The notes beneath the pieces were generated by a model that was given only the letters and a program-made list of their open reading frames with translations, made no database searches and was not told where the DNA came from. The translations under genes were made by a program, and so were the position numbers. From Rhodospirillaceae bacterium (GTDB lineage: Bacteria; Pseudomonadota; Alphaproteobacteria; CACIAM-22H2), in contig JALHMR010000004.1 of NCBI GenBank assembly GCA_022843945.1, forward strand, positions 1 through 64,000: DNA of 64,000 bases, in the 5' to 3' direction. This document shows, one piece after another, positions 1 through 64,000 of this stretch (positions are counted from its first letter, which is position 1; every line of letters starts with the position of its first letter).

Positions 1-1369
1 CGTGGCTATGGTTCAAGGTGGCCATGAAACGGTATTGCGCATCGAATGGTATGAGATCGGTCCGCGGATATCTGAGATGCTCCCGCGCAGGATCGAAACC
101 GGCCTTGCCCCCCAGGGTCAGAAGGGCACCCTCCATCGGATCGCCTTCAACGGTCCACGCAGCGTCGACCTGCCGGAGGGTCGCGTCATTGCAAAGTACT
201 GCAGCTCGAGCCAGCTCTTGAAGGACAGGATCGGTCTCAGGTTCGATTTCCCGCTCTTCTGATGCAAAGCGTCCGCGTGGCTCGTAGCCGGCGCCAGATA
301 CGTCGTAATCTCGACCAGCTACGGCCACCGTCCGGACAGTCATTTCATTGCGCGTGAACGTGCCGGTCTTGTCGGAACAGATAATCGACACGCTGCCCAG
401 CGTCTCTACGGCGGGAAGCTGGCGAATGATCGCATTGCGGGCAGCCATGCGCTGAACGCCGATCGCCAGAGTGATCGTGAGTATTGCCGGTAGGCCCTCC
501 GGAATTGCCGCGACGGACAAACCCACCACAGCGATGAACATCTCGTCCATCGCGTAGCCGCGTACCAGAATTCCAAAGGTAAAGACGGCCGCCGCAAGAG
601 AGAGGATAGCGATCGTAAGCAGGCGGGCGAAGCCAGCGATCTGGCGCAAGAGCGGTGTCGTGAGCGTCCGCACCGCTGTCAGCATCGTGGTGACTTTGCC
701 AAGCTCGGTGTTTACGCCGGTTCCAGTGACGACTCCGAAACCTTGCCCTGTTGATACCAGTGTTCCCGAGAAAGCCATCGAAGTGCGATCTCCGAGCACT
801 GCCGTGGCCCCAGCCGGCGCCGCGCTTTTTTCGACGGCGATCGATTCGCCCGTAAGGGCAGCTTCCTGAATCTGAAGATTCCTGGCACGAAGCAGCCGTA
901 GATCCGCGGAAACGCGATCTCCGGCTTCGAGGACCACGATGTCGCCGGGCACGAGTTCTTCGGCTGACGTAGCGACGCGTTGGCCGTCCCTGATGACCGA
1001 TGCTTTCGGGCTCAGCATGTGCTGAATGGCTTCAAGCGCGCGTTCGGCCCGCCCTTCCTGGATAAACCCCAATGTCGCGTTGGCGAAGACGACCAGCAGA
1101 ATGACCCCGGTGTCCACCCAATGTCCCATTGCCGCTGTCAGCGCTGTCGCGCCGAGCAGAACCAGGATTAGAAGATTGTTGAACTGCTGCAGGAAGCGGA
1201 TCAGCGGGCCTCGTCTGCGCGCCGCCGGCAGCGTGTTGCGGCCAAACCGCGCTAGCCGCGCCGCGGCTTCGGCCGAGGTTAAGCCATCGGGTGTGGCACC
1301 CAGTACAGCCAAGACCTTCTCTGTCGGCTCTGCGTGCCATGCGTAGTCGCCAAAACTCTTGTCGCTCAT
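1..1369 (-). CDS. P-type cation-transporting ATPase, P2A (Ca2+-ATPase-like), C-terminal part outside the window
   Basis: This is the N-terminal 456 residues of an integral inner-membrane ATP-driven cation pump; the gene runs off the left edge. In order it shows an N-terminal cation-ATPase domain (about 10-70), paired membrane helices M1/M2 (about 64-105), an actuator domain with TGES at 173-176, helices M3/M4 (about 250-305) with the P2-type PEGLP motif at 290-294, and the phosphorylation loop with Asp333 in a DKTGTFT motif. PEGLP points to Ca2+ or Mn2+ type pumps rather than heavy-metal P1B pumps, and no N-terminal metal-binding CxxC is present. The usual motif is DKTGTLT, so Phe replaces Leu. 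The start is the ATG at 1369. It is transcribed in the same direction as the broken USP gene just upstream. Substrate is inferred only. Confidence 0.9.
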   Translation of the reverse strand, partial: MSDKSFGDYAWHAEPTEKVLAVLGATPDGLTSAEAAARLARFGRNTLPAARRRGPLIRFLQQFNNLLILVLLGATALTAAMGHWVDTGVILLVVFANATLGFIQEGRAERALEAIQHMLSPKASVIRDGQRVATSAEELVPGDIVVLEAGDRVSADLRLLRARNLQIQEAALTGESIAVEKSAAPAGATAVLGDRTSMAFSGTLVSTGQGFGVVTGTGVNTELGKVTTMLTAVRTLTTPLLRQIAGFARLLTIAILSLAAAVFTFGILVRGYAMDEMFIAVVGLSVAAIPEGLPAILTITLAIGVQRMAARNAIIRQLPAVETLGSVSIICSDKTGTFTRNEMTVRTVAVAGRDYDVSGAGYEPRGRFASEEREIEPETDPVLQELARAAVLCNDATLRQVDAAWTVEGDPMEGALLTLGGKAGFDPAREHLRYPRTDLIPFDAQYRFMATLNHSH

Positions 1370-1437
1370 TCTAGGTTTTCCCGCCACTGAGATGGCCCTA
1401 TCGACGATCAGCCAAACCCTGATACCGGCCTCTGCAC

Positions 1438-2044
1438 TCAGTGCGCCATCAGAACCGGAACATGCATTTCGCGCAGGACCTGCCGCGTCGCACCGCCCAG
1501 TATCCATTCGCTGAACCAGGACCGGCCATATGCCCCCATGACCAGCAAGTCCGAGCCTGCGTTCCGCGCTTCATTGAGAATAGCTGCTCCGGTTTCGACA
1601 TCGGATGGGTCAAAGCGCCGTGCCTCGACGCACGCTGCGTGGCGCCGGAGATAGAGCGCTTTGCTCCGCCACGTCGAACCCGATTTCGTCCGCCACCGTA
1701 TCGGTTTGCTCTACGACGGCCAAGTCATGAAATCTGCTGGCCCAGGTCAGCAGTTCGCTGGCTGCGCCCTCGCCAATCTTCCAGTCACCGTCGATGCAGT
1801 TTCGTTCCAGAAACCCGCGAAAGACGCTCTCTGCTTTCTGGGCGGCAGCCGCGTCTTTCGCCTGACGCTCCCGCACCGTTGGGGACTCCGCCCCGAGCAT
1901 CGCCTTGAGAACGGCGATGTCCCTGAGCGTGTAGAGGCCGGTCAACCGTGACCCAAAAGCATGGCTCACCCGACCCGCTACCTCGATGTGCTGAGACCAA
2001 CTCTCATAACATTTCACATGAACAAGCACATCGCGATAGCTCAT
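1438..2044 (-). pseudogene. Universal stress protein with internal deletion and frameshift
   Basis: The ATG at 2044 opens a normal tandem-USP first domain (MSYRDVLVHVK..., through EIGFDVAEQ), but near 1655-1662 the reading frame changes. The next frame then reads the extreme C-terminal half-domain of a USP (ALYLRRHA..., LLVMGAYGRSWFSEWILGG, ending VPVLMAH at a TGA at 1438-1440). The segment normally present between these two parts, roughly 70-80 residues covering the end of domain 1 and the first half of domain 2, is missing. The gene is therefore an internal deletion derivative with a frameshifted junction, not just a single-base error. The unrestored frame would end at 1610 after 144 residues with a foreign tail. 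It is the fourth member of the local USP cluster and the only broken one. Confidence 0.8.
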
Positions 2045-2106
2045 CTCATTCCCTTTTCAGCAACGAACGCTGGAAATTTCTCCATTCCACGCACGATTAA
2101 ATTGGC

Positions 2107-2358
2107 TCAGCGGCTCTCGTTGTCATCCGGCAAGGTCCCGGCACCGCCCGAATTGTCTCGCGGCAGATCCGGTTCATCGGGCGGCCTGTTCGCGCGTAGC
2201 TGGAGAAAGCCTTCGAGGTCCCTCGGTGCGATCCGCCACTCCCGGCCGACATTGATAGCGCGCAGGGCGCCATCCTTAATCCAGCGCCGGACCGTCGCCT
2301 CGCCCACCTTGAGGAGGTCAGCCACCTCCTTTACCGACAGAAACTGGCGGGTCAGCAT
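2107..2358 (-). CDS. Excisionase/MerR-type helix-turn-helix DNA-binding protein
   Basis: This 83-residue protein has a single winged-helix domain of the excisionase (HTH_17) family at about 5-55: FLSVKEVADLLKVGEATVRRW is the HTH, followed by IKDGALRAINVGREWRIAPRDLEGFLQ. The C-terminal 30 residues are polar and probably disordered. Such proteins act as small transcription regulators or as recombination directionality factors. It lies between the broken USP gene and the divergent intact USP operon, and the FNR-type box at 2423 lies in its upstream region. It may regulate the USP cluster, or be a leftover recombination factor of the island; the sequence does not separate these. Confidence 0.75.
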   Translation of the reverse strand: MLTRQFLSVKEVADLLKVGEATVRRWIKDGALRAINVGREWRIAPRDLEGFLQLRANRPPDEPDLPRDNSGGAGTLPDDNESR

Positions 2359-2422
2359 CCGTTGTGGCCCTCAGGAAGGCATTGAGTGCGCTTGAGGTTA
2401 TTAGAGCGGAGGCGAGATCACA

Positions 2423-2436
2423 TTGATTCAGATCAA
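2423..2436. promoter_or_regulatory. FNR/FixK/Anr-type binding site
   Basis: The site TTGAT-TCAG-ATCAA is a perfect match to the TTGAT-N4-ATCAA consensus of Crp/Fnr-family oxygen regulators (FNR, FixK, Anr). It lies 88 bases before the ATG of the USP gene at 2525 and 64 bases upstream of the divergent HTH gene. Anaerobic or microaerobic induction of USP genes by such regulators is known in several proteobacteria. That it acts here is inference from the match and the position. Confidence 0.7.
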
Positions 2437-2470
2437 GGTATCCGAGCGATTTCTGTGCGATTTGATGTCG

Positions 2471-2506
2471 AAATTGCTTCTTGGACAGAAATTGCTTCTT
2501 GGACAA
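2471..2506 (+). repeat. 18-bp tandem duplication in the USP 5' leader
   Basis: Two head-to-tail copies of AAATTGCTTCTTGGACA plus one base (2471-2488 and 2489-2506; only the last base differs) lie directly upstream of the ribosome binding site of the USP gene at 2525. The duplication lengthens the leader by 18 bases. It may be simple slippage or a duplicated control element. Confidence 0.85.
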
Positions 2507-2524
2507 ACGAACCGGAGAGGAATC

Positions 2525-3355
2525 ATGCGGAGCGTGCTTGTCGCACTTGACGATACACCCGCCAGCGCGGGCGCGGCCAAGCTCGCGCTGTCCCTTGCGG
2601 CAAGACACGGTGCCGCGGTGACCGGGGTCGGCGTCCTTGATGTCGGCTATCTCACGGCGCCTGAACCTGGTGGGGTCGGAACTGCCTACTACAAGTTCAA
2701 AACCGATCTGGCACGCCTGAAGCAGGCCCATGAGCGGACCGAGCACCTCGTGGAAGCCTTCCTAAAGCAGTGCAAAGCCGAGAACGTGGAAGGTGACGTC
2801 CTGGCCCTGGAAGGGAGCCCTGTGGAGGAAGTGCGCGCAGCAGCAGCGGCACATGACCTGATCGTCATCGGTCGCGACAGCAATTTCCACGGCGAACCGA
2901 CCGATGGCCTGGCCAAGACCGTCGAGCGGATACTGCAAGGAAGTCCCCGGCCACTCATCATTACACCGAATGCGGTCCAAGATCCGTCTCGCATTGTCAT
3001 CGCTTATGACGGCAGCATTCCTGCCGCACGGGCTTTGCAGATCTTCACGCTCCTCGGTCTTGCAGCCAATTCCGAGGTTCACGTGATTTCTGTCAGTTCG
3101 ACGCCGGAGGCGGCAGACCACTGCCTGCGGCGAGCGAGCGCCTATCTCGGCCTCTATGGCAGTACGTGTGTGCCTCGCGCGATCGCTTCGAGGGCGGACC
3201 CAGCCGAACTCATAATCGCGGAGGCGCGATCGCTTGGCGCCGGTTTACTCATGATGGGGGCGTACGGTCATCGCGGCTGGCGAGAAGCGCTGCTCGGTTC
3301 AGCCACGACGCGCCTACTGTCTGAATGTCCGACAGCTCTGTTCATTCATCACTAG
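2525..3355 (+). CDS. Universal stress protein, tandem-domain
   Basis: This 276-residue cytoplasmic protein has two UspA domains. Domain 1 starts MRSVLVALDDTPAS and ends near PLIITPN (about 1-147); domain 2 starts RIVIAYDGS (about 151-276). Domain 2 carries an ATP-binding-type loop, MGAYGHRGWREALLGS, with the G-x2-G-x9-G-S spacing. The ATG at 2525 is preceded by GGAGAGG, whereas upstream in-frame codons have no good site. An FNR-type box lies upstream and the next USP gene follows after 16 bases, so the two are probably one operon. The first domain has no clear ATP loop. USPs bind ATP and help survival under starvation or low oxygen; the partner is unknown. Confidence 0.9.
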   Translation: MRSVLVALDDTPASAGAAKLALSLAARHGAAVTGVGVLDVGYLTAPEPGGVGTAYYKFKTDLARLKQAHERTEHLVEAFLKQCKAENVEGDVLALEGSPVEEVRAAAAAHDLIVIGRDSNFHGEPTDGLAKTVERILQGSPRPLIITPNAVQDPSRIVIAYDGSIPAARALQIFTLLGLAANSEVHVISVSSTPEAADHCLRRASAYLGLYGSTCVPRAIASRADPAELIIAEARSLGAGLLMMGAYGHRGWREALLGSATTRLLSECPTALFIHH

Positions 3356-3371
3356 CGAGGAAGTTCCCGAG

Positions 3372-4262
3372 ATGACCGGCCTGCACGATCCCGAAACGAC
3401 AAAGGGCAACAGCGGCCTCCGCCGCATTCTCGTTGCTTCGGACCTGACGGCCTATTCCGACCGCGCCTTCGATCGCGCCGTGATGCTGGCAGACGAGAGC
3501 CGCGCCACCATTCGTTTTCTTCACGCCGTTGACCCGAACCTGCTGCCCGAGAGCTATGTGCGCAGCGACATCCGACAGGCGCAGGAGCGCCTGGAGCATG
3601 AGGTGCGAGCCAGTGGTGTCGACGAGCGTCTCGACGTGTCGGTCAAAGTCATAAGCGGCGATGCCGACAAGGTGGTCGTCGAAGAGGCCCAGACGATGCA
3701 AGCCGACCTCATTGTCATGGGGCTCTCTCACGATGCCACGTTGACCGGCATGGTTCGCGGCACGACCATCGACAAGGTCGTGAGACGCGCGAGCTGTCCC
3801 GTCCTTGTCGTCAAGACGCGGGCTAGGCGCACTTACGCGAGCATCGCCGCCGCTGTAGATTTGGCGGAGCCATCACGTCGCGCCCTGGACTTCGCGCTTC
3901 GTCTGTTCCCCGCCGCCCAATTCACGATCATGCATGTGGACGAAACAGCGCGGGTCGGCGAGGGCGCGGACTCTATAAGCAGCCCGGCCGGGATCGAGCG
4001 ATTGCACCAGATCGAAGACATGGTCGCCGCCAGGTTCGCGGCTTTCGGCCGGGGCGGGCCCGGGACAAAGGATGGCCCGACTCTGCGGCTCAAAGGCGGA
4101 AGAGCCGCAAATGTTTTGCAAGAGCAGGTCGGGCTCCTGCGACCGGACCTTGTGGTAATGGGCACGCATGGGCGAACCGGCGTCTCAAATCTGTTCCTAG
4201 GGAGCGTGGCAGAGACTCTGCTGGAGGTTCTGCCTCACGACATGCTCGTGACGCGGTCTTGA
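3372..4262 (+). CDS. Universal stress protein, tandem-domain
   Basis: This 296-residue protein has two UspA domains. Domain 1 (about 16-148) starts RRILVASDLTAYSDRAFDRA and ends with CPVLVVK; its loop MGLSHDATLTGMVRGTT is only a partial match to the ATP motif. Domain 2 (about 155-296) ends with the full G-x2-G-x9-G-S loop, MGTHGRTGVSNLFLGS. It follows the preceding USP gene by 16 bases in the same direction, so it is probably cotranscribed from the FNR-type promoter. The 266 bases after it hold no recognisable gene. The family call is secure; a specific role is not. Confidence 0.9.
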   Translation: MTGLHDPETTKGNSGLRRILVASDLTAYSDRAFDRAVMLADESRATIRFLHAVDPNLLPESYVRSDIRQAQERLEHEVRASGVDERLDVSVKVISGDADKVVVEEAQTMQADLIVMGLSHDATLTGMVRGTTIDKVVRRASCPVLVVKTRARRTYASIAAAVDLAEPSRRALDFALRLFPAAQFTIMHVDETARVGEGADSISSPAGIERLHQIEDMVAARFAAFGRGGPGTKDGPTLRLKGGRAANVLQEQVGLLRPDLVVMGTHGRTGVSNLFLGSVAETLLEVLPHDMLVTRS

Positions 4263-4528
4263 GGGACCGTTGTGGATCGGAGCTGTTGATGAAAGGCGTC
4301 CAGCGCCGTGGTTCGGATAGCCCTCGTCCCGGGGGAACGTGGCGGCCTTCACAAGTCACGAATGCTCACGAGATTGAATCGGCAGTTCGATATTTGATCG
4401 GAGACCTGATGTGTGCTGGCGGCACCCCCAAATGCTCGATCTTGGAGTCTCGCCCATTGTGCCGACAACAACCCCGATGGCAGAACCTAGAGCGCGCGTG
4501 CGCACTTTAACCCCAGGACCGGTATGAG

Positions 4529-5392
4529 ATGTATCAGGTGCTCGTAGCACACGATCTTTCGTCGCGCTCGGAAATCGCCCTCGTTCGGGCCGCCCGCTTA
4601 ACGATCGAGCGCGAAGGCCACCTGACCATCGTTCACGTTGTCGATGCCGATCTGCCGCCGCCGGTTATCGAAGCGCAGCGGGCGCACGCCGAGAGCAGCC
4701 TGGAGATCGAGGTGCGTCGATGGCTTGGGCGGGACAAGCCGCCGTACCGCATCGAGATCGTCTCCGGGGATCCGGCCCTCGCTATCGCGTCCCAGGCCCA
4801 GGAACGGGCCGTCGATCTCGTGGTAGCCGGCCGGCACCGGCGGCGCGTCATCGCCGATATTTTCACTGGCACCACTGTCGAGCGCCTACTGCGGCAGGTC
4901 GATGGCCCAATCCTAATTGTCAACAATCCGGATCAGTCGCCCTACCGCCGCGTCCTCATCCCGGTCGACTTCTCGGACGCGTCGACCGCGGCGATCCGCT
5001 TCGCGGCCGCTTTTCTTCCGAACGCGAGCCTTCACCTGTTTCACGCATACAAGGGGCCATTCCAAGACTATGTGGTAACGCTCTCTTTGACGTTCAGCCG
5101 CGAGGAAAGAGCCAAATTTGCCGGCCCCATCGGCGAGCAGGCGAAACATGCAATGTCCAAGCTGATTGACAGTCTGAAGTTAGCTGAACGCCAGCCCATC
5201 GTGACGATCATGAATGGGGATGCCTTGACGCTGATCGAGGAGGAACTGGCTAAAGAAAAGACGGACCTGGTGGTGATGGGAACGCACGCGCGCACTGGTC
5301 TTGCTTACGCTCTGATCGGCAGTGTGCCGGAGGCAGTTCTTAAGACCGGCCAATGCGACATGCTCATCGTTCCGGTTCACGTGTCCTCTTGA
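4529..5392 (+). CDS. Universal stress protein, tandem-domain
   Basis: This 287-residue protein has two UspA domains. Domain 1 starts MYQVLVAHDLSSRSE and includes AGRHRRRVIADIFTGTTVERLL and PILIVNN (to about 132). Domain 2 starts RRVLIPVDFSDAST and ends with the ATP-type loop MGTHARTGLAYALIGSVPE and a CDMLIVPV strand. The start is the ATG at 4529 (ATGTATCAG); the ATG of the overlapping opposite frame was not used. It is separated from the preceding USP gene by 266 bases, so it may have its own promoter, but no FNR-type box was seen there. Together with its neighbours it forms an unusual concentration of USPs beside a P-type ATPase. Confidence 0.88.
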   Translation: MYQVLVAHDLSSRSEIALVRAARLTIEREGHLTIVHVVDADLPPPVIEAQRAHAESSLEIEVRRWLGRDKPPYRIEIVSGDPALAIASQAQERAVDLVVAGRHRRRVIADIFTGTTVERLLRQVDGPILIVNNPDQSPYRRVLIPVDFSDASTAAIRFAAAFLPNASLHLFHAYKGPFQDYVVTLSLTFSREERAKFAGPIGEQAKHAMSKLIDSLKLAERQPIVTIMNGDALTLIEEELAKEKTDLVVMGTHARTGLAYALIGSVPEAVLKTGQCDMLIVPVHVSS

Positions 5393-5684
5393 TGAGCCAG
5401 ATATCGAATCATCATCCGAAAAGCATGCGTCTTGTAGCGCATTGGTACAAGAATGAAGGTTGGTCGGGGCTGTATTGCGCCTCGAAGCGCATCCCGGCGG
5501 CGACCAGATCGGAGGACGCTCGGGTGGAAAGCGGGCCGTACGACATGACCGCCGGAAGCCTCCCCGATAGAGGTCAGTGGACCTCGAGTCATCACATTCG
5601 GCGGCGGATCACGAAGGGTTTTTCAACACTATCTGCACGAAGCGGACCTCTCTTCGCCGGCATGGAGGAATGTAAGGCCTCTTA
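5393..5684. other. Spacer between the USP gene and the insertion sequence, no supported gene
   Basis: A 97-codon frame opens on the plus strand at an ATG overlapping the USP stop (5392) and runs to 5685. It has no recognisable domain, no ribosome site and atypical composition, so it is not called. It ends exactly at the IS boundary, so it could be the 5' part of a gene cut by the IS. Confidence 0.4.
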
Positions 5685-5704
5685 GAGTCCGTTTGAGAAT
5701 GGGA

Positions 5705-6190
5705 TCAATGGCTGATGCGGTGCAAGAGGAGGCTCCCCATGGCGACGTGGATCATGGCCTCCGAGACGTCGATGCGGGCTTCGTAGTCGCGCACGAGGCG
5801 GCGCCAACGGGTCATCCAGCCGAAGGTGCGCTCGACGACCCAGCGACGCGGCAGGACTTTGAAGCGCGGCTCGGCGTCGAGGCGGCGGACGATCTCGATG
5901 ACGAAGTCGAGGAAGGCGGCCTTGTCCATGAGCTTGGTTCGATCGTAGGCGCCATCGGCGAACAGATGTTTGATCCACGGCCAACGCTTGCGGATGGCGT
6001 CGAGGATCGCTTGGGCGCCGGCGCTGTCGGAGATATCGGCCGTGGTGAGGTTGACCATCAGGAGGCGGCCGTCGGTGTCGACGACGATATGCCGCTTGCG
6101 GCCGACGATCTTCTTGCCGGCGTCGTAGCCCCGCGTTTTGGCCGCCGGCGCCTTCACCGTCTGGCTGTCGGCGACGCCCGCCGTCGGGCC
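5705..6190 (-). pseudogene. IS5-family transposase, N-terminus missing
   Basis: About 160 residues of an IS5-family DDE transposase are readable up to the stop at 5705. The catalytic triad is still recognisable: Asp in VADSQTVK, Asp in LFADGAYD, and Glu in RRWVVERTFGW. GYDAGKKIVGRKRHIVVD is a family hallmark. The N-terminal third, including the DNA-binding part, is replaced by IS3-type sequence in another frame. The open frame can be extended upstream to 6265, but those residues are the IS3 gene read out of frame. It is most likely inactive. Confidence 0.75.
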
Positions 6191-6345
6191 TCCGACACGT
6201 CCAGCCCGCCGTACTTCGCCTTCCACTTGTAGAACGTCGCGCTGCTGATCCCGTGCCGGCGGCACACCTCCTCCGTCTTCGCCCCCGCCTCCTGCTCACG
6301 CAGGATCGCGATGATCTGCTCTTCCGTGAACCGGCTTCCTCGCAT
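6154..6345 (-). CDS. IS3-family OrfA (transposase helix-turn-helix subunit), 3'-altered
   Basis: The 63-residue product starts MRGSRFTEEQIIAILREQEAG and has the HTH_Tnp_1 helix-turn-helix of IS3-family OrfA (EEVCRRHGISSATFYKWKAKYGGLD, about 25-50). After SEARR, where OrfA would continue into its leucine-zipper region, the sequence crosses into IS5-derived DNA and ends after about ten foreign residues. Without OrfB it cannot transpose. Start is the ATG at 6345, about 60 bases inside the IS3 left end. Confidence 0.7.
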   Translation of the reverse strand: MRGSRFTEEQIIAILREQEAGAKTEEVCRRHGISSATFYKWKAKYGGLDVSEARRRASPTARR

Positions 6346-6392
6346 CGTCCGTCTCCCCTGGTCGACGGACTCTACCCAATTCTGGAGGAGTT

Positions 6393-6515
6393 TTAGGGGC
6401 TCAGGTCAACGAGGACAATCTCGGCCAGGCGATCCACTACCTTTGCAGCGGAAGATTCAGGCGAATCATATGCCCCGATGGGCTCGACTGGTGGCTGATA
6501 TGGCGGATACCTCAT
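6393..6515 (-). pseudogene. 5' fragment of an unidentified gene truncated by the IS
   Basis: On the minus strand an ATG at 6515, preceded by GAGGA at a good distance, starts MRYPPYQPPVEPIGAYDSPE and continues SSAAKVVDRLAEIVLV. At 6408 the IS3 left end begins, adding DLSP and a stop at 6393. The residues before the IS look like genuine protein, so this seems to be the beginning of a gene whose remainder was lost when the chimeric IS formed. The family is not recognised. Confidence 0.45.
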
Positions 6516-6926
6516 CAACGAGAAGTCCTCGTACTCCACGTTTCGTTGGGGCGCGTCTTCCAAGAAGCAGCGCAGCTACGTGTCATAACGCAGACGTTAC
6601 CAACATTGGTGGAGCTGGCACGATACTTCAGCTATGACGCGGTCAGTGGAGAAAGCCAGCGTGGCATCAATCTGCCCGTGACGCGACGTTTCGGTAGAAA
6701 GATCCGAAAAAGCGGGTGGTCGATTGTGACGGTCTCCACTCTGCATGGGCAGTGCACGGTGGATCCCTTCTGCGGAGGGGGGGGCCTATGGGCGGGTCAG
6801 CGCATGGGCCAGAGCACTCGGACTATTGACAACTAGAGAAATGGAAGAATCCTACAGAGGTCCTTCGCCGAACTTCGATTCGCTCCGCCGATCATCAGGG
6901 AAGGATGATGCTTATGGGAGTAACTC
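6516..6926. other. Region without a supported gene
   Basis: This stretch between the IS-truncated fragment and the small gene at 6927 holds only short frames. A plus-strand frame at 6546-6836 encodes 96 residues with a plausible middle part (LVELARYFSYDAVSGESQRG), but it lacks a ribosome site and any family. A run of nine G lies near 6776-6784. It is probably decayed coding DNA plus the promoter for the gene at 6927. Confidence 0.4.
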
Positions 6927-7184
6927 GTGAAACCGACACATGAGCTATCTGATCACGTGAAAAAACCAGTGATCCTCCGGTTCCGCGGCGAAGGCGACGC
7001 GTACAAGCGCGCCCAAGTCGTCGCTGACGCGCTTGGCCTCTCAATGGAAGAGTATCTGTACCAATGCGTGCGCGAGGGTCACCGGGTCCTGCAGAGTCGT
7101 CAAATCGCCTCGGGAACGCTTCTCGATGAGCGTGAAATCATCCCCGCTTTTGCACGACGCGACGGGTTTATCGAATTCGTCTAA
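6927..7184 (+). CDS. Small hypothetical protein
   Basis: This gene encodes 85 residues from a GTG at 6927, preceded by GGGAG at a good distance. The middle (ILRFRGEGDAYKRAQVVADALGLSMEEYLYQCVREGHRVLQSRQ) looks like a small helical protein with a ribbon-helix-helix-like pattern (a beta strand, then two helices). That could make it a DNA-binding or antitoxin-like protein, but no family is recognised. It precedes the M15-like gene by 81 bases in the same direction. Confidence 0.5.
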   Translation: MKPTHELSDHVKKPVILRFRGEGDAYKRAQVVADALGLSMEEYLYQCVREGHRVLQSRQIASGTLLDEREIIPAFARRDGFIEFV

Positions 7185-7265
7185 AAGTAGATTTCGTTGC
7201 CCGGTTCTGCTCAGTCTCTTTAGTCGCCAGCCTGTTGGCCTACGTGCGCTGCAAGGAGGGTGAGA

Positions 7266-8000
7266 ATGAAGCGGCCTAAGACGGTTCGGTCTCTTGAAGA
7301 ACTTGGACGCGTACAACTGTCTCCAAGTTTCTTCATGCGAGACTTTCTGTATAGCGAGATCGCGGTCATTCACGGTGTTCAGAACATCCCGGATGATCCT
7401 GATCTAGCCATTGAGGCCGGGCGAGCCCTCTGCCGCGAGCTCCTAGAGCCTCTGCAGGCGGTTTTCAACCGCATTTCAATTCGATCAGCATATCGCTCCT
7501 GCGATGTTAATGGACTCGGCAATCGCGAGGGGTTCAGCTGTGGGTCGAACGAAAGCAACTATGCGGGCCACATCTGGGATCGACGGGATGCGGCGGGCCA
7601 TATGGGGGCGACCGCGTGCATCGTCATTCCCTGGTTCCTGCCGCGCTATCGAAAGTCAGGGGATTGGCGTCCACTCGCGTGGTGGATCCACGATCATCTG
7701 CCTTACAGCGATATGGAATTCTTCCCGAAATTGGCCGCTTTCAACATCACCTGGCACGAAAAGCCCTCAAGGACGATCAGCAGCTACGCGCCGCCTCAGA
7801 AAGGGGTGCTGACAAAACCTGGAATGACGAACCACGGCGGAAGCCACGCCTCACTCTACGAGGAGTTTCCCGCACCTATCGCCTCAGCGGCTCTGCCCTG
7901 GCTCGAGGCGACAGACAAAGCTGAGAAGCGCGGCAACGCGCTGCTGGCAAAGGAGGTGGAGCGCCTGCGCCGCCACGGTAAATTGCCGATCGCGGAATGA
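7266..8000 (+). CDS. Peptidase M15-like protein (D-Ala-D-Ala carboxypeptidase fold)
   Basis: The product has 244 residues. The pattern LCRELLEPLQAVFNRISIRSAYRSCDVNG matches the LEPLR...I.ITSGYRS..VN region of M15-type peptidases. It is followed by a possible zinc site, GHIWDRRDAAGH (His then Asp), and WHE near residue 165, which is placed like the third ligand. No signal peptide is seen, so it is predicted cytoplasmic unless released by other means. The ATG at 7266 has a strong AAGGAGGG site 5 bases upstream; the GTG at 7260 overlaps that site and was rejected. A hairpin overlaps its stop. It may modify peptidoglycan during transfer or lysis, or use the fold otherwise. The family assignment is from motif pattern only. 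Confidence 0.55.
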   Translation: MKRPKTVRSLEELGRVQLSPSFFMRDFLYSEIAVIHGVQNIPDDPDLAIEAGRALCRELLEPLQAVFNRISIRSAYRSCDVNGLGNREGFSCGSNESNYAGHIWDRRDAAGHMGATACIVIPWFLPRYRKSGDWRPLAWWIHDHLPYSDMEFFPKLAAFNITWHEKPSRTISSYAPPQKGVLTKPGMTNHGGSHASLYEEFPAPIASAALPWLEATDKAEKRGNALLAKEVERLRRHGKLPIAE

Positions 8001-8025
8001 GGCTGCCTACGTTGGAGGCAGCCTC
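7999..8025. terminator. Hairpin between convergent genes
   Basis: GAGGCTGCC and GGCAGCCTC form a perfect 9-bp stem with a 9-base loop, starting in the stop codon of the M15-like gene and lying before the convergent gene that ends at 8043. There is no long T-run, so it is a weak or bidirectional terminator. Confidence 0.5.
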
Positions 8026-8042
8026 TATTGGGCTGATGGGCG

Positions 8043-8426
8043 TCACATTTCCATGCCGCGACGGCGTCGAGCAGGCGGATGAGTTTTCGGAGACGGTCTG
8101 AGGGGTGGCGGCTGGATGCCTTGCTTGGATAAGGTCCGAGCCTGGGCTGTTGCGGTCCCGCTTGTTCCCGGAGCGCTCGTGGGAAGCTGTCGGGTAAGGC
8201 GGCGCCAAAGTTCCCCGGTCAACGCGCTCATCCCGGCTTCAAGCTGACTAAGGTCTAAACCAGAGTCGCCTGCATAGGCTTGGCGATACCAGGCAATGGC
8301 GGTGTTCCGATGGAAATTCAGCAGGTCGAGATGATCAAGGGCGACTAGTTTTATGCGTCGCTCCGGAGGAATTTCGCTCAGTGGGGCAACGATGATCACG
8401 CTGGAAAGCAGGTTGCTGTTGTTCAT
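8043..8426 (-). CDS. Hypothetical protein of the mobilization block
   Basis: The protein has 127 residues. It starts at the ATG at 8426, with GGAGG upstream. The first half (MNNSNLLSSVIIVAPLSEI, then LVALDHLDLLNFHRNTAIAWYRQAYAGDSGLDLSQLEAGMSALTGELWRRL) is predicted mostly helical; the C-terminal 45 residues are rich in Pro, Thr, Arg and Lys and probably unstructured. No family is recognised. It is the last gene of a leftward run that follows the ATPase and membrane-protein genes, so a role in DNA transfer or element maintenance is possible. Confidence 0.6.
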   Translation of the reverse strand: MNNSNLLSSVIIVAPLSEIPPERRIKLVALDHLDLLNFHRNTAIAWYRQAYAGDSGLDLSQLEAGMSALTGELWRRLTRQLPTSAPGTSGTATAQARTLSKQGIQPPPLRPSPKTHPPARRRRGMEM

Positions 8427-8446
8427 GGGGTCAGCCTCCAAAGTGT

Positions 8447-9358
8447 TTAGTGCAATGCCACGGTACAGGTGAGAAGCGGTCGTCCCTCTCGAAGCCAGCG
8501 GCTGCCCGGTTGATCGAGACAGGGATACGGAGCGTATGGAGTGCCCTGTCCGGGGCCCGTATAAGCCCAAGCGATGGCCGTAATGCGTGCCAGCTGGCTG
8601 TCAGACAGTTGCGCGAGCTGTCGAAAGGACGGCAACTGGCCGCTGTCTGCCTTGAGCCACGACTGCACTTTGGTCCAGTCCTGGGGCGCGATGCGGGCAG
8701 AGTCTTGGCACTGTTGAATTTGATCAGTTGGGAGCGCGGCCAATGCCAAAATTGCCGCTCGACCGGATTTCGTCATCAACGGCCCCGAATTCAACGATCG
8801 GAGCCGAGCTCGCTCTTGCTGCGGCAGCGTCGAAACCCACGTCAGGAGTTCACGCGCCTCGGTGTTCGAGGCAGCCAGATCGGCGAGGAGCAATGCCAGG
8901 GGAGCCTGTTGACTGGGGGTCTGCTCCGCAATGGACCGCGCGATCATGCCGATCGCAGCGCTACGACCGATCTTCCCGGCAGATGGTTGAGAAAGCCATC
9001 CACCCTGGGATGTACCTGCGGGCAAGGGCAGAGAATCGAGTGTGCCCACGAGTGCTGCTGCTTCAGGCGATGCCATCAGGCGCGTCGTAACCTGCTCGGC
9101 CGACAAGACAGACGTCCATCCAAAGCCTGCAGGGCGGATTAGCTCCAGGGCGCGGCGCTCGGCTGCGGAGATAGTGACCGCGGATAACGGCCCCTCGATT
9201 GCGATCCGGAAAGCTGTCTGTGCTTGGAACCCGGCAAAACCGCCGATGAGCAGCAACGTGATGGCGATGAAAGCGTGCCGTCTCCGTCGCCGCCACAGTT
9301 CCACTCGGTACCGCGCAACGAGACGCTGCTTCAATTCGGGAAGGCCTAGGGCGCTCAT
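8447..9358 (-). CDS. Single-pass membrane protein of the mobilization block
   Basis: The protein has 303 residues. A basic N-terminus (RYRVELWRRRRRH) is followed by one hydrophobic helix at about 29-47 (AFIAITLLLIGGFAGFQ), so it is probably an inner-membrane protein with a large periplasmic domain. That domain is Ala/Leu/Ser-rich and helical. The C-terminus has two cysteines (APYPCLDQPG, LLTCTVALH) that could form a disulfide. The start ATG at 9358 overlaps the stop of the ATPase gene by four bases (ATGA), which indicates translational coupling. No family was recognised; a role in element transfer or partition is suggested only by context. Confidence 0.6.
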   Translation of the reverse strand: MSALGLPELKQRLVARYRVELWRRRRRHAFIAITLLLIGGFAGFQAQTAFRIAIEGPLSAVTISAAERRALELIRPAGFGWTSVLSAEQVTTRLMASPEAAALVGTLDSLPLPAGTSQGGWLSQPSAGKIGRSAAIGMIARSIAEQTPSQQAPLALLLADLAASNTEARELLTWVSTLPQQERARLRSLNSGPLMTKSGRAAILALAALPTDQIQQCQDSARIAPQDWTKVQSWLKADSGQLPSFRQLAQLSDSQLARITAIAWAYTGPGQGTPYAPYPCLDQPGSRWLREGRPLLTCTVALH

Positions 9359-10191
9359 GCGATCCCGGTCGTAACCGCATCTGCTTGCGTGGGAGCCGGA
9401 GGAGGTACAAGCCCAACAGACCGGAAAGAGCTCAACGTCTCATCGACCCATTGAACAAGGTCCGCCTGGGCGCCGCTCGCGGCGAATGCGTCGAGGCCGT
9501 GGGTGCGCTCCAGCTCTTCCAGGTCCGCGGTGAGCAAGTCGTGAAACGGGAGATAGTTCCGCTCCGCGATTGGCCATAACTCCGAGTGACATTGGGCCAT
9601 AGCGGCAATCCGCAGCCCGTGAGAGCGCTTCAGCGCATGAAAGCGTTGGAAATCTTCGCTCGAGCCATAGCCGTCGAATGTGCCGCCCGACTCGTTTTGG
9701 ATAAGCACGCGGGAGGCTATGGGGAGGAAATCAGCCTCAGCGACCGACCGCTCTAGGACGTATAGAGCGTCCTCGACGGCCTGAGCCTGCGGCTTCATGG
9801 GGACGCAGAGAACTATCGGAGGCGCGCCGCGCTGACGCAGGATCCGCCCGGCGTCTCGGCTTCTCGCCCACTCGAACACAAATGGCGCTACGTTCGCGCC
9901 AATATCGATGATGAATCCGCCCTGGAGCAGAAGGGCTCCCAACTGGTCCCAGTAGGCGATCGCCGCTCCCTGGTTTCGCCGAAGGTCGTTCAAGCGAACC
10001 CCCAGCCCAAGTTCGCGTACGAGACCCGGGTAGAATTTCCCGAGCTTTGATCGCTCTTCGTCGCCGGCCGTATCTGCGGCGGCGAGTTTGGGAGCGAACC
10101 CCGCATCGCAGTATCCGAGATAAATCATCTGGGAGGTCAGGGTTTTCCCCTGGCCGCCGGTTTTGGTCATCACGATTACAGTTCGTTTCAT
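9355..10191 (-). CDS. TraL/StbB-like P-loop ATPase
   Basis: The protein has 278 residues and is ParA/MinD-like. The N-terminal strand VIVMTKTGGQGKTLTSQ is a deviant Walker A motif (residues about 5-18), ADTAGDEERSK follows, and GGFIIDIGANV fits the Walker B region. The pattern of an ATPase that handles a D-x-x-G signal and ends a strand in IDIGAN is seen in conjugative TraL and plasmid StbB proteins encoded beside mobilization genes. The start ATG at 10191 has GGAG upstream; the longer frame reaching 10398 lacks such a site. It is coupled by overlap to the membrane protein gene. A role in DNA transfer or positioning of the element is inferred. Confidence 0.65.
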   Translation of the reverse strand: MKRTVIVMTKTGGQGKTLTSQMIYLGYCDAGFAPKLAAADTAGDEERSKLGKFYPGLVRELGLGVRLNDLRRNQGAAIAYWDQLGALLLQGGFIIDIGANVAPFVFEWARSRDAGRILRQRGAPPIVLCVPMKPQAQAVEDALYVLERSVAEADFLPIASRVLIQNESGGTFDGYGSSEDFQRFHALKRSHGLRIAAMAQCHSELWPIAERNYLPFHDLLTADLEELERTHGLDAFAASGAQADLVQWVDETLSSFRSVGLVPPPAPTQADAVTTGIA

Positions 10192-10213
10192 GGGATTCTC
10201 CTTTTGGGTGCAG

Positions 10214-10642
10214 TTAATCAACAAGAGTCGCCAGCCCACGCCGCCGGCCAGCGGGGGCCCCCGATGCTGAGGAGGGAATAGAGCTGAGCCTGGGGCGGAT
10301 TGAGGTAGATGCGCGTTCCCCTCGCGCTTGGAGCGCAGGCTCGGATCTATCGAGGGGCTGAAGGCTTCTTTTGGAATGCTTCTTGCGCAGGCTGGCATAA
10401 AGCGAGCGCAACTGATGGCCAGTCACGGGCTTCCCGGAGCGCCAGCGCAGGCCTTCCTCTACCAGCAGAGTCGCCACCGCATCCCACGAGCCCGCGACCT
10501 CGTATAACGCGCCGACCTGTTCTAGGTTCAGCCGAACGAAGGTGCGGACCCCCTTCTTGATCGAGGCCTCGCGTGCCAGTTCGGCTGTGCGTTCTGCGGC
10601 TCGGCGAAGCCTATGCGCCAGGCCATCGTTAGCGACGCTCAT
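10214..10642 (-). CDS. Hypothetical DNA-interaction-like protein of the mobilization block
   Basis: The protein has 142 residues from the ATG at 10642. The N-terminal part is helical (LAHRLRRAAERTAELAREASIKKGVRTFV), followed by LNLEQVGALYEVAGSWDAVATLLVEEGLRWRSGKPVTGHQLRSLYASLRKK. The latter resembles small HTH modules found in plasmid and island proteins, in which a helix pair is followed by a GHQLRSLYASL recognition-like helix. The last 45 residues are basic and low in complexity. A longer start at 10693 is possible. It ends 22 bases before the ATPase gene. Family not recognised. Confidence 0.5.
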   Translation of the reverse strand: MSVANDGLAHRLRRAAERTAELAREASIKKGVRTFVRLNLEQVGALYEVAGSWDAVATLLVEEGLRWRSGKPVTGHQLRSLYASLRKKHSKRSLQPLDRSEPALQARGERASTSIRPRLSSIPSSASGAPAGRRRGLATLVD

Positions 10643-10811
10643 CGGACGTTCCACCAATCTGACGAATGTTTCGCGCCGAGGTTTGCGCTGCATGGAACGC
10701 TGCCAGTTGCGCTCCCGAAATCGCTGCGGCGGCCGCTGCGCAGAATGCTGCGATATGGCAGGCCATACAGGGGCGGAACTTGTACCGTTGTGTGATACAG
10801 GCCCTGTGCAT
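10629..10811 (-). CDS. Possible small Ala-rich protein in the gap between relaxase and next gene
   Basis: An ATG at 10811 opens 60 residues (MHRACITQRYKFRPCMACHIAA, then an Ala-rich helix and ISGAQLAAFHAAQTSARNIRQIGG). It overlaps the following gene by 14 bases and would fill the 213-base gap after the relaxase-like gene. It contains a CxxCH motif but no signal peptide, so haem binding is unlikely. Composition alone supports it; the gap could equally hold the transfer origin. Confidence 0.3.
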   Translation of the reverse strand: MHRACITQRYKFRPCMACHIAAFCAAAAAAISGAQLAAFHAAQTSARNIRQIGGTSDERR

Positions 10812-10855
10812 GCGGGCTGACGAGACGATCGCGCCGAATGTTGAAACCCCGCCGT

Positions 10856-11542
10856 TCACAGGTCGATCTCCCAAGAGCGCTGTCGCCTTGGTGGGGTGCG
10901 CTGGACAATCTCCTGGGTTAGTACCGCGTGTATCGGGTGAGGTTTCTGGTGCGCCTTAAGAAACGATCGATCCGCGACCGTCGTCGCCTTCGCCGCAGCA
11001 GTCTTGCAGACAGCTCGAACCCGCCGGCGGATCACATGCAGCGGGATGGAGCGTCCCGTGTCCGGATCAGCCAGGACGACGATCGCATGCAGGTGTTCTA
11101 GTGGCTCGGCGGCTTGTCGCTTTACGCCAGAATGACCGTCGCTATGGAGCACGAGGACACCACAGCGCTGGGAAAGCCCTGTCGCAGCGGCAACAGAGCG
11201 AAAGACGTGGAGGTAGTCTCTGCGCGTCTGCGCCGATCCGCGCTCCAGGCTTTGAAGCGGATCGACGGACAGCGTTATATGGGCAACACGGTGGCGTAGG
11301 TCCGGTCGCGTCCGGGATATGGCCTTAAGCGCCGCAATCGATCTCCGAAAGACTTCGCGTCGCTCGGTGTCTGTCTCGACCCAGTCTGTCTCGAGTGCTG
11401 CCTCGAGCCCCAATGCCCATGGGCGTACCGCGACGACGCGGCTCTCTGGAGCGTCGATGCCGGGGAGATGGGGGCTTTTGGGCGCGTCGAGATAGGACGC
11501 GAGGCTCGAAACCGAACCTCTGGTGTATATGCGGCCTATCAT
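10856..11542 (-). CDS. Relaxase-like mobilization protein
   Basis: The protein has 228 residues, short for a relaxase. The N-terminus MIGRIYTRGSVSSLASYLDA is like the first motif of MOBP-type relaxases, with Tyr6 as a possible nicking residue. HRVAHITLSVDP is a strand ahead of the active site, and LEHLHAIVVLADPDTGRSIPLHVIRRRV matches the metal-binding histidine motif and following strand (H-x-H normally; here HLH). The start is the ATG at 11542, overlapping the stop of the MobC-like gene by four bases (ATGA). The frame can be extended upstream to 11575 but that part overlaps the MobC-like gene. The assignment rests on motif shape, order of genes and coupling to MobC. A third histidine of the full motif is not evident. 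Confidence 0.55.
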   Translation of the reverse strand: MIGRIYTRGSVSSLASYLDAPKSPHLPGIDAPESRVVAVRPWALGLEAALETDWVETDTERREVFRRSIAALKAISRTRPDLRHRVAHITLSVDPLQSLERGSAQTRRDYLHVFRSVAAATGLSQRCGVLVLHSDGHSGVKRQAAEPLEHLHAIVVLADPDTGRSIPLHVIRRRVRAVCKTAAAKATTVADRSFLKAHQKPHPIHAVLTQEIVQRTPPRRQRSWEIDL

Positions 11543-11892
11543 GGCCGGCGGCCCGACTGCGGCGCCGAGGCCCACTCAGCGTCGAGGCGCTCGATCAGTC
11601 GAAAAACCCGTTGAATGAGCTCCTTCAGGTCGGTGTCCGTAGTGCCACCCGTGTCGGGATGGATCATGCCTCCGAGGACACGCGCCAGGCGGACGAGCTC
11701 GCGGATCTCCTGCACCCGTTGGGGAGGGTTGCGCCGGCATAAATCATCTGGTGAGATGCGGGAGGGTGTGATTTCTCCGACAAGCAGTAGCTCGAGGACG
11801 CGCGAGCGGCTGAGAGCCAGATGACTGGCCAGCCGGCTTAGGGACGTCACGGCGGCCGGCGTCAGACGAAAACTCTTCAGGATCCTACTCAT
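11539..11892 (-). CDS. MobC-like relaxosome accessory protein
   Basis: The protein has 117 residues. The N-terminal half (SFRLTPAAVTSLSRLASHLALSRSRVLELLL) looks like a ribbon-helix-helix segment; the C-terminal half (RVQEIRELVRLARVLGGMIHPDTGG..DTDLKELIQRVFRLIERLDAEW) fits the bacterial mobilization protein MobC pattern (helix, RvGvNlNQia-like segment, helix). Such proteins bind the transfer origin and assist the relaxase. The start at 11892 overlaps the stop of the upstream AlpA-like gene by eight bases, and its own stop overlaps the relaxase-like start. The close coupling of three genes supports a mobilization operon. Confidence 0.6.
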   Translation of the reverse strand: MSRILKSFRLTPAAVTSLSRLASHLALSRSRVLELLLVGEITPSRISPDDLCRRNPPQRVQEIRELVRLARVLGGMIHPDTGGTTDTDLKELIQRVFRLIERLDAEWASAPQSGRRP

Positions 11893-12178
11893 GGTGGGAT
11901 CCTGCTCCGGCAGGCGCCAGCAAGGGCACCGATGTGGAAACCGGCGTAGGATGGTCTGCCGTGTTGTGCTGTTCCCGCTGCCTCATGAACTCAAGTAGCG
12001 AACGGCGCCGATAGCGGACGAGGGAGCCGACCTTCGAGAACGGAGGGCCTCCGCCACGGGACCGCCACGTCACTAGCGTGGCTTCCGAAATACCGGTTAG
12101 CTGTGAGGCTTCGCGGGTTGTTACGAACCCCTCAAGCCAGTCGGCATCGTACCGGTCAGGGTGTGGGAGATTGTCCAT
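11885..12178 (-). CDS. AlpA/excisionase-type helix-turn-helix protein
   Basis: The protein has 97 residues with one HTH_17-type domain (FVTTREASQLTGISEATLVTW, then RSRGGGPPFSKVGSLVRYRRRSLLEFMRQ, about 20-68). Proteins of this kind act as excisionases or as regulators of the integrase of genomic islands and mobilizable elements. The start chosen is the ATG at 12178, with GGAG seven bases upstream; a TTG at 12190 would give a slightly longer form. It is the first gene of the mobilization operon and lies behind a set of direct and inverted repeats. It could control excision by the integrase at 13194 and the mob genes at once. Confidence 0.75.
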   Translation of the reverse strand: MDNLPHPDRYDADWLEGFVTTREASQLTGISEATLVTWRSRGGGPPFSKVGSLVRYRRRSLLEFMRQREQHNTADHPTPVSTSVPLLAPAGAGSHHE

Positions 12179-12258
12179 GCGTGTCTCCAAGTGTGGGAGA
12201 ACGCTAGGACTGGGCCGCGATGGCAGGCTATCTCCAACCCGTCACATGGGACGGGTTG
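12161..12258. promoter_or_regulatory. Direct and inverted repeats upstream of the mobilization operon
   Basis: GTGTGGGAGA occurs at 12161-12170 and 12191-12200, exactly 30 bases apart; the second lies next to TCTCC, giving a small hairpin. CAACCCGT (12235-12242) and ACGGGTTG (12251-12258) form an 8-bp inverted repeat with an 8-base spacer. These lie at the 5' end of the AlpA-MobC-relaxase operon. They could be operators for the AlpA-like protein, a terminator for the gene ending at 12287, or part of a transfer origin. Confidence 0.45.
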
Positions 12259-12286
12259 TGATCACATCGTTCGTAGGAACAAGAGG

Positions 12287-13066
12287 TTAGGGCTTGCTGA
12301 GCGGCGCTCGGCTGCTGTTTTTGGTCGTCCGTTCGTCCAGGAGTTCGCCTATAGCCCTGGTCAAGTACGTTCGCAACGTTTCGACCGTGTACGGTGGTGG
12401 ATCAAAGGCGGTCAATAGAAACCGCGCCAAAGGACGCTTCTCAAGGTCGCTCAGACGCCGATTGGGGTCTTTCTCCAAATACTCCCGCAATGCTTTCGAA
12501 ATTATCCATTCAGGTTTGTTTTTCTTGTCTCCCGAGTGAGTGGCCGCGAACCCATGTGCTCTCATCGAGGCCGCAATCTCGTAATACCCGGGGGGAATGG
12601 AAGCCGCCACCGGAGGCGTCGACGGTTCCACTTTACTCGAGGTGCTGTCGCACCGGTCGTCGGCTTCAAGAAGCTCTCCAATCAGTGTTACCCAGTCGCG
12701 AGCTACCCGTTCACTCGGCAGAAAAACGCTGATGGTGGGGTCATCGGATTTCCCTCGCACACCGATCCATAACCGGTACTTTGTCGTCGGGTGACTGCGC
12801 CAATTCTTGCTCAGCTCCTCTCGAACTTCGAAGCTGACAATGTCGTGGCTCGTTAGAACCTGCGGCGGGGGGCTGAACAAAGAATATATCGCCAAACGCG
12901 CTCCATCCGTTCCCAATCCTGCACCACTGAAGAACGTATCGACGCGGGCCGCTTTCCCGTCTAAGGCGTCTGCGAGCTTGCGCCGAATGTGTGGGCGGAC
13001 GGCGATTAGGTAGACGCCCAGAGCTAGGGACGTCAGTAGCAGTAGCGCAAACCAGAGCCAATCCAT
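12287..13066 (-). CDS. Membrane-anchored hypothetical protein
   Basis: The protein has 259 residues. MDWLWFALLLLTSLALGVYLIAV is a single N-terminal membrane helix, followed by a basic segment (RPHIRRKLADAL), a mixed alpha/beta region (about 45-130, with ISVFLPSERVARDWVTLIGELL), a Pro/Ser/Thr linker, and a C-terminal helical region with many charges. The start is the ATG at 13066; a GTG at 13075 is equally open and neither has a strong ribosome site. It lies between the integrase and the mobilization operon in the same direction. No family is recognised. Because it sits next to the integrase, it is probably element cargo or a transfer helper. Confidence 0.6.
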   Translation of the reverse strand: MDWLWFALLLLTSLALGVYLIAVRPHIRRKLADALDGKAARVDTFFSGAGLGTDGARLAIYSLFSPPPQVLTSHDIVSFEVREELSKNWRSHPTTKYRLWIGVRGKSDDPTISVFLPSERVARDWVTLIGELLEADDRCDSTSSKVEPSTPPVAASIPPGYYEIAASMRAHGFAATHSGDKKNKPEWIISKALREYLEKDPNRRLSDLEKRPLARFLLTAFDPPPYTVETLRTYLTRAIGELLDERTTKNSSRAPLSKP

Positions 13067-13128
13067 CGGCAGCACTCACTGAATCGCAGAAGCATATCTT
13101 ACCTGAGTCGCTAACGCGCATAGGGAAG

Positions 13129-13170
13129 GAGTTTGACGGCCGGGCCCTTGCGCCGGCTTGCGCGGAATTG
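13129..13170 (+). repeat. Left copy of a 42-bp perfect inverted repeat flanking the integrase
   Basis: This 42-base sequence (starting GAGTTTGACGGCCGGG, ending GCGCGGAATTG) recurs with no mismatch in inverse orientation at 14616-14657. Between the two copies lies just the integrase gene. Similarity continues about 14 bases further, with two mismatches, toward the integrase side. CTTGCGC occurs at 13147, 13157 and 13177, that is at 10- and 20-base steps. Confidence 0.95.
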
Positions 13171-13193
13171 ACCTGCCTTGCGCTTGGAATTGA

Positions 13194-14489
13194 TTAACCG
13201 CGGGCGGCGATTGCTGCACGCTGCGCCGCCTTGCGGCCCCTGAGATTCGCCTGCTTACCTTTGCTTACCCGTTCACGCCAATTCTGGACGTGGGTCGCCG
13301 TGCCTTCCTTGCTGGGGGGAGCCGGAAGCAGATGGCCAGCAATCACTTCGCCCACACTCTCGGACGCCAGACGCTTGGGATCGTCGGGCAGGTGAGCGTA
13401 GATCATCGTGGCCTGCAAAGAGCCCTGTCCGAGAAGACCGCCGACTGTCGGCAGTGACACGCCAAGGCCGATACCGAAGCTGGCGAAGCTGTGTCGGAGA
13501 TCGTGGATTCGGACGTCTTCTAGGCCGGCCAGCTTGCGGAGGGCGCGCCAGGGCTTTTCCAGGTCGGAGTACGGCAATCCGGGCCGCGTGCCCTGTATGA
13601 CGTACGGGTTGGAAGGATCGCGGGGGATCGATTGCAGAATCTCGAGTGCGGCGCGGTTGAGCGGGATCAGCTTGGCGCCGTCCTTGTCGGTCTTGTGGTC
13701 TTCGATAATGAGCTGTCGATTGTGGAAGTCTACGCTCCGCCATCTGAGCTTGCGGATCTCGTTGAGTCGAGCGCCTGTCACCAGCAGGAGGCGGAAGGCC
13801 GCGATGACGAAGGGTGAAACAGCGCCGGACCGTTCCGCCTTATCCAGTACGATCGCCAGTTGCTTCAGCTCGTCAAAGCTCAGGAAACGCCGGCGCTTGT
13901 GCTCTTTGAATTTCTTTACCTCGCTGGTGGGGTTGTCGTCCTTCGGGATGAGTTTCCAGAATTCGGCACGTCCCCACATGGCGCAGAGCAGTCCTAAACA
14001 CCGGTTGCCGTTGTACGGGGTTGCCTTCAGCGACTGATGAAACCGGTCGACGACCGTCGGCGTCAGTTCTGGCAGCGTAAGACGGCCCAGTTTCGGAACG
14101 ATGTACTTCTTGAGGAGCCAGTTGTGGGCGGCGATCGTCGAGGGCTTGCACCGTCCTTCGCAATGGTCGGTCATATAGCGCTCGGCCAGATCCTTAACCG
14201 TCGTCGCCAGCCGCTGCTCGACCCGTTCCTGGCGGGGGTCCCGACCTTGTGTCACCTGGGCCAGCTCGTCTCGGGCGAGGCGCCGTGCCTGGTCGAGAGT
14301 AAGAGTGCCGTAGCGGCCGATCTTCTGCCGGCGGGAGCGTCCCTGCCGGTTCCGGTACTGGATGACGAATGTCTTGGCGCCCGTCGGTTTCACACGCAGC
14401 CCGAAGCCGGGCAGCGAGGAGTCCCAGAGAAAGAGGTCACGGCTCGTGGCCTGGGCCTGATCGATCTCGTGTTTGGTGAGCTTTCCCAT
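13194..14489 (-). CDS. int: Tyrosine recombinase (phage/island integrase)
   Basis: The protein has 431 residues with the architecture of island integrases of the P4/CP4-57 type. It has an N-terminal arm-binding domain (about 8-90; LPGFGLRVKPTGAKTFVIQYRN, then GRYGTLTLDQARRLARDELAQV), a core-binding SAM-like domain (about 100-190) and the catalytic domain. Active-site residues are visible: Arg in LLVTGARLNEIRKLRW, His-x-x-Arg in IHDLRHSFAS, and Tyr in SLQATMIYAHL. The extreme C-terminus is basic. It lies 127 bases from a tRNA-derived attachment site and is framed by the 42-bp inverted repeat. It should catalyse integration and excision of the element at the 3' end of the initiator tRNA gene. 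Confidence 0.95.
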   Translation of the reverse strand: MGKLTKHEIDQAQATSRDLFLWDSSLPGFGLRVKPTGAKTFVIQYRNRQGRSRRQKIGRYGTLTLDQARRLARDELAQVTQGRDPRQERVEQRLATTVKDLAERYMTDHCEGRCKPSTIAAHNWLLKKYIVPKLGRLTLPELTPTVVDRFHQSLKATPYNGNRCLGLLCAMWGRAEFWKLIPKDDNPTSEVKKFKEHKRRRFLSFDELKQLAIVLDKAERSGAVSPFVIAAFRLLLVTGARLNEIRKLRWRSVDFHNRQLIIEDHKTDKDGAKLIPLNRAALEILQSIPRDPSNPYVIQGTRPGLPYSDLEKPWRALRKLAGLEDVRIHDLRHSFASFGIGLGVSLPTVGGLLGQGSLQATMIYAHLPDDPKRLASESVGEVIAGHLLPAPPSKEGTATHVQNWRERVSKGKQANLRGRKAAQRAAIAARG

Positions 14490-14615
14490 GTGGGCCTCGT
14501 CCGGCGGGTAAGCAAAAGGTAAGCAGAAAGCTACAAACCGGGGAGGGTCCGGTCAATGGCCCACAACACTGATACTCAATATTTTTGTGTATAATCAACG
14601 TTCTACAAGGGAGGA

Positions 14616-14657
14616 CAATTCCGCGCAAGCCGGCGCAAGGGCCCGGCCGTCAAACTC
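14616..14657 (-). repeat. Right copy of the 42-bp inverted repeat, joined to the tRNA fragment
   Basis: This is the exact reverse complement of 13129-13170 over 42 bases. Its last three bases (CTC, 14655-14657) run directly into the tRNA-Met fragment. It lies 127 bases upstream of the integrase start, so it may be in the integrase promoter or arm-binding region. Confidence 0.95.
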
Positions 14658-14699
14658 ATAACCTGAAGGTCACAGGTTCAAATCCTGTCCCCGCAACCA
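14655..14699 (+). other. Attachment site: 3' fragment of initiator tRNA-Met (CAT anticodon)
   Basis: Reading on the plus strand, the segment holds the anticodon loop CTCATAA, the 3' side of the anticodon stem, the variable loop, a complete T-arm (ACAGG-TTCAAAT-CCTGT), the acceptor 3' strand CCCCGCA, and ACCA. This is the 3' 45 bases of an alphaproteobacterial initiator tRNA. The 5' half is absent: the acceptor TGCGGGG and D-arm do not occur, and the 5' anticodon stem mispairs (TCAAA against CCTGA). It is therefore a crossover product, not a functional tRNA. The host terminator follows, so the element lies to the left and the intact tRNA should be at its other end. Confidence 0.8.
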
Positions 14700-14706
14700 A
14701 CATCAA

Positions 14707-14738
14707 GGCCGCCGCATCGATGATGCGGCGGCCTTTTT
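14707..14738 (+). terminator. Rho-independent terminator (of the original tRNA gene)
   Basis: GGCCGCCGCATC and GATGCGGCGGCC form a perfect 12-bp stem with a 3-base loop, followed by TTTTT. It lies 8 bases after the tRNA-derived CCA end, so it probably terminated the host tRNA transcription unit. Confidence 0.9.
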
Positions 14739-14958
14739 GTTTTCCCAACGCGCGGCGCCACCAAAGACATGTGAGTTTCCGCACATCCGCCTGCGGATGG
14801 ACGAGGCATAGTCACGCCAATCCTTTGGGCCGCTTCCGCACGCCGTTTCGGAAGTGTGTCACGAAAGTTATCAACCGCTCACATCCTTGCGGCTCAGCTA
14901 ACCCAACGGCTTCGCCTACTAACGCGGCTGGCCGTCAGCTCGACAGCGGGAGGGGTTT
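14739..14958. other. Chromosomal spacer after the attachment site
   Basis: No gene or RNA is recognised in these 220 bases. They probably hold the promoter for the secreted protein gene at 14959. Confidence 0.4.
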
Positions 14959-15282
14959 ATGGCGCTACGTTCCACGAGCCTGTATTTCGCGTCCATCCTG
15001 GGCGCGCTGCTGGGAGCAGCGACTCCCGGCGCCGCCGATGCTCAAGTTCACCCCGACTGCAGGAGCGCCGAGGCTGACGTCACCGGGCGCCTGCGCACGG
15101 TCCTGGGCCGTCCCGATTCCCGCACGCCGTGGATCTACGGCGGGGTCATCGCCTCGGTGAAGATGGCTCGGGCCCTGTGCGCGGGAGCGAGGCCGGAACA
15201 CGGGCTTCGCCTCTATGAGCAGATCGGCCGGGCGCTCGAAACCGAGGTCGCCTCGGCGCAAGAGATCAAGGCGCCGCACTAA
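14959..15282 (+). CDS. Small secreted hypothetical protein
   Basis: The protein has 107 residues. It begins with a Sec signal peptide (MALRSTSLYFASILGALLGAA) and a probable cleavage after ADA (about residue 28). The mature part of some 79 residues contains two cysteines (DCRSAEAD, RALCAGARPE), consistent with one disulfide, and ends in a helix rich in charges. A strong GGGAGGGG site precedes the ATG. It is the first chromosomal gene beyond the island and has no recognised family. It lies 142 bases before the glycan operon and may or may not belong to it. Confidence 0.65.
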   Translation: MALRSTSLYFASILGALLGAATPGAADAQVHPDCRSAEADVTGRLRTVLGRPDSRTPWIYGGVIASVKMARALCAGARPEHGLRLYEQIGRALETEVASAQEIKAPH

Positions 15283-15424
15283 CCCCCTTTAGATTCAGGA
15301 GGTTTCCCATTGTGGTCATACCTCCGCTGATTTCAGCTCATACCCCGGCAGAGGCCTGAGAACGGCAAGCTGAGCGCCGCATATTCATATCGATCCCTCC
15401 ACAATTTTGCTTCGGTGGATCGGC

Positions 15425-16738
15425 ATGGACATGGAAATGAGCGGCAATACCCTGGTTTGCCCCGACGACGCCCGGCCCGCGGCTGACCCGTTGCCCGTGC
15501 GGGAGAGCCCGGTGCAGCCGGGCTGCCGCTCCTGCGGCGGCCAGCTCCATCCCTTCGTCGATCTCGGGCTGTCGCCGCTCTGCGAGAGCTTCCAGACCCG
15601 CCGCGATCTCGCCCAGGGCGAGTCCTTCTATCCGCTCGACGTGAAGATCTGCGGCGACTGCTGGCTGGCCCAGCTCCGCGAATACGTCTCTCCGGCCGAC
15701 ATCTTCTCGGAATACGCCTATTTCTCGTCGTTCTCCGACGCCTGGCTGGCCCACGCGCGCGATTACACGGCGGCGGTGGCGCGCCGTTTCGGGCTGGACG
15801 AGCACAGCTTCGTCATCGAGGTCGCCAGCAATGACGGCTACCTCCTGCGCAACTTCGTCGAGCGCGACATCCCGTGCCTGGGAATCGAGCCGGCGCTCAA
15901 TGTCGCCAGGGCCGCGCGGGCCATCGGCGTCCCTACCCTGACGGAATTTTTCACACACGGCCTGGCGCTGGGGCTGGCGGGCGAAGGCAAGGCGGCCGAC
16001 CTGGTCATCGGCAACAACGTGCTGGCCCAGGTGCCGGATCTCAACGATTTCGTCGCCGGGCTGGCGGCGGTGCTGAAGCCGGAGGGCGTGCTCACCCTCG
16101 AGCTCCCGCATCTGATGCGCCTGATCGAGGGCAACCAGTTCGACACCATCTATCACGAGCACTTCTCGTATTTCTCGCTGAACGCCATCGATACGCTGCT
16201 CGCCCGCCACGGCTTGCGGGTCTTCGACGTCGAGGAGATCTGGACCCACGGCGGCAGCCTGCGCCTGTTCTGCTGCCATGACCGCAGCGCCCACCCGGAG
16301 CTGGTCAGCGTCGAGCGGCTGCGCGCCGCCGAGCTTGCCGCCGGCCTGTTCAGCCTGGACGCCTACCGGAAATTCGATCGCCAGGTCGTCGAAACCAAGC
16401 GCTGGCTCCTGGAGCTGCTGTTCAGCCTGAAGCGCCAGGGGCGGCGAATCGCCGGCTACGGCGCGCCCGGAAAAGGCAACACGCTGCTCAACTATTGCGG
16501 CATCCGCGGCGACGTCCTGGATTTCACGGTCGACCGCAATCCCTACAAGCACGGCCGCTATTTGCCCGGGACGCGCATTCCCATAGAGCCGCCGGAACGC
16601 CTCGCCGAGGCGCGGCCGGACTACGTGCTCATCCTGCCCTGGAATCTCAAGGATGAGATCATGGCCCAGCTCTCGTTCATCCGGGACTGGCGCGGGAAAT
16701 TCATCGTGCCGATACCGGAACCGAAAATCATTCCGTGA
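15425..16738 (+). CDS. Sugar-nucleotide C-methyltransferase (TylCIII/NovU-type)
   Basis: The protein has 437 residues with three parts: an N-terminal zinc-binding module (CRSCGGQ, then CGDCWLAQL, about 35-95), a central SAM-dependent methyltransferase domain (FVIEVASNDGYLLRNF as the SAM-binding strand-loop), and a C-terminal domain (RIAGYGAPGKGNTLLNYCGI, about 335-437). This set is typical of NDP-hexose C-methyltransferases that build branched deoxysugars. The start chosen is the ATG at 15425; ATGs at 15431 and 15437 are also possible. It opens a four-gene operon with the nucleotidyltransferase 19 bases downstream. It probably acts in the cytoplasm on an NDP-4-keto sugar for surface glycan or a lipid-linked sugar. 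Confidence 0.85.
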   Translation: MDMEMSGNTLVCPDDARPAADPLPVRESPVQPGCRSCGGQLHPFVDLGLSPLCESFQTRRDLAQGESFYPLDVKICGDCWLAQLREYVSPADIFSEYAYFSSFSDAWLAHARDYTAAVARRFGLDEHSFVIEVASNDGYLLRNFVERDIPCLGIEPALNVARAARAIGVPTLTEFFTHGLALGLAGEGKAADLVIGNNVLAQVPDLNDFVAGLAAVLKPEGVLTLELPHLMRLIEGNQFDTIYHEHFSYFSLNAIDTLLARHGLRVFDVEEIWTHGGSLRLFCCHDRSAHPELVSVERLRAAELAAGLFSLDAYRKFDRQVVETKRWLLELLFSLKRQGRRIAGYGAPGKGNTLLNYCGIRGDVLDFTVDRNPYKHGRYLPGTRIPIEPPERLAEARPDYVLILPWNLKDEIMAQLSFIRDWRGKFIVPIPEPKIIP

Positions 16739-16757
16739 GCACAGAACGGAGAAGGCG

Positions 16758-17597
16758 ATGAAGGTTGTCCTGTTCTGCGGCGGCCAGGGGTTGCGGATGC
16801 GCGACGCCGCCGGCGACCTGCCCAAGCCCATGGTGCCGGTCGGCCATCGTCCGCTGCTCTGGCACCTGATGAAGTACTACGCCTATTGGGGCCACACCGA
16901 ATTCGTGCTCTGCCTGGGCTACCGGGGCGCGGCGATCAAGGAATTCTTCGTCAACTACAGCGAATGGATCACCAACGACTTCGTGCTGTCCGAGGGCGGG
17001 CGGAGCCTGGAGCTGCTGCGCCGGGACCTCGACGAGTGGCGCATCACCTTCGTCGACACCGGGCCCAACGCCTCGATCGGCGAGCGACTGCTCGCGGTAC
17101 GGCCGCTCGTCGAGAACGAGCCGATGTTCCTGGCGAACTACAGCGACGGGCTCACCGACTGCCCGCTGCCGATGATCCTCGACCGGCTGCTCGAGACGAA
17201 AGCGGTCGGGGTCTGCATGACGGCGCGGCCGAACTCGTCGCTCCACCTGGTGCGTCACGCCCCCAACGGCCTGGTGACGGGTGTGGTGGATGCGGAAGAG
17301 GCCGATACCTGGGTCAATGCCGGGTTCTTCGCCTTCCGCAGCCAGATCTTCGACTACATGCGCCCCGGCGAGGAGCTTGTCGCCGAGCCGTTCCGGCGGC
17401 TGATCGCCGCCGGCAAGCTCGCGGCGTTGCCCTATAAAGGCTTCTGGCGCTGCTGCGACACCTTCAAGGACGTGCAAAGCCTTGAAGCCCTGCTTGCCCG
17501 GAGTCCCGCCCCCTGGGAATTGTGGCGGCATCCGGTGCCCGAGGCGCTGGACGTCGACACGCGCAGGTTCACGCGGCAAGCGCGCCTGGCGAGCTAG
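16758..17597 (+). CDS. Sugar-1-phosphate nucleotidyltransferase (RfbF-like)
   Basis: The protein has 279 residues. The N-terminus VVLFCGGQGLRMRDAAGDLPKPMVPVGHRPLLWHLMKYY matches the nucleotidyltransferase signature, with the G-rich loop and the conserved Lys in LPKPM. LANYSDGLTDCP carries the metal-binding Asp. The overall shape and the WHLMKYYAYWGHTEFVLCLGYRG segment fit glucose-1-phosphate cytidylyltransferase. A GGAG site precedes the ATG. It is 19 bases after the methyltransferase gene and 3 before the deacetylase gene. It should make a CDP- or dTDP-sugar; the exact nucleotide cannot be decided from sequence alone. Confidence 0.82.
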   Translation: MKVVLFCGGQGLRMRDAAGDLPKPMVPVGHRPLLWHLMKYYAYWGHTEFVLCLGYRGAAIKEFFVNYSEWITNDFVLSEGGRSLELLRRDLDEWRITFVDTGPNASIGERLLAVRPLVENEPMFLANYSDGLTDCPLPMILDRLLETKAVGVCMTARPNSSLHLVRHAPNGLVTGVVDAEEADTWVNAGFFAFRSQIFDYMRPGEELVAEPFRRLIAAGKLAALPYKGFWRCCDTFKDVQSLEALLARSPAPWELWRHPVPEALDVDTRRFTRQARLAS

Positions 17598-17600
17598 GCG

Positions 17601-18359
17601 ATGCTTTCCCTGACCTTTGCCCGCCAGAACAAGGCGCCGTCGATCCTTTGCCTGGGCGCGCATGCCGACGATATCGAGATCGGTATCGGCGGCACGATCC
17701 TGTCCCTGCTCAAGCATCATCCGGGCGCCCGGGTGCGGTGGGTCGTGTTCTCGGCGACTCCCGAGCGGGCCGGCGAGGCCCGGGCGAGTGCGCACGCCTT
17801 TCTTCGCGACGCCGGCGACGGCCGGGTCGCGGTGCACGGCTTCCGCGACGGTTTCTTTCCGGCCGAGTTCGCCGAGCTGAAGGAGACGTTCGAGGCGCTC
17901 AAGGAGGAGTTCGACCCCGACCTGGTGTTCACCCATCACCGCGGGGACAGCCATCAGGACCATCGGCTGATCGCGGAGCTGACCGGCAGCACCTTCCGCA
18001 ATCACGTCATCCTGGAATACGAGATTCCCAAATACGACCCCGACATCGGGAATCCGAACCTCTTCGTGCCGCTGTCCTACGAATGCGCTGAGCTCAAGGT
18101 CGACACGCTCATGCGCAGTTTCGCCAGCCAGCGTAGCCGCCGCTGGTTCGTACCGGAAACGTTCTACAGCCTGATGCGGTTGCGGGGTGTGCAATCGGCT
18201 GCCTCCTCGGGCTACGCCGAGGGATTTTACGGCGCCAAACTGTGCTTCCAGTTTGATCCGGCCCCCGCCGATCCCAATATCTATCGGAGCGGGGGCAGCG
18301 AACGGGCCCGCGACTTCGGAAAGGAACTGGCGTGGCCGATTCTGGCTCCAGGTCGCTAG
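17601..18359 (+). CDS. PIG-L (LmbE) family deacetylase
   Basis: The protein has 252 residues. The zinc site is clear: LGAHADDIEIGIGGT holds the AHADD motif (about residues 19-23) and FTHHRGDSHQDHRL holds the second histidine motif (about 112-125). The family hydrolyses N-acetyl groups from GlcNAc-containing lipids or nucleotide sugars, or carbamoyl-type amides in related cases. The gene starts 3 bases after the nucleotidyltransferase stop, and its last 28 bases overlap the next gene. With these neighbours it probably tailors an amino-sugar of a surface polymer or lipid-linked precursor. Confidence 0.88.
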   Translation: MLSLTFARQNKAPSILCLGAHADDIEIGIGGTILSLLKHHPGARVRWVVFSATPERAGEARASAHAFLRDAGDGRVAVHGFRDGFFPAEFAELKETFEALKEEFDPDLVFTHHRGDSHQDHRLIAELTGSTFRNHVILEYEIPKYDPDIGNPNLFVPLSYECAELKVDTLMRSFASQRSRRWFVPETFYSLMRLRGVQSAASSGYAEGFYGAKLCFQFDPAPADPNIYRSGGSERARDFGKELAWPILAPGR

Positions 18360-19690
18360 ACCTGCTCGATAGAGGGCAAACCCCGGCGGAGGCGGGTGAC
18401 CTCCGCGACGTCCTCTACAGCCATGTCGAGGCGCTTTTCCCGCTTTGCCGCAGCATCACCGGGCGGGGTCTGCGCCAGACCCTGCGCTACATTGCCGATC
18501 GCATTCCCCTGGAAATCAGCGAAGTCCCCTCCGGCACGGCGGTGCTCGACTGGGAAGTGCCGCTCGAATGGAACGTCCGCAGGGCCCGGATCCGCTCGCT
18601 CGATGGCCGCACGATCGTCGATTTCGCGCGCAGCAACCTTCACCTGGTGCAGTACAGCAAGGCGGTCGACCGCGTGGTGCCGCGCGCCGAGCTGGAGCGT
18701 CATCTCATCAGCCTGCCCCAGCAGCCCGACTTCGTGCCGTATCGCACCGGCTACTACGCCGACGACTGGGGTTTCTGTATCACCGATCGCGTCCGCCAGG
18801 GCCTGACCGAAGACGCCTACCATGTCGAGATCGATGCCACCCTGGAGCCGGGCAGCCTGTCGTACGGCGAGTGCCTGATCCCGGGCGAGACGGCGGAGGA
18901 GATGCTGTTCTCCGTCCACAGCTGCCATCCCTCGCTGGCCAACGACAACCTGTCCGGCATCGCGGTCGCCATCGAGCTGGCGCGGGCTCTGGCCCAGCGC
19001 CCTCGCCGGCGTTTCAGCTATCGCTTCATCTTCGCGGCGGGCACGATCGGCGCCATCACCTGGCTGGATCGCAACCAGGACAAGATCCGGCACATCCGCC
19101 ACGGCCTGGTGCTGAGCAATCTCGGCGATTCAGCCGCGCCGACCTACAAGCAGTCGCGGCGCGCCAACGCGCTGATCGATCGTTACGCCGCCTATGTCCT
19201 GGGCGAAGAAGGCCACGCGGATCGCGTCCGGCCGTTCATCCCCTACGGCTATGACGAGCGGCAGTATTGTTCGCCGGGTTTCAATCTGCCGGTCGGCTGC
19301 CTGATGCGCTCGCCCAGCGGCACATTCCCAGAATATCACACCTCGGCCGACAACCTGGATTTCGTCAAGCCGGAGGCGCTGGCCGATTCCTTGCGGATCG
19401 CGACGCGTCTGGTCGACATGGTCGAGCACGACCGGGTGTGGCGCAATCTGAGCCCCTACGGCGAACCGCAGCTCGGCCGTCGCGGTCTTTACGGCAAGAT
19501 CGGCGGCGTGCCCGGCAACCCGTCCGGCGGCGCCGGCGCCATCGACCAGATGGCGATGCTCTGGCTGCTCAACCTGGCCGACGGCGAGCACTCGCTGCTT
19601 GATATCGCGGAGCGCTCGGGCAAGTCGTTCGACTCGCTGGTCGCCGCGGCCGCCGCCCTCAGCGACGTCGGTCTGCTGGCCGCTGACTAG
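18332..19690 (+). CDS. DUF4910/M28-like aminopeptidase-fold protein
   Basis: The protein has 452 residues. It starts at the GTG at 18332 with AAGGA just upstream, overlapping the deacetylase gene by 28 bases. EEMLFSVHSCHPSLANDNLSGIAVAIELARAL is the core zinc site of the DUF4910 aminopeptidase-like family; a second metal ligand lies in TFPEYHTSADNLDF. A winged-helix-like segment (LLNLADGEHSLLDIAERSG, then LVAAAAALSDVGLL) closes the protein. Proteins like this are usually encoded in polysaccharide loci beside sugar nucleotide genes; the reaction is unknown. Its stop codon overlaps the stop of the convergent SDR gene in CTAG. Confidence 0.78.
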   Translation: MADSGSRSLDLLDRGQTPAEAGDLRDVLYSHVEALFPLCRSITGRGLRQTLRYIADRIPLEISEVPSGTAVLDWEVPLEWNVRRARIRSLDGRTIVDFARSNLHLVQYSKAVDRVVPRAELERHLISLPQQPDFVPYRTGYYADDWGFCITDRVRQGLTEDAYHVEIDATLEPGSLSYGECLIPGETAEEMLFSVHSCHPSLANDNLSGIAVAIELARALAQRPRRRFSYRFIFAAGTIGAITWLDRNQDKIRHIRHGLVLSNLGDSAAPTYKQSRRANALIDRYAAYVLGEEGHADRVRPFIPYGYDERQYCSPGFNLPVGCLMRSPSGTFPEYHTSADNLDFVKPEALADSLRIATRLVDMVEHDRVWRNLSPYGEPQLGRRGLYGKIGGVPGNPSGGAGAIDQMAMLWLLNLADGEHSLLDIAERSGKSFDSLVAAAAALSDVGLLAAD

Positions 19691-20415
19691 CGGCCGGCTG
19701 GCAGGGGCTTTGACGGCCGCATCACGATCTCGGTGACTTCGCTGCTGCGCGGCGCCTTGAGCGCGGCGAGCACCATATCGGCAATGTCCTCGGCGCGCAG
19801 CAGGGTGCCGGGCGGCGCCGTGCGCTTCTCGGCCTTGAGGATCGCCCGCTGCATCGGCGTATCCGTGCGCCCGGGAAAGACGCTCAGGACCCGAATGCCA
19901 TCGGGGCTGACCTGCTGGCGCAGGGCGTCGGCCGCCGCGCGCAAACCATGCTTGCCGGCGGCATAGGCGAGAGTGCGAGGCCCGGCATGCAGGCCGGCGG
20001 TCGAATTGATGAACACCACCTGCCCGGAGACGGCGCGCAGCTGCGCCAGGCAGGCCATGGTCAGGATCACCGGCGCGTGCAGATTGACCGCGTCCAGCTC
20101 CGCCCAGGCCTTGGCGTTGATGGCCTCGATCGACTCCTGCCGGTAGAGGCCGGCGCTATGCACCAGGATATCGAGCCCGGCGCGCGTGCGGCGCGCCAGG
20201 GCGGCGATACCGGCCCGCGTGGTGATATCGGCCACCACGATGCGCGCTGCCTTGCCGGCAAGGCGCGCAACGCGTTCGAGCTTCGCCCGGTCCCGGCCGC
20301 CCAGGTGGACCACCAGCCCTTCGTTGGCGAGCGCCAGGGCGATGGCGCGGCCGATTCCGCTGCCCGCACCCGTGACGAGGGCCGTCTGGCCCGAGAGGAG
20401 GGTGCGGTTCGGCAG
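19687..20415 (-). CDS. Short-chain dehydrogenase/reductase with a non-canonical start
   Basis: The protein is an SDR of about 242 residues. The Rossmann motif TALVTGAGSGIGRA is intact, as are LVHSAG, FINSTAG (catalytic Ser) and YAAGKHG (Tyr-x-x-x-Lys). No in-frame ATG, GTG or TTG exists between an upstream stop and the Rossmann motif; the first such codon, a GTG at 20313, would remove the cofactor site. The best start is a CTG at 20415, four bases after the stop of the GMC gene, so termination-reinitiation may drive it. Substrate unknown, perhaps linked with the adjacent GMC oxidoreductase. Confidence 0.75.
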   Translation of the reverse strand: MPNRTLLSGQTALVTGAGSGIGRAIALALANEGLVVHLGGRDRAKLERVARLAGKAARIVVADITTRAGIAALARRTRAGLDILVHSAGLYRQESIEAINAKAWAELDAVNLHAPVILTMACLAQLRAVSGQVVFINSTAGLHAGPRTLAYAAGKHGLRAAADALRQQVSPDGIRVLSVFPGRTDTPMQRAILKAEKRTAPPGTLLRAEDIADMVLAALKAPRSSEVTEIVMRPSKPLPAGR

Positions 20416-20419
20416 GGTG

Positions 20420-21979
20420 TCAAGCCGCTTGCTTGATGTGGTCGGCCAGGCGGATGGCCAGGGCGACGATGGTCAGCGTCGGGTTGATATGGCCGTAAGC
20501 CGGGAACACCGAACTGCCGGCGATGTAAAGGTTGTGGACGTCGTGCACCCGGCAGTTGGCATCGACCACCCCATGGCGCGGATCGGTATGCATGCGGGTA
20601 GTGCCCATCTGGTGGAAGCTGCCCTCGAGATCGTCGATGGCGGCCTCGACCGAGCCCTTGAGGCCGATCTGCACGCGGCCGATACCGAGACGCCCGATTT
20701 CCGAGGCGAACAGCTCGTGCATGATCTTGAAGGTGCGCGGCAGGTCGGCCGGCACGCGCCAGTCGAGCTTGACCCTCGGCAGGCCGAGCGCGTCCTTCTC
20801 GCCGGTCAGCGTCACCCGGCAGTCGGGATCCGGTACCGCTTCGGTCCAGAAGCGGGTGGTGAACAGCTTCGGCGGCGGGTTCATCGCCTTGCGATAGGCG
20901 GCGTCCAGCAGGTCATCGAAGTCGCTGATCATCCGGCCGATATGGGTGGCGAACTGGTCGGGCACGCGGCCTTCGCCCACCGCGCGCATGACTTGCTTGG
21001 CTGAGGCAATCGCTTGGGAGCGTACCGACAGGTTGATCGGGTCCAGGCACATGGCGCAGTTCGGGATCTCGCGCTGGCGCTGGAATTCCGGTGAGGGTGC
21101 CGCGAAGCCGATGATCTTGGCGTTGTCGAAGCGCTGCTCGCTGCCGTAAAGCATGGCCTCGGCGTAACGCCGGTCGGTGACCAGCTGGCCCGATTCCCAC
21201 ATCACGATGTGGTCGGAGAAGTAGCGGCCGACGATGTCGTGGGTGTTGCCGATGCCGGCGGGGCGCTGGCTGTTGGAATAGAGCAGGATGCGGGCATTCT
21301 CGATCGAGCCGGTGGCCAGGATGAAGATCTTGGCCTTGACGCTGAAGCTCTTGCGATCGAGGCAGGCAACCTTGACCTCGCTGACCTGGTCGCCGGCCAG
21401 GCGGATGTCGGTGACGTTGGCGTGGAGATAGCAGGTCACATTGCGGGCTGTACGAATCGCCTCGCGATATTTTTCGCCGAAGCGCGTCGGCGGCCCCACC
21501 TGGATCACGCCGGAGATCAGCTTGGCCGGGTCGAAGGCGAAAGGCCCGTACTCGCCCTGGCGCCAGTTGTCGGGCTCGTAGTCATAACGGCCGAGGTCGC
21601 AGACCGGCTGCGCCCGTTTGTAGTAAGGGTCCAATACGGCCCGATCGATCGGCCAGCCGCTGTTGGGCACGTGGGGCCGCGCCTGCATATCGATCGGGTC
21701 GAGGGGGCGGCAATAGCCTGCCCAATGGTTGGTCGTGCCACCGAAGAAGCGCAGGCGGGTCGTGTCGAGCGTCTGGTAGTGGTGGCCGGTGAGCTCGCCG
21801 GCATAGAGCTCCTGGGTCTCGGCGTCGGGATCGAAGCCGCCGCTCTCCAGCAGGCACACTTGCGTGCCGTTGCCGGCGAATTCCTGGGCAATGGTGATGC
21901 CGGCGGCACCGGCACCGATGATACAGATCTGGGTATCAATCACCTCGCCGGCGGGCAGCGATCGGGCATCGATGAACAT
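20420..21979 (-). CDS. GMC family FAD-dependent oxidoreductase
   Basis: The protein has 519 residues. It opens with an FAD-binding fold (ICIIGAGAAGITIAQEFAG, then CLLESGGFD), has RFFGGTTNHWAGYCRPLDPID as the GMC N-terminal signature, and LATGSIENARILL. The C-terminal GMC domain ends HQMGTTRMHTDPRHGVVD and GSSVFPAYGHINPTLTIVALA, with the catalytic His in GHINP. It resembles alcohol or sugar oxidases/dehydrogenases of this superfamily. The start is the ATG at 21979 (GGGAG upstream), which gives no signal peptide. The small Tat-like protein at 22180 is divergent from it, and the SDR follows four bases downstream. Substrate is not determined. Confidence 0.88.
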   Translation of the reverse strand: MFIDARSLPAGEVIDTQICIIGAGAAGITIAQEFAGNGTQVCLLESGGFDPDAETQELYAGELTGHHYQTLDTTRLRFFGGTTNHWAGYCRPLDPIDMQARPHVPNSGWPIDRAVLDPYYKRAQPVCDLGRYDYEPDNWRQGEYGPFAFDPAKLISGVIQVGPPTRFGEKYREAIRTARNVTCYLHANVTDIRLAGDQVSEVKVACLDRKSFSVKAKIFILATGSIENARILLYSNSQRPAGIGNTHDIVGRYFSDHIVMWESGQLVTDRRYAEAMLYGSEQRFDNAKIIGFAAPSPEFQRQREIPNCAMCLDPINLSVRSQAIASAKQVMRAVGEGRVPDQFATHIGRMISDFDDLLDAAYRKAMNPPPKLFTTRFWTEAVPDPDCRVTLTGEKDALGLPRVKLDWRVPADLPRTFKIMHELFASEIGRLGIGRVQIGLKGSVEAAIDDLEGSFHQMGTTRMHTDPRHGVVDANCRVHDVHNLYIAGSSVFPAYGHINPTLTIVALAIRLADHIKQAA

Positions 21980-22179
21980 GCTGGCTCCCCGTGACACTTG
22001 GGACCCGACAGCCGGTCGGAACCCCGCAACCAGCAGCGTGTTAAGGGGGCAGATGGGCATCGCCGTCGCGACCGGCAATAGACATGTCCGTTTGGGGCAG
22101 GGGCCTAGCCCGTTTTAGTCATTTCCTTTCAAGGCCGTTACGGGGAGGATGGTCAGATATGCGATGCGAGGATCGAGGG

Positions 22180-22548
22180 ATGGCAAAGCAGATCGCCCGC
22201 CGGATGTTGCTCAGGGTCCTGGGCCTTGCCGGTCTCACGCTGGCTCTCGACCCGCGAGCCGCCGAGGCGATCCCCGCTCGCGCACGCGTGACCCGCTTGA
22301 CCGGCCTGCTGGCCGATGCGGCTAGTGCGCGGCAGGTCGGCCAGGCCTATCTCCAGCAGGCTCCTGGTGAGGCGGATCGCGAGCGCCTGACGGCTGAGCT
22401 GATTGCGCGCTTCAACGATGATCCGTCACGCGAAGCCCTGACGGCCTGCTGCCGCGCGGACCTCGCCGACGGCCGAACCGTCACGGTCAACGGTTGGGTC
22501 CTCTCGCAGACCGAGGTCCGGCTCTGCGCGCTCGCCGCCCTGGCCTGA
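22180..22548 (+). CDS. Small Tat-like secreted protein
   Basis: The protein has 122 residues from the ATG at 22180 (or 129 from the ATG at 22159, which has GGGGAGG ten bases upstream). The N-terminus AKQIARRMLLRVLGLAGLTLAL has a twin-arginine-like pair before a hydrophobic stretch, with a possible cleavage after AEA. The mature part has helices (LADAASARQVGQAYLQQAPGEADRERL) and ends in VNGWVLSQTEVRLCALAAL. Small proteins with a GWVLS-TE-RLCALAAL ending are found beside GMC oxidoreductases; a role as a partner or chaperone is inferred. Function is not known. Confidence 0.6.
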   Translation: MAKQIARRMLLRVLGLAGLTLALDPRAAEAIPARARVTRLTGLLADAASARQVGQAYLQQAPGEADRERLTAELIARFNDDPSREALTACCRADLADGRTVTVNGWVLSQTEVRLCALAALA

Positions 22549-22628
22549 GCCGGCCCCAGCTTGACTTGACCTGATCCGGGAGCGGATGATCCCGGCCATA
22601 TCCCTTTGACGAACCGGGCAGGTGGCTC

Positions 22629-23879
22629 ATGCGCGCGCTGAATATTGCATCGCTGGCGGTTGTCTCGTTTTGCGGCCTGAGCGCCCTTGAGGCGACGGCC
22701 CAGGCCTTGCCCGAGGCTGCCGGCAAAACACTGATCGACGGCGTATGCACCGGCTGTCACCAGACCAACATGATTAGCCAGAGCTCCGGCTACACGCGCG
22801 AGCACTGGAACGAGCTGATCGGCACCATGATCGATCTCTCGGCGAGTAAGGAGACGCAGGACGAGATCCTGCAATACTTGACGACGAACTTCCCCCCAAA
22901 CACGAAGCGGGCGGCCAAGGCGGTTCCCGGGCCGCTGCCGCGGCCGGAATTCAAGGAATGGACGACACCGACCCTGGGCCAGCGTTCACGCGACCCGGTG
23001 GAGGCACCGGATGGTTCGATCTGGTGGGTGGGGCAATTCGGTAACGTCATGGGCCGGCTCGACCCCAAAACCGGTGAGATGAAGGAATTCCAGCTGCCGA
23101 CCAAGGCGTTGCCGCACTCGGTGAACATCGATCGTGACGGCACGCCCTGGTACACGGGCAATGGCAACGGCACGATCGGCAAGCTCGACCCCAAGACGGG
23201 CGAGGCCACGGTCTACAAGATGCCCGATCCTGCGGCGCGCGATCCGCACACGGCGGAGTTCGACCGCAACGGCATCATGTGGTTCTCGCTGCAGCAGAGC
23301 AACATGCTGGGCCGCCTCGATCCCAAGACGGGTGAGGTCAAGCTGGTGAAGAGCAAGACGCCGGGCGCCAAGCCCTATGGCGTGAAGATCGACGCCGACG
23401 GTACGCCGTGGTTCGCCTGCAACGGCAGCAACTGCCTGGTGAAGCTCGATCCGGCGACCATGGAGCAAACCGAGGTCAAGCTGCCGATCCCCGCGACCAC
23501 GGTGCGCCGCCTCGATATCGCCGAAGACGGGATGATCTGGTACGTCAACTCCTCGCAGGGGAAGCTCGGCCGCCACAACCCCAAGACCGGCGAGATCAAG
23601 GAATGGGACTCGCCCAGCGGGCCGAAGTCGCACCCCTACGCCATCGCCGTGGTCGACGGCATCGTCTGGTACAACGAATCAGGCGTGCGGCCGGACATGC
23701 TGGTGCGCTTCGATCCCAAGACCGAGACCTTCCAGAGCTGGCCGATCAACTCGGGCGGCGTGCAGGCGGGCATCGTCCGGCACATGCGCGCGACGCGCGA
23801 CGGCGACCTGCTGATCCACCAGAGCAGCACCAACCGCATCATCCTGGTGCCGGTCAGGTCGGCCACGCCGACCCGCTAG
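22629..23879 (+). CDS. Secreted c-type cytochrome fused to a Vgb-like beta-propeller
   Basis: The protein has 416 residues. A signal peptide (MRALNIASLAVVSFCGLSAL, cleaved near AQA) is followed by a short haem-binding domain with CTGCH at 40-44. From about 110 on is a repeat domain of six blades with the motif GRLDPKTGE, IWWVGQFGN, PWYTGNGNG and similar, like virginiamycin B lyase and other streptogramin-lyase-type propellers. It should be periplasmic. The cytochrome part is only about 70 residues and its axial Met is not certain. It may pass electrons from an oxidised substrate, possibly bound by the propeller. It starts 80 bases after the small Tat-like gene. Confidence 0.8.
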   Translation: MRALNIASLAVVSFCGLSALEATAQALPEAAGKTLIDGVCTGCHQTNMISQSSGYTREHWNELIGTMIDLSASKETQDEILQYLTTNFPPNTKRAAKAVPGPLPRPEFKEWTTPTLGQRSRDPVEAPDGSIWWVGQFGNVMGRLDPKTGEMKEFQLPTKALPHSVNIDRDGTPWYTGNGNGTIGKLDPKTGEATVYKMPDPAARDPHTAEFDRNGIMWFSLQQSNMLGRLDPKTGEVKLVKSKTPGAKPYGVKIDADGTPWFACNGSNCLVKLDPATMEQTEVKLPIPATTVRRLDIAEDGMIWYVNSSQGKLGRHNPKTGEIKEWDSPSGPKSHPYAIAVVDGIVWYNESGVRPDMLVRFDPKTETFQSWPINSGGVQAGIVRHMRATRDGDLLIHQSSTNRIILVPVRSATPTR

Positions 23880-23893
23880 GTCCGCATCGACAG

Positions 23894-24862
23894 CTACTGC
23901 GCGGTGATGCCGGCGTCCTTGATCAGCTTGGCGTAGGACTGCAACTCGCGGCGGATCAGCGCCGCGAGCTCTTCCGGCGACCCGGTGACGATCTCGGCGC
24001 CCCCCTGGGTGATCAGGCGTTCGCGCACGTCGGGCGCCTGCAACGCCCTGACCATCTCCTCGTTCAGCCGGTCGACGATCGCCTTGGGCGTACCGGCCGG
24101 GGCGAGCATGCCCTGCCACTGCGTGATGTTGAAGTCGCGCGCGCCACGCTCCTCCATGGTCGGCACATCGGGTAGGGCGGAGGCGCGCTTCTGGCTGGAG
24201 ACCGCGAAGGGCCGCAGCGTGCCGGCCTGGATATGCGGCACCGAGGTGATGACGGTATCGAACATGAAGGCGATGTGTCCACCCAGCAGGTCGGTCAGTG
24301 CCGCGGCGCTGCCGCGATAGGGCACATGGGTGAGCCTGGTCGCGGTGGTCAGCGCCAGCAGCTCGCCCGCCAGATGGTTGCCGCCGCCGACACCGGTGGA
24401 ACCGTAGGAGACGGCGCCGGGGCTCGCCTTGGCCCGGCTCACCAGGTCGTCGAGCGTGCGGATCGGCGAGTTGGCCAGGGTGACGAGCACGTACTGGAAA
24501 ACCGTGCCCTGGGAGACCGGCGCGAAATCCTTGAGCGGGTCGTAGGGCACGCTGGTGTAGAGCACCGGGTTGACGGTGATCGGGCCGCTGGCGGTGACCA
24601 GCAGCGTGTAGCCGTCCGGCGCCGACTTGGCGACGGCATCGGTGCCAATGCCACCATTGGCGCCGCCCCGGTTCTCGACCACGAAGTTCTGCTTGAAGGC
24701 CTCGCTCAGCTTCTGGGCGATGGTGCGGCCGAAGATGTCGGCGGCGCCGCCGGCCACGTAAGGGACGATGACGCGCACCGGCTTGCTCGGGTAACCCTGC
24801 GCCGCCGCCGGACCGGCCAGTACCGCCAGTGCCACCAGCGCGCCCGTGACTCTCCAGATCAT
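23894..24862 (-). CDS. Tripartite tricarboxylate transporter substrate-binding protein (Bug family)
   Basis: The protein has 322 residues. It begins with a Sec signal (MIWRVTGALVALAVLAGPAAAQ) followed by GYPSKPVRVIVPYVAGGAADIFGRTIAQ, the canonical Bug start. Other family landmarks are FVVENRGGANGGIGTDAVA, PDGYTLL, YGSTGVGGGNHLAGELL, LTHVPYRGSAAALTDLLGGHI, and a late AIVDRLNEEM. It binds a carboxylated or aromatic acid in the periplasm for a TctAB-type carrier. The ATG at 24862 has GGAGGAG upstream; the same frame stays open far upstream, but that is antisense of the amidohydrolase. It is convergent with the cytochrome gene. An orphan receptor: no TctAB gene is adjacent. Confidence 0.9.
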   Translation of the reverse strand: MIWRVTGALVALAVLAGPAAAQGYPSKPVRVIVPYVAGGAADIFGRTIAQKLSEAFKQNFVVENRGGANGGIGTDAVAKSAPDGYTLLVTASGPITVNPVLYTSVPYDPLKDFAPVSQGTVFQYVLVTLANSPIRTLDDLVSRAKASPGAVSYGSTGVGGGNHLAGELLALTTATRLTHVPYRGSAAALTDLLGGHIAFMFDTVITSVPHIQAGTLRPFAVSSQKRASALPDVPTMEERGARDFNITQWQGMLAPAGTPKAIVDRLNEEMVRALQAPDVRERLITQGGAEIVTGSPEELAALIRRELQSYAKLIKDAGITAQ

Positions 24863-24931
24863 CGTCTCCTCCCTCGCGAGCGTCTGTGGCATGCTTGACC
24901 ACAGCGCTCCTGCTTCGACGAAGACGCAACT

Positions 24932-25825
24932 ATGCCCACGCCCGACCGCCCGCACAAGCAGCCCAACCAGCCGTTGCCGTCCGACGCCGCCGACTGCCAC
25001 ATGCACGTCTTCGGGCCCCTTGACCGCTTTCCGCTGGCCCCCGAGCGCAGCTACAACGTGCCTGAAGCCCTGCTGGCCGAGCACGAGGCGATGAAGCGGG
25101 TGGTGGGCCTCGAGCGCACCGTGCTGGTGCAGCCCAGCGGCTATGGCACCGACAACCGGGCGATGCTGGCGGCACTCGAGGCGCTGGGTCCGCGCGGCCG
25201 CGGCGTGGCCGTGGTCGACCTCGGTGTCTCGGAGGCCGAGCTCGACGCGATGCATGCCGTGGGCGTGCGCGCCGTGCGGCTCAATCTCGTCTCGCTCCGC
25301 AGCCGCTACAGCAACCCGGCGCAGCTGATCGGCGCGTTCGCTTCGCGCCTGGCGCCACGCGGCTGGCACCTGCAGGTCTTCGGCGAGAACCACCTGATCG
25401 CCGCCCTCGAGCCGGCGCTGGCCCAGGCCACGGTCGACGTGGTGGTCGATCACATGGGCCTGCCCGATGCCCGCCACGGCCTCGACCAGCCGGGCTTCAA
25501 GGCGCTCCTGCGCCTGCTCAAGACCGGTCGCGTCTGGGCCAAGCTCGCCGGCGCCGACCGCGTCACCCGCTTCACCGGCCGGCTGGGCGATGCCGTGCCG
25601 TTCATGCAGGCCCTGACCGCTGCCAATCCCGAGCGTCTGGTCTGGGGCAGCGACTGGCCGAATATCGGCTTCCATACGGGGACGGCCGTCGGCCACGACG
25701 CGATCCTGCCCTATCGCGAGCTCGATGCCGGGGCGTTGCTCGACGTGCTGGCCGAGGCGGTGCCCGACGCGGCCGTGCGCCAGAAAATCCTCGCCGACAA
25801 CCCGGCCCGGCTGTATCAGTTTTGA
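24932..25825 (+). CDS. Amidohydrolase of the 2-pyrone-4,6-dicarboxylate lactonase (LigI-like) family
   Basis: The protein has 297 residues with a TIM-barrel of the Amidohydrolase_2 type (COG3618). Landmarks are DCHMHVFGPLDRFPL (metal-binding HxH), ERTVLVQPSGYGTDNRAML, VDHMGLPD, and LVWGSDWPN, where the Asp belongs to the metal site. In the protocatechuate 4,5-cleavage pathway LigI opens the pyrone dicarboxylate lactone; homologues hydrolyse other lactones and decarboxylate hydroxybenzoates. It is the first gene of an operon with the LigA and LigB genes, which supports a role in meta-cleavage. Precise substrate is not certain. Confidence 0.78.
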   Translation: MPTPDRPHKQPNQPLPSDAADCHMHVFGPLDRFPLAPERSYNVPEALLAEHEAMKRVVGLERTVLVQPSGYGTDNRAMLAALEALGPRGRGVAVVDLGVSEAELDAMHAVGVRAVRLNLVSLRSRYSNPAQLIGAFASRLAPRGWHLQVFGENHLIAALEPALAQATVDVVVDHMGLPDARHGLDQPGFKALLRLLKTGRVWAKLAGADRVTRFTGRLGDAVPFMQALTAANPERLVWGSDWPNIGFHTGTAVGHDAILPYRELDAGALLDVLAEAVPDAAVRQKILADNPARLYQF

Positions 25826-25826
25826 C

Positions 25827-26129
25827 ATGGGCATCGCTGACACCGACAAGAAGCTGGCCACCAACCGCATGGTCTTCGAGCTGCGCCGCGACGCCGGCGC
25901 GCTGGAGCGTTTCCGCGCCGATTTCGAGGGCACGCTGACCGCCTATGGTCTCGGCGAGGCCGAGAAAGCCGCGTGGCGCGAGCGCGACATCGGTGCGCTG
26001 GGCAGGCTCGGCGTGCATCCCTATTTCCTGCCGCAGATCGCCCGTCTGTTCCGCGGCGGCGCCTACAACCACAACCGCAGCGCGGCGGCGCAGCTCTACG
26101 CCGCCACCGTCCTCGACGGGAAGAAGTAA
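25827..26129 (+). CDS. ligA: Extradiol dioxygenase small (alpha) subunit, LigA-like
   Basis: The protein has 100 residues and one LigA domain: NRMVFELRRDAGALERFRADFEGTLTAYGLGEAEKAAW then LGRLGVHPYFLPQIARLFRG. In protocatechuate 4,5-dioxygenase the alpha subunit caps the LigB active site. It starts with an ATG one base after the amidohydrolase stop, and its stop overlaps the LigB ATG (TAATG), so translation is coupled. The protein resembles LigA of protocatechuate 4,5-dioxygenase and also gallate dioxygenase subunits. Confidence 0.85.
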   Translation: MGIADTDKKLATNRMVFELRRDAGALERFRADFEGTLTAYGLGEAEKAAWRERDIGALGRLGVHPYFLPQIARLFRGGAYNHNRSAAAQLYAATVLDGKK

Positions 26130-26982
26130 TGGCTGAGATCGTCTGCGTTCTGGCGTTGTCGCATGCCCCCGGCCTCACCGGCTGGCTCGACCAGGCGCCC
26201 GCGGACCAGCAGCGGCGCCTGCTCGACGGTTACCGCGCGCTGCACGATGCCTTTCGGGCGGCGAAGCCTGACGTGGTCATCGGCATCGCCAACGACCACC
26301 TGCTCAACATGCCGGTCGACGACACCGCCGATTTCATGATCGGCACGGCGGAGACCTGGCAGGGACCGGCACCCTGGTTCAGCGACTGGCTCAACGTGCC
26401 GCCCTACAAGGTCCGCGGCCACAAGGCGCTGGCCGAGACGCTGGTGCGCGAGGGGCGGCACGCGGGGTGCCTTTCCGCGCGGCCGGGAGCCTGCTGTTCG
26501 ACGACAACTGGTCGGTGCCGCTCAAGTTCCTGACGCCCCAATACGACGTGGCGCTGGTGCCGATCCACATGAACTGCATCGTGCCGCCGCTGCCCTCGCC
26601 CGAGCGCTGTTACGCGGTGGGCGAGATGATCGCCGACATCGTCCGCCGCAAGCGCCCGGCGGGCGCGCGCGTGGCCATCATGGCCACCGGCGGCCTGTCG
26701 CACGATCCCGGCGGCCCGCGCTACTTCGCCGTCGACGAGAAATTCGACCGCCGCTTTCTGGCGCTGCTTGAAGCCGGCGACCCCGACCGCTTGCTGAAGG
26801 AGATCACCATCGAGGCCATGGCCGCGGCCGGCGACGGCGGCACCACGGAGCTGCTGTCCTGGATCGTGGCGCTGGGGGCGGCCGGCAAACGTCCAGCACG
26901 AACCCTGTGCTACGAGGCGGCGGTGGAGCTGCGCTGCGGCATGGGCGGCGTGGTTTGGGACATGGAACGCGCCGCCGCATGA
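26129..26982 (+). pseudogene. ligB: Extradiol dioxygenase large subunit, LigB-like, frameshifted
   Basis: The gene starts at the ATG in TAATG and reads MAEIVCVLALSHAPG (His12-like) and VIGIANDHLLNM (His61-like) up to LVREGRHAG at about 26466. In the run of G at 26464-26467 the frame is lost: the native continuation, PFRAAGSLLFDDNWSVPLKFL and onward to LCYEAAVELRCGMGGVVWDM, is in another frame. One more G would restore a single frame of 284 residues, the normal LigB length. The rest includes IMATGGLSHDPGGPRY. A one-base loss in a homopolymer fits either a recent mutation or a sequencing error, which this sequence cannot separate. Both halves are otherwise well conserved. Confidence 0.85.
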
Positions 26983-27605
26983 GCTTGCGGACGGAGCTCG
27001 GCGAGCGCGTGGCGCCGGCACACACGGCGCTCCTGGTCATCGACCTGCAGAACGATTTCGTGGCCGAGGGCGGCTATATCGAGAAGGTCGTTGGCCGCAA
27101 CACCGCCGCCTGCCGGGCCATCCTGCCGGCGGCGGCAGCGCTCATCGACGCCGCGCGGCAGGCCAAGGTGCCGGTGATCTGGATCATCGCCGATTACTCG
27201 CACGACAAGATTCCCGTGCCGGCCCAGGCCCGGCTGGCCCGGCAGGGCTGGAAAGAGGTGTGCTGCGCGCCGGGCAGCTGGGGCCACGATTTCGTGGGGC
27301 CCCGGCCGCAAGCCGGCGAGACGGTGATCACCAAGCACAGCTTCAGCTGCTTTCACGGCACGACCTTGGAGGCAGAGCTGCGCCAACGCGGCATCGAGAC
27401 CCTGGTGGTCACCGGCGTGCAGACCAACGCCTGCGTCGACTACGCCATCCGCGAGGGTTTCGTGCGCGGCTTCTACATCGCCGTCGCAGAGGATTGCGTG
27501 GCCGCGCATATGCCGGAGCTGCACGCGGCGACCCTCACCGCAACCAAGTTCCTGTTCGGCGACGTGGTGCCGTCGGCGACCCTGATCGAGCGCTGGCGGG
27601 CTTAA
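26979..27605 (+). CDS. Isochorismatase-family cysteine hydrolase
   Basis: The protein has 208 residues and an isochorismatase fold: TALLVIDLQNDFVAEGGY (catalytic Asp in the DLQNDF motif), HSFSCFHGTTLEAELRQRGIETLVVTGVQTNACVDYAIREGF (Lys in TKHSF and the nucleophile Cys in VQTNACV), and YIAVAEDCVA. Relatives hydrolyse amides, N-carbamoyl compounds, maleamate and related ring-cleavage products. It starts at ATGA overlapping the LigB stop, so it belongs to the ring-cleavage operon. The stop overlaps that of the convergent LVIVD gene (TTAA). In this setting an amide or imine hydrolase step is likely, but the substrate is open. Confidence 0.85.
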   Translation: MSLRTELGERVAPAHTALLVIDLQNDFVAEGGYIEKVVGRNTAACRAILPAAAALIDAARQAKVPVIWIIADYSHDKIPVPAQARLARQGWKEVCCAPGSWGHDFVGPRPQAGETVITKHSFSCFHGTTLEAELRQRGIETLVVTGVQTNACVDYAIREGFVRGFYIAVAEDCVAAHMPELHAATLTATKFLFGDVVPSATLIERWRA

Positions 27606-28882
27606 GCCGTCACTTCCAGGAGATCCAGCCCGACATTCCGGTCGAGCAGGTAGACCAGGCCTCGGTCGTCGACCTCGACGTCGTTGCTCTGCGGGCTCGG
27701 CTGGCCGGTGGCCGGTTCGGGGATGTACCAGCCAGTCTCGGTCGGCGTCTCCGGCCTGGCGATATCGATGATGCGCAGGCCCCCGCCGAACCATGAGGTG
27801 TAGAGCCGCGTATCGCCCGGCTTCATGTGCTCCTGGAACTGGTGGGCGCCGAAGCGGCCAGGGGTGCGGGCATAGGGCGAGTCCAGCTCGCTGACATGGA
27901 ACTGCGAGACCGGCTTGATGTTGGCGACATCGCTGACATCGAAGACCCAGAATCCGGCATGCGGCTGGCCGGGCACGTGGTCGTGCTCCTCGTCGACGGC
28001 CACGGCGAGCTCGCGGCCGGCGACCGGGAAGGGCACGCGCAGGACCGTGTGCGTCGGCTCGGGGAAGGGCGGGTGATAGTCGTAAGCGCCGACGGTCTTG
28101 GGCCTGCGGATGTCCGAGACGTCGATCACCCGCAGGCCGGCATGCCAAACGGCCGCCCACAGCTGGTTGCCATGACGCAGGGTGTGGTGCAGCCGGTTCT
28201 TGTAGCCGGCCCAGCTCGGCTTCTCGCCGCCGGCGATATGCTGGCCCGGCATCCACCAGCGCGAGACCTCAGCCGGCTTGTTGGGCCTGGCCAGGTCGTA
28301 GATCACCAGGATGTTGCCGACATAGCCCTCCATCTCGGTCGAGATGTAGGCGTAGCTGGCGTCCATGTCGAAGCGGTGGACGCCGAAGCCGTGGGTCTTC
28401 TGGTAGGCCAGCAGCTTCGGCTTCGACTTGTCCTTGATGTTCCAGATCTTGAACCCGCCGTCGTGGTAACCGCGCTGGCGCTGGGCCTCGAGCACCGCAA
28501 TATCGGCTTCCTTGACGCCGATCTCCTGGGCAATCTCAGCGTCGCTTGGCGCGCGGCCCAGCGATTTCGTCAGCTTCTCGCGCGCACCCGGGATGCGGTC
28601 GCCGCGGCGCACGAAATGCCGGTTGTTCTGCTCGACATTGGTGATCATCAGGTCGCCGATCACCCGCACCTTGTGGGTATGCGACTGATGGTCCGGCAGG
28701 GTGATCTCGCCGACCACCTTCGGCTTCTTCGGGTCCGAGACGTCGATGATCGTGGTGCCGTGCGGCGGCTTCATATGGCCGACGTAGCAGTAATTGCCCT
28801 CGACGTAGACCTGGCCGCCGCCGGCGATGTCGAGCCGGGCCACGCGCTTGACGTTCTTGGCCATCGGGATCGCGGTTTGCAT
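27602..28882 (-). CDS. LVIVD-repeat beta-propeller with a sigma-region-3-like insertion
   Basis: The protein has 426 residues made of LVIVD-type blades: TTIIDVSDPKKPKVVGEI, FKIWNIKDKSKPKLLA, NILVIYDLARPNKPAEV, LRVIDVSDIRRPKTVG, FWVFDVSDVANIKPV and LRIIDIARPETP. Between residues about 97 and 138 is an added segment, ARE-KLTKSLGRAPSDAEIAQEIGV-KEADIAVLEAQRQ, which looks like the helix-turn-helix of sigma-70 region 3 rather than a propeller blade. No signal peptide is seen. It ends against the isochorismatase gene and lies 18 bases before the TctA gene in the same direction, so it may be cotranscribed with the TTT genes after the promoter near 32 kb. Confidence 0.75.
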   Translation of the reverse strand: MQTAIPMAKNVKRVARLDIAGGGQVYVEGNYCYVGHMKPPHGTTIIDVSDPKKPKVVGEITLPDHQSHTHKVRVIGDLMITNVEQNNRHFVRRGDRIPGAREKLTKSLGRAPSDAEIAQEIGVKEADIAVLEAQRQRGYHDGGFKIWNIKDKSKPKLLAYQKTHGFGVHRFDMDASYAYISTEMEGYVGNILVIYDLARPNKPAEVSRWWMPGQHIAGGEKPSWAGYKNRLHHTLRHGNQLWAAVWHAGLRVIDVSDIRRPKTVGAYDYHPPFPEPTHTVLRVPFPVAGRELAVAVDEEHDHVPGQPHAGFWVFDVSDVANIKPVSQFHVSELDSPYARTPGRFGAHQFQEHMKPGDTRLYTSWFGGGLRIIDIARPETPTETGWYIPEPATGQPSPQSNDVEVDDRGLVYLLDRNVGLDLLEVTA

Positions 28883-28900
28883 GTTTATGCGATCTCTCCG

Positions 28901-30430
28901 TTACGCTTCACCGCCGAACTTGGCGTCGGCCTCTGTCTTACTCAGCTGCCATTCGCGCCACAGCGGCAGCAGCAGCGACACGACCAGCATGGCCCACAGG
29001 ACATTCCCGATGGTCGAGGAGAACAGGACCATCGGGTCGCCCTGCGACAGGCGCAAGGAGCGCAGCAGGTACTGCTCGAAGAGCGGCCCCAAGATCACGC
29101 CGATGAGGATCGAGGTGACGTGGAACTGCGTCTTGTGGGCGACGTAGCCGATGAGGCCGAAGGCGAGCGCCAAGCCCATGTCGAAGACGTATTCGCGCTC
29201 GGCAAAGGCGGCGACGATGGTCAGCATGGTGATCAGCGGCACCAGGTACTTGATCGGGATCAGCACCACCCGCGACATATAGCGGGCCAGCGGCAGGATG
29301 GTCAGGATCATCAGGATGTAGCAGACCGCCATCGAGACGAAGACGCCGTAGGCGAGGTCCGGGCGCTCGGTGAACAGCCGCGGCCCTAGCACGATGCCGT
29401 GATACTGCACAACGATCATCATGACGGCGGCGGTGCTGCCCCCGGGCACGCCGATGGCCATCATCGGCACCAGCGTCCCGGAGGTCACACCGTTATTGGC
29501 CGACTCAGGCGCGATCACGCCTTCCGGGTGGCCGGTGCCGTAAAGATGTGGCGTCTTGGAGAAGAGCCGGGACTGCTGGTAGGCGACGAAGGAGGCGATG
29601 CTGGCGCCCGCGCCCGGGATAATGCCGATGACGAGGCCGATGAGGCCGGTCCAGGTGATCTGCCACCAGCGCTCCAGCGACATCTTCAGGCCGTCGAGCG
29701 TGTCCTCCCAGCGCACCGTGTGGCTGTGCTGGCGCCCGCTCTCGCTGACGATCATCTCCTCTTCGATCATGATCAGTGCTTCGGAGATGGCGAAGAGGCC
29801 GATCAGGACCGGGACCAGCGGCACGCCGTCGTAGAGCTCGAGGAAGCCGAAGGTGGCGCGCGGCGTGCTGTAGACATGGTCGGTGCCGATGATGCCGATC
29901 AGCAGGCCAAAGGCGCCGGCGATCAGGCCCTTGAGCATGTCGCGCGCCGCGATCACGGCGATCAGCGTCAGGCCGAAGAGGATGACCACGACCATCTCGA
30001 CGCTGCGCATGTAGAGGCCGATCTGGGCCAGGATGGGTAGCGCCGCGATGGTCAGCAGGGTGGCGATCAGGCCGCCGAACACCGAGGCGACGAAGGACAG
30101 GACCAGCGCCTGCTGGCCGAGGCCCTTCTTGGTCATCGGGTAGCCGTCGATGCAGGTTGCGGCGGCGCCGCCGTTGCCGGGGATGTTGAGCAGGATCGAC
30201 GGGATGCCGCCGCCCAGATGCGAGGCGCAATAGACCGCGATCATGAAAGTCAGCGCCAGGCTCACATCCATGGTGAGCGTGAGCGGCAGCAGGATGATCA
30301 GGGTGTTCTGGGCGTTAAAGCCCGGCAGGGCGCCGACCACGATGCCGAGGATCGTCGCCGGGATGATCACCCACCAGTAGCCGAACTGCTGCCAGGTGAG
30401 CTGGAGGATAAGGTCCCAGTTCCACTCCAC
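28901..30430 (-). CDS. tctA: Tripartite tricarboxylate transporter large permease (TctA)
   Basis: The protein has 509 residues with many membrane helices, including the TctA signatures VGALPGFNAQNTLIILLPLT, HLGGGIPSILLNIPGNGGAAATCIDGYPMTKKG, and GLIIGIIPGAGASIASFVAY. It is the main proton- or sodium-coupled carrier of the TTT system. The gene starts 3 bases after the TctB stop, and the substrate-binding gene lies upstream, so the three form an operon in order SBP-TctB-TctA. It extends to the LVIVD gene downstream. Confidence 0.92.
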   Translation of the reverse strand: MEWNWDLILQLTWQQFGYWWVIIPATILGIVVGALPGFNAQNTLIILLPLTLTMDVSLALTFMIAVYCASHLGGGIPSILLNIPGNGGAAATCIDGYPMTKKGLGQQALVLSFVASVFGGLIATLLTIAALPILAQIGLYMRSVEMVVVILFGLTLIAVIAARDMLKGLIAGAFGLLIGIIGTDHVYSTPRATFGFLELYDGVPLVPVLIGLFAISEALIMIEEEMIVSESGRQHSHTVRWEDTLDGLKMSLERWWQITWTGLIGLVIGIIPGAGASIASFVAYQQSRLFSKTPHLYGTGHPEGVIAPESANNGVTSGTLVPMMAIGVPGGSTAAVMMIVVQYHGIVLGPRLFTERPDLAYGVFVSMAVCYILMILTILPLARYMSRVVLIPIKYLVPLITMLTIVAAFAEREYVFDMGLALAFGLIGYVAHKTQFHVTSILIGVILGPLFEQYLLRSLRLSQGDPMVLFSSTIGNVLWAMLVVSLLLPLWREWQLSKTEADAKFGGEA

Positions 30431-30433
30431 GGC

Positions 30434-30946
30434 TCAGCTCCCGAACAGCGGTGCGAGCAGGCTCTCGACCGGCCCGTGCGGGAAATTGCTGTCGAGGAGA
30501 GCGATGAACATCAGATAGCAGCAGGCGGCCACGCCGAGGGCCGTGCCGAGCAGCGGCTTGGGCTCGCGCACACCCATGACGAGCATGCTGGCCATCATGC
30601 CGAGGAACAGGCTGAGCGTGAAGCCGAGCCAGGGCAGGAGCGCGACAAAGCCGCCGATGGCGGCGACGATGCCCACCCTTTTCCATTGAGCCGAGGGCCG
30701 GTCCATCAGCTTGTCGAAGCCCAGCGTGGCCTCGCCGCGTAGAACCTTGAGCGCTATCCGGACGACGAACAGCGCCACCAGCAGCAGGAGGATGGCGCCG
30801 ATGGCGAAGGCATTGGCCGTCGCCTCCCAGGGGAGGTCCTGGATAGTGGCGAAGAAGTAGATGGCCAAGGCCACGGCCAGGCCGGGAATGACGAGGTCGG
30901 CACCCAGGCTGGGCTTGCCGCCAGGCCGCGAAGATGAGTCGGACAT
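30434..30946 (-). CDS. tctB: Tripartite tricarboxylate transporter small permease (TctB)
   Basis: The protein has 170 residues with four predicted membrane helices: LGADLVIPGLAVALAIYFFATI, FAIGAILLLLVALFVVRIALKVL, RVGIVAAIGGFVALLPWLGFTLSLFLGMMASMLVMG, and LGTALGVAACCYLMFIALLDSNFP. The start is the ATG at 30946 with AGAGGA upstream. A perfect 10-bp hairpin (30958-30982) lies just before this ribosome site and after the receptor gene. It pairs with TctA in the carrier. Confidence 0.88.
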   Translation of the reverse strand: MSDSSSRPGGKPSLGADLVIPGLAVALAIYFFATIQDLPWEATANAFAIGAILLLLVALFVVRIALKVLRGEATLGFDKLMDRPSAQWKRVGIVAAIGGFVALLPWLGFTLSLFLGMMASMLVMGVREPKPLLGTALGVAACCYLMFIALLDSNFPHGPVESLLAPLFGS

Positions 30947-30957
30947 GGATTCCTCTC

Positions 30958-30982
30958 GGGCGGGCACGGGCTGTGCCCGCCC
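30958..30982 (-). promoter_or_regulatory. Intercistronic hairpin between receptor and permease genes
   Basis: GGGCGGGCAC and GTGCCCGCCC form a perfect 10-bp GC stem with a 5-base loop in the 50-base gap between the receptor stop and the TctB start. No T-run follows, so it is not a standard terminator. It ends near the TctB ribosome site. It could stabilise the receptor part of the mRNA and lower permease translation. Confidence 0.6.
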
Positions 30983-30996
30983 TGGTTTGGCGCCTG

Positions 30997-32004
30997 TCAG
31001 CCCTTCTTGCCGGTCAGCAGGCTCCGGTACTCGTTGGCCAGCTCGATCATGGCCATGGCGTATTTGGTGCAGGTGTCGCGGTCGCCGTATTGCACGCTTT
31101 CGATCGGCGCGCCGGTCTTCTCGTATTCCGCCCGGTACGCGGGGACATCGAAGACCTTGGGCGCCGTTTCGTTGAGCAGCTTGAAGCGATCCGGGTACTT
31201 GTTGATCACCTCGGTGTGGATCGCCCAGGCGCGCGAGGAATAGAGATCCGGGATCTTGGTGCCGAAGACCTGGTTGACCGGCGGTGCGTTGCCCATCTTG
31301 GCGGCCAGCGCGTTCTTGTTGTTGAATACGGTCAGGATGCGGATGCGATCGCCCATGGCGATCGGGTTGGCCCCGGGCAGCACGCCGACATCGACTTCGC
31401 CGTTGAGCACCGCGACCATTGTCGGGTTGCCGCCGGCATAGGGCACCAGGTTGAATTTCGACTGGGTGGCACTGCCCAGCGCCAGCACGCCGATCGACGC
31501 GGGATGGGGAATACGACTGGTGGCGACGTTAACCGAGCGCTTCTTCGCCTCGGCAACCACGTCCTCGATGCGCTTGAACGGGCTTTGGGCGCGCACGAAC
31601 AGCACGCTGTCGTCGACGTCGAGGCGGCAGAAATACTGGAAGTCGTCCGGGAATTTGTACTTCGGGTTCTGCAGGGTATACATGATCATCTCCGGCCCCA
31701 TATTGCCGAAGAGCAGGTTGTGGCCGTCGCGATCGCGCCGGTTGACGAACAGCTCGTAGCCGACCTGGCCGGCGGCCCCGGGATAGAAGTCGTATTCGAA
31801 CGGCTTGCCGATCATCTTCGTCCAATGATCGTCGAAGGTGCGCGCCAGGCGGTCGGCGCCACCGCCCTGGTTGGTCGGGATCACGACCTTCATGTTGCGC
31901 GAGGGGAAGGCGGCCTGGGCCTCGGCCCGGCGGATGGCGGGTGCCGCCAGGGCGAGCGTTGCGACGGTTCCCTGGAGGATGGAGCGACGGGTGAGATGGG
32001 TCAT
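30997..32004 (-). CDS. tctC: Tripartite tricarboxylate transporter substrate-binding protein (Bug/TctC family)
   Basis: The protein has 335 residues. The N-terminus MTHLTRRSILQGTVATLALAAPAIRRAEA has a twin-arginine signal (TRRSILQ), so it is probably exported folded. The mature domain starts FPSRNMKVVIPTNQGGGADRLARTFDDHW, then YDFYPGAAGQVGYELF, and later LYSSRAWAIHTEVINKYPDRFKLL. This differs from classical Bug receptors in the first strand and may bind an unusual ligand. It opens the TTT operon of TctB and TctA. The Tat signal is unusual among Bug receptors, which mostly use Sec. Confidence 0.85.
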   Translation of the reverse strand: MTHLTRRSILQGTVATLALAAPAIRRAEAQAAFPSRNMKVVIPTNQGGGADRLARTFDDHWTKMIGKPFEYDFYPGAAGQVGYELFVNRRDRDGHNLLFGNMGPEMIMYTLQNPKYKFPDDFQYFCRLDVDDSVLFVRAQSPFKRIEDVVAEAKKRSVNVATSRIPHPASIGVLALGSATQSKFNLVPYAGGNPTMVAVLNGEVDVGVLPGANPIAMGDRIRILTVFNNKNALAAKMGNAPPVNQVFGTKIPDLYSSRAWAIHTEVINKYPDRFKLLNETAPKVFDVPAYRAEYEKTGAPIESVQYGDRDTCTKYAMAMIELANEYRSLLTGKKG

Positions 32005-32146
32005 GGCATTTTCTCCCTTGGCGTATCGGGACCAATCGTCTGGCCGAAATGGTCCTCTGTTACCTTCAAGCTAGGACCTCGCCGGGGTCGGCGGAAGAGA
32101 CCAGATTGCCCTTTTCTTGGATATTTTTCCGGCCTGACCGGCGGTT

Positions 32147-33049
32147 TCAAGCGGTAGGGCGCGCCGGCCGGTTGACCAGCCAGATCCCGGCACCCACGAG
32201 CACCATGGCTGCGATCAGCGGCCCCGATATCGGCTCGCCCAGCAGGCCCGCCCCCGCCGCCAGGCCGAAAAGCGGTGTCAGGAAAGTGAAAGCCGACAGA
32301 CGCCCGGCGGGGTAGCGCGCCACCAGCCAGAACCAGGCGAGGTAACTGATGAAGGCGATAATGACCGTCTGAAAGGCCAGCGAGCCAACGACCAGCGCCG
32401 TGGGCGCGAAGATGCCCGGTTCCCCGAGCAGGAAAGCCACCGGCGGCAGGCCGATGCCGGAGATCGCCAGCTGGTAGAACAGCGTCTTGTTGTGACTGAC
32501 CGTGGCCAGCCGCGTCGATTTGATCACCACGGTGGTCGCCGCCCACAACAGGCCGGCCAGCAGCAGCATCGCGTCGCCGATCAACTGCTGCCACGTCGGC
32601 ATCGTCAGCCCGTCGCTGAAGGCGAGCACCACGCCGGCGAAGGCGGCCAGCAGGCCGATGGCCTGCTGCAGGCGCAGCCGCTCGCCCGGAATGAACAGAT
32701 GCGCGCCGAGTGCCACCCAGAACGGCGCTGTGTACAGCAGAACCACGCCACGAGAGGCGGTCGTGTACTCCAGACCCCAGAACATCACGGCGAACTCGGC
32801 ACCGAAGAGCAGCCCGACCGCGATACCCGCAGGGAGCGAACCGTCGCGCTTGAACAGGGGCACGCCGCGATAGTACGACCAGGCCCAGACCAGAAGCGCC
32901 GCAACCGCTGAACGCAGGCCCGCTTGCAGAACGGGCGAGATACCGGCATTGACGACCTTGGCCGCGACCTGGTTGAGGCCCCAGATCGCGCAGAGCGTCA
33001 CCATCAGGGCGACCGCGGTGGCGTCGAGGTGAGTGCGGCGGGAACTCAT
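32147..33049 (-). CDS. DMT superfamily permease (EamA type)
   Basis: The protein has 300 residues with ten predicted membrane helices in two EamA halves: ALMVTLCAIWGLNQVAAKVV opens the first (about 10-140), and GDAMLLLAGLLWAATTVVIKS the second (about 155-295). EamA proteins export or import small metabolites such as amino acids and nucleosides. It lies in the same direction as the aromatic operon that ends 106 bases upstream and may be read through from it. No ligand can be assigned. Confidence 0.85.
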   Translation of the reverse strand: MSSRRTHLDATAVALMVTLCAIWGLNQVAAKVVNAGISPVLQAGLRSAVAALLVWAWSYYRGVPLFKRDGSLPAGIAVGLLFGAEFAVMFWGLEYTTASRGVVLLYTAPFWVALGAHLFIPGERLRLQQAIGLLAAFAGVVLAFSDGLTMPTWQQLIGDAMLLLAGLLWAATTVVIKSTRLATVSHNKTLFYQLAISGIGLPPVAFLLGEPGIFAPTALVVGSLAFQTVIIAFISYLAWFWLVARYPAGRLSAFTFLTPLFGLAAGAGLLGEPISGPLIAAMVLVGAGIWLVNRPARPTA

Positions 33050-33155
33050 GGAACCTGGAACTGCTGCGCGACGACCGGGCGTATGCCGGCATCATAGGCA
33101 GCCGCGGCGCCTCGGGGCAAATACGCCGCCTACGGCATGGTTCCGCCGGCGCGCG

Positions 33156-34805
33156 TCAGGCCGGCTTGACGCGGGCCGGCGGCCCGGCGAAGGGGATCGT
33201 GTAGGGGCCGATCGCGTTCATGTCGATCTCGAGCAGCACGGGTCCGCGCTGCGCGACCGCCGTCTGCACGGCGGCGGCAATCTCGCCCTCGCTGCGCGCG
33301 CCGACATAGCTCCAACCGAAGGTCTCGGCGAAGCGGCGCATCTCCGGCGTGTGCAGATCGGTGAAGTAGTGGCGGCCGCCGAATTTCTTGTCCTGGATGT
33401 TGCGGATCACGCCGTAGCCGCGGTCGTTCATCACCACCAGGGTGACGTCGACCTTCTCCTGGGCGGCGGTCGCCATCTCGCCGGCATTGACGATCAGGCC
33501 GCCGTCGCCGGAGAGCGCCACGACCTTGCGGCCCGGCGCGCCCAGCGCCGCGCCGATGGACATGGCCAGCCCCTGGCCGATGCCGCCCCCCAGCGCATGG
33601 ATGCCGTCGCGGGATCCGGACAGCGGCATGTGCCGGTTGCCCCAGGTGCTGTTGGATACGGTGATATCGCGGACCCAGATGGCGTCACGCGGCTTGGCCC
33701 TCTGCAGCGCCTCGACCAGCGTCTTGTAGGGCCCGAGGCCGGCGACCAGGCCCGCCTCCGCGGCGCGCCTGGCGGCGACGAGATCGTCGCGCAGCCTGGG
33801 GTCGACTTTCAGCCGGCCGCGCAGGCGCTGCGCCAGGCCGGCCAGGGCCAATGCAGCGTCACCGCAGACGAAGAGCTCGCCGGGATAGCCTCGGTTCTCG
33901 GCCTGCGGATCGACGTCGATCTGATAGAGCGGCTTGGGCAGGCGCAGATCCCATTTCAGGGTCTCGTTGCCGCGCAGCCGAGATCCCGCGACCAGTAGCG
34001 CGTCACAGGTGCCGTAAAACTCCTCGACCGGCGGCGAGGCGTTGAACGTGCCGAGGGTTGCCGGGTGGTCCTCCGGCACGATGCCGCGCCCCTGCACCGA
34101 GCTGACGACGCCGAAACCAAGCTCGACCAGCGTCATGGCCTCCTTCGTGGCGTGGCGCGCGCCACCGCCCAGCCAAAGCAGCGGGCGTTTGGCCTGGGCA
34201 AGTCTCCCGGCCAGTGCGTCGAGTAGCTCGGCATCGGGCTGAACCACGGGAATCGGCGCTGGCTCGAGACTCGCCGGGCGCATCATCAGCGCTTCCTGCA
34301 CGTCGATGGGAATCTCGACGCTGACCGGGCCCATCGGCGGGGTCAGCGCCGTGCGCACCGCCTCGCGCAGGGTTCCGACCAGGGTCTCGGTCGACCAGAC
34401 GCGGAAGAAGCCCTTGGAGGCCGCGCGCAGGTAACCCGGCTGGTCGCGCGCCTCGTGGATATAGCCACGGTTGCGGTCGAGGTAGGGGCGCTCGATCTGG
34501 CCGGTGATGTGGAGCAGCGGCGTGCCGGCGGTCTGCGCCTCGACCATGGCGCCGATCGAATTGCCCGAACCCGTGCCGGTGCTGGTGAAGACCACGCCGA
34601 GACCGCCGCGCACCCGCGCATAGGCATCGGCCATGTTGGTGGCGCCGGCTTCCCCTCGCGCAGGAACAAAGCGAATGCGGTTGCGCCTGCCAATGGCGTC
34701 GAGGATCGGCATGTTGTGGATGCTGATCACGCCGAACGCCGCATCGATGCCGCAGGCTTCGAGGAAGGCGGCGACGACGTCGCCGGCGGGGACCTGGTCG
34801 CTCAT
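33156..34805 (-). CDS. Thiamine-diphosphate-dependent decarboxylase/synthase (acetolactate synthase-like)
   Basis: The protein has 549 residues with the three domains of ThDP enzymes: the Pyr domain with the conserved Glu in FVPARGEAGATNMADAYAR, a central domain (about 190-330), and the PP domain with VVALSGDGGLIVNAGEMATAAQEKVDVTLVVMNDRGYG as the ThDP and metal site. Relatives include acetolactate synthase, benzoylformate decarboxylase and 5-guanidino-2-oxopentanoate decarboxylase; an FAD requirement is not evident. The start chosen is the ATG at 34805, overlapping the stop of the dioxygenase gene (TGATG). It is the last gene of the aromatic operon and may decarboxylate a 2-oxo acid from ring cleavage. 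Confidence 0.83.
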   Translation of the reverse strand: MSDQVPAGDVVAAFLEACGIDAAFGVISIHNMPILDAIGRRNRIRFVPARGEAGATNMADAYARVRGGLGVVFTSTGTGSGNSIGAMVEAQTAGTPLLHITGQIERPYLDRNRGYIHEARDQPGYLRAASKGFFRVWSTETLVGTLREAVRTALTPPMGPVSVEIPIDVQEALMMRPASLEPAPIPVVQPDAELLDALAGRLAQAKRPLLWLGGGARHATKEAMTLVELGFGVVSSVQGRGIVPEDHPATLGTFNASPPVEEFYGTCDALLVAGSRLRGNETLKWDLRLPKPLYQIDVDPQAENRGYPGELFVCGDAALALAGLAQRLRGRLKVDPRLRDDLVAARRAAEAGLVAGLGPYKTLVEALQRAKPRDAIWVRDITVSNSTWGNRHMPLSGSRDGIHALGGGIGQGLAMSIGAALGAPGRKVVALSGDGGLIVNAGEMATAAQEKVDVTLVVMNDRGYGVIRNIQDKKFGGRHYFTDLHTPEMRRFAETFGWSYVGARSEGEIAAAVQTAVAQRGPVLLEIDMNAIGPYTIPFAGPPARVKPA

Positions 34806-35707
34806 CACTTGTTTCCCACGCCGGGATCGGGCGTGCCGGCCATGGCGGCGCGCATCTCGGGCGAGGGTGGGCCGGCCGTGCCCCAGCGATCCATCAGGTG
34901 CGGGACGCGCTTCCAGACCTGCGGCTCATGGGTCTGCTCGTCGATCTGCTGGACCTCGGTCGTGTACTCGACGACGAAGCCGTTGGGCTCGACGAAATAG
35001 GCGAAGACGTTGTTTCCCGGACCGTGGCGGCCGACCCCCCAGCGCACCGGGCAGTTCCTGGACTTGAGCCGGCCGATACCGCGCATCTCGGCGTCGACGC
35101 TGGGCATCTCGAACGCCGCGTGGTTGAGCGAGGCGTGATCGGCACGATTGAAGGAGATGCTGTGGTGGTCGCTGTTGCAGCGGATGAAGACCATCTGCTG
35201 CTCCGACCAGTCGCTGACCCGGAAACCGAGGATGTCCTGGTAGAAAGCGAGCATGGTCTCGAGCTGCGGCGTGTTGAGCACGAGATGCGTGATCTTGCGC
35301 GGCCGGTCCGGTGCATCGGCCGTGTCCACATGCTGCTCGACGGCACAGGAGATGCGCAGGCGCCGTCGATCCGGGTCGACCATATCGAAGCCGATGCCGC
35401 CGCCCGGCTGGTCGAGCGGGGCGGGCGCGCTCAGCACCGTGGCGCCCTTGGCCGTGGCATGCGCGTGCAGGGCGCGCAGGGCGACCTCGTCCTGCACCGC
35501 GAAGTTGATGTGGCGGATGCCGCGGCTCGCGGCGTCGTGCAGCGACAGAACATGGTGCTCCGGCCCGGTGCCGCGCAGGTAGACAGCGCCGTTGCCCGCG
35601 GCGACCTGGGTGAGGCCCCAGGCTTCGGTATAGAAACCGGCACTGGCGCTGGCCTCGGGAGCATTAAGCGCCACGCCGCGCAGGCGGCTGACGCGGGGGT
35701 TGGTCAT
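34805..35707 (-). CDS. Type I extradiol dioxygenase / VOC-family protein
   Basis: The protein has 300 residues and two VOC modules. The second contains the usual iron ligands: His in KITHLVLNTPQLE, His in ASLNHAAFEMPS, and Glu in GFVVEYTTEVQQ, in the order of catechol 2,3-dioxygenase-type enzymes. The first module (RLRGVALNAPEASASAGFYTEAWGL) is a degenerate partner. It should cleave a catechol-like or aromatic diol compound in the cytoplasm. Its start at 35707 lies 11 bases after the IclR gene stop. With the Rieske oxygenase upstream, it would form a hydroxylation then meta-cleavage route. Confidence 0.85.
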   Translation of the reverse strand: MTNPRVSRLRGVALNAPEASASAGFYTEAWGLTQVAAGNGAVYLRGTGPEHHVLSLHDAASRGIRHINFAVQDEVALRALHAHATAKGATVLSAPAPLDQPGGGIGFDMVDPDRRRLRISCAVEQHVDTADAPDRPRKITHLVLNTPQLETMLAFYQDILGFRVSDWSEQQMVFIRCNSDHHSISFNRADHASLNHAAFEMPSVDAEMRGIGRLKSRNCPVRWGVGRHGPGNNVFAYFVEPNGFVVEYTTEVQQIDEQTHEPQVWKRVPHLMDRWGTAGPPSPEMRAAMAGTPDPGVGNK

Positions 35708-35718
35708 GGTGTTCTCCG

Positions 35719-36543
35719 TTACTCGGCGGCCGAGCCGGCCCGGCGGCTGGTGCGCGGGCGCTTGGGGCCGAGCCATTGCGAGATCGCCTCGGCGGTCTCG
35801 ACGACCGCGTCCTTGATCCGCGTGGCGAGGTCCTTGGCTTCGGGGCTGGCCTCGGGGGTCGCGATGTTGATGGCCGCGATCACCTTGCCGTCGGCGTCGC
35901 GCACCGGTGCCGCGACGCTGGCGACACCGGGCTGGTAGGCGCCGCGGCTGAGCACGTAGCCGCGCGAGCGGTCGGCGGCGCACTGGCGCAGCAGGGCGGC
36001 GATGTCGGTCGGGGTCTGGGCGGTGACCTGCTGCAGGGTTGTTTCGGCGAACAGAGCGCGGACCTCGTCGGTGGGAAGCTCGGCCAGCATCACCCTTCCC
36101 ATGGAAGTGGCGTAGGCCGGCAGGCGCGAGCCGACGCGGATGTGGCTGGTGAGGGACTTGGCGTCCGGAATGCGCGCCACGTAGACGATGTCGGCCCCCT
36201 CGCGGATGGCGAGATGCGCCGAGCAGTTGGTGACGTCGCGCAGACGCTCGAGCTGCGGCCGGGCGATCTCGATCAGCTCCTGCGAGGCGAGCCAGGTGTA
36301 GCCGAGGCCGAGCACGCGCGCACCGAGGCGGTAGGCCTTGGTGGCGGGATCGCGCACCACGAAGCCCATTTCCTCGAGCGTATAGACCAGGCGATAGGTC
36401 GCCGAGCGCGACAGGCCGATGGCCCGGCCCAGTTCACTCAGCGAGAGGCTGGCGCGATCGGCGCGGAAGGCTTCGAGCGCCAGCAGGCCGCGTCGCAGCC
36501 CGGGCACGCGGTAGCGTTCCTCGAGCGGGGTCTTGGCGTTCAT
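35719..36543 (-). CDS. IclR-family transcriptional regulator
   Basis: The protein has 274 residues. The N-terminal winged helix (about 15-75) reads GLLALEAFRADRASLSLSELG then RAIGLSRSATYRLVYTLEEMGFVVRD; the C-terminal effector domain (about 90-260) contains VTNCSAHLAIREGADIVYVARIPD and DADGKVIAAINIATP. IclR proteins such as PcaU, PobR and PcaR bind aromatic acids or intermediates and control aromatic catabolic genes. It sits inside the operon, so its level follows the operon. The palindromes at 41458-41495 and 54634-54654 are candidate sites for it. The proposed target set is inference. Confidence 0.88.
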   Translation of the reverse strand: MNAKTPLEERYRVPGLRRGLLALEAFRADRASLSLSELGRAIGLSRSATYRLVYTLEEMGFVVRDPATKAYRLGARVLGLGYTWLASQELIEIARPQLERLRDVTNCSAHLAIREGADIVYVARIPDAKSLTSHIRVGSRLPAYATSMGRVMLAELPTDEVRALFAETTLQQVTAQTPTDIAALLRQCAADRSRGYVLSRGAYQPGVASVAAPVRDADGKVIAAINIATPEASPEAKDLATRIKDAVVETAEAISQWLGPKRPRTSRRAGSAAE

Positions 36544-37358
36544 GCCACCGGCTCCGGCAGGGTGGCGAGGAAGGCATCCAGAGCGGTATTGAACATCACC
36601 GGGTTGTCGGCGTAGCAGGCGTGGCCCAGCCCGGGGAGCGGCACGAACTTCGCGCCCTTGATCAGCGAGGCGATCTTACGGTTGGTCTCCGGCGGCGTGA
36701 CCGCGTCGGCCTCGCCGCAGACCACGAGGGTGGGGGCACGGACGGCGGGCGCGTCGCCCAGGATATTGGCGCCGGCCAGCATGCGCGTGGCCTGGGCGTA
36801 GCCGTCGGGCCGGATCTCGGCCATCGCCGCGCGCACCTTGGCCAGGGCCGCCGTAGAGGCATGCGGGCCGAGCAAGCGTGAGGCGCGTTCGGCGGCGAAA
36901 GCGGCAGGGCCCAGTCTCGTCAAGGGCTCCAGCCGGTCCTGGATCTTGGCGGCGCGCGAGGCGGCCGATTCCTTGCCATAGCCGGTAGCCGCCGCCGTCA
37001 GGACCAGGCCTCGCGTGCGGCCGACATACTTGCGGGCATAGGCGACAGCCATGATCGCACCGAGCGACTGGCCGACCAGCCGGCAGGAGCGCACGCCGGT
37101 GCGCTCGAACATCTGCGACAGCGCGTCGGCGTAGTTCTCGGCGCTGGGCGATTCCTCGCGCAAGGGGTCGGAGCCGCCATAGCCCGGTGCGTCCCAGGCG
37201 ATGACCCGGAAGCGGGTGGAGAAGTGCTCGATCTGGGCGCTCCAGCTCGAGGAATTGGCGCCGATGCCGTGCAGGAAGACCAGCGGCGGGCCCTCGCCGG
37301 CCTCGCGCCAGGCAATGGTGCCTTGCGGCACGCGGGTGGTGCGGGGTTCGGGCAGCAT
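36540..37358 (-). CDS. Alpha/beta hydrolase (meta-cleavage hydrolase-like)
   Basis: The protein has 272 residues and a complete alpha/beta hydrolase fold. VFLHGIGANSSSWSAQIEHF is the oxyanion strand; VGQSLGAIMAVAYA holds the nucleophile Ser; VVCGEADAVTPPE has the Asp and GLGHACYADNP has the His. Homologues hydrolyse the 2-hydroxymuconate-type products of meta-cleavage (BphD, MhpC) or beta-ketoadipate enol lactone. Its stop overlaps the IclR start by four bases, and the SDR gene ends 1 base before it. Placement fits a ring-cleavage product hydrolase. Confidence 0.87.
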   Translation of the reverse strand: MLPEPRTTRVPQGTIAWREAGEGPPLVFLHGIGANSSSWSAQIEHFSTRFRVIAWDAPGYGGSDPLREESPSAENYADALSQMFERTGVRSCRLVGQSLGAIMAVAYARKYVGRTRGLVLTAAATGYGKESAASRAAKIQDRLEPLTRLGPAAFAAERASRLLGPHASTAALAKVRAAMAEIRPDGYAQATRMLAGANILGDAPAVRAPTLVVCGEADAVTPPETNRKIASLIKGAKFVPLPGLGHACYADNPVMFNTALDAFLATLPEPVA

Positions 37359-37359
37359 T

Positions 37360-38112
37360 TCAGTTCATCACGAAGCCGCCATTCACCGGCAGCACCTGGC
37401 CGGTGATGAAGGCAGCGGCGTCCGAGAGGAGAAAGACCACGGCGCCGGTGACGTCGTCCGGCATCTGGGCGCGCGGCATGGCGCGGCCATCGACGTAGTG
37501 CTGGTGGCGCTGGGCCGGCACGTATTCGGTGGATTCGGTGAGCACCAGGCCGGGGGCGATTGCGTTGACCGCGATACGGTCGGGGCCGAGCTCGCGGGCG
37601 AGCGAGCGGGTCATCGAGATGACGGCGCCCTTACTGGCGACGTAATGCAGCAGGCGCGGCGCGCCCCACAGCGCAGTGTCGGAGGCCAGGTTGACGATGC
37701 TCGCCCCCTTGCCCTTAGCGGCGCCGGCGCGCAGCAGCGGCGCGCAGGCCTTCACCGCCAGCCAGGTGCCGCGCACGTTGACCCGCATGACCCTGTCCCA
37801 GGTCTCGATGTCGATCTCGTCATAGGTCTTGCCGCCGATGCCGGTGGCGATGGCGCCGTTGTTGACCAGCCCGTCGAGGCGGCCGTGGCGCTTGTCGATC
37901 GCCTTGGCCATCGCGGTGATACTTGTGGACTCGCCGAGATCGAGGGGCACGAAACTCGCCTTCAGGGCTTCCGCCGCCGCCTTCCCGAGTTTCTCGTCCA
38001 ACTCGGCGACCACGACCTCGGCGCCGGCCGCCACGCAGGCCTCGGCAAAGGCGCGGCCCAGGCCGCGCCCCGCGCCGGTGACCGCGATGACTTTGCCCGC
38101 GAGCGCGCTCAT
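37360..38112 (-). CDS. Short-chain dehydrogenase (cis-diol dehydrogenase-like)
   Basis: The protein has 250 residues. The N-terminus KVIAVTGAGRGLGRAFAEACV binds NAD(P); VNNGAIATG, IVNLASDTALWGAPRLLHYVASKGAV contain the catalytic Asn, Ser, Tyr and Lys. It belongs to the classical SDR type. After a Rieske oxygenase, SDRs often rearomatise the cis-dihydrodiol; that role is likely here but other alcohols cannot be excluded. It starts at 38112, overlapping the stop of the oxygenase gene by four bases. Confidence 0.87.
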   Translation of the reverse strand: MSALAGKVIAVTGAGRGLGRAFAEACVAAGAEVVVAELDEKLGKAAAEALKASFVPLDLGESTSITAMAKAIDKRHGRLDGLVNNGAIATGIGGKTYDEIDIETWDRVMRVNVRGTWLAVKACAPLLRAGAAKGKGASIVNLASDTALWGAPRLLHYVASKGAVISMTRSLARELGPDRIAVNAIAPGLVLTESTEYVPAQRHQHYVDGRAMPRAQMPDDVTGAVVFLLSDAAAFITGQVLPVNGGFVMN

Positions 38113-39125
38113 TCGGCGGCGGCCTTTCGCTCCAGGCGTTCCTTGGCCTGCTGCTGCAGGATGCGGCGCAGGCGGGTGACGCCGATATCGTGCTGGTAAA
38201 GCCGCTCGTGGTCGCGCGCGTCGAAGGGCATTTTCTCCAGGATGACGCGGTCCTGCTCCAGCACGTGCCAGTGCCGCTCCTCCAGCCGGTTGCGGTAGAG
38301 GAAGCGCCACAGGTCGCGCTGCCAGCCGCCGACCTTGCGCATGCGCCAGAAGAAGACCTGCGTGTGGTCGTGGTCGATCGGCGTGCAGAAGCCAACGATG
38401 CGGAACGGCCCGCCGGGCCCGGCGCCGCTGGGATAGGGGATGTCGAGCTTGATCCAGTGCCCGCCGGTATCGCCCCACTCGGTCCAGTCGAAGTTGACGT
38501 CGCGCTGGCCCTCGCGCCCGACCACGAAGCCTGTGTTGGTCTCGTCGATGCGGAAGCGGTCCTGCTTGGAGCCGTAGGCGAGCGTGAAGGATTGGGCGTG
38601 CAGGTAGGAGCCGTGCATCGGGTCGACCAGGTTATCGAGCGCGTACTGGTAATTGCAGGCCCAGGCGGCGGTGCACAGGAAGCCGCTCCATTCCGGCGAG
38701 GTCAGCTCCTCCGGCACGCCGAATTCCTTGGGCGGCGTCGCCTCGCTCTCGCCGAACCAGGCGAAGATGCCGCCGCCGGCCTCGATCGTGGGATAGCGGC
38801 GCACGCCCTTTTTGCCGATCAGCGGGCAGTCGGGCAGGGCCGGCACGTCGGCGATGGTGCCGGCGGCGTCCACCTGCACGCCGTGATAGGCGCAGGTCAG
38901 CCGGTCGCCATGCACGGCACCCATCGACAGCGGTGCGCCGCGATGCGGGCAACGGTCGGCATGGATATGCGCCTTGCCGGCGGCGTCGCGCCACACGACC
39001 AGGCGCTCGCCCATCCGGGTGACGGCGACCGGCTTGGCTCCGACCTCGCCCGAGCCGATGACCGCGTACCAGAGATCGGGCAGGCCCCGATCCACCAGCG
39101 CGCGGACGCGTGTGAGCTCGCTCAT
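38109..39125 (-). CDS. Rieske non-haem iron oxygenase, single-component type
   Basis: The protein has 338 residues. The Rieske cluster is Cys59-x-His61 (CPHRG) and Cys78-x2-His81 (CAYHG). The mononuclear iron site is in ALDNLVDPMHGSYLH, with the usual Asp and two His. The length and lack of an alpha/beta partner resemble phthalate, vanillate or phenoxybenzoate type enzymes. No reductase gene is close by, so electrons must come from elsewhere in the genome. The start is the ATG at 39125; the gene lies 4 bases after the cupin gene. It probably hydroxylates an aromatic acid in the first step of the operon's pathway. Confidence 0.88.
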   Translation of the reverse strand: MSELTRVRALVDRGLPDLWYAVIGSGEVGAKPVAVTRMGERLVVWRDAAGKAHIHADRCPHRGAPLSMGAVHGDRLTCAYHGVQVDAAGTIADVPALPDCPLIGKKGVRRYPTIEAGGGIFAWFGESEATPPKEFGVPEELTSPEWSGFLCTAAWACNYQYALDNLVDPMHGSYLHAQSFTLAYGSKQDRFRIDETNTGFVVGREGQRDVNFDWTEWGDTGGHWIKLDIPYPSGAGPGGPFRIVGFCTPIDHDHTQVFFWRMRKVGGWQRDLWRFLYRNRLEERHWHVLEQDRVILEKMPFDARDHERLYQHDIGVTRLRRILQQQAKERLERKAAAE

Positions 39126-39129
39126 CGCC

Positions 39130-39660
39130 TCAGCCCTTGTTGGGCCGCTTGAGCTTGGCCACCGGATGGTCCGGCGGATAATGCGGCGTCTGCGGCTGGG
39201 AGGCGCCAAGCATGACGCACATCAGCGCCTCCTCCAGGCCCTCGTTGCGCAAGCCCCGGTAGACGCCGGGCGGCACCGAGATCAGGTCGCGCTCGCCCAG
39301 GATGGTCTCGTGCCTTTCGCCGTCCTTCTCGAAGAACAGGCGGATCTTGTTGCCCTTGAGGATGAAGAAGACCTCCTCGACATCCTCGTGGATGTGCAAG
39401 GGGCCCTCGCAGCCCGCCGGCAGGACCATGGTCGAGAAGGTGAAGTGCTCGGCCGGCACGGCGTTGTCGTCGGCGCCCTTGCCCGTGCCGCCGGTGCCCA
39501 TGTAGCGCATCTGGGCGCGGCGGTACTTCGGGTCGAAGTCGGCCTGGAACTTGAGCACGTCCCAGTCGTAGGTGCGGGTGGCGAAGCGCGCCACGCGGCT
39601 GTCGATCCACTCGGCCAGTTTCGGCGGGTTGGGCAGTTTCTTCGCGGGCTGGGAGGTCAT
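39130..39660 (-). CDS. Cupin-domain protein (hydroxyanthranilate dioxygenase-like)
   Basis: The protein has 176 residues. It has a single cupin barrel: PAGCEGPLHIHEDVEEVFFILKGNKIRLFFE carries the first motif with two His and one Glu (metal ligands), and ERDLISVPPGVYRGLRNEGLEEA carries the second. The N-terminal part (LAEWIDSRVARFATRTYDWDV) is specific to this family. The protein may be a ring-cleaving or ring-opening dioxygenase or a simple metal-binding isomerase. It starts at 39660, overlapping the permease stop by four bases, so it belongs to the operon. Confidence 0.72.
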   Translation of the reverse strand: MTSQPAKKLPNPPKLAEWIDSRVARFATRTYDWDVLKFQADFDPKYRRAQMRYMGTGGTGKGADDNAVPAEHFTFSTMVLPAGCEGPLHIHEDVEEVFFILKGNKIRLFFEKDGERHETILGERDLISVPPGVYRGLRNEGLEEALMCVMLGASQPQTPHYPPDHPVAKLKRPNKG

Positions 39661-40453
39661 GTGGACTTCTCCGTGGTGGCGGCGCGCGGCAGGTAGTGCA
39701 GCACGCGGTTCTCGAGCAGGACGACAAGGCCGTAGATGACGATGCCGATGAAGGTCAGCAGCAGGATGGCGACGAAAACCATCGGCGTGTTGGCCTGGCC
39801 CTCGCCGAAGACCAGCAGGTAGCCGAGGCCATTATTGCCGCCGACCATCTCGCCGACCACGACACCGATGACGGCCAGGGTCGAGCCGATGCGCAGGCCC
39901 GAGAACAGGGCCGGCATCGAGGCCGGGAACTGGATCTTCCAGAAGATCTGCAGCTTGCTGGCCGAGAAGGAGCGGGCGAGGTTGACCATGGCGCCGTCGA
40001 GCGTGCGCATGGCGCCCAGAACGTTGATCAGGATGGGGAAGAAGACGATCAGCACCGCCACCAGGATCTTCGGGTAGACGTTGAAGCCGAACCACATGAC
40101 GAAGAGCGGCGCGAAGGCGACCTTGGGCGCGATCTGCAGCGCCAGGATGTAAGGCGAGAGCACGAACTCGGCGGTCTTCGACAGGCCGAGCGTGTAGCCG
40201 ACGACCATGCCCAGCAGGCTGCCGAGCACGAAGCCGACCATCACCTGGAAGAAGGTGATGGCGGTGTGCAGGAACAGCCGCTCGACATCGAGCAGGCGCA
40301 TGAACTCGGCCCAGACGCGCGAGGGTGGGGCGACGATGAACACCGGCACGCCCATCGCACCCGGCAGCCATTCCCAGACGGCGAGCACGACGAAGAGCAG
40401 CAGGAAGCTGCCCCAGGCCTCTTTGCGCGCGAGCAGGTTGATCACGGCCGTCA

Positions 40454-40454
<1 letters not shown>
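39657..40454 (-). CDS. ABC transporter permease (SsuC/TauC type)
   Basis: The protein has 265 residues with six predicted membrane helices. The EAA-like loop is at RSFSASKLQIFWKIQFPASMPALFSGLRIGSTLAVIGVVVGEM. The family imports sulfonates, taurine, nitrate, phthalates and aromatic acids. It overlaps the ATPase gene by one base, forming a two-gene transporter in the aromatic operon. No substrate-binding protein gene is next to it, unlike most loci of this family, so a receptor must be elsewhere. Confidence 0.88.
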
Positions 40455-41242
<788 letters not shown>

Positions 41243-41246
41243 CGGC

Positions 41247-41459
41247 CTAGTGCCCGAGCCGCGCCATCTCGGCGCGGAAAGCGTCTTCGGTCCAGGTCCC
41301 GCCGGTCGAGGGCTTCGGCGCGTCGGACTTGTTGAGCGCCGTCACGATGCCCGGCAGGTCATGGGTGCCCGCGGCCAGGATGCGCTCCAGCGCGTCGCCC
41401 AGCGCCTTCTCGTAGTCGCTCAGCGCCCCGAGGCGCGTCTGGGTGGGGCCGTATTCCAT
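41247..41459 (-). CDS. Small recombinase-like helix-turn-helix protein
   Basis: The protein has 70 residues: an N-terminal region (MEYGPTQTRLGALSDYEKALGDALERILAAGTHDLPGIVTALN) and a C-terminal segment, TGGTWTEDAFRAEMARLGH. The pattern resembles the C-terminal HTH segment of serine recombinases, and small proteins like this are known from ring-hydroxylating oxygenase loci under the name recombinase-like helix-turn-helix domain protein. Its ATG sits in the first palindrome of the intergenic region, so the mRNA may be leaderless or the start may be misplaced. It opens the aromatic operon. Function is unknown. Confidence 0.6.
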   Translation of the reverse strand: MEYGPTQTRLGALSDYEKALGDALERILAAGTHDLPGIVTALNKSDAPKPSTGGTWTEDAFRAEMARLGH

Positions 41460-41477
41460 GTTTTACCGATAAAACAT
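41458..41477. promoter_or_regulatory. Palindromic operator candidate 1
   Basis: ATGTTTTA-CCGA-TAAAACAT is a perfect inverted repeat with a 4-base centre, overlapping the ATG of the small HTH gene. Read on the minus strand it contains TGTTTTATCGGTAAAACA, and it aligns with the site at 41479-41495 and with the site at 54634. Confidence 0.65.
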
Positions 41478-41478
41478 T

Positions 41479-41495
41479 ATTTTGCCTATCAAACA
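41479..41495. promoter_or_regulatory. Palindromic operator candidate 2
   Basis: On the minus strand the sequence is TGTTTGATAGGCAAAAT, imperfectly palindromic, and it aligns base by base with candidate 1 (consensus TGTTTKATMGSYAAAA). The start points are about 20 bases, or two helical turns, apart. Together they lie between the divergent aromatic operon and the acyl-CoA dehydrogenase operon. Confidence 0.6.
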
Positions 41496-41587
41496 GTAGG
41501 CAGGCCGCCGACCGGAGTCAACGCGCCGCCACGGCGCGGGCGTTGGCCCTCGCCTCCGCCGGCAGCCTGTCCTAGTGTCGCCGCTCC

Positions 41588-43267
41588 ATGCCGACGCCCA
41601 CCGCTTCCAAATCCCGCTCGACGGCTCTCCTGCTGCCTGACCTGCTCGCCACGTGCGGCACGGCGCTGACCGCGGCCGAGGCGTATCTCGCGCTGGCGCG
41701 CAGCGCCGTCGCACAGCTCGCTGCGCCCGGTGGCAAGGTCGACAGCAAACGCCTCGATGAGCACCAGTTTGCAGCCCATGCGCTGTCGTGGACCGCGACC
41801 TATGTCGAGGCCTTGCGCCGGCTGCTCGACTGGGCGCGCCGGCTCGACGGACGCGGCCAGCTCGGCGAGATCGAGCAGCTCATCCTGCAGGCGGCGTTCG
41901 GCGAATATCTGGCACAGCTCCAGGGCGGCATCGCCCTGTCGCAGGGCGAGATCGCGCGCCCGGCCGATCTCGGCCTCGACGACGCCGACATCGAGCGCGT
42001 CCTGGCGCCGGGCGCGACATTGATGGCGCGCGGCAACACCAGCGCGGTGCGCGAGCGCATCGCCCATCTGGCCGCCGAGGGCAGCTTCGGCCATTCCGCC
42101 ATCGACGATGAGGCGCTGGAGCTGTTCCGCGAGCAGATCCGGCGTTTCGTCGAAGCCGAAGTCGTTCCCTTCGCCCATGATTGGCATCGCCAGGACGTGC
42201 TGATCCCACTCGCGGTCGTGGAAAAGATGGCCGAGCTCGGCGTCTTCGGCCTGACCGTGCCTGAGGACCAGGGCGGGCTCGGCCTGGGGAAGCTCGCCAT
42301 GTGCGTCGTCTCGGAGGAGCTGTCGCGCGGCTACATCGGCGTTGGCTCGCTGGGCACGCGCTCGGAGATCGCCGCCGAGCTGATCCGCCAGACCGGCACG
42401 CCGGCCCAGAAAGCAAAATATCTGCCGGCCCTCGCGAGTGGTGCCATCCTGCCGACGGCCGTGTTCACCGAGCCGGGGGCCGGTTCCGATCTCGCCTCGA
42501 TCAAGACCCGCGCCGTGCGCCAGGGCGACGTCTACCGCGTCACGGGTGCGAAGACCTGGATCACCCACGCGGCGCGCAGCGACCTGATGACCCTGCTGGT
42601 GCGCACCGAGAGCGAACCCGGTTATCGCGGCCTGTCGATGCTGCTGGCCGAGAAGCCGCGCGGCACGGACACCGATCCGTTCCCCGCCAGGAGCATGAGC
42701 GGCAGCGAGATTCCGGTCCTCGGCTATCGCGGCATGAAGGAATACGAGATCGGCTTCGACGGCTTCGAGGTGCCTGTCTCGGCATTGCTCGGCGGCGTGC
42801 CGGGCCAGGGCTTCAAGCAGCTCATGGCGACCTTCGAGTCGGCGCGTATCCAGACGGCCTCGCGCGCCGTCGGCGTGGCGCAGAACGCGCTGGAGCTGGC
42901 GCTGGGCTACGCGCAGGAGCGCAAGCAGTTCGGCCAGGCGACGCTCGGCTTCGCGCGCGTCTCCGGCAAGATCGGCTGGATGGTGGTCGAGACCATGGCC
43001 GCGCGCCAGCTCACCTATTACGCCGCGCGCCAGAAGGATCTCGACCGGCGCTGCGACATCGAGGCCGGCATGGCCAAGCTGCTGGCGGCGCGCGTCGCCT
43101 GGGCCAATGCCGATAACGGCGTGCAGATCCATGGCGGCAACGGCTACGCCATCGAGTATCCGATCAGCCGCGTATTGTGCGATGCGCGTATCCTCAATAT
43201 TTTCGAGGGCGCCGCCGAGATCCAGGCGCAGGTCGTCGCCCGCGGCCTTCTCGAAGGACGAAACTGA
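41588..43267 (+). CDS. mcd: Acyl-CoA dehydrogenase, (2S)-methylsuccinyl-CoA dehydrogenase-like
   Basis: The protein has 559 residues, longer than ordinary acyl-CoA dehydrogenases (about 380). The first 150 residues (AAEAYLALARSAVAQLA, then HALSWTATYVEALRRLLDWARRLDG and EQLILQAAFGEYLAQLQGGIALSQGEIARPADLG) match the N-terminal extension of methylsuccinyl-CoA dehydrogenase of the ethylmalonyl-CoA pathway. The ACAD core follows (GVFGLTVPEDQGGLGLG, PTAVFTEPGAGSDLASIKT, VTGAKTWITHAARSD) and ends with LNIFEGAAEIQAQVVA. It should make mesaconyl-C1-CoA from methylsuccinyl-CoA. It overlaps the next gene by three bases, forming an operon with the dehydrogenase and CoA transferase. Assignment of the substrate is by family resemblance. 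Confidence 0.75.
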   Translation: MPTPTASKSRSTALLLPDLLATCGTALTAAEAYLALARSAVAQLAAPGGKVDSKRLDEHQFAAHALSWTATYVEALRRLLDWARRLDGRGQLGEIEQLILQAAFGEYLAQLQGGIALSQGEIARPADLGLDDADIERVLAPGATLMARGNTSAVRERIAHLAAEGSFGHSAIDDEALELFREQIRRFVEAEVVPFAHDWHRQDVLIPLAVVEKMAELGVFGLTVPEDQGGLGLGKLAMCVVSEELSRGYIGVGSLGTRSEIAAELIRQTGTPAQKAKYLPALASGAILPTAVFTEPGAGSDLASIKTRAVRQGDVYRVTGAKTWITHAARSDLMTLLVRTESEPGYRGLSMLLAEKPRGTDTDPFPARSMSGSEIPVLGYRGMKEYEIGFDGFEVPVSALLGGVPGQGFKQLMATFESARIQTASRAVGVAQNALELALGYAQERKQFGQATLGFARVSGKIGWMVVETMAARQLTYYAARQKDLDRRCDIEAGMAKLLAARVAWANADNGVQIHGGNGYAIEYPISRVLCDARILNIFEGAAEIQAQVVARGLLEGRN

Positions 43268-44787
43268 TGGACCTCAAGCCCGCCGATTTTCCTATCGGCA
43301 TCATCGGCTCCGGCATCATGGGCCGCGGCATTGCCCAGGTAGCAGCGCTCGCCGGGTTCCCGGTACGGCTTTACGACGCCAAGCCCGGCGCGGTGACCGA
43401 GGCGCGCGACTTCGTTGGCAAGATGATCGCGCGCCTGGCTGAGAAGGGCACGATCCAGAAGCCGGCTGCTGACGAGGCGACGGCGCGGGTGACGAACGTT
43501 GATAGCCTCGATGACTTTGCCGGCTGCAAGCTGGTGATCGAGGCGATCATCGAATCGGTGGAGCCCAAGCGTGAGCTCTTGCAGAAGCTCGAGCCCATCG
43601 TCGGCGACGAGGCGATCCTCGCCTCCAACACTTCGTCCTTGTCGATCACGGCGATTGCCGCCGGCACGAAGAAGCCCGAGCGCGTGGCCGGGTTCCACTT
43701 CTTCAATCCCGTGCCCCTGATGAAGGTGGTCGAAGCCATCGCTGCCGTGCGCACCGATCCGGCGGTGGTCGACACGCTGGTGGCCGTGGCCAGGCACATC
43801 AACTTCGCCTGCGTGCGCTGCCAGGACACGCCGGGCTTCCTGGTCAACCATGCCGGCCGCGCTTTCGGCACCGAGGGCCTGCGCATCGTGGGCGAGGGCA
43901 TCGCCGATACGGCGACCGTGGACAACATCCTGCGCGAGGCGGCCGAGTTCCGCATGGGCCCGTTCGAGCTCATGGACCTGACGGCGCTCGACGTCTCCTA
44001 TCCGGCGATGGTGGCGATCTACAACCAGTACTACCAGGAGCCGCGCTATCGGCCATCACCCTTGATCGAGCGCCGCTACACCGCCGGGCTCTACGGCCGC
44101 AAGGTTGGCCGCGGCTGGTACGAATACAAGAAGGACGGCGGCATCGTCCGCCCGCCGGAGCCGCCGGTGCCCGATGCGAAACCGAAAGCGGTGTGGATCG
44201 GGCCGGGCGCCAAGGAGATCCGCTCGGCCATCGCCGAGCTGGCGGAGCGCATCGGCGCCCGCTTCGACCGGGCCAATCCCAACGACGATTCGCTGTGCGT
44301 CGTGCTGCCGCTGGGCGACGACGCCACGACCACGGCCAAGGATCTCGGCCTCGATCCCAGGCGCACGGTGGCCATCGACGCCATCAACGGTCTCAAGGGT
44401 CGCCGCACCCTGATGACCACGCCGGTGACCGACCCCGCCTACCGCGACGCGGCCCATGCCCTGTTCGCCATCGACGATGTGCCGGTCAGCGTCATCCGCG
44501 ACAGCCCGGGCTTCGTCACCCAGCGCGTGGTGGCGATGATCGTCAATCTCGGCTGCGACATCGCCCAGCAGCGTGTCGCTGCCCCGGCCGACATCGACAC
44601 CGGCGTGAAGCTCGGCCTCGGCTATCCGAATGGGCCGCTGGCCCTGGGCGACAAGATCGGTCCGCCGACGGTGCTCGCCATCCTCGAGCGCATGCACGCC
44701 TTCTACCAGGATCCACGCTACCGGCCGAGCCCGTGGCTCAAGCGGCGCGCCAGCCTGGGTGTGTCGCTGCTCACGCCGGACAGCTGA
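43267..44787 (+). CDS. 3-Hydroxyacyl-CoA dehydrogenase (PaaH-like, tandem C-domains)
   Basis: The protein has 506 residues. The N-terminal NAD-binding domain starts IGIIGSGIMGRGIAQVAALAG; SNTSSLSITAIAAGTKKPERVAGFHFFNPVPLMKVVE holds the catalytic His-Glu pair. Two C-terminal 3HCDH domains follow (about 185-285, DTPGFLVNHAGRAFGTEGLRIVGEG, and about 405-500, DSPGFVTQRVVAMIVNLGCD). This is the arrangement of PaaH/PaaC from phenylacetate degradation. It overlaps the acyl-CoA dehydrogenase gene (TGATG) and the CoA transferase gene by one base. It probably oxidises a hydroxyacyl-CoA made in the pathway. Confidence 0.88.
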   Translation: MDLKPADFPIGIIGSGIMGRGIAQVAALAGFPVRLYDAKPGAVTEARDFVGKMIARLAEKGTIQKPAADEATARVTNVDSLDDFAGCKLVIEAIIESVEPKRELLQKLEPIVGDEAILASNTSSLSITAIAAGTKKPERVAGFHFFNPVPLMKVVEAIAAVRTDPAVVDTLVAVARHINFACVRCQDTPGFLVNHAGRAFGTEGLRIVGEGIADTATVDNILREAAEFRMGPFELMDLTALDVSYPAMVAIYNQYYQEPRYRPSPLIERRYTAGLYGRKVGRGWYEYKKDGGIVRPPEPPVPDAKPKAVWIGPGAKEIRSAIAELAERIGARFDRANPNDDSLCVVLPLGDDATTTAKDLGLDPRRTVAIDAINGLKGRRTLMTTPVTDPAYRDAAHALFAIDDVPVSVIRDSPGFVTQRVVAMIVNLGCDIAQQRVAAPADIDTGVKLGLGYPNGPLALGDKIGPPTVLAILERMHAFYQDPRYRPSPWLKRRASLGVSLLTPDS

Positions 44788-46010
44788 TGCCGGGCATTCT
44801 CGAAGGCCTGCGCGTCGTCGAGAGCGCGGCGTTCATCGCCGCCCCGCTGGGCGGCATGACCCTGGCGCAGCTCGGCGCCGAGGTCATCCGCTGCGACCCC
44901 ATCGGCGGCGGCCTCGACTACCGGCGCTGGCCGATCACCAGGGACGGCAAGAGCCTCTACTGGGTCGGTCTCAACAAGGGCAAGCGCTCGATCGCCGTGG
45001 ACACGGCCAGCCCGCGCGGGCGCGAGATCGTCTCGGCCCTGGCGACGGCGCCGGGGGCGAATGCCGGCCTGTTCGTCACCAACTTTCCGGCGCGCGGCTG
45101 GCTGGCCTACGACACGCTGAAGAAACGCCGCGCCGACCTGATCATGGTCAATATCACCGGCAACGCCGACGGCAGCTCGGCGCTCGACTACACGGTGAAC
45201 TGCTCGGTCGGCTATCCGCTGGCCACCGGCCCGGCCGGCCATGACGGGCCGGTCAATCATCTGCTGCCGGCCTGGGACGCGATCACCGGCGTCACCGCCG
45301 CCGTTGGCCTGCTGGCCGCCGAGCGCCATCGCAGCCGGACGGGCGAGGGCCAGTTCATCCGGCTGCCGCTCTCCGACGTGGCCTTCGCCATGACCGCCAA
45401 TCTCGGCCATGTCGCCGAGTACCAGATCAACGGCGAGGTGCGGCCGCGTTTCGGCAACGACCTCTACGGCGCCTTCGGCCGTGACTTCGCCACGCGCGAC
45501 GGCAGGCGGCTGATGGTGGTGGCCATCACCCTGAAGCAGTGGCAGTCGCTGCTGGAGACGACGGGGCTGGGTGCCGAGGTGGCGGCGATCGAGACGCAGC
45601 GCGGCGTCGATTTTACAAAAGAGGGCGACCGCTTCCTTGCCCGCGAGGCGCTGTTCCCGCTGTTCGAGCGCTGGATCGCCGCGTGCGACTTCGCCGAGGT
45701 GGCAGCGGGCTTCGATCGTACCGGCGTGTGCTGGGGCCTCTACCGCGACTTCGGCGACATGGTCGACAACGATCCGCGCTGCTCGCCGGCCAACCCGATG
45801 TTCGGGCTGGTCGATCAGCCGGGGATCGGCCGTTATCTCGCCGCCGGTTCGCCGCTCGATTTCTCAGGTGTCGCGCGCCTGCCCCCGGCGCCCGCGCCGC
45901 TCCTCGGGCAACATACCGACCAGGTGCTCGCCGACGTGTTGGGTTTCAGCTCGCGGCAGATCGGCGAGCTGCACGACGCCCGGATTGTCGCCGGCCCCGT
46001 CGATCCCTAG
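44787..46010 (+). CDS. mct: Family III CoA transferase, mesaconyl-CoA C1-C4 CoA transferase-like
   Basis: The protein has 407 residues of the CaiB/BaiF family. LRVVESAAFIAAPLGGMTLAQLGAEVIRCDPIGGGLDYRRWPITRDGKSLYWVGLNKGKRSIAVD and LIMVNITGNADGSSALDYTVN match the mesaconyl-CoA (2-methylfumaryl-CoA) isomerase Mct of the 3-hydroxypropionate bi-cycle of Chloroflexus much more closely than ordinary formyl-CoA transferases. The catalytic Asp is probably that of NHLLPAWDAI. DPRCSPANPMFGLVDQPGIGRYLAAGSPLDFS is also shared. It is translationally coupled to the dehydrogenase gene. It should move CoA within mesaconyl-CoA from C1 to C4. The resemblance is recognised from memory of the family. Confidence 0.75.
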   Translation: MPGILEGLRVVESAAFIAAPLGGMTLAQLGAEVIRCDPIGGGLDYRRWPITRDGKSLYWVGLNKGKRSIAVDTASPRGREIVSALATAPGANAGLFVTNFPARGWLAYDTLKKRRADLIMVNITGNADGSSALDYTVNCSVGYPLATGPAGHDGPVNHLLPAWDAITGVTAAVGLLAAERHRSRTGEGQFIRLPLSDVAFAMTANLGHVAEYQINGEVRPRFGNDLYGAFGRDFATRDGRRLMVVAITLKQWQSLLETTGLGAEVAAIETQRGVDFTKEGDRFLAREALFPLFERWIAACDFAEVAAGFDRTGVCWGLYRDFGDMVDNDPRCSPANPMFGLVDQPGIGRYLAAGSPLDFSGVARLPPAPAPLLGQHTDQVLADVLGFSSRQIGELHDARIVAGPVDP

Positions 46011-46121
46011 GCACACCCGAGCACCAACCCTGTGGTTTTCGATACTCCGCGGGAGAAAATTGCCGTAGTAATGGTCAAGTTCACCTTCCGCGCTGCGGCG
46101 CCTCGATTTGGGGAGATCGAC

Positions 46122-46736
46122 ATGCGGTATGCCGGACGGCTTGCTTCCGTCTTCGTTGCGGTCGCGTTGCTCGGCTTCGCGCCGGCCGCGCATGCCCAGG
46201 CGACCAAGACCTCGCCGGAGAAGGCCGCCCAGTTCGTGCATGACTTCGGCGGCCGGGTCATCGCGGTGCTCGCCCGCACCGATGCTCCGGACGCCCAGCT
46301 CCGGCGCGAGATCGAAACGCTGATCCGCGACAGCGTGGACATCGAGACCATCGGCCGCTCGTCGCTCGGCTCCGCCTGGCAGCGCGCCAGCGAGACGCAG
46401 CGCAAGGATTTTCAGGAGCAATTCGCCGTCTGGGCGACCCGCACCTACGCCGAGCGTCTCGGCGGCAACCGGGGCGGCAGCCTGACGGTTCTCGGCTCGG
46501 TCGGTACGCCGAACGATGCCTATGTGCGCACGCGGGTGGCCCGCGCCGACGGGCGCGCGTCGTTGATGGATCTGCGGATCCGCGAGGCCCAGGGGCGGAT
46601 GAGGATCGTCGATGCCGAGGTGGACGGCATCAGCATGGACATGACCCAGCGCGACGAATTTGCCTCGGTGGTCCGCCGTCAGGGCCTCGACGCCCTGATC
46701 ACCAACCTGAAGACGCAGGTCCAGGCCGCGAACTGA
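46122..46736 (+). CDS. MlaC-like phospholipid-binding ABC transporter protein
   Basis: The protein has 204 residues. A Sec signal peptide (MRYAGRLASVFVAVALLGFAPAAHAQ) is followed by a Tol_Tol_Ttg2/MlaC domain: KTSPEKAAQFVHDFGGRVIAVLA, IRDSVDIETIGRSSLGSAWQRASETQRKDFQEQFAVWATRTYAERLGG, and a C-terminal LDALITNLKTQVQA. MlaC carries phospholipid through the periplasm. The mlaFEDB genes are not nearby. The start is the ATG at 46122 with GGGAGA upstream; the longer frame reaching 46032 lacks a ribosome site. It is convergent with the thiolase gene, with 8 bases between stops. Confidence 0.83.
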   Translation: MRYAGRLASVFVAVALLGFAPAAHAQATKTSPEKAAQFVHDFGGRVIAVLARTDAPDAQLRREIETLIRDSVDIETIGRSSLGSAWQRASETQRKDFQEQFAVWATRTYAERLGGNRGGSLTVLGSVGTPNDAYVRTRVARADGRASLMDLRIREAQGRMRIVDAEVDGISMDMTQRDEFASVVRRQGLDALITNLKTQVQAAN

Positions 46737-46744
46737 GGGGTCTC

Positions 46745-47947
46745 TTACACCCGCTCCAGCAGCATCGCGATGCCCTGGCCGACGCCGATGCACATGGTGG
46801 TGACGGCGTAGCGGCCCTGGCGCTTCTCCAGTTCGCGCGTGGCCGTGGTGACCAGGCGCGCGCCGCTCATGCCCAGCGGATGGCCCAGGGCGATGGCGCC
46901 GCCGTTGGGGTTCACATGCTCCGCATCGTCGGGCACGCCGAGCATGCGCAGGGTGGCGAGACCCTGGGCGGCAAACGCCTCGTTGAGCTCGATGACGTCG
47001 ACGTCCTTGATGCTGATTCCGGCCCGCTCCAGCAGCTTCTTGGTCGCCGGCGCCGGGCCGATACCCATGATGCGCGGCGCGACACCGGCCGTGGCCACGG
47101 CGACGACGCGGGCGCGCGGCGTGAGGCCGTGCTTCTTCGCCGCGGCTTCCGAAGCCACGATCAGTGCGCAGGCGCCGTCATTGACGCCCGAGGCGTTGCC
47201 GGCGGTCACGGTCCCGTTCTTGCGGAACGGGGCCGGCAGCTTGGCGAGCTGCTCGAGGGTCGTGTCGCGCGGATGCTCGTCGCGATCGACGATGGTCGGC
47301 TCGCCCTTGCGTGAGGGGATCGAGACCGGGACGATCTCGTCCTTGAAGCGGCCGGATTTGATGGCGGCGATCGCGCGCTGCTGGCTGCGCAACGCGAAGG
47401 CGTCCTGGTCGGCGCGGCTGACCTGGAATTCCTCGGCCACGTTCTCGGCCGTCTCGGGCATCGAATCGGTGCCGTACTTTTCATGCATCAGCTTGTTGAC
47501 GAAACGCCAGCCAATGGTCGTGTCGTAAATCTCCGCGTTCCGGGAGAATGCCTGGTCGGCTTTGGGCATGACAAACGGCGCGCGGCTCATGCTTTCCACG
47601 CCGCCGGCAATGCCGAGTTCGACCTCGCCCGCCTTGATGGCGCGGGCTACCGTGCCGATCGCATCCATGCCCGAGCCGCACAGGCGGTTGATGGTCGCAC
47701 CTGGAACAGTGTCCGGCAGACCGGCGAGCAGCGAGGACATGCGGGCCACGTTGCGGTTGTCTTCGCCGGCCCCGTTGGCGCAGCCCATGATCACCTCGTC
47801 GACCGCCGCCCAGTTCACCTTGGGATTGCGCTCGATGAGCGTGCGGATGGCGAGCGCCAGCAGGTTGTCGGGCCGCACGGAGGAGAGCGCGCCGCCGAAG
47901 CGGCCGATCGGGGTGCGGATGGCGTCGCAGATGAAGGCGTCGATCAT
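46745..47947 (-). CDS. pcaF: 3-Oxoadipyl-CoA thiolase
   Basis: The protein has 400 residues, the normal PcaF length. [23 protein letters not shown] holds the acyl-binding Cys90; [20 protein letters not shown] holds the catalytic His; and [17 protein letters not shown] holds the second Cys. The segment [34 protein letters not shown] is typical of beta-ketoadipyl-CoA thiolases. It cleaves 3-oxoadipyl-CoA to succinyl-CoA and acetyl-CoA at the end of the protocatechuate branch. The ATG at 47947 is chosen on the family start; the ribosome site is weak. It is convergent with the MlaC-like gene. Confidence 0.88.
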
Positions 47948-47995
47948 ATCAGGCTCGTCGGCTGAAATCAGGAAGCCGGACAGTAGCACGGGCCC

Positions 47996-48016
47996 GGCGG
48001 AGGAAGAACCTCCGCC
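47996..48016. terminator. GC hairpin downstream of the large lipoprotein gene
   Basis: GGCGGAGG and CCTCCGCC form a perfect 8-bp stem with a 5-base loop, 24 bases downstream of the stop at 48040 on the minus strand. There is no T-run, so it is a weak terminator or just a stable hairpin. Confidence 0.35.
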
Positions 48017-48039
48017 TCCTGAAACCGACGTAGGGCCGC

Positions 48040-51000
48040 CTAGGGCAAGGCGGAGGCCGGCAGGCTGGGAGTCGGCGCGGGTGCCGCCGCCCGCTCCGGA
48101 CGGACCGCATCGCCGATAAAGGTGATCGCCGTATCAAAGGCGTTGACGGCGGAGGCCCGCTCGCCGACGAAGCGGTCGAGCGATTCGAGCACCACGGCTG
48201 CGGCGATGCGCTTGGCGGCGCCGACCACGCGCTGGGCTCTTTCGCGTTCGGCGAGCTTGGTCTTTTCGTCAGCGACGGCGGCCTGAAGCCTGCTGGCAGC
48301 TTCATCGCGGTCGGAGACGGCCTTGGTCTGGGCGTCGCCGACTAGCCCGCCCGTCTTCACCTTGTCATCCGCGCGGCGATGCTCCGCCTCCAGCCGCTCA
48401 CGCTCACCGATGGCCTTGGTGGCGGCTTCGCTGGCTTTCCCGGCGATCTGGGCCTCCTCGATCTGCGCCGACAGGGCGTCGCCGTAGGTCTGCAGGCTGC
48501 GCAGCGCGGAAACGATCCGGGCCCCGCGCGTCTTGGCGGCGTCGGCGGCGTCGGCTGGAAGGGCGGTCGCCATTTCCGTTCGCGCCCGAAGAAGGACGGT
48601 ATCCGCCGCGGTGACGGCGTTGCTCAAGGCGGTCTTTTCCTCGGCCGTGGCCCCGGGTGTGTTGGAGAGTCGCGCGGCGAGGCGGCTCGGGGCGCTGCCG
48701 GCGGTGGTGCGTTCGCCGACCTCCGTAGCGACAGAGGTGTATTGCGCCGTGGTGGCGTCATAGAAGGCCTGCCGGTGGCGTTCGAATAGGCGCTCCATGT
48801 CGGTTTTCTGCAGCGACGGCGCGCCATCGGCCGTCAGCAGGTTGGCGTCGAGGCGGGCGCCGAGATGGAATTTCGCCAGGCCCGAGGCCGACTTGATGAT
48901 GTCCTTCGGGTCGGCGCTGTAGCCCCGGACGTACCAGTTGCCGACATCGTCCTTGGCCAGCACGTAGTTCGTGCGGCCGCTGCCGGTGAGCTGCACGCGG
49001 TTGATGTTCTGCCAGAACTGCTTGTCGATCTCATCGATCGTCTTGCGATCCTCCTTTGAGTTTTCGACGAGCGAGCCGATCAGTGGCGTGGAGCGCAGCC
49101 CCATCTCGGTCAGGCGGTTGCGCCAGCCGAGCGAATTGTCCTGCAACGAGGTCGCGGTATAGGAGCTGCGCAGATAGGCGGAGGCCGGGCGCAAGTACGC
49201 CATGCCGGCGCGGTGGGTGTAGGCCGCCTCGATCGCCTGCGCGACGTTGCGGGCACGGGCGCCGTCCGTTCCGCCCTCACGCACGGCCTGGAGATGCTCC
49301 TCGCGTAGCACCGCGATCATGCGGTCGAGCACGTCCTTGGCGCTCTCGCGGCGGCTGAACAAGGGACGGTAGGCATTGCTTTCCGGCTCGGCGAAAAGCC
49401 GCTGGTCGGATGCGGCGCGATAGGTGGCGATCCTTTTCGGCTCCGCACTGTCCGGCGGCTTCCGTGTCGCCAGTATCCTGATGGCGTCCTGAAGTGCCTC
49501 GACGTCATTCGCCGAGCTCTTCGCGCGCGCGTCTCTCAGTTCGGCCTGCAGCTTTGCCATGACCACGGAATATGCGGTTGCGGGAGTGACGCTGACCAGC
49601 TCCGGCGCAAGCGCCGTAAGGGCGGTTCCCAGCCTGTTGACGGTGTTGTTGTAGTCATCCGTTGCCCCGGCGGCCTGCGTCGCAGATCGACGGGCCACCT
49701 CCGCTTGCGCTTCAGTATCGCGGGCCTCCTTTCTCAGGGCTTCGATGCGTCGATCCTCGGCGGCGAACGCGTTGTCGGCGCTGTTGGCGTTCCGGCCGGC
49801 GGCGACCATAATCGGATCCTGAAACACCTCGTTGCGGCGGTTGTCGAGCAGCGCCCGGATGATTGTGAACAAATCATCGAGAGAGACTTTCTTCGGATCA
49901 GGTTGTGCCGCAACACGGGTATCAATGTCCGACACGAGCTTGACTCTTGCCGCGCCCTCTAGATAGGCGCGAGCCGCGGTAAACACTTTCTGCCGGGGCG
50001 TTTCCGCGCTGAACGCCGAGATCTCGGTATCAAGCCAGGTTTTGAAGGCATTTAGGGTCTCATTGCCAGGCTTCGGGACCGAGCCGTCAGCCGGCGCCAG
50101 CGCTTTCTGAATGGCAGGAGCGGTGCTGATCCTGAGGTTATCGGCATCCACCGCACCGGTGTTGTAGTCAGGCTCGGCCGCCGTCGTGGTGCCGGCGGTG
50201 AGCGCGAAGGCATCCAGGGGGCCGCGGCGTGCTATGTATCCACGAAGCACGGTGCCCTTTGCCTCATCCACCTTCTGCTTGAAAGCTTTCAGTCCCTTTC
50301 CATCGGCTGTGATCTCCAGCGGCTTGGCATCGAGATCGGGTTTGACACCTTCCGCCAAGCCAAGCGCTTCTCGATAGGTTTTGAGGGCCGCCTCAGCTCG
50401 CTTTACGACGGCATCTCTTATCGCTACTTCGTTCTGCTGTGTGCCGGCTTTTCGGCTGGCGTCCTGGGTGAATTCATCGAGCAAGGTGCGGATATACTCC
50501 CCGCCGCCGCTGAAACGGGTCAGCGCGCGTTGAACGCCCGCCACCTCGTTCTCCGCCGCGTGTCGGCCGAGTTTCTCTCCGTGCTCGAAGCGCTGGGCCA
50601 GCTCGTCGGCCTGGATACGGAGCGAGTTGCCGACCGCCTGGAGCAGCAGCACCGACTTGCGGATATTGTCATCTTCTGATGCATTGCTTCGCGCCAGAAG
50701 ACGTTCATTGTTGGCGACAAAAAGAAGCTTCGTCGCGAAGTTGACTAAGCCGTTCTGCAGTCGCCGAAGCTCGCGCTCGGCATTTTCCGAACGGCGATCC
50801 AGAGACCCGTCGACGGCCTTGAGATAGCTCTCGATCATCGTCTCGAGACCATCATCGAGCCGACCTGCGTCAAGGCCGGCGAGGCCTTGAGTGAAGGCTT
50901 TTTCAAGTACCTCTCTTACCGCGATAGTCGCATTGATGCCGCCCGCAAGGACGCTTTCGGCCGAGGCCGAGTTGGCATCCTTATCCAATGCAGCTTTCAG

Positions 51001-52416
51001 GTTGGTGCTGGCTTGGCCAGGACGTGCAGCGCCTGCTTCGGCTCGCAAGGAATCGGCGGCACCCTTGCTCGGTACCCGCGACAGGCCGAATTGACGTTCT
51101 GCCCTTGTCAGGTCACGCCTCAGGAAATCATCAGGGGATGCCGCAGGCAGGCTTTCCGGGCTGAGCTCGCGAATGATCTCGTCGGCACGGAGTAATGCCC
51201 GCGCGAGGAGGGCGGCATTACTGTTCACCAGATTCTTTTGGAGATAGTCCACGTAATCCGTGATGGTGCCGCCGGTTCGACGAGAGAAAAGTCCGGCAGC
51301 CAGTTCCAGAAGTTCCTTGAACTGGGATCGCTCCGCCACATAACGCGGCGCACTGTTCTGGACTGCCTGCGCCACCGCCGCGACCTTCGAGCGGTCCGAC
51401 ATGGCGACGATCAAGGCAATGAGCGCGTGGCGTGCGGCCTCCGCTCCCGGCGGGGGTTTCGGCGAAGCAATAATCCGTTTCAGGCTGAGGCCGTAAAGCT
51501 CGGAGAGAGCGTTGCGAGCCTGCACGTAGCTCTGGGCTCGTAGAGAGACGAGCCGGACAAAAGCCATTCGGTCGTCATGTGCAGCGAACAGCAACCCGGC
51601 ATGGCGTTCGAGTAATGCTGGGTCCTGCAGCAACGAGACGGCGGCACTTTCCGCGGGCTCTCCTCTCCTCATCTGGTTGCTTGACCGGAGAACGGCTTCG
51701 ACGTTGCGCAACAATGCGTCGATCTCGGTCGCGGGAGAAGACGAGTTGGTTTCGAGTACCTTGATATAGGCGTTAATGACGTCGATGGCTTCGTTGCCGG
51801 GGTGCTCCCGTTCATCCAGGAGCTTTTCATAGGTTGCGGCCAGACCGGTGACGGTTGCGTTGACGCATCGGGGGTGCGCGCCAGGCTGGGAGCACAGGCG
51901 GGTTTTCAGGTTACCCCAATCCGCTTTGCTGGATTCGTTGCCGAGATGCTCGCGCCAGCCTTTCTCGAAACTCTGAAAAGCCCGCGATGACAACTCCGCG
52001 AGATTGGCCTCCGCTGACTGGCATTGTTTCGCCGCTGCGCTGCGGTCGACGTAGAGGTACAGCACGGCATTGACGAACTGCGCCTTCTCGTTCTGCAAGT
52101 ACGAAAGCGCACGGTCATCGCAGACGAAACCGTCGCGATAGAGGTCGTTAAACCGGATATCGCGTCTGATTTTCTCGGCACTTGCCGCGTCTTTCACATC
52201 GGCGATGACCAACTCATTGCGCAGGCGGATCAGCAGCGGCTTCGCGGCGATGGCCATGGCGGCCATCTGTTCGACCTGGACGCGCTCGTGGTCGGCGAGG
52301 GGCCCTTTGTAGACGTCGACGTCGATGATCGCCACGGCGCAGCCGGCGAGCAGCGCCGCGGCGCCGATCGCCGACAGCGGGCGCAGCCGCCGCAGCGGGC
52401 GGAGAGCGGGGATCAC
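48040..52416 (-). CDS. Very large lipoprotein with coiled-coil regions, unknown family
   Basis: The protein has 1458 residues. The N-terminus ends in a lipobox, [10 protein letters not shown], with Cys26 followed by Ala, which predicts outer-membrane sorting under the classical Lol rule. The next segment, [35 protein letters not shown], is strongly patterned and may be a small domain. The rest is largely helical, with long runs of charged and Ala-rich helix (for example [25 protein letters not shown] and around 1360-1420, [20 protein letters not shown]), suggesting coiled coils. It has no recognised domain. Its ATG overlaps the stop of the smaller lipoprotein gene by four bases (ATGA). The extreme C-terminus is Pro/Ala-rich. 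It may be an envelope-spanning or cell-surface scaffold. Confidence 0.8.
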
Positions 52417-53099
52417 GGCGCTCTCCCGACGGCGCGGTCGCGCGCCACCTTGATGTCGGATTGCAGGTCGGTCAGGCGGCCGCGTTCCTCCTTGAGCTTG
52501 AGCAGCGCCTCGAAGAGCTGGCCCTGAAGCTCTCCGCCGCGGCGGCGCTCCTGCACGTCGGCGACCGCGCCCAGCGTCTGGTCGATGGCGCTGAAGAACT
52601 GCTCGGGGCTGCTGCCCATGACCACGACGAGGCGGTGGTCCTTGGGCGCTTCGCGGAAGCCTTCGGGCCCGAACATGACGAGGCGGCGGCCGGCGGTGAT
52701 CTGCGACAGCGTTTCAGCCGCGCCCTTGTCCAGGGTGGTGGTGCCGTCCTTGCCGGTGCCGATGCGGGTTGAGAGGGAGTCGATGAGTGCTGCGGGCACC
52801 CAGCCAGACTGGAAGGTGGTCGACGAGATGAAGCTCGACTGGCCATGCAGGCGGATGCGGTACATCTGCGGCGGCAACTGCTCCTGCGGATCGAACACGC
52901 CGATGTAGTAGACCTGCTGGATGTCCGTGGAGGGACTGCTGGCGCCGACCACCGTGACGCCGACGATGCCGGCGACGATTTTCTCCGTGGTGTCGCAACC
53001 TTGCGTGGCCAGTGCCGCGGCGACCAGCAGGGCGGGCGCTGCGCGGCGACGCCAGAGTTGCCACGACCGGCCGCGATATCTCGCCAGATCCGTGCTCAT
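52413..53099 (-). CDS. Lipoprotein coupled to the large lipoprotein gene
   Basis: The protein has 228 residues. The lipobox LVAAALATQGC gives Cys35 followed by Asp36; Asp at +2 predicts retention in the inner membrane in the classical Lol rule. The mature part contains IVGVTVVGASSPSTDIQQVYYIGVFDPQEQLPPQMYRIRLHGQSSFISSTTFQSGWVP (beta-rich), a predicted domain with LVVVMGSSPEQFFSAIDQTLGAVADVQE, and a C-terminal coiled coil (ALLKLKEERGRLTDLQSDIKVARDR). The ATG at 53099 has a GGGGGAG site. It is the promoter-proximal gene of the two-gene operon. Family not recognised. Confidence 0.78.
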   Translation of the reverse strand: MSTDLARYRGRSWQLWRRRAAPALLVAAALATQGCDTTEKIVAGIVGVTVVGASSPSTDIQQVYYIGVFDPQEQLPPQMYRIRLHGQSSFISSTTFQSGWVPAALIDSLSTRIGTGKDGTTTLDKGAAETLSQITAGRRLVMFGPEGFREAPKDHRLVVVMGSSPEQFFSAIDQTLGAVADVQERRRGGELQGQLFEALLKLKEERGRLTDLQSDIKVARDRAVGRAP

Positions 53100-53388
53100 G
53101 CCAAAGCTCCCCCAAGCCACGTACACGGGGTGCGAAGCCCCGTTTCATCAGTTGCCGCTGGGTGGGAATGCGCAGGGATAGCCGTGGCGGGCGGGCGGAC
53201 AGCCCTCAACGCCGGAGAGATTCTCTCCGCCGCCACAAGAATAGATAACCCCCCGTCACCTTCCCGCGTCGTACGCGGCAAGCGCGTGATTTATAGCACA
53301 CGCGTGAAAACACAGGGAGTCATGAAATTTAAGGTTGTGAAAAACTCAGGCACGCGGACTGCCGCGCCGTCGTCGTTTCCGCGCCGGG
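53100..53388. other. Promoter region of the lipoprotein operon and spacer after pcaG
   Basis: This 289-base spacer is AT-richer than its surroundings near 53280-53345. CGCGTG (53283-53288) and CACGCG (53299-53304) form a 6-bp inverted repeat around an AT-rich 10-base centre (ATTTATAGCA), which could be an operator or a small terminator for the pca genes. No gene is supported. Confidence 0.4.
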
Positions 53389-53907
53389 TTAGTCGTCGAG
53401 AAACGGCGTCTCGTTCGGGCCGGCGAGGGCGATGTCGAAGCGCAAGGACCCGTCGGCCTGGGCGCGGGCGACGAGCAGCGGGCGGCGCGCCGGCGGCATC
53501 AGCTGCAGCTGCGGATCGTCGTCGTTGAGCGCCTCGTCGGGAAAGAACATCTGGGTGACCAGCGGGCGCATCAGGCCCGAGGCGTGGATCATGAGGTTGA
53601 GGTAGGGTGGCCGCGGCCGGTTGCGGCCCGGCGGCACCGTCATGCCGGGCCTGACGGTCTGGAAGCGGTAGCCGCCGGCTGTGTCGGTCCAGGTGCGGCC
53701 CCACAGGCCGAAGGCGCCGGCCGCATCGGCCTGCCAGAGCTCTATTATGGCGTTGACGCAGGGGCGTCCGGCGACGTCGCTGACCGTGCCGGCGAACGTG
53801 ATCGCCTGGCCGTCGACCGTGCCGCCGCGCGTGAGGTCGGCATCCTCGGGCCGGATGAACTGCGCGGGGAAGAACGGCCCGGTGGTGATATGCGCGGTGG
53901 GGATCAT
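53389..53907 (-). CDS. pcaG: Protocatechuate 3,4-dioxygenase alpha subunit
   Basis: The protein has 172 residues. The start MIPTAHITTGPFFPAQFIRPEDADLTRGG and the segment GRPCVNAIIELWQADAAGAFGLWGRTWTDTAGGYRFQTVRPG match intradiol alpha subunits; PPYLNLMIHASGLMRPLVTQMFFPDE is the family landmark. The alpha subunit supports the beta subunit and lacks the full iron ligand set. It overlaps the beta gene stop by four bases. It is the downstream gene of the pcaHG pair. Confidence 0.9.
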   Translation of the reverse strand: MIPTAHITTGPFFPAQFIRPEDADLTRGGTVDGQAITFAGTVSDVAGRPCVNAIIELWQADAAGAFGLWGRTWTDTAGGYRFQTVRPGMTVPPGRNRPRPPYLNLMIHASGLMRPLVTQMFFPDEALNDDDPQLQLMPPARRPLLVARAQADGSLRFDIALAGPNETPFLDD

Positions 53908-54629
53908 GCCGCGGGTGTGGCGAGCCGGCCGCGCAGCACGAAATCGTGGACGAAGCCGAGCGCGCCGTCGTCGGTGTTGAGATGCGGCGCAAACGTTGCC
54001 ACCAACCGGGCGCGCGCAGTTTCGTCAGGGATGGCGTTGAGGATCAGGTCGAGGCCGTTGAGCGGCTCGCCGGGGAAGAACATCTGGGTGATCAGCCGGC
54101 TGGTGAAGGCCGGGCCGAACAGGGAGAAATGGATGTGCGGCGGCCGCCACCAGTTTTTCTGCGTGCCGGGGAAGGAGTGCTCGGGAACCGCGTAGCCGGC
54201 GGGCTTGATGGTGCGGATGCGGTAGCGCCCCTCGGCGTCGGTCATGGCGCGGCCCACGCCGATGAAATTCGGATCGACCGGCACGGGCGAGGGGTCGTTG
54301 TGGTGGATGTACTTGCCCGCCGCGTTGCACTGCCAGATCTCCAGCAACACGCCGGCCAGCGGCCGGCTGTTCTCGTCGAGCACCCGGCCGGTGAGATGCA
54401 GGAGCTGCCCGAGGGCGCGCGGCTTGCCGGCGCCGGTCACGGAGAGGTCCGCTTCCTCCGGGCGCGGGGCCTCGAACACGGGACCGCTCATCTCGCCGGG
54501 CGTGATGACGCGCGCCACCGGCGCCTGAACAGGTGTGCGCGCCTGGGTGTTGGGATAGCCCACGATGCGGCGCACCGGTTGGCTGGCGCTGTCGTAGGGG
54601 GCGAAGGTGCCGTCGAGGGGTGAGGTCAT
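53904..54629 (-). CDS. pcaH: Protocatechuate 3,4-dioxygenase beta subunit
   Basis: The protein has 241 residues. LLEIWQCNAAGKYIHHND and RIRTIKPAGYAVP supply the two Tyr ligands, and WWRPPHIHFSLFG the two His ligands, of the non-haem Fe(III) site. DPNFIGVGRAMTDAEGRYRIRTIKP is a family landmark. It opens protocatechuate between the two hydroxyls to 3-carboxy-cis,cis-muconate in the cytoplasm. The ATG at 54629 lies only 5 bases from the palindrome at 54634-54654, so the mRNA is probably leaderless or starts close by; a TTG at 54662 would read through the palindrome. Confidence 0.92.
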   Translation of the reverse strand: MTSPLDGTFAPYDSASQPVRRIVGYPNTQARTPVQAPVARVITPGEMSGPVFEAPRPEEADLSVTGAGKPRALGQLLHLTGRVLDENSRPLAGVLLEIWQCNAAGKYIHHNDPSPVPVDPNFIGVGRAMTDAEGRYRIRTIKPAGYAVPEHSFPGTQKNWWRPPHIHFSLFGPAFTSRLITQMFFPGEPLNGLDLILNAIPDETARARLVATFAPHLNTDDGALGFVHDFVLRGRLATPAA

Positions 54630-54633
54630 CTGG

Positions 54634-54654
54634 ATTGTTTGATAGCTAAACAAT
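54634..54654. promoter_or_regulatory. Palindromic operator candidate 3
   Basis: ATTGTTT-N7-AAACAAT is a perfect 21-bp palindrome-like site whose central part GATAGCT aligns with candidate 2 (TTTGATAG then AAA). It lies between pcaH and the divergent TRAP receptor gene and overlaps the pcaH translation start region. Sharing of this motif with 41.46-41.50 kb suggests common regulation. Confidence 0.65.
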
Positions 54655-54744
54655 CTTGCCACAAGCTTCGGGAGGGGAGTAGCTTAACCCATCCCAAGAA
54701 TGAACCCGCGCCGGCAAACGGCGCGCCCACCAGGAGGAGACGTC

Positions 54745-55767
54745 ATGAAGCGCCGCGTGCTTGCCGCCAGTGTCGCGTTTGCCGGTTTGGGGGCCGCCGC
54801 CGCCGCGGCTCAGGACCGCCCGATCGAGCTCAAGATGAGCTTCTGGGTGCCGCCGGCCCACTCGCTGGTGCAGACCGCGCAGAAGGATTGGGGCCCGTCG
54901 ATCGAGAAGGCCTCCAACGGCACGATCAAGGTCTCGTTCTTCCCATCCGAGCAGCTTGGCAAGGCCTTCGATCACTATGACATGGCGCGCGACGGCATCG
55001 CCGACATCGTCTACATCAACCCCGGCTATCAGCCGGGCCGCTTCCCGGTGATCGGGGCGGGCGAGCTGCCCTTCCTGCTCTCCAACGCCACCGGCGGCTC
55101 ACGCGCCGTCGACGAGTGGTACCGCAAATACGCGGCGCGCGAGATGAAGGACGTCAAGTTCTGCTTCGCCTTCCTGCACGATCCGGGTGCCCTGCATCTC
55201 AAGAAGAAGGTCACGCATCCCGACCAGCTCAAGGGAATGAAGATCCGCCCGGCGCATGCCACGATCGCGCAATACGTGACTTCGCTCGGCGCCACCACGG
55301 TGCAGGCCTCGGCGCCGGAAGTGCAGCAGGTGCTGGAGCGCGGTGTCGCCGACGGCGTCACCTTCCCCTGGGGCTCGGTGTTCCTGTTCAAGTTCGAGAA
55401 CGCGGTGAAGTTCCACATGGACGTGCCGTTCTACGCCACGACCTTTGCCTACCTGATCAGCCCGGCGGCCTACAACAAGATGTCGGCCAACCAGAAGAAG
55501 GTGATGGACGACCATTGCTCGACCGAGTGGGCGGGCAAGACCGCCGATCCCTGGGCCAAGGCCGAGCGCGACGGCCGCGCCCGCATGAAGGCGCTGCCCG
55601 ACCACGACGTCTACACGATCAGCGCCTCCGAGATGGCGGCCTGGAAGAAGGCGGCCGAGCCGCTGCGCGACCGCTGGGCCGACAACGTCAAGAAGGCCGG
55701 GCTCGACCCCGCCGCGGTGATGGGCGAGCTGCAGGCGTTGCTCAAGAAGCACGACGCTGAATATTGA
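54745..55767 (+). CDS. dctP: TRAP transporter substrate-binding protein (DctP type)
   Basis: The protein has 340 residues. A Sec signal (MKRRVLAASVAFAGLGAAAAAAQ) is followed by ELKMSFWVPPAHSLVQTAQKDWGPSIEKASNGTIKVSFFPSEQLGKAFDHYDMARDGIADI, the typical DctP start. KVTHPDQLKGMKIRPAHATIAQYVTSLGATTV holds the Arg that contacts carboxylates. AGGAGGA precedes the ATG. It is the first gene of an operon with DctQ and DctM, divergent from pcaH and sharing the palindrome at 54634, so an aromatic or related acid is a plausible ligand. Confidence 0.9.
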   Translation: MKRRVLAASVAFAGLGAAAAAAQDRPIELKMSFWVPPAHSLVQTAQKDWGPSIEKASNGTIKVSFFPSEQLGKAFDHYDMARDGIADIVYINPGYQPGRFPVIGAGELPFLLSNATGGSRAVDEWYRKYAAREMKDVKFCFAFLHDPGALHLKKKVTHPDQLKGMKIRPAHATIAQYVTSLGATTVQASAPEVQQVLERGVADGVTFPWGSVFLFKFENAVKFHMDVPFYATTFAYLISPAAYNKMSANQKKVMDDHCSTEWAGKTADPWAKAERDGRARMKALPDHDVYTISASEMAAWKKAAEPLRDRWADNVKKAGLDPAAVMGELQALLKKHDAEY

Positions 55768-56315
55768 TAGGGCCGAATACTGACCGGTTGAGCGGGGGCG
55801 GCGGGCCGAAGAGGCCCGCCGCTGCCGTTTCAGGCGCATTCTTGGATCGTTTCATCCTGGTGGTCGAGAAGATCGCGGGGGCGTTTCTCGGCATCGTCGC
55901 CGCGCTCACCTTCTTCTCGGCCGTCCTGCGCTACGTCTTCTCCACCGGCATCCCCGACGGCTTCTTCCTCGCCTGCATGTTCCAGGGGATTGCCATCTTC
56001 TGGGGCATCGCCTCGACCACCTATGAAGGCAAGCACATCGCCGTCGATATCCTGTGGGAGATGAGCGGGCCCGCCGGCCGGCGCGTCATCGATATCGCCG
56101 CCACCGTTATCACGGCCGCCTTCCTCATTGCCTTCACCTGGATGCTGTACGCGAAGGTGGTCAGCACCTACGACGGCAACCAGATCTCGAGCGAGCTGGG
56201 GTTCCAGATCTGGCCCTATTATCTCCTGGCCTCGCTCGGCATCGCCTGCGCCGCCGTGCTGGCGCTGATCCGCCTGTGGCGCCTCGCCGCCGTCCGGACG
56301 ACGACGCATGGATAA
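55764..56315 (+). CDS. dctQ: TRAP transporter small permease (DctQ type)
   Basis: The protein has 183 residues with four predicted membrane helices: ILVVEKIAGAFLGIVAALTFFSAVL, GFFLACMFQGIAIFWGIAS, VIDIAATVITAAFLIAFTWML and YYLLASLGIACAAVLALIRL. The start is uncertain: a TTG at 55764 overlaps the receptor stop, and later TTG or GTG codons are possible. It pairs with DctM. Confidence 0.82.
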   Translation: MIGPNTDRLSGGGGPKRPAAAVSGAFLDRFILVVEKIAGAFLGIVAALTFFSAVLRYVFSTGIPDGFFLACMFQGIAIFWGIASTTYEGKHIAVDILWEMSGPAGRRVIDIAATVITAAFLIAFTWMLYAKVVSTYDGNQISSELGFQIWPYYLLASLGIACAAVLALIRLWRLAAVRTTTHG

Positions 56316-57609
56316 GGCCTTCATCGCCGTCGGCGGCTTCGTCGTGCTGTTCGCGCTGATGGCCATCCGCGTGCCCATCGGCGTCGCCATGGGCATCGTG
56401 GGGGCGGGCGGCTTCGCGCTGCTGACGGATTGGGGCCCGGGCCTGCGCCTGCTCATGCATTCGCCGATCCGCACGGTGACCGACTACAACTTCTCGGTCA
56501 TCCCGATGTTCGTGCTGATGGGTGCCTTCGCCTCGGCCTCGGGCATGAGCCGCGAGCTCTTCCGCGCCTCCAACGCCTGGCTCGGCCATTTCCGCGGCGG
56601 CCTCGCCCTGGCGACGATCTTCGCCTGCGGCGGCTTCGCCGCCATCAACGGCTCCTCGGTCGCCACCGCCGCCAGCATGACCAATGTCGCCCTGCCGGAG
56701 ATGCGCCAGGCCGGCTATTCGCCGTCCTTCGCCACCGGGGTGATCGCCGCCGGCGGCACGCTGGGTATCATGATCCCGCCCTCCACCATCTTCGTGATCT
56801 ACGGCATCCTGACCGAGCAGGACATCACCCGCCTGTTCATGGCGGGATTGCTGCCGGGTTTTCTCGCCATCGGCCTCTACGTGGCGACGGTTCAGGTCAT
56901 CGGCTGGTACCGGCCCGACACCATGCCACGCGGGCCCCGCCACAGCTGGGCGGAGCGCTGGACGAGCCTGCGCGATATCTGGGCGACCTTGCTGCTCTTC
57001 GTCTTCGTCATCGGCGGCATGTATGCCGGCATGTTCACCATCACGGAGGCGGCGGGCATGGGCGCCGTCGGCGCGCTCCTGATCGGCGTGGCTCGCGGCC
57101 GGCTCGACGGTTCCGAGATCATGGCCAGCCTCGTGGACTCGCTGCGCACCACCGCGGCGATCTTCACCATCGTCATCGGCGCCTTCCTCTTCGGCTACTT
57201 CCTGACCATCACCCAGACGACGCAGAACGTGACCCAGTTCCTGGTCGAGCTGCCCATCGGCCCCTACGGCGTGCTCACCCTGATCCTGATCGGCTATTTC
57301 ATCCTGGGCGCGGTGATGGACGAGCTCGCCATGATCCTGCTCACCGTGCCCATCGTCTTTCCGGTGATGATGGGCCTGGGCTTCGATCCCATCTGGTTCG
57401 GCGTGATCATCGTCATGACCGTCACGCTCGGCCTGATCTGCCCGCCGGTCGGCATGAACGTCTTCGTCATCAACTCGATCGCCCGCGACGTCAGCCTCAT
57501 CTCGATCTACCGCGGCGTCATGCCCTTCATCGCCGCCGACATTTTGCGGCTGGCCATCCTCTGCGCCTTTCCATGGATTTCTCTGGTGCTGCCGCGCACG
57601 ATGGGCTAA
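56308..57609 (+). CDS. dctM: TRAP transporter large permease (DctM type)
   Basis: The protein has 433 residues with about eleven to twelve helices. SVIPMFVLMGAFASASGMSRELF and AAINGSSVATAASMTNVALPEMRQAGYSPSFATGVIAAGGTLGIMIPPSTIFVIYG are DctM landmarks; CPPVGMNVFVINSIARDV closes the transport core. It overlaps DctQ by eight bases. It is the sodium-coupled transport channel of this TRAP system. The dehydratase gene starts 36 bases after its stop and is probably in the same operon. Confidence 0.92.
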   Translation: MDKAFIAVGGFVVLFALMAIRVPIGVAMGIVGAGGFALLTDWGPGLRLLMHSPIRTVTDYNFSVIPMFVLMGAFASASGMSRELFRASNAWLGHFRGGLALATIFACGGFAAINGSSVATAASMTNVALPEMRQAGYSPSFATGVIAAGGTLGIMIPPSTIFVIYGILTEQDITRLFMAGLLPGFLAIGLYVATVQVIGWYRPDTMPRGPRHSWAERWTSLRDIWATLLLFVFVIGGMYAGMFTITEAAGMGAVGALLIGVARGRLDGSEIMASLVDSLRTTAAIFTIVIGAFLFGYFLTITQTTQNVTQFLVELPIGPYGVLTLILIGYFILGAVMDELAMILLTVPIVFPVMMGLGFDPIWFGVIIVMTVTLGLICPPVGMNVFVINSIARDVSLISIYRGVMPFIAADILRLAILCAFPWISLVLPRTMG

Positions 57610-57645
57610 TTGCGTCCCCTGTCCTTTCGTAGGGGTTTGGGAGCC

Positions 57646-59373
<1,728 letters not shown>

Positions 59374-59388
59374 GCTTCGCGTTCTAGT

Positions 59389-59480
59389 CGTCACCCCGGA
59401 CAAGCGGCATTTCTATGCCGCGCGATCCGGGGCCCATGGTTCAAGCGGCACAATGGACCCCGGCTTTCGCCGGGGTGACG
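59389..59480. repeat. Intergenic palindromic repeat
   Basis: CGTCACCCCGG (59389-59399) and CCGGGGTGACG (59470-59480) are an 11-bp perfect inverted repeat; between them lie GCGGCAT-TTCT-ATGCCGC and CCGGGG/CCCCGG stems. This resembles the dispersed intergenic repeats that many alphaproteobacteria carry. It lies between convergent genes and may also end transcription. Confidence 0.65.
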
Positions 59481-59492
59481 ATTTGCTTGTGG

Positions 59493-60596
59493 CTAAAACT
59501 CCACGATCTCCACCCATTGCGGGTTCTTGCCCACCGGGTATTGCCTGATCCGGTTAAGCTTCCCGCTGCCCTGATCGATCGTGTAGACGCTCATCGCATG
59601 CGACTGCTGGCCGACCGCCAGCAGGGTGCGGCCGCTGGGATCGATGGCGAAGCCGCGCGGCTGCTTCTCGGTCTCGACGCTGCCGATCGGCGTCAGCTTG
59701 CCGGAAGCGCTGTCGACGGCGAAGCCGGCGATGGTGCTGGAGGTGCGCTCGGTCCCGTAGAGGAACTTGCCGTTGGGCGTGATGTGCAGATCCGCCGCCC
59801 AGGGCTTGCCGCTGAATCCGGCGGGCAGGGTGCTGACCGACTGGATCTCGGCGAGCGTGCCCTTGCCGCCGTTATAGGCGTAGGCGTTGAGCGAGGCGTC
59901 GAGCTCGTTGAGCAGGTAGAAATACTTGCCGTTGGGATGGAAGACGAAATGCCGCGGGCCCGCACCCGGCTTGGTGATCACGGCGGCCGGCGCGTTGTCG
60001 GAGATGGTGCCGGTCGCGGCGTCGAACTTGCGCTGCAGCACCGCATCGCTGCCCAGGTTGGTGGCGAACAGATACTTGTTCGACGGGTCGGTCAGCACCG
60101 CGTGCGCGTTCTTGCCCGTCGGGACGATGGCGGCGCTGGGCATCACCGTGCCCTGCGGGCCGATCGGGCTCACCGACAGCTTGTGCCCGCCGTAGGACGC
60201 ACCGAACAGGTGCTTGCCCGTCTTATCGGTGGCGATATAGGCCATGCTGTCGGGCAGGGGCGCTGTGCCGATCGGCTTCAATTTGCCGCTGGCCGGATCG
60301 ATGCCGAACGTCACGACCGTGAAGGGCTCGAAGCGCGTCGCCGCGTAGAGGAACTTTTTGTTCGGGCTGATGGCCAGCGGCATGCTGCCCGCCGTCGCCG
60401 GGCCGGTGGTCGACACCGTCGCGGTCTCGACGACCGTGAGATCCCCGTTCTGCGGGTTGAGGGCAAGGACGGTGATGTCCTTGCTGTCGGCGTTCGAGAC
60501 GTAGACGTAGGTGGCGGCCTCGGCCGAGGCCAGGGTGGTCAGCATCGCAAGCAGGCTCCATGACAAAACGCTGGCGCGGCGGCGTCCCCAAAACAT
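59493..60596 (-). CDS. Secreted lactonase (6-phosphogluconolactonase YbhE-type propeller)
   Basis: The protein has 367 residues. A Sec signal (MFWGRRRASVLSWSLLAMLTTLASAEA) is followed by a seven-bladed lactonase-family propeller: TYVYVSNADSKDITVLALNPQNGDL, PLAISPNKKFLYAATRFEPF, NAHAVLTDPSNKYLFATNLGSDAV, GPRHFVFHPNGKYFYLLNELDASL and AADLHITPNGKFLYGTERTSSTIAGF. Cytoplasmic YbhE hydrolyses phosphogluconolactone; this exported form could open aldonolactones in the periplasm before uptake. It is convergent with the dehydratase gene, which uses a sugar acid. Confidence 0.82.
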   Translation of the reverse strand: MFWGRRRASVLSWSLLAMLTTLASAEAATYVYVSNADSKDITVLALNPQNGDLTVVETATVSTTGPATAGSMPLAISPNKKFLYAATRFEPFTVVTFGIDPASGKLKPIGTAPLPDSMAYIATDKTGKHLFGASYGGHKLSVSPIGPQGTVMPSAAIVPTGKNAHAVLTDPSNKYLFATNLGSDAVLQRKFDAATGTISDNAPAAVITKPGAGPRHFVFHPNGKYFYLLNELDASLNAYAYNGGKGTLAEIQSVSTLPAGFSGKPWAADLHITPNGKFLYGTERTSSTIAGFAVDSASGKLTPIGSVETEKQPRGFAIDPSGRTLLAVGQQSHAMSVYTIDQGSGKLNRIRQYPVGKNPQWVEIVEF

Positions 60597-60810
60597 GATG
60601 AGTCTCCGGTTCCTGGAAAATCCTCCCTGACCCCATCCCGCGTTGAGCAGCGGTTCTCGGGTCCGAAGCGCTTCCTAGGGAGGCCGGGCTGATCCGTCAA
60701 TGACAAGTGGCGGTATTTATTCACCGCTAGGAGGCGCGTGGACCGGCCACTTCGCCCTGTTGGCTGGCGGCCGGTTTGTGGTTTAATCGGCCCCGAGCCC
60801 CCGCCGAAGA

Positions 60811-60822
60811 GGGGTTAACCCC
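60811..60822. promoter_or_regulatory. GGGGTTAACCCC palindrome upstream of the TAXI receptor gene
   Basis: This is a perfect 12-bp palindrome with CGAA and TTCG further out (60805-60808, 60826-60829), 39 bases before the receptor start, in a 264-base spacer between divergent genes. It is a candidate operator; no regulator is known here. Confidence 0.4.
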
Positions 60823-60860
60823 CGGTTCGGGCAATCATTATCTAAAGGGAGACAACGCGA

Positions 60861-61811
60861 ATGACCCGCAAAGCGATGCTGACTCTGGGTGGCGCCGTGG
60901 TCGCGCTCGGCCTGATGGCCGGCGGCGAGGCCTCGGCCCAGACCTATCGCCTGATGACCGGCCCGCAGGGCGGCGTCTGGGTGCCGCTCGGCGGCGCCTT
61001 CAAGGACATGTGGGAGAAGGCCATCCCCGGCGCCACCATCCAGTCATTGCCGGGCGCCGGTATCGCCAACGTGCGCGGTGTCGAGGAAGGCAAGGCCGAG
61101 ATCGGTTTCGGCAACTCAATCTCGACCGTCGATGCGATCAACGGGGCCGAGCCGTTCAAGACGCCGCACAAGAACGTCTGCAACCTCGCGACGCTCTACC
61201 CGCAATACTTCCAGCCGGTCGTCTATGCCGACTCGGGCATCAAGTCGATGAAGGACCTGAAGGGCAAGTCGATCACCACCCAGCCGCGCGGCAACACCGC
61301 CGAGCAGATCACCCGCGATCTTCTGAAGGTCAACGGGCTGACCTACAACGATCTGAAGGTCAGCTTCCTCTCTTACACCGACGGTGTCGCCCAGATGCAG
61401 GACGGGCATGCCCAGGCGATCTTCGTCGGCACGACAATCCCCTCGGGCGCGGTCATGGACGTGGCGTCCTCCAAGCAGATCAACATCCTCGACCTGGCGG
61501 GCAACGTTGCCGACATGAAGAAGATCAACCCCGGCTACACGCTGGAGACGATCAAGCCCGGCACCTACCCGAAGCAGGATAAGCCCGTGCAGGTGATCGG
61601 CTACGCCACGCATCTCATCGCTTCGTGCAAGATGCCGGAAGACCACGTCTACCGGATCATGAAGTCGATGGGCACGAACATCCCCGGCATGGTTGCCGTG
61701 GTGAAGGCGATCGACGGCCTGACCGTCAAGGCGATGGCTGAGGATATCGGCGTGCCATTCCACGCCGGTGCCAAGAAGTTCTACAAGGAAGCCGGCCTGA
61801 CCATGATGTGA
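60861..61811 (+). CDS. TRAP transporter solute receptor, TAXI family
   Basis: The protein has 316 residues. A Sec signal (MTRKAMLTLGGAVVALGLMAGGEASAQ) is followed by TYRLMTGPQGGVWVPLGGAFKDMWEKAIPGATIQSLPGAGIANVRGVEEGKAEIGFGNSIST, the TAXI signature (GxxGGxWxPLG, and the G.A...VEEGKA pattern). It binds a carboxylic acid in the periplasm. AAGGGAG precedes the ATG. The next gene is the fused TRAP permease, 86 bases downstream beyond a strong hairpin. Confidence 0.92.
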   Translation: MTRKAMLTLGGAVVALGLMAGGEASAQTYRLMTGPQGGVWVPLGGAFKDMWEKAIPGATIQSLPGAGIANVRGVEEGKAEIGFGNSISTVDAINGAEPFKTPHKNVCNLATLYPQYFQPVVYADSGIKSMKDLKGKSITTQPRGNTAEQITRDLLKVNGLTYNDLKVSFLSYTDGVAQMQDGHAQAIFVGTTIPSGAVMDVASSKQINILDLAGNVADMKKINPGYTLETIKPGTYPKQDKPVQVIGYATHLIASCKMPEDHVYRIMKSMGTNIPGMVAVVKAIDGLTVKAMAEDIGVPFHAGAKKFYKEAGLTMM

Positions 61812-61817
61812 TGCCAA

Positions 61818-61857
61818 CCCCGGGACGCCGCCCTGCCTGAAGGGCGGCGTCCCGGGG
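61818..61857 (+). promoter_or_regulatory. 17-bp GC hairpin between receptor and permease genes
   Basis: CCCCGGGACGCCGCCCT and its exact complement form a perfect 17-bp stem with a 6-base loop in the receptor-permease gap, 7 bases after the receptor stop. No T-run follows. It could raise the receptor:permease ratio by protecting the receptor mRNA, or end part of the transcripts. Confidence 0.7.
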
Positions 61858-61897
61858 AGGCGCCCGCGCGGCGCGTCCGCCGGGGGGCGGGGTTCTT

Positions 61898-63772
61898 ATG
61901 ACGCTATCCGAATACTTCCGGGTTGAGCCGACCCACGCCGGCCTTGTGCGCTTGGGTTTTGGCGCCATCGCCGTGGCCATGTCGCTCTACCACATGTGGG
62001 TCATCGCCACCGGCCAGCCCGAGGCGATGATCTTCCGCGGCACGCATCTGCTTTTCGCGCTGGTACTGATCTTCCTGGCCTACCGGATGAGCGGCAAGGC
62101 CGATGGCACGCCGGTTCTCGCGGATTACGGCCTGCTCGCGGTCGGGGCGGGGGCGATACTCTATCTCTTCGTCAACTTCGAGTACGTCACCACCCGGATC
62201 TACTACATCGACGATCTGTCGCCGGCGGACATGGCCTTCGCCGTGCTGCTGATCGCCCTCGTCATCGAGGCGACGCGCCGCGTCATCGGCCTGGCATTGC
62301 CGATCACGGCGATGATCTTCCTGATCTATGCGCTGTTCATCAACCAGGTCGAGCCCGAACGGCTGCTCGACCAGATGTTCCTGACCACCGAAGGAATCTT
62401 CGGGCCCACGCTCGGGGTCTCGGCGACCTACGTCATCATCTTCGTGCTGTTCGGCAGCTTCATGGAGCGCACCGGAACGGGACAGCTCTTCATGGATTTC
62501 GCGCTGGGCATCACCGGCCATACCGCCGGCGGCCCGGGCAAGGTCGCGGTGGTCAGCTCGAGCCTGTTCGGCACGATCTCCGGCAGCGCAGTGGCCAATG
62601 TCATGGTGGACGGGCCGATCTCCATCCCGCTGATGAAGCGCACCGGCTTCAAGCCGCATTTCGCCGCCGCGGTCGAGGCGGTGGCCTCGACCGGCGGCCA
62701 GATCATGCCGCCGATCATGGGCGCCGCCGCTTTCGTGATGGCGGAGTTCCTTCAGGTGTCCTACGCCCAGGTCACGTTGTGGGCGGTTATCCCAGCGCTT
62801 CTCTACTATCTAGCCTGCTTCGGGGCCGTGCACTTTGAGGCCAAGCGAGTCGGTCTGCATGGCGTGCCGCGCTCGGAGCTGCCGCCGCTCTCCAAGACCT
62901 TCCGCGAGCGGGGCCATCTATTCATCCCGATCCTGGTCATCCTGGTGGGCATGTATTCGGGTTACAGCGCGCCGATGTCGGCTTTCGTCGGCACGCTCGC
63001 CTGTTTCCCGGTGGCCGCCCTGCGCGCCAGCACCCGTGGCTGCGTCACCCTTCCCAACATCATCGACGCGCTGATCGACGGCGCCAGGAATGCGCTGGCC
63101 GTCGCGCTCGCCTGCGCCTGTGCCGGCATCGTCATCGGCGTGGTCACGCTCACCGGCCTGGGCATCGTCTTCACCCAGTTCGTCGTCGTGCTGGCCCAGA
63201 ACAGCCTGTTCCTGGCCCTCGTCCTGACCGGCATCGCCGGCATCGTCCTCGGCATGGGCATGCCGACCACGCCGGCCTATATCGTCATGACCTCGCTGCT
63301 GGTGCCGGCGCTGATCAAGCTCGGCGCCCTGGTGCCGGCCGCGCACATGTTCGCCTTCTACTTCGCCATCCTCTCGGCGATCACGCCGCCGGTGGCGCTG
63401 GCCGTGTATGCCGCGGCCAGCCTCGCCAAGTCCGATCTCTGGGCCTCGGGGCTCGCGGCGATCCGCATCGGGGCCGCCGGCTTTATCGTGCCCTTCATGT
63501 TCGTCTACCAGCCGGCGATCCTGATGATCGGCGAGTGGCCGGAAATCCTCCAGGCGGCCGCCAGCGCCTCCGTCGGTTGCCTCGTTCTGGCGGCCGGCCT
63601 GCACGGCTATCTGCTGCGCCGGAGCCGGCATTGGGAAAGCGCGGTGCTGGTGGCGGCGGCGATCGGCCTCATCGATCCGAACTGGCTGACGGACCTTCTC
63701 GGCGCCATCGCCGTAGTCGGGATTGCGGCCATTCAGCGCTTTACGCCGGAACCCGCCCCCGCCAAGGTGTAG
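61898..63772 (+). CDS. TRAP transporter fused small and large permease
   Basis: The protein has 624 residues and is typical of TAXI-TRAP fused permeases (DctQM). The N-terminal part (about 15-170) has DctQ-like helices; the rest is DctM-like, with LFGSFMERTGTGQLFMDFALGITGHTAGGPGKVAVVSSSLFGTISGSAVANVMVDGPISIPLMKRTGFKPHFAAAVEAVASTGGQIMPPIMGAAAFVMAEFL and later ITPPVALAVYAAASLA. Start is the ATG at 61898. It works with the receptor encoded upstream. Confidence 0.92.
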   Translation: MTLSEYFRVEPTHAGLVRLGFGAIAVAMSLYHMWVIATGQPEAMIFRGTHLLFALVLIFLAYRMSGKADGTPVLADYGLLAVGAGAILYLFVNFEYVTTRIYYIDDLSPADMAFAVLLIALVIEATRRVIGLALPITAMIFLIYALFINQVEPERLLDQMFLTTEGIFGPTLGVSATYVIIFVLFGSFMERTGTGQLFMDFALGITGHTAGGPGKVAVVSSSLFGTISGSAVANVMVDGPISIPLMKRTGFKPHFAAAVEAVASTGGQIMPPIMGAAAFVMAEFLQVSYAQVTLWAVIPALLYYLACFGAVHFEAKRVGLHGVPRSELPPLSKTFRERGHLFIPILVILVGMYSGYSAPMSAFVGTLACFPVAALRASTRGCVTLPNIIDALIDGARNALAVALACACAGIVIGVVTLTGLGIVFTQFVVVLAQNSLFLALVLTGIAGIVLGMGMPTTPAYIVMTSLLVPALIKLGALVPAAHMFAFYFAILSAITPPVALAVYAAASLAKSDLWASGLAAIRIGAAGFIVPFMFVYQPAILMIGEWPEILQAAASASVGCLVLAAGLHGYLLRRSRHWESAVLVAAAIGLIDPNWLTDLLGAIAVVGIAAIQRFTPEPAPAKV

Positions 63773-63808
63773 AGCCGCCTTCACGGCGTTGTCTCCAACC
63801 GGGCGCCC

Positions 63809-64000
63809 ATGGCTTCGACGGTCCTCGACAGCGATATCTTCAAGGATGTCTTCGGCACCGCCGAGATGCGGGCCGTGTTCTCCGACGACGGCACGCTCAG
63901 GGCCTATGTGCGGGCCGAGGTGGCGCTGGCCGTCGCCCAGGGTCGGGTCGGGGTCATTCCGGCGGAGGCCGCGGCGGCCATCGCCGCCAAGGCGGGCGAG
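63809..64000 (+). CDS. pcaB: 3-Carboxy-cis,cis-muconate cycloisomerase, N-terminal part
   Basis: The gene runs off the right edge after 64 codons. ASTVLDSDIFKDVFGTAEMRAVFSDDGTLRAYVRAEVALAVAQGRVGVIPAEAAAAI matches the start of the fumarase/aspartase-type PcaB, with the F-R-A-Y-V-x-x-E-x-A-L-A-x-A-Q helix. The enzyme makes gamma-carboxymuconolactone from the PcaGH product, which fits pcaHG at 53.4-54.6 kb. Adenylosuccinate lyase has a similar start but less like this segment. The start ATG at 63809 lies 37 bases after the TRAP gene. Confidence 0.8.
   Translation, partial: MASTVLDSDIFKDVFGTAEMRAVFSDDGTLRAYVRAEVALAVAQGRVGVIPAEAAAAIAAKAGE

Follow-up and report, generated by a model that had tools for sequence, protein, structure and literature searches.

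Inversion switches of the Hin/Fim type are built from inverted recombinase sites that flank a segment. Control of an integrase gene (int) is usually attributed to the single att site beside it. For ICEMlSymR7A, the parts of the published work drawn on here report that attP-bound IntS silences intS and that RdfS binds at attP as well as at the promoter of its own gene (PMC11963761). In the window, by which we mean the whole 64-kb stretch of DNA analysed, int lies between two att half-sites in inverted orientation, an arrangement for which we found no description in the open literature.

The most conspicuous part of this arrangement is a perfect inverted repeat of 42 bp, one copy being the exact reverse complement of the other (Table 1). 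Only the int ORF lies between the copies, the right copy leads straight into a 3′ fragment of tRNA-fMet, and on the int side the match continues as similar yet mismatched sequence (59 nt at 92%, 13122–13180 against 14606–14664), in agreement with the first-pass annotation. The longest exact inverted match at this pair is 42 nt, with no 43-mer match, and it is the sole inverted match of at least 20 nt within the 64-kb window, for which the chance expectation of exact 42-nt inverted matches is ∼4e-15. Dispersal of the repeat through the genome, which that annotation had named as a finding that would speak against its view, was not observed; a search across the organism's own genome found no third copy of the 42-mer.

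The 42-bp repeat forms the core-proximal end of a bigger duplicated unit. A second inverted feature, absent from the first-pass annotation, is provided by GGTAAGCA arm pairs on opposite strands either side of int, each separated from the 42-bp block by a spacer of ∼70–80 bp, so that the distance from arm to 42-mer is nearly equal on the left and on the right. This placement implies that each flank of int holds a complete predicted P′-type half-site, in which the GGTAAGCA arm pair is followed by the spacer, then by the 42-bp block and finally by the core half TCAAA-CTC. The suggestion that the repeat could hold arm-type sites on either side of int was therefore correct in that inverted arm-type repeats are present on both flanks, but they are found beside the 42-mer and not within it.

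Table 1. Features of the int locus and the adjoining island genes, in window coordinates (G127 is the genome carrying the closest related element)
Feature	Position	Strand	Remarks
ParA-like protein	9355–10398	−	47% identical in G127 element
MobA/VirD2-like relaxase	10856–11575	−	Weak match, below gathering score; common to G127 element
HTH_17 protein, candidate recombination directionality factor	11885–12190	−	Weak excisionase-family match
Gene just beyond extra att copy, variable slot	12287–13075	−	Without homolog at same place in G127 element
Core-like site of extra copy, TCAAA-CTCCTTC-CCTAT	13120–13136	−	
Inverted copy of 42-bp block, int 3′ side	13129–13170	−	
Imperfect inner extension, left copy	13171–13180	−	
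Tyrosine integrase, 431 aa	13194–14489	−	Arm-DNA-bind_3, SAM-like, Phage_integrase
Inverted arm-type pair GGTAAGCA-AA-GGTAAGCA (N2, period 10)	13252–13269	−	Within 3′ coding end of int
Arm-type pair GGTAAGCA-AAA-GGTAAGCA (N3, period 11)	14507–14525	+	P′ arm of putative working site
Imperfect inner extension, right copy	14606–14615	+	
42-bp core-proximal block, int 5′ side	14616–14657	+	Core half-site TCAAA-CTC at its end; putative working attR/attP arm
Core TCAAA-CTCATAA-CCTGA	14650–14666	+	7-bp overlap taken as fMet anticodon loop (inferred)
Displaced tRNA-fMet 3′ fragment, right island end	14655–14699	+	Identical to 3′ part of initiator tRNA-fMet

Judged from sequence, a mobilizable island occupies initiator tRNA-fMet and has its working attR in the half-site on the 5′ side of int, and the inverted half-site on the 3′ side is extra. 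Membership of the tRNA-integrated mobilizable elements rests on the whole integrase together with its att sites, and the position of the 7-bp overlap was deduced from the junction between element and tRNA sequence in several fMet elements. The intact initiator tRNA-fMet gene lies on another contig of the same genome (C21:706–782), and its 3′ end forms a direct repeat present at 14655–14699 of the window, at C21:743 in the intact gene and at C21:58622. The intact gene is followed on C21 by a second element (element 2, integrase 41% identical) that ends at the fMet fragment at C21:58622. Past this fragment, GGTAAGCAGTAGGTAAGCA at C21:58737–58755 is the same arm pair that is seen upstream of the window int, and GGTAAGCA arm-type repeats are thus found at both ends of the window island (14507–14525 and C21:58737–58755). 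The apparent order is a tandem array of tRNA, element 2 and element 1, in which element 1 would run from C21 across the contig break into C4, up to window position 14657. Element 2 has a different arm repeat, AGGTACCA, at each of its ends, which supports the naming of such repeats as arm-type sites. Two different islands apparently occupy one tRNA-fMet (C21:706–58661 and window 1–14657), each integrase having its own arm repeat (AGGTACCA versus GGTAAGCA). G410 (L064) has a tandem of similar kind, and G127 (L069) a matching arrangement.

The window integrase has arm-binding, core-binding and catalytic domains above the Pfam cut-offs (PF13356, PF14659 and PF00589) and the catalytic residues R241, K266, H329, R332 and Y364. 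Residue 355, in the LGH motif, is Gln, whereas the catalytic His is present here in 54 of the 54 relatives compared; because Q355 replaces this His, the window copy may be weak, impaired or inactive. Its last ∼35–40 residues are encoded over the duplicated att segment and are missing in the G127 relative. Searches with the integrase found no close relative among viral contigs, plasmids and phages, and a single, distant match among genome contigs.

Across 55 related integrases, a flanking inverted repeat was confined to L022 of G127 and L064 of G410, which form the sister clade with a tree support of 1.0. The other loci checked had inverted-repeat scores no better than those of shuffled sequence, bar marginal values for the very distant L014 (29 versus 25) and for L048 (24 versus 23). 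Elements at fMet in viral contigs (L109 and L110) were also considered as candidates and rejected, their arm repeats being different and the flanking repeat absent. The closest relative (L022/G127), with an Int that is 54% identical, comes from a different taxonomic family and is present in two species. It has the same tRNA-fMet target and the same inverted arm pairs, together with a perfect 57-bp repeat that is mostly unlike the 42-mer, and the arm-to-core distances are comparable in all four half-sites of the two elements. Over 6,768 bp of the island, L066 (G127:C7) and L064 (G410:C49) are 100% identical although they come from two species of one genus, which suggests a very recent transfer; the pair is consequently counted as one independent case, giving n = 2 independent elements with the layout (the window, and G127/G410). 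The other counter-finding named in the first-pass annotation, a lack of the second copy in related islands, is true of distant relatives but untrue of the closest one. The same layout in different letters, with equally perfect copies, looks maintained and not accidental.

The HTH_17, relaxase-like and ParA-like genes of the G127 island match those of the window in order, although the relaxase assignment is a weak one (PF03432, E = 0.00047), its 20.9 bits falling short of the cut-off of 24.6. Relatives of the ParA-like protein in G196 and G291 were set aside, as they are situated in other contexts. Since the relative has the same ordered island genes, the layout belongs to the island lineage and not to a free cassette. 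This bears directly on the earlier idea of a small int cassette moving alone, for which the 42- and 57-bp blocks, with the geometry of terminal inverted repeats, would mark the ends of a self-mobile unit. We consider such a cassette extremely unlikely: the 42-mer is nowhere else in its own genome, no example away from fMet was seen among the 55 related integrases or in the arm-pair scan of 327 genomes, the relative carries the same island genes behind int, and there is no target duplication, the flanks GCATAGGGAAG/GAG and CTC/ATAACC sharing nothing.

In the interval that separates the inner att copy from the HTH gene, the two elements carry unrelated genes of 262 and 330 aa (window 12287–13075 and L066 8074–9066, respectively), and this interval is possibly a cargo slot. 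It could be that Int uses the inner half-site to capture cargo and join it to the island, as the adjoining genes are unrelated while those beyond are common to both elements. However, a second matching core, sought beyond the variable gene, was not found, and with a comparison of two elements only we regard capture as very unlikely. Elsewhere in the window, an ORF at 5705–6265 resembles, by eye, an IS5-type transposase fragment and lies near several universal-stress-like ORFs (2423–5392).

The arm pairs themselves are informative about age. The GGTAAGCA pair is present in 20 of the 327 genomes of the class, with two control matches, and in several genomes GGTAAGCA-N3-GGTAAGCA lies 50–130 bp from tRNA ends, where control matches are scarce; in the taxonomic order to which G127 belongs, the pair adjoins tRNA genes for Lys, Leu, Val and Met that are intact. 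In both the window and the G127 elements, the spacing of the inner arm pair is 10 nt (N2). Among the matches listed, the other exact GGTAAGCA pairs are N3 or longer (spacing at least 11 nt), with one N2 exception in G415, where an N3 pair is accompanied by a third repeat that is out of register. This shared N2 spacer, set against N3 or more elsewhere, makes the inner half-site look ancient and common to the two elements, its copies being apparently orthologous. Some arm pairs were also seen in other settings. In G127 an extra pair (L066 12761–12779) lies outside the tRNA fragment, at a distance of 1.6 kb and with no adjoining tRNA or integrase, and at L068 6150–6220 and L070 6950–7045 pairs lie beside an isolated CCCCGCAACCA tRNA tail where no tRNA can be recognised; the latter two are probably decayed left ends of islands.

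The core-proximal block has behaved differently from the arms. It is identical within each element (42/42 in the window and 57/57 in G127), and between elements it matches at 15 of 34 positions outside the core octamer TCAAACTC. Arms group by position and blocks by element, so that the two parts have different histories, which is the mark of concerted evolution; with two independent cases, this is a strong indication that the block has evolved in concert, presumably by conversion or recombination between the copies. Fresh copying of the whole 170-bp unit is ruled out by its diverged middle portion, which contrasts with the perfect end. Each lineage might have acquired a recent duplication independently, but this would explain neither the shared N2 spacer nor the divergence of the spacer that separates arms from block. 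The view that the repeat is conserved rather than freshly copied therefore fits the unit, which appears old, but not the 42 bp, which are homogenised within the element and different in the sister element.

Such a history might also be that of a relic. Under this main null explanation, the extra copy is an ancient inverted duplication without present function, left for example when another copy entered a secondary site and was later deleted, and host recombination or template switching keeps the block identical. This is consistent with the diverged arm-to-block spacer and the unrelated outer flanks, and ∼40–60 bp of homology might permit conversion. A relic would not be expected, however, to retain both inner GGTAAGCA octamers intact in both elements across 54% protein identity, in sequence that is non-coding in G127, nor to preserve the arm-to-core distance, and we find this explanation doubtful.

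In both elements a pair of inverted half-sites, each having arms and a core end, terminates inside the predicted overlap, and the core-proximal block is homogenised. These features would also suit an invertible int segment, as proposed in the first-pass annotation, in which Int recombines the inverted cores, or the host resolves Int-made Holliday junctions, so that int flips and is uncoupled from the leftward genes, while this traffic keeps the repeats identical. Inversion requires matching overlaps, and it is less favoured because the overlaps, at their inferred position, are unequal (CTCATAA versus CTCCTTC in the window, CTCATAA versus CTCATCC in G127). Moreover, int has one orientation in all three known copies, two of which are identical by recent descent, and crossover at the core alone would leave the blocks unhomogenised. 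Inversion is therefore unlikely, and as the inner core overlap is unlike the tRNA overlap, the inner core is perhaps not recombination-competent. A broader proposal, that in a family of islands int is an invertible or looped module whose expression reflects the island's state, its flanking blocks being homogenised by abortive recombination by Int through Holliday junctions at mismatched overlaps, is rather unlikely.

A regulatory and architectural half-site bridged by Int is favoured over an inversion switch, owing to the ICEMlSymR7A precedent, the position of the inner half-site in a gap and the 10-bp periodicity. The inner half-site occupies the gap from int to the next same-strand gene (13075 to 13194), and no promoter was predicted in this gap of the window element. 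Both blocks tend to a direct 10-bp periodicity (p 0.012 and 0.056, uncorrected, with eight lags tested), a weak hint that an oligomeric excisionase might bind there, as at Xis-type sites. Our tentative explanation, which we hold to be a real possibility though short of probable, is that the extra copy is a second half-site binding Int and excisionase, which controls or loops the int region and is kept identical by recombination. The inner half-site would be a live binding site for both proteins, upstream of a block of leftward genes, the HTH/excisionase candidate among them. By occupying both half-sites, Int would bridge them and loop the int gene, and the loop would tie expression of int and the genes downstream to att-site state. 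The blocks could stay identical via host gene conversion or via Holliday junctions that Int initiates at the cores of both copies. Counting against this explanation are the missing promoter prediction in the gap, the small number of independent elements (two), the unlike overlap of the inner core and the Q355 of the window integrase.

An old mirror-image half-site, with its arms kept and core-proximal identity, would add a regulatory or recombinational layer to such elements. The two divergent elements are a ready comparison pair for binding and inversion tests, and their contrasting signals, with arms grouping by position and blocks by element, offer a natural test case for the evolution of att sites by gene conversion.

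The window element resembles tRNA-targeted elements of the lambda/P4/ICE type in its combination of Arm-DNA-bind_3 and Phage_integrase, in having int beside att and a tRNA 3′ fragment at the far end, and in its tandem arm repeats on both ends; it differs from them in that a further P′ half-site, inverted, adjoins int on its 3′ side. It shares with ICEMlSymR7A the arm-type sites in attP and an int adjoining att, but the portions of that work used here describe no inverted second att half-site beyond int, and place the excisionase gene at the head of the conjugation operon (PMC11963761). As in Hin/Fim-type switches, inverted sites surround a segment, which here is the recombinase gene itself; unlike in those switches, the crossover overlaps are unequal and the inverted form is unseen among the three known copies.
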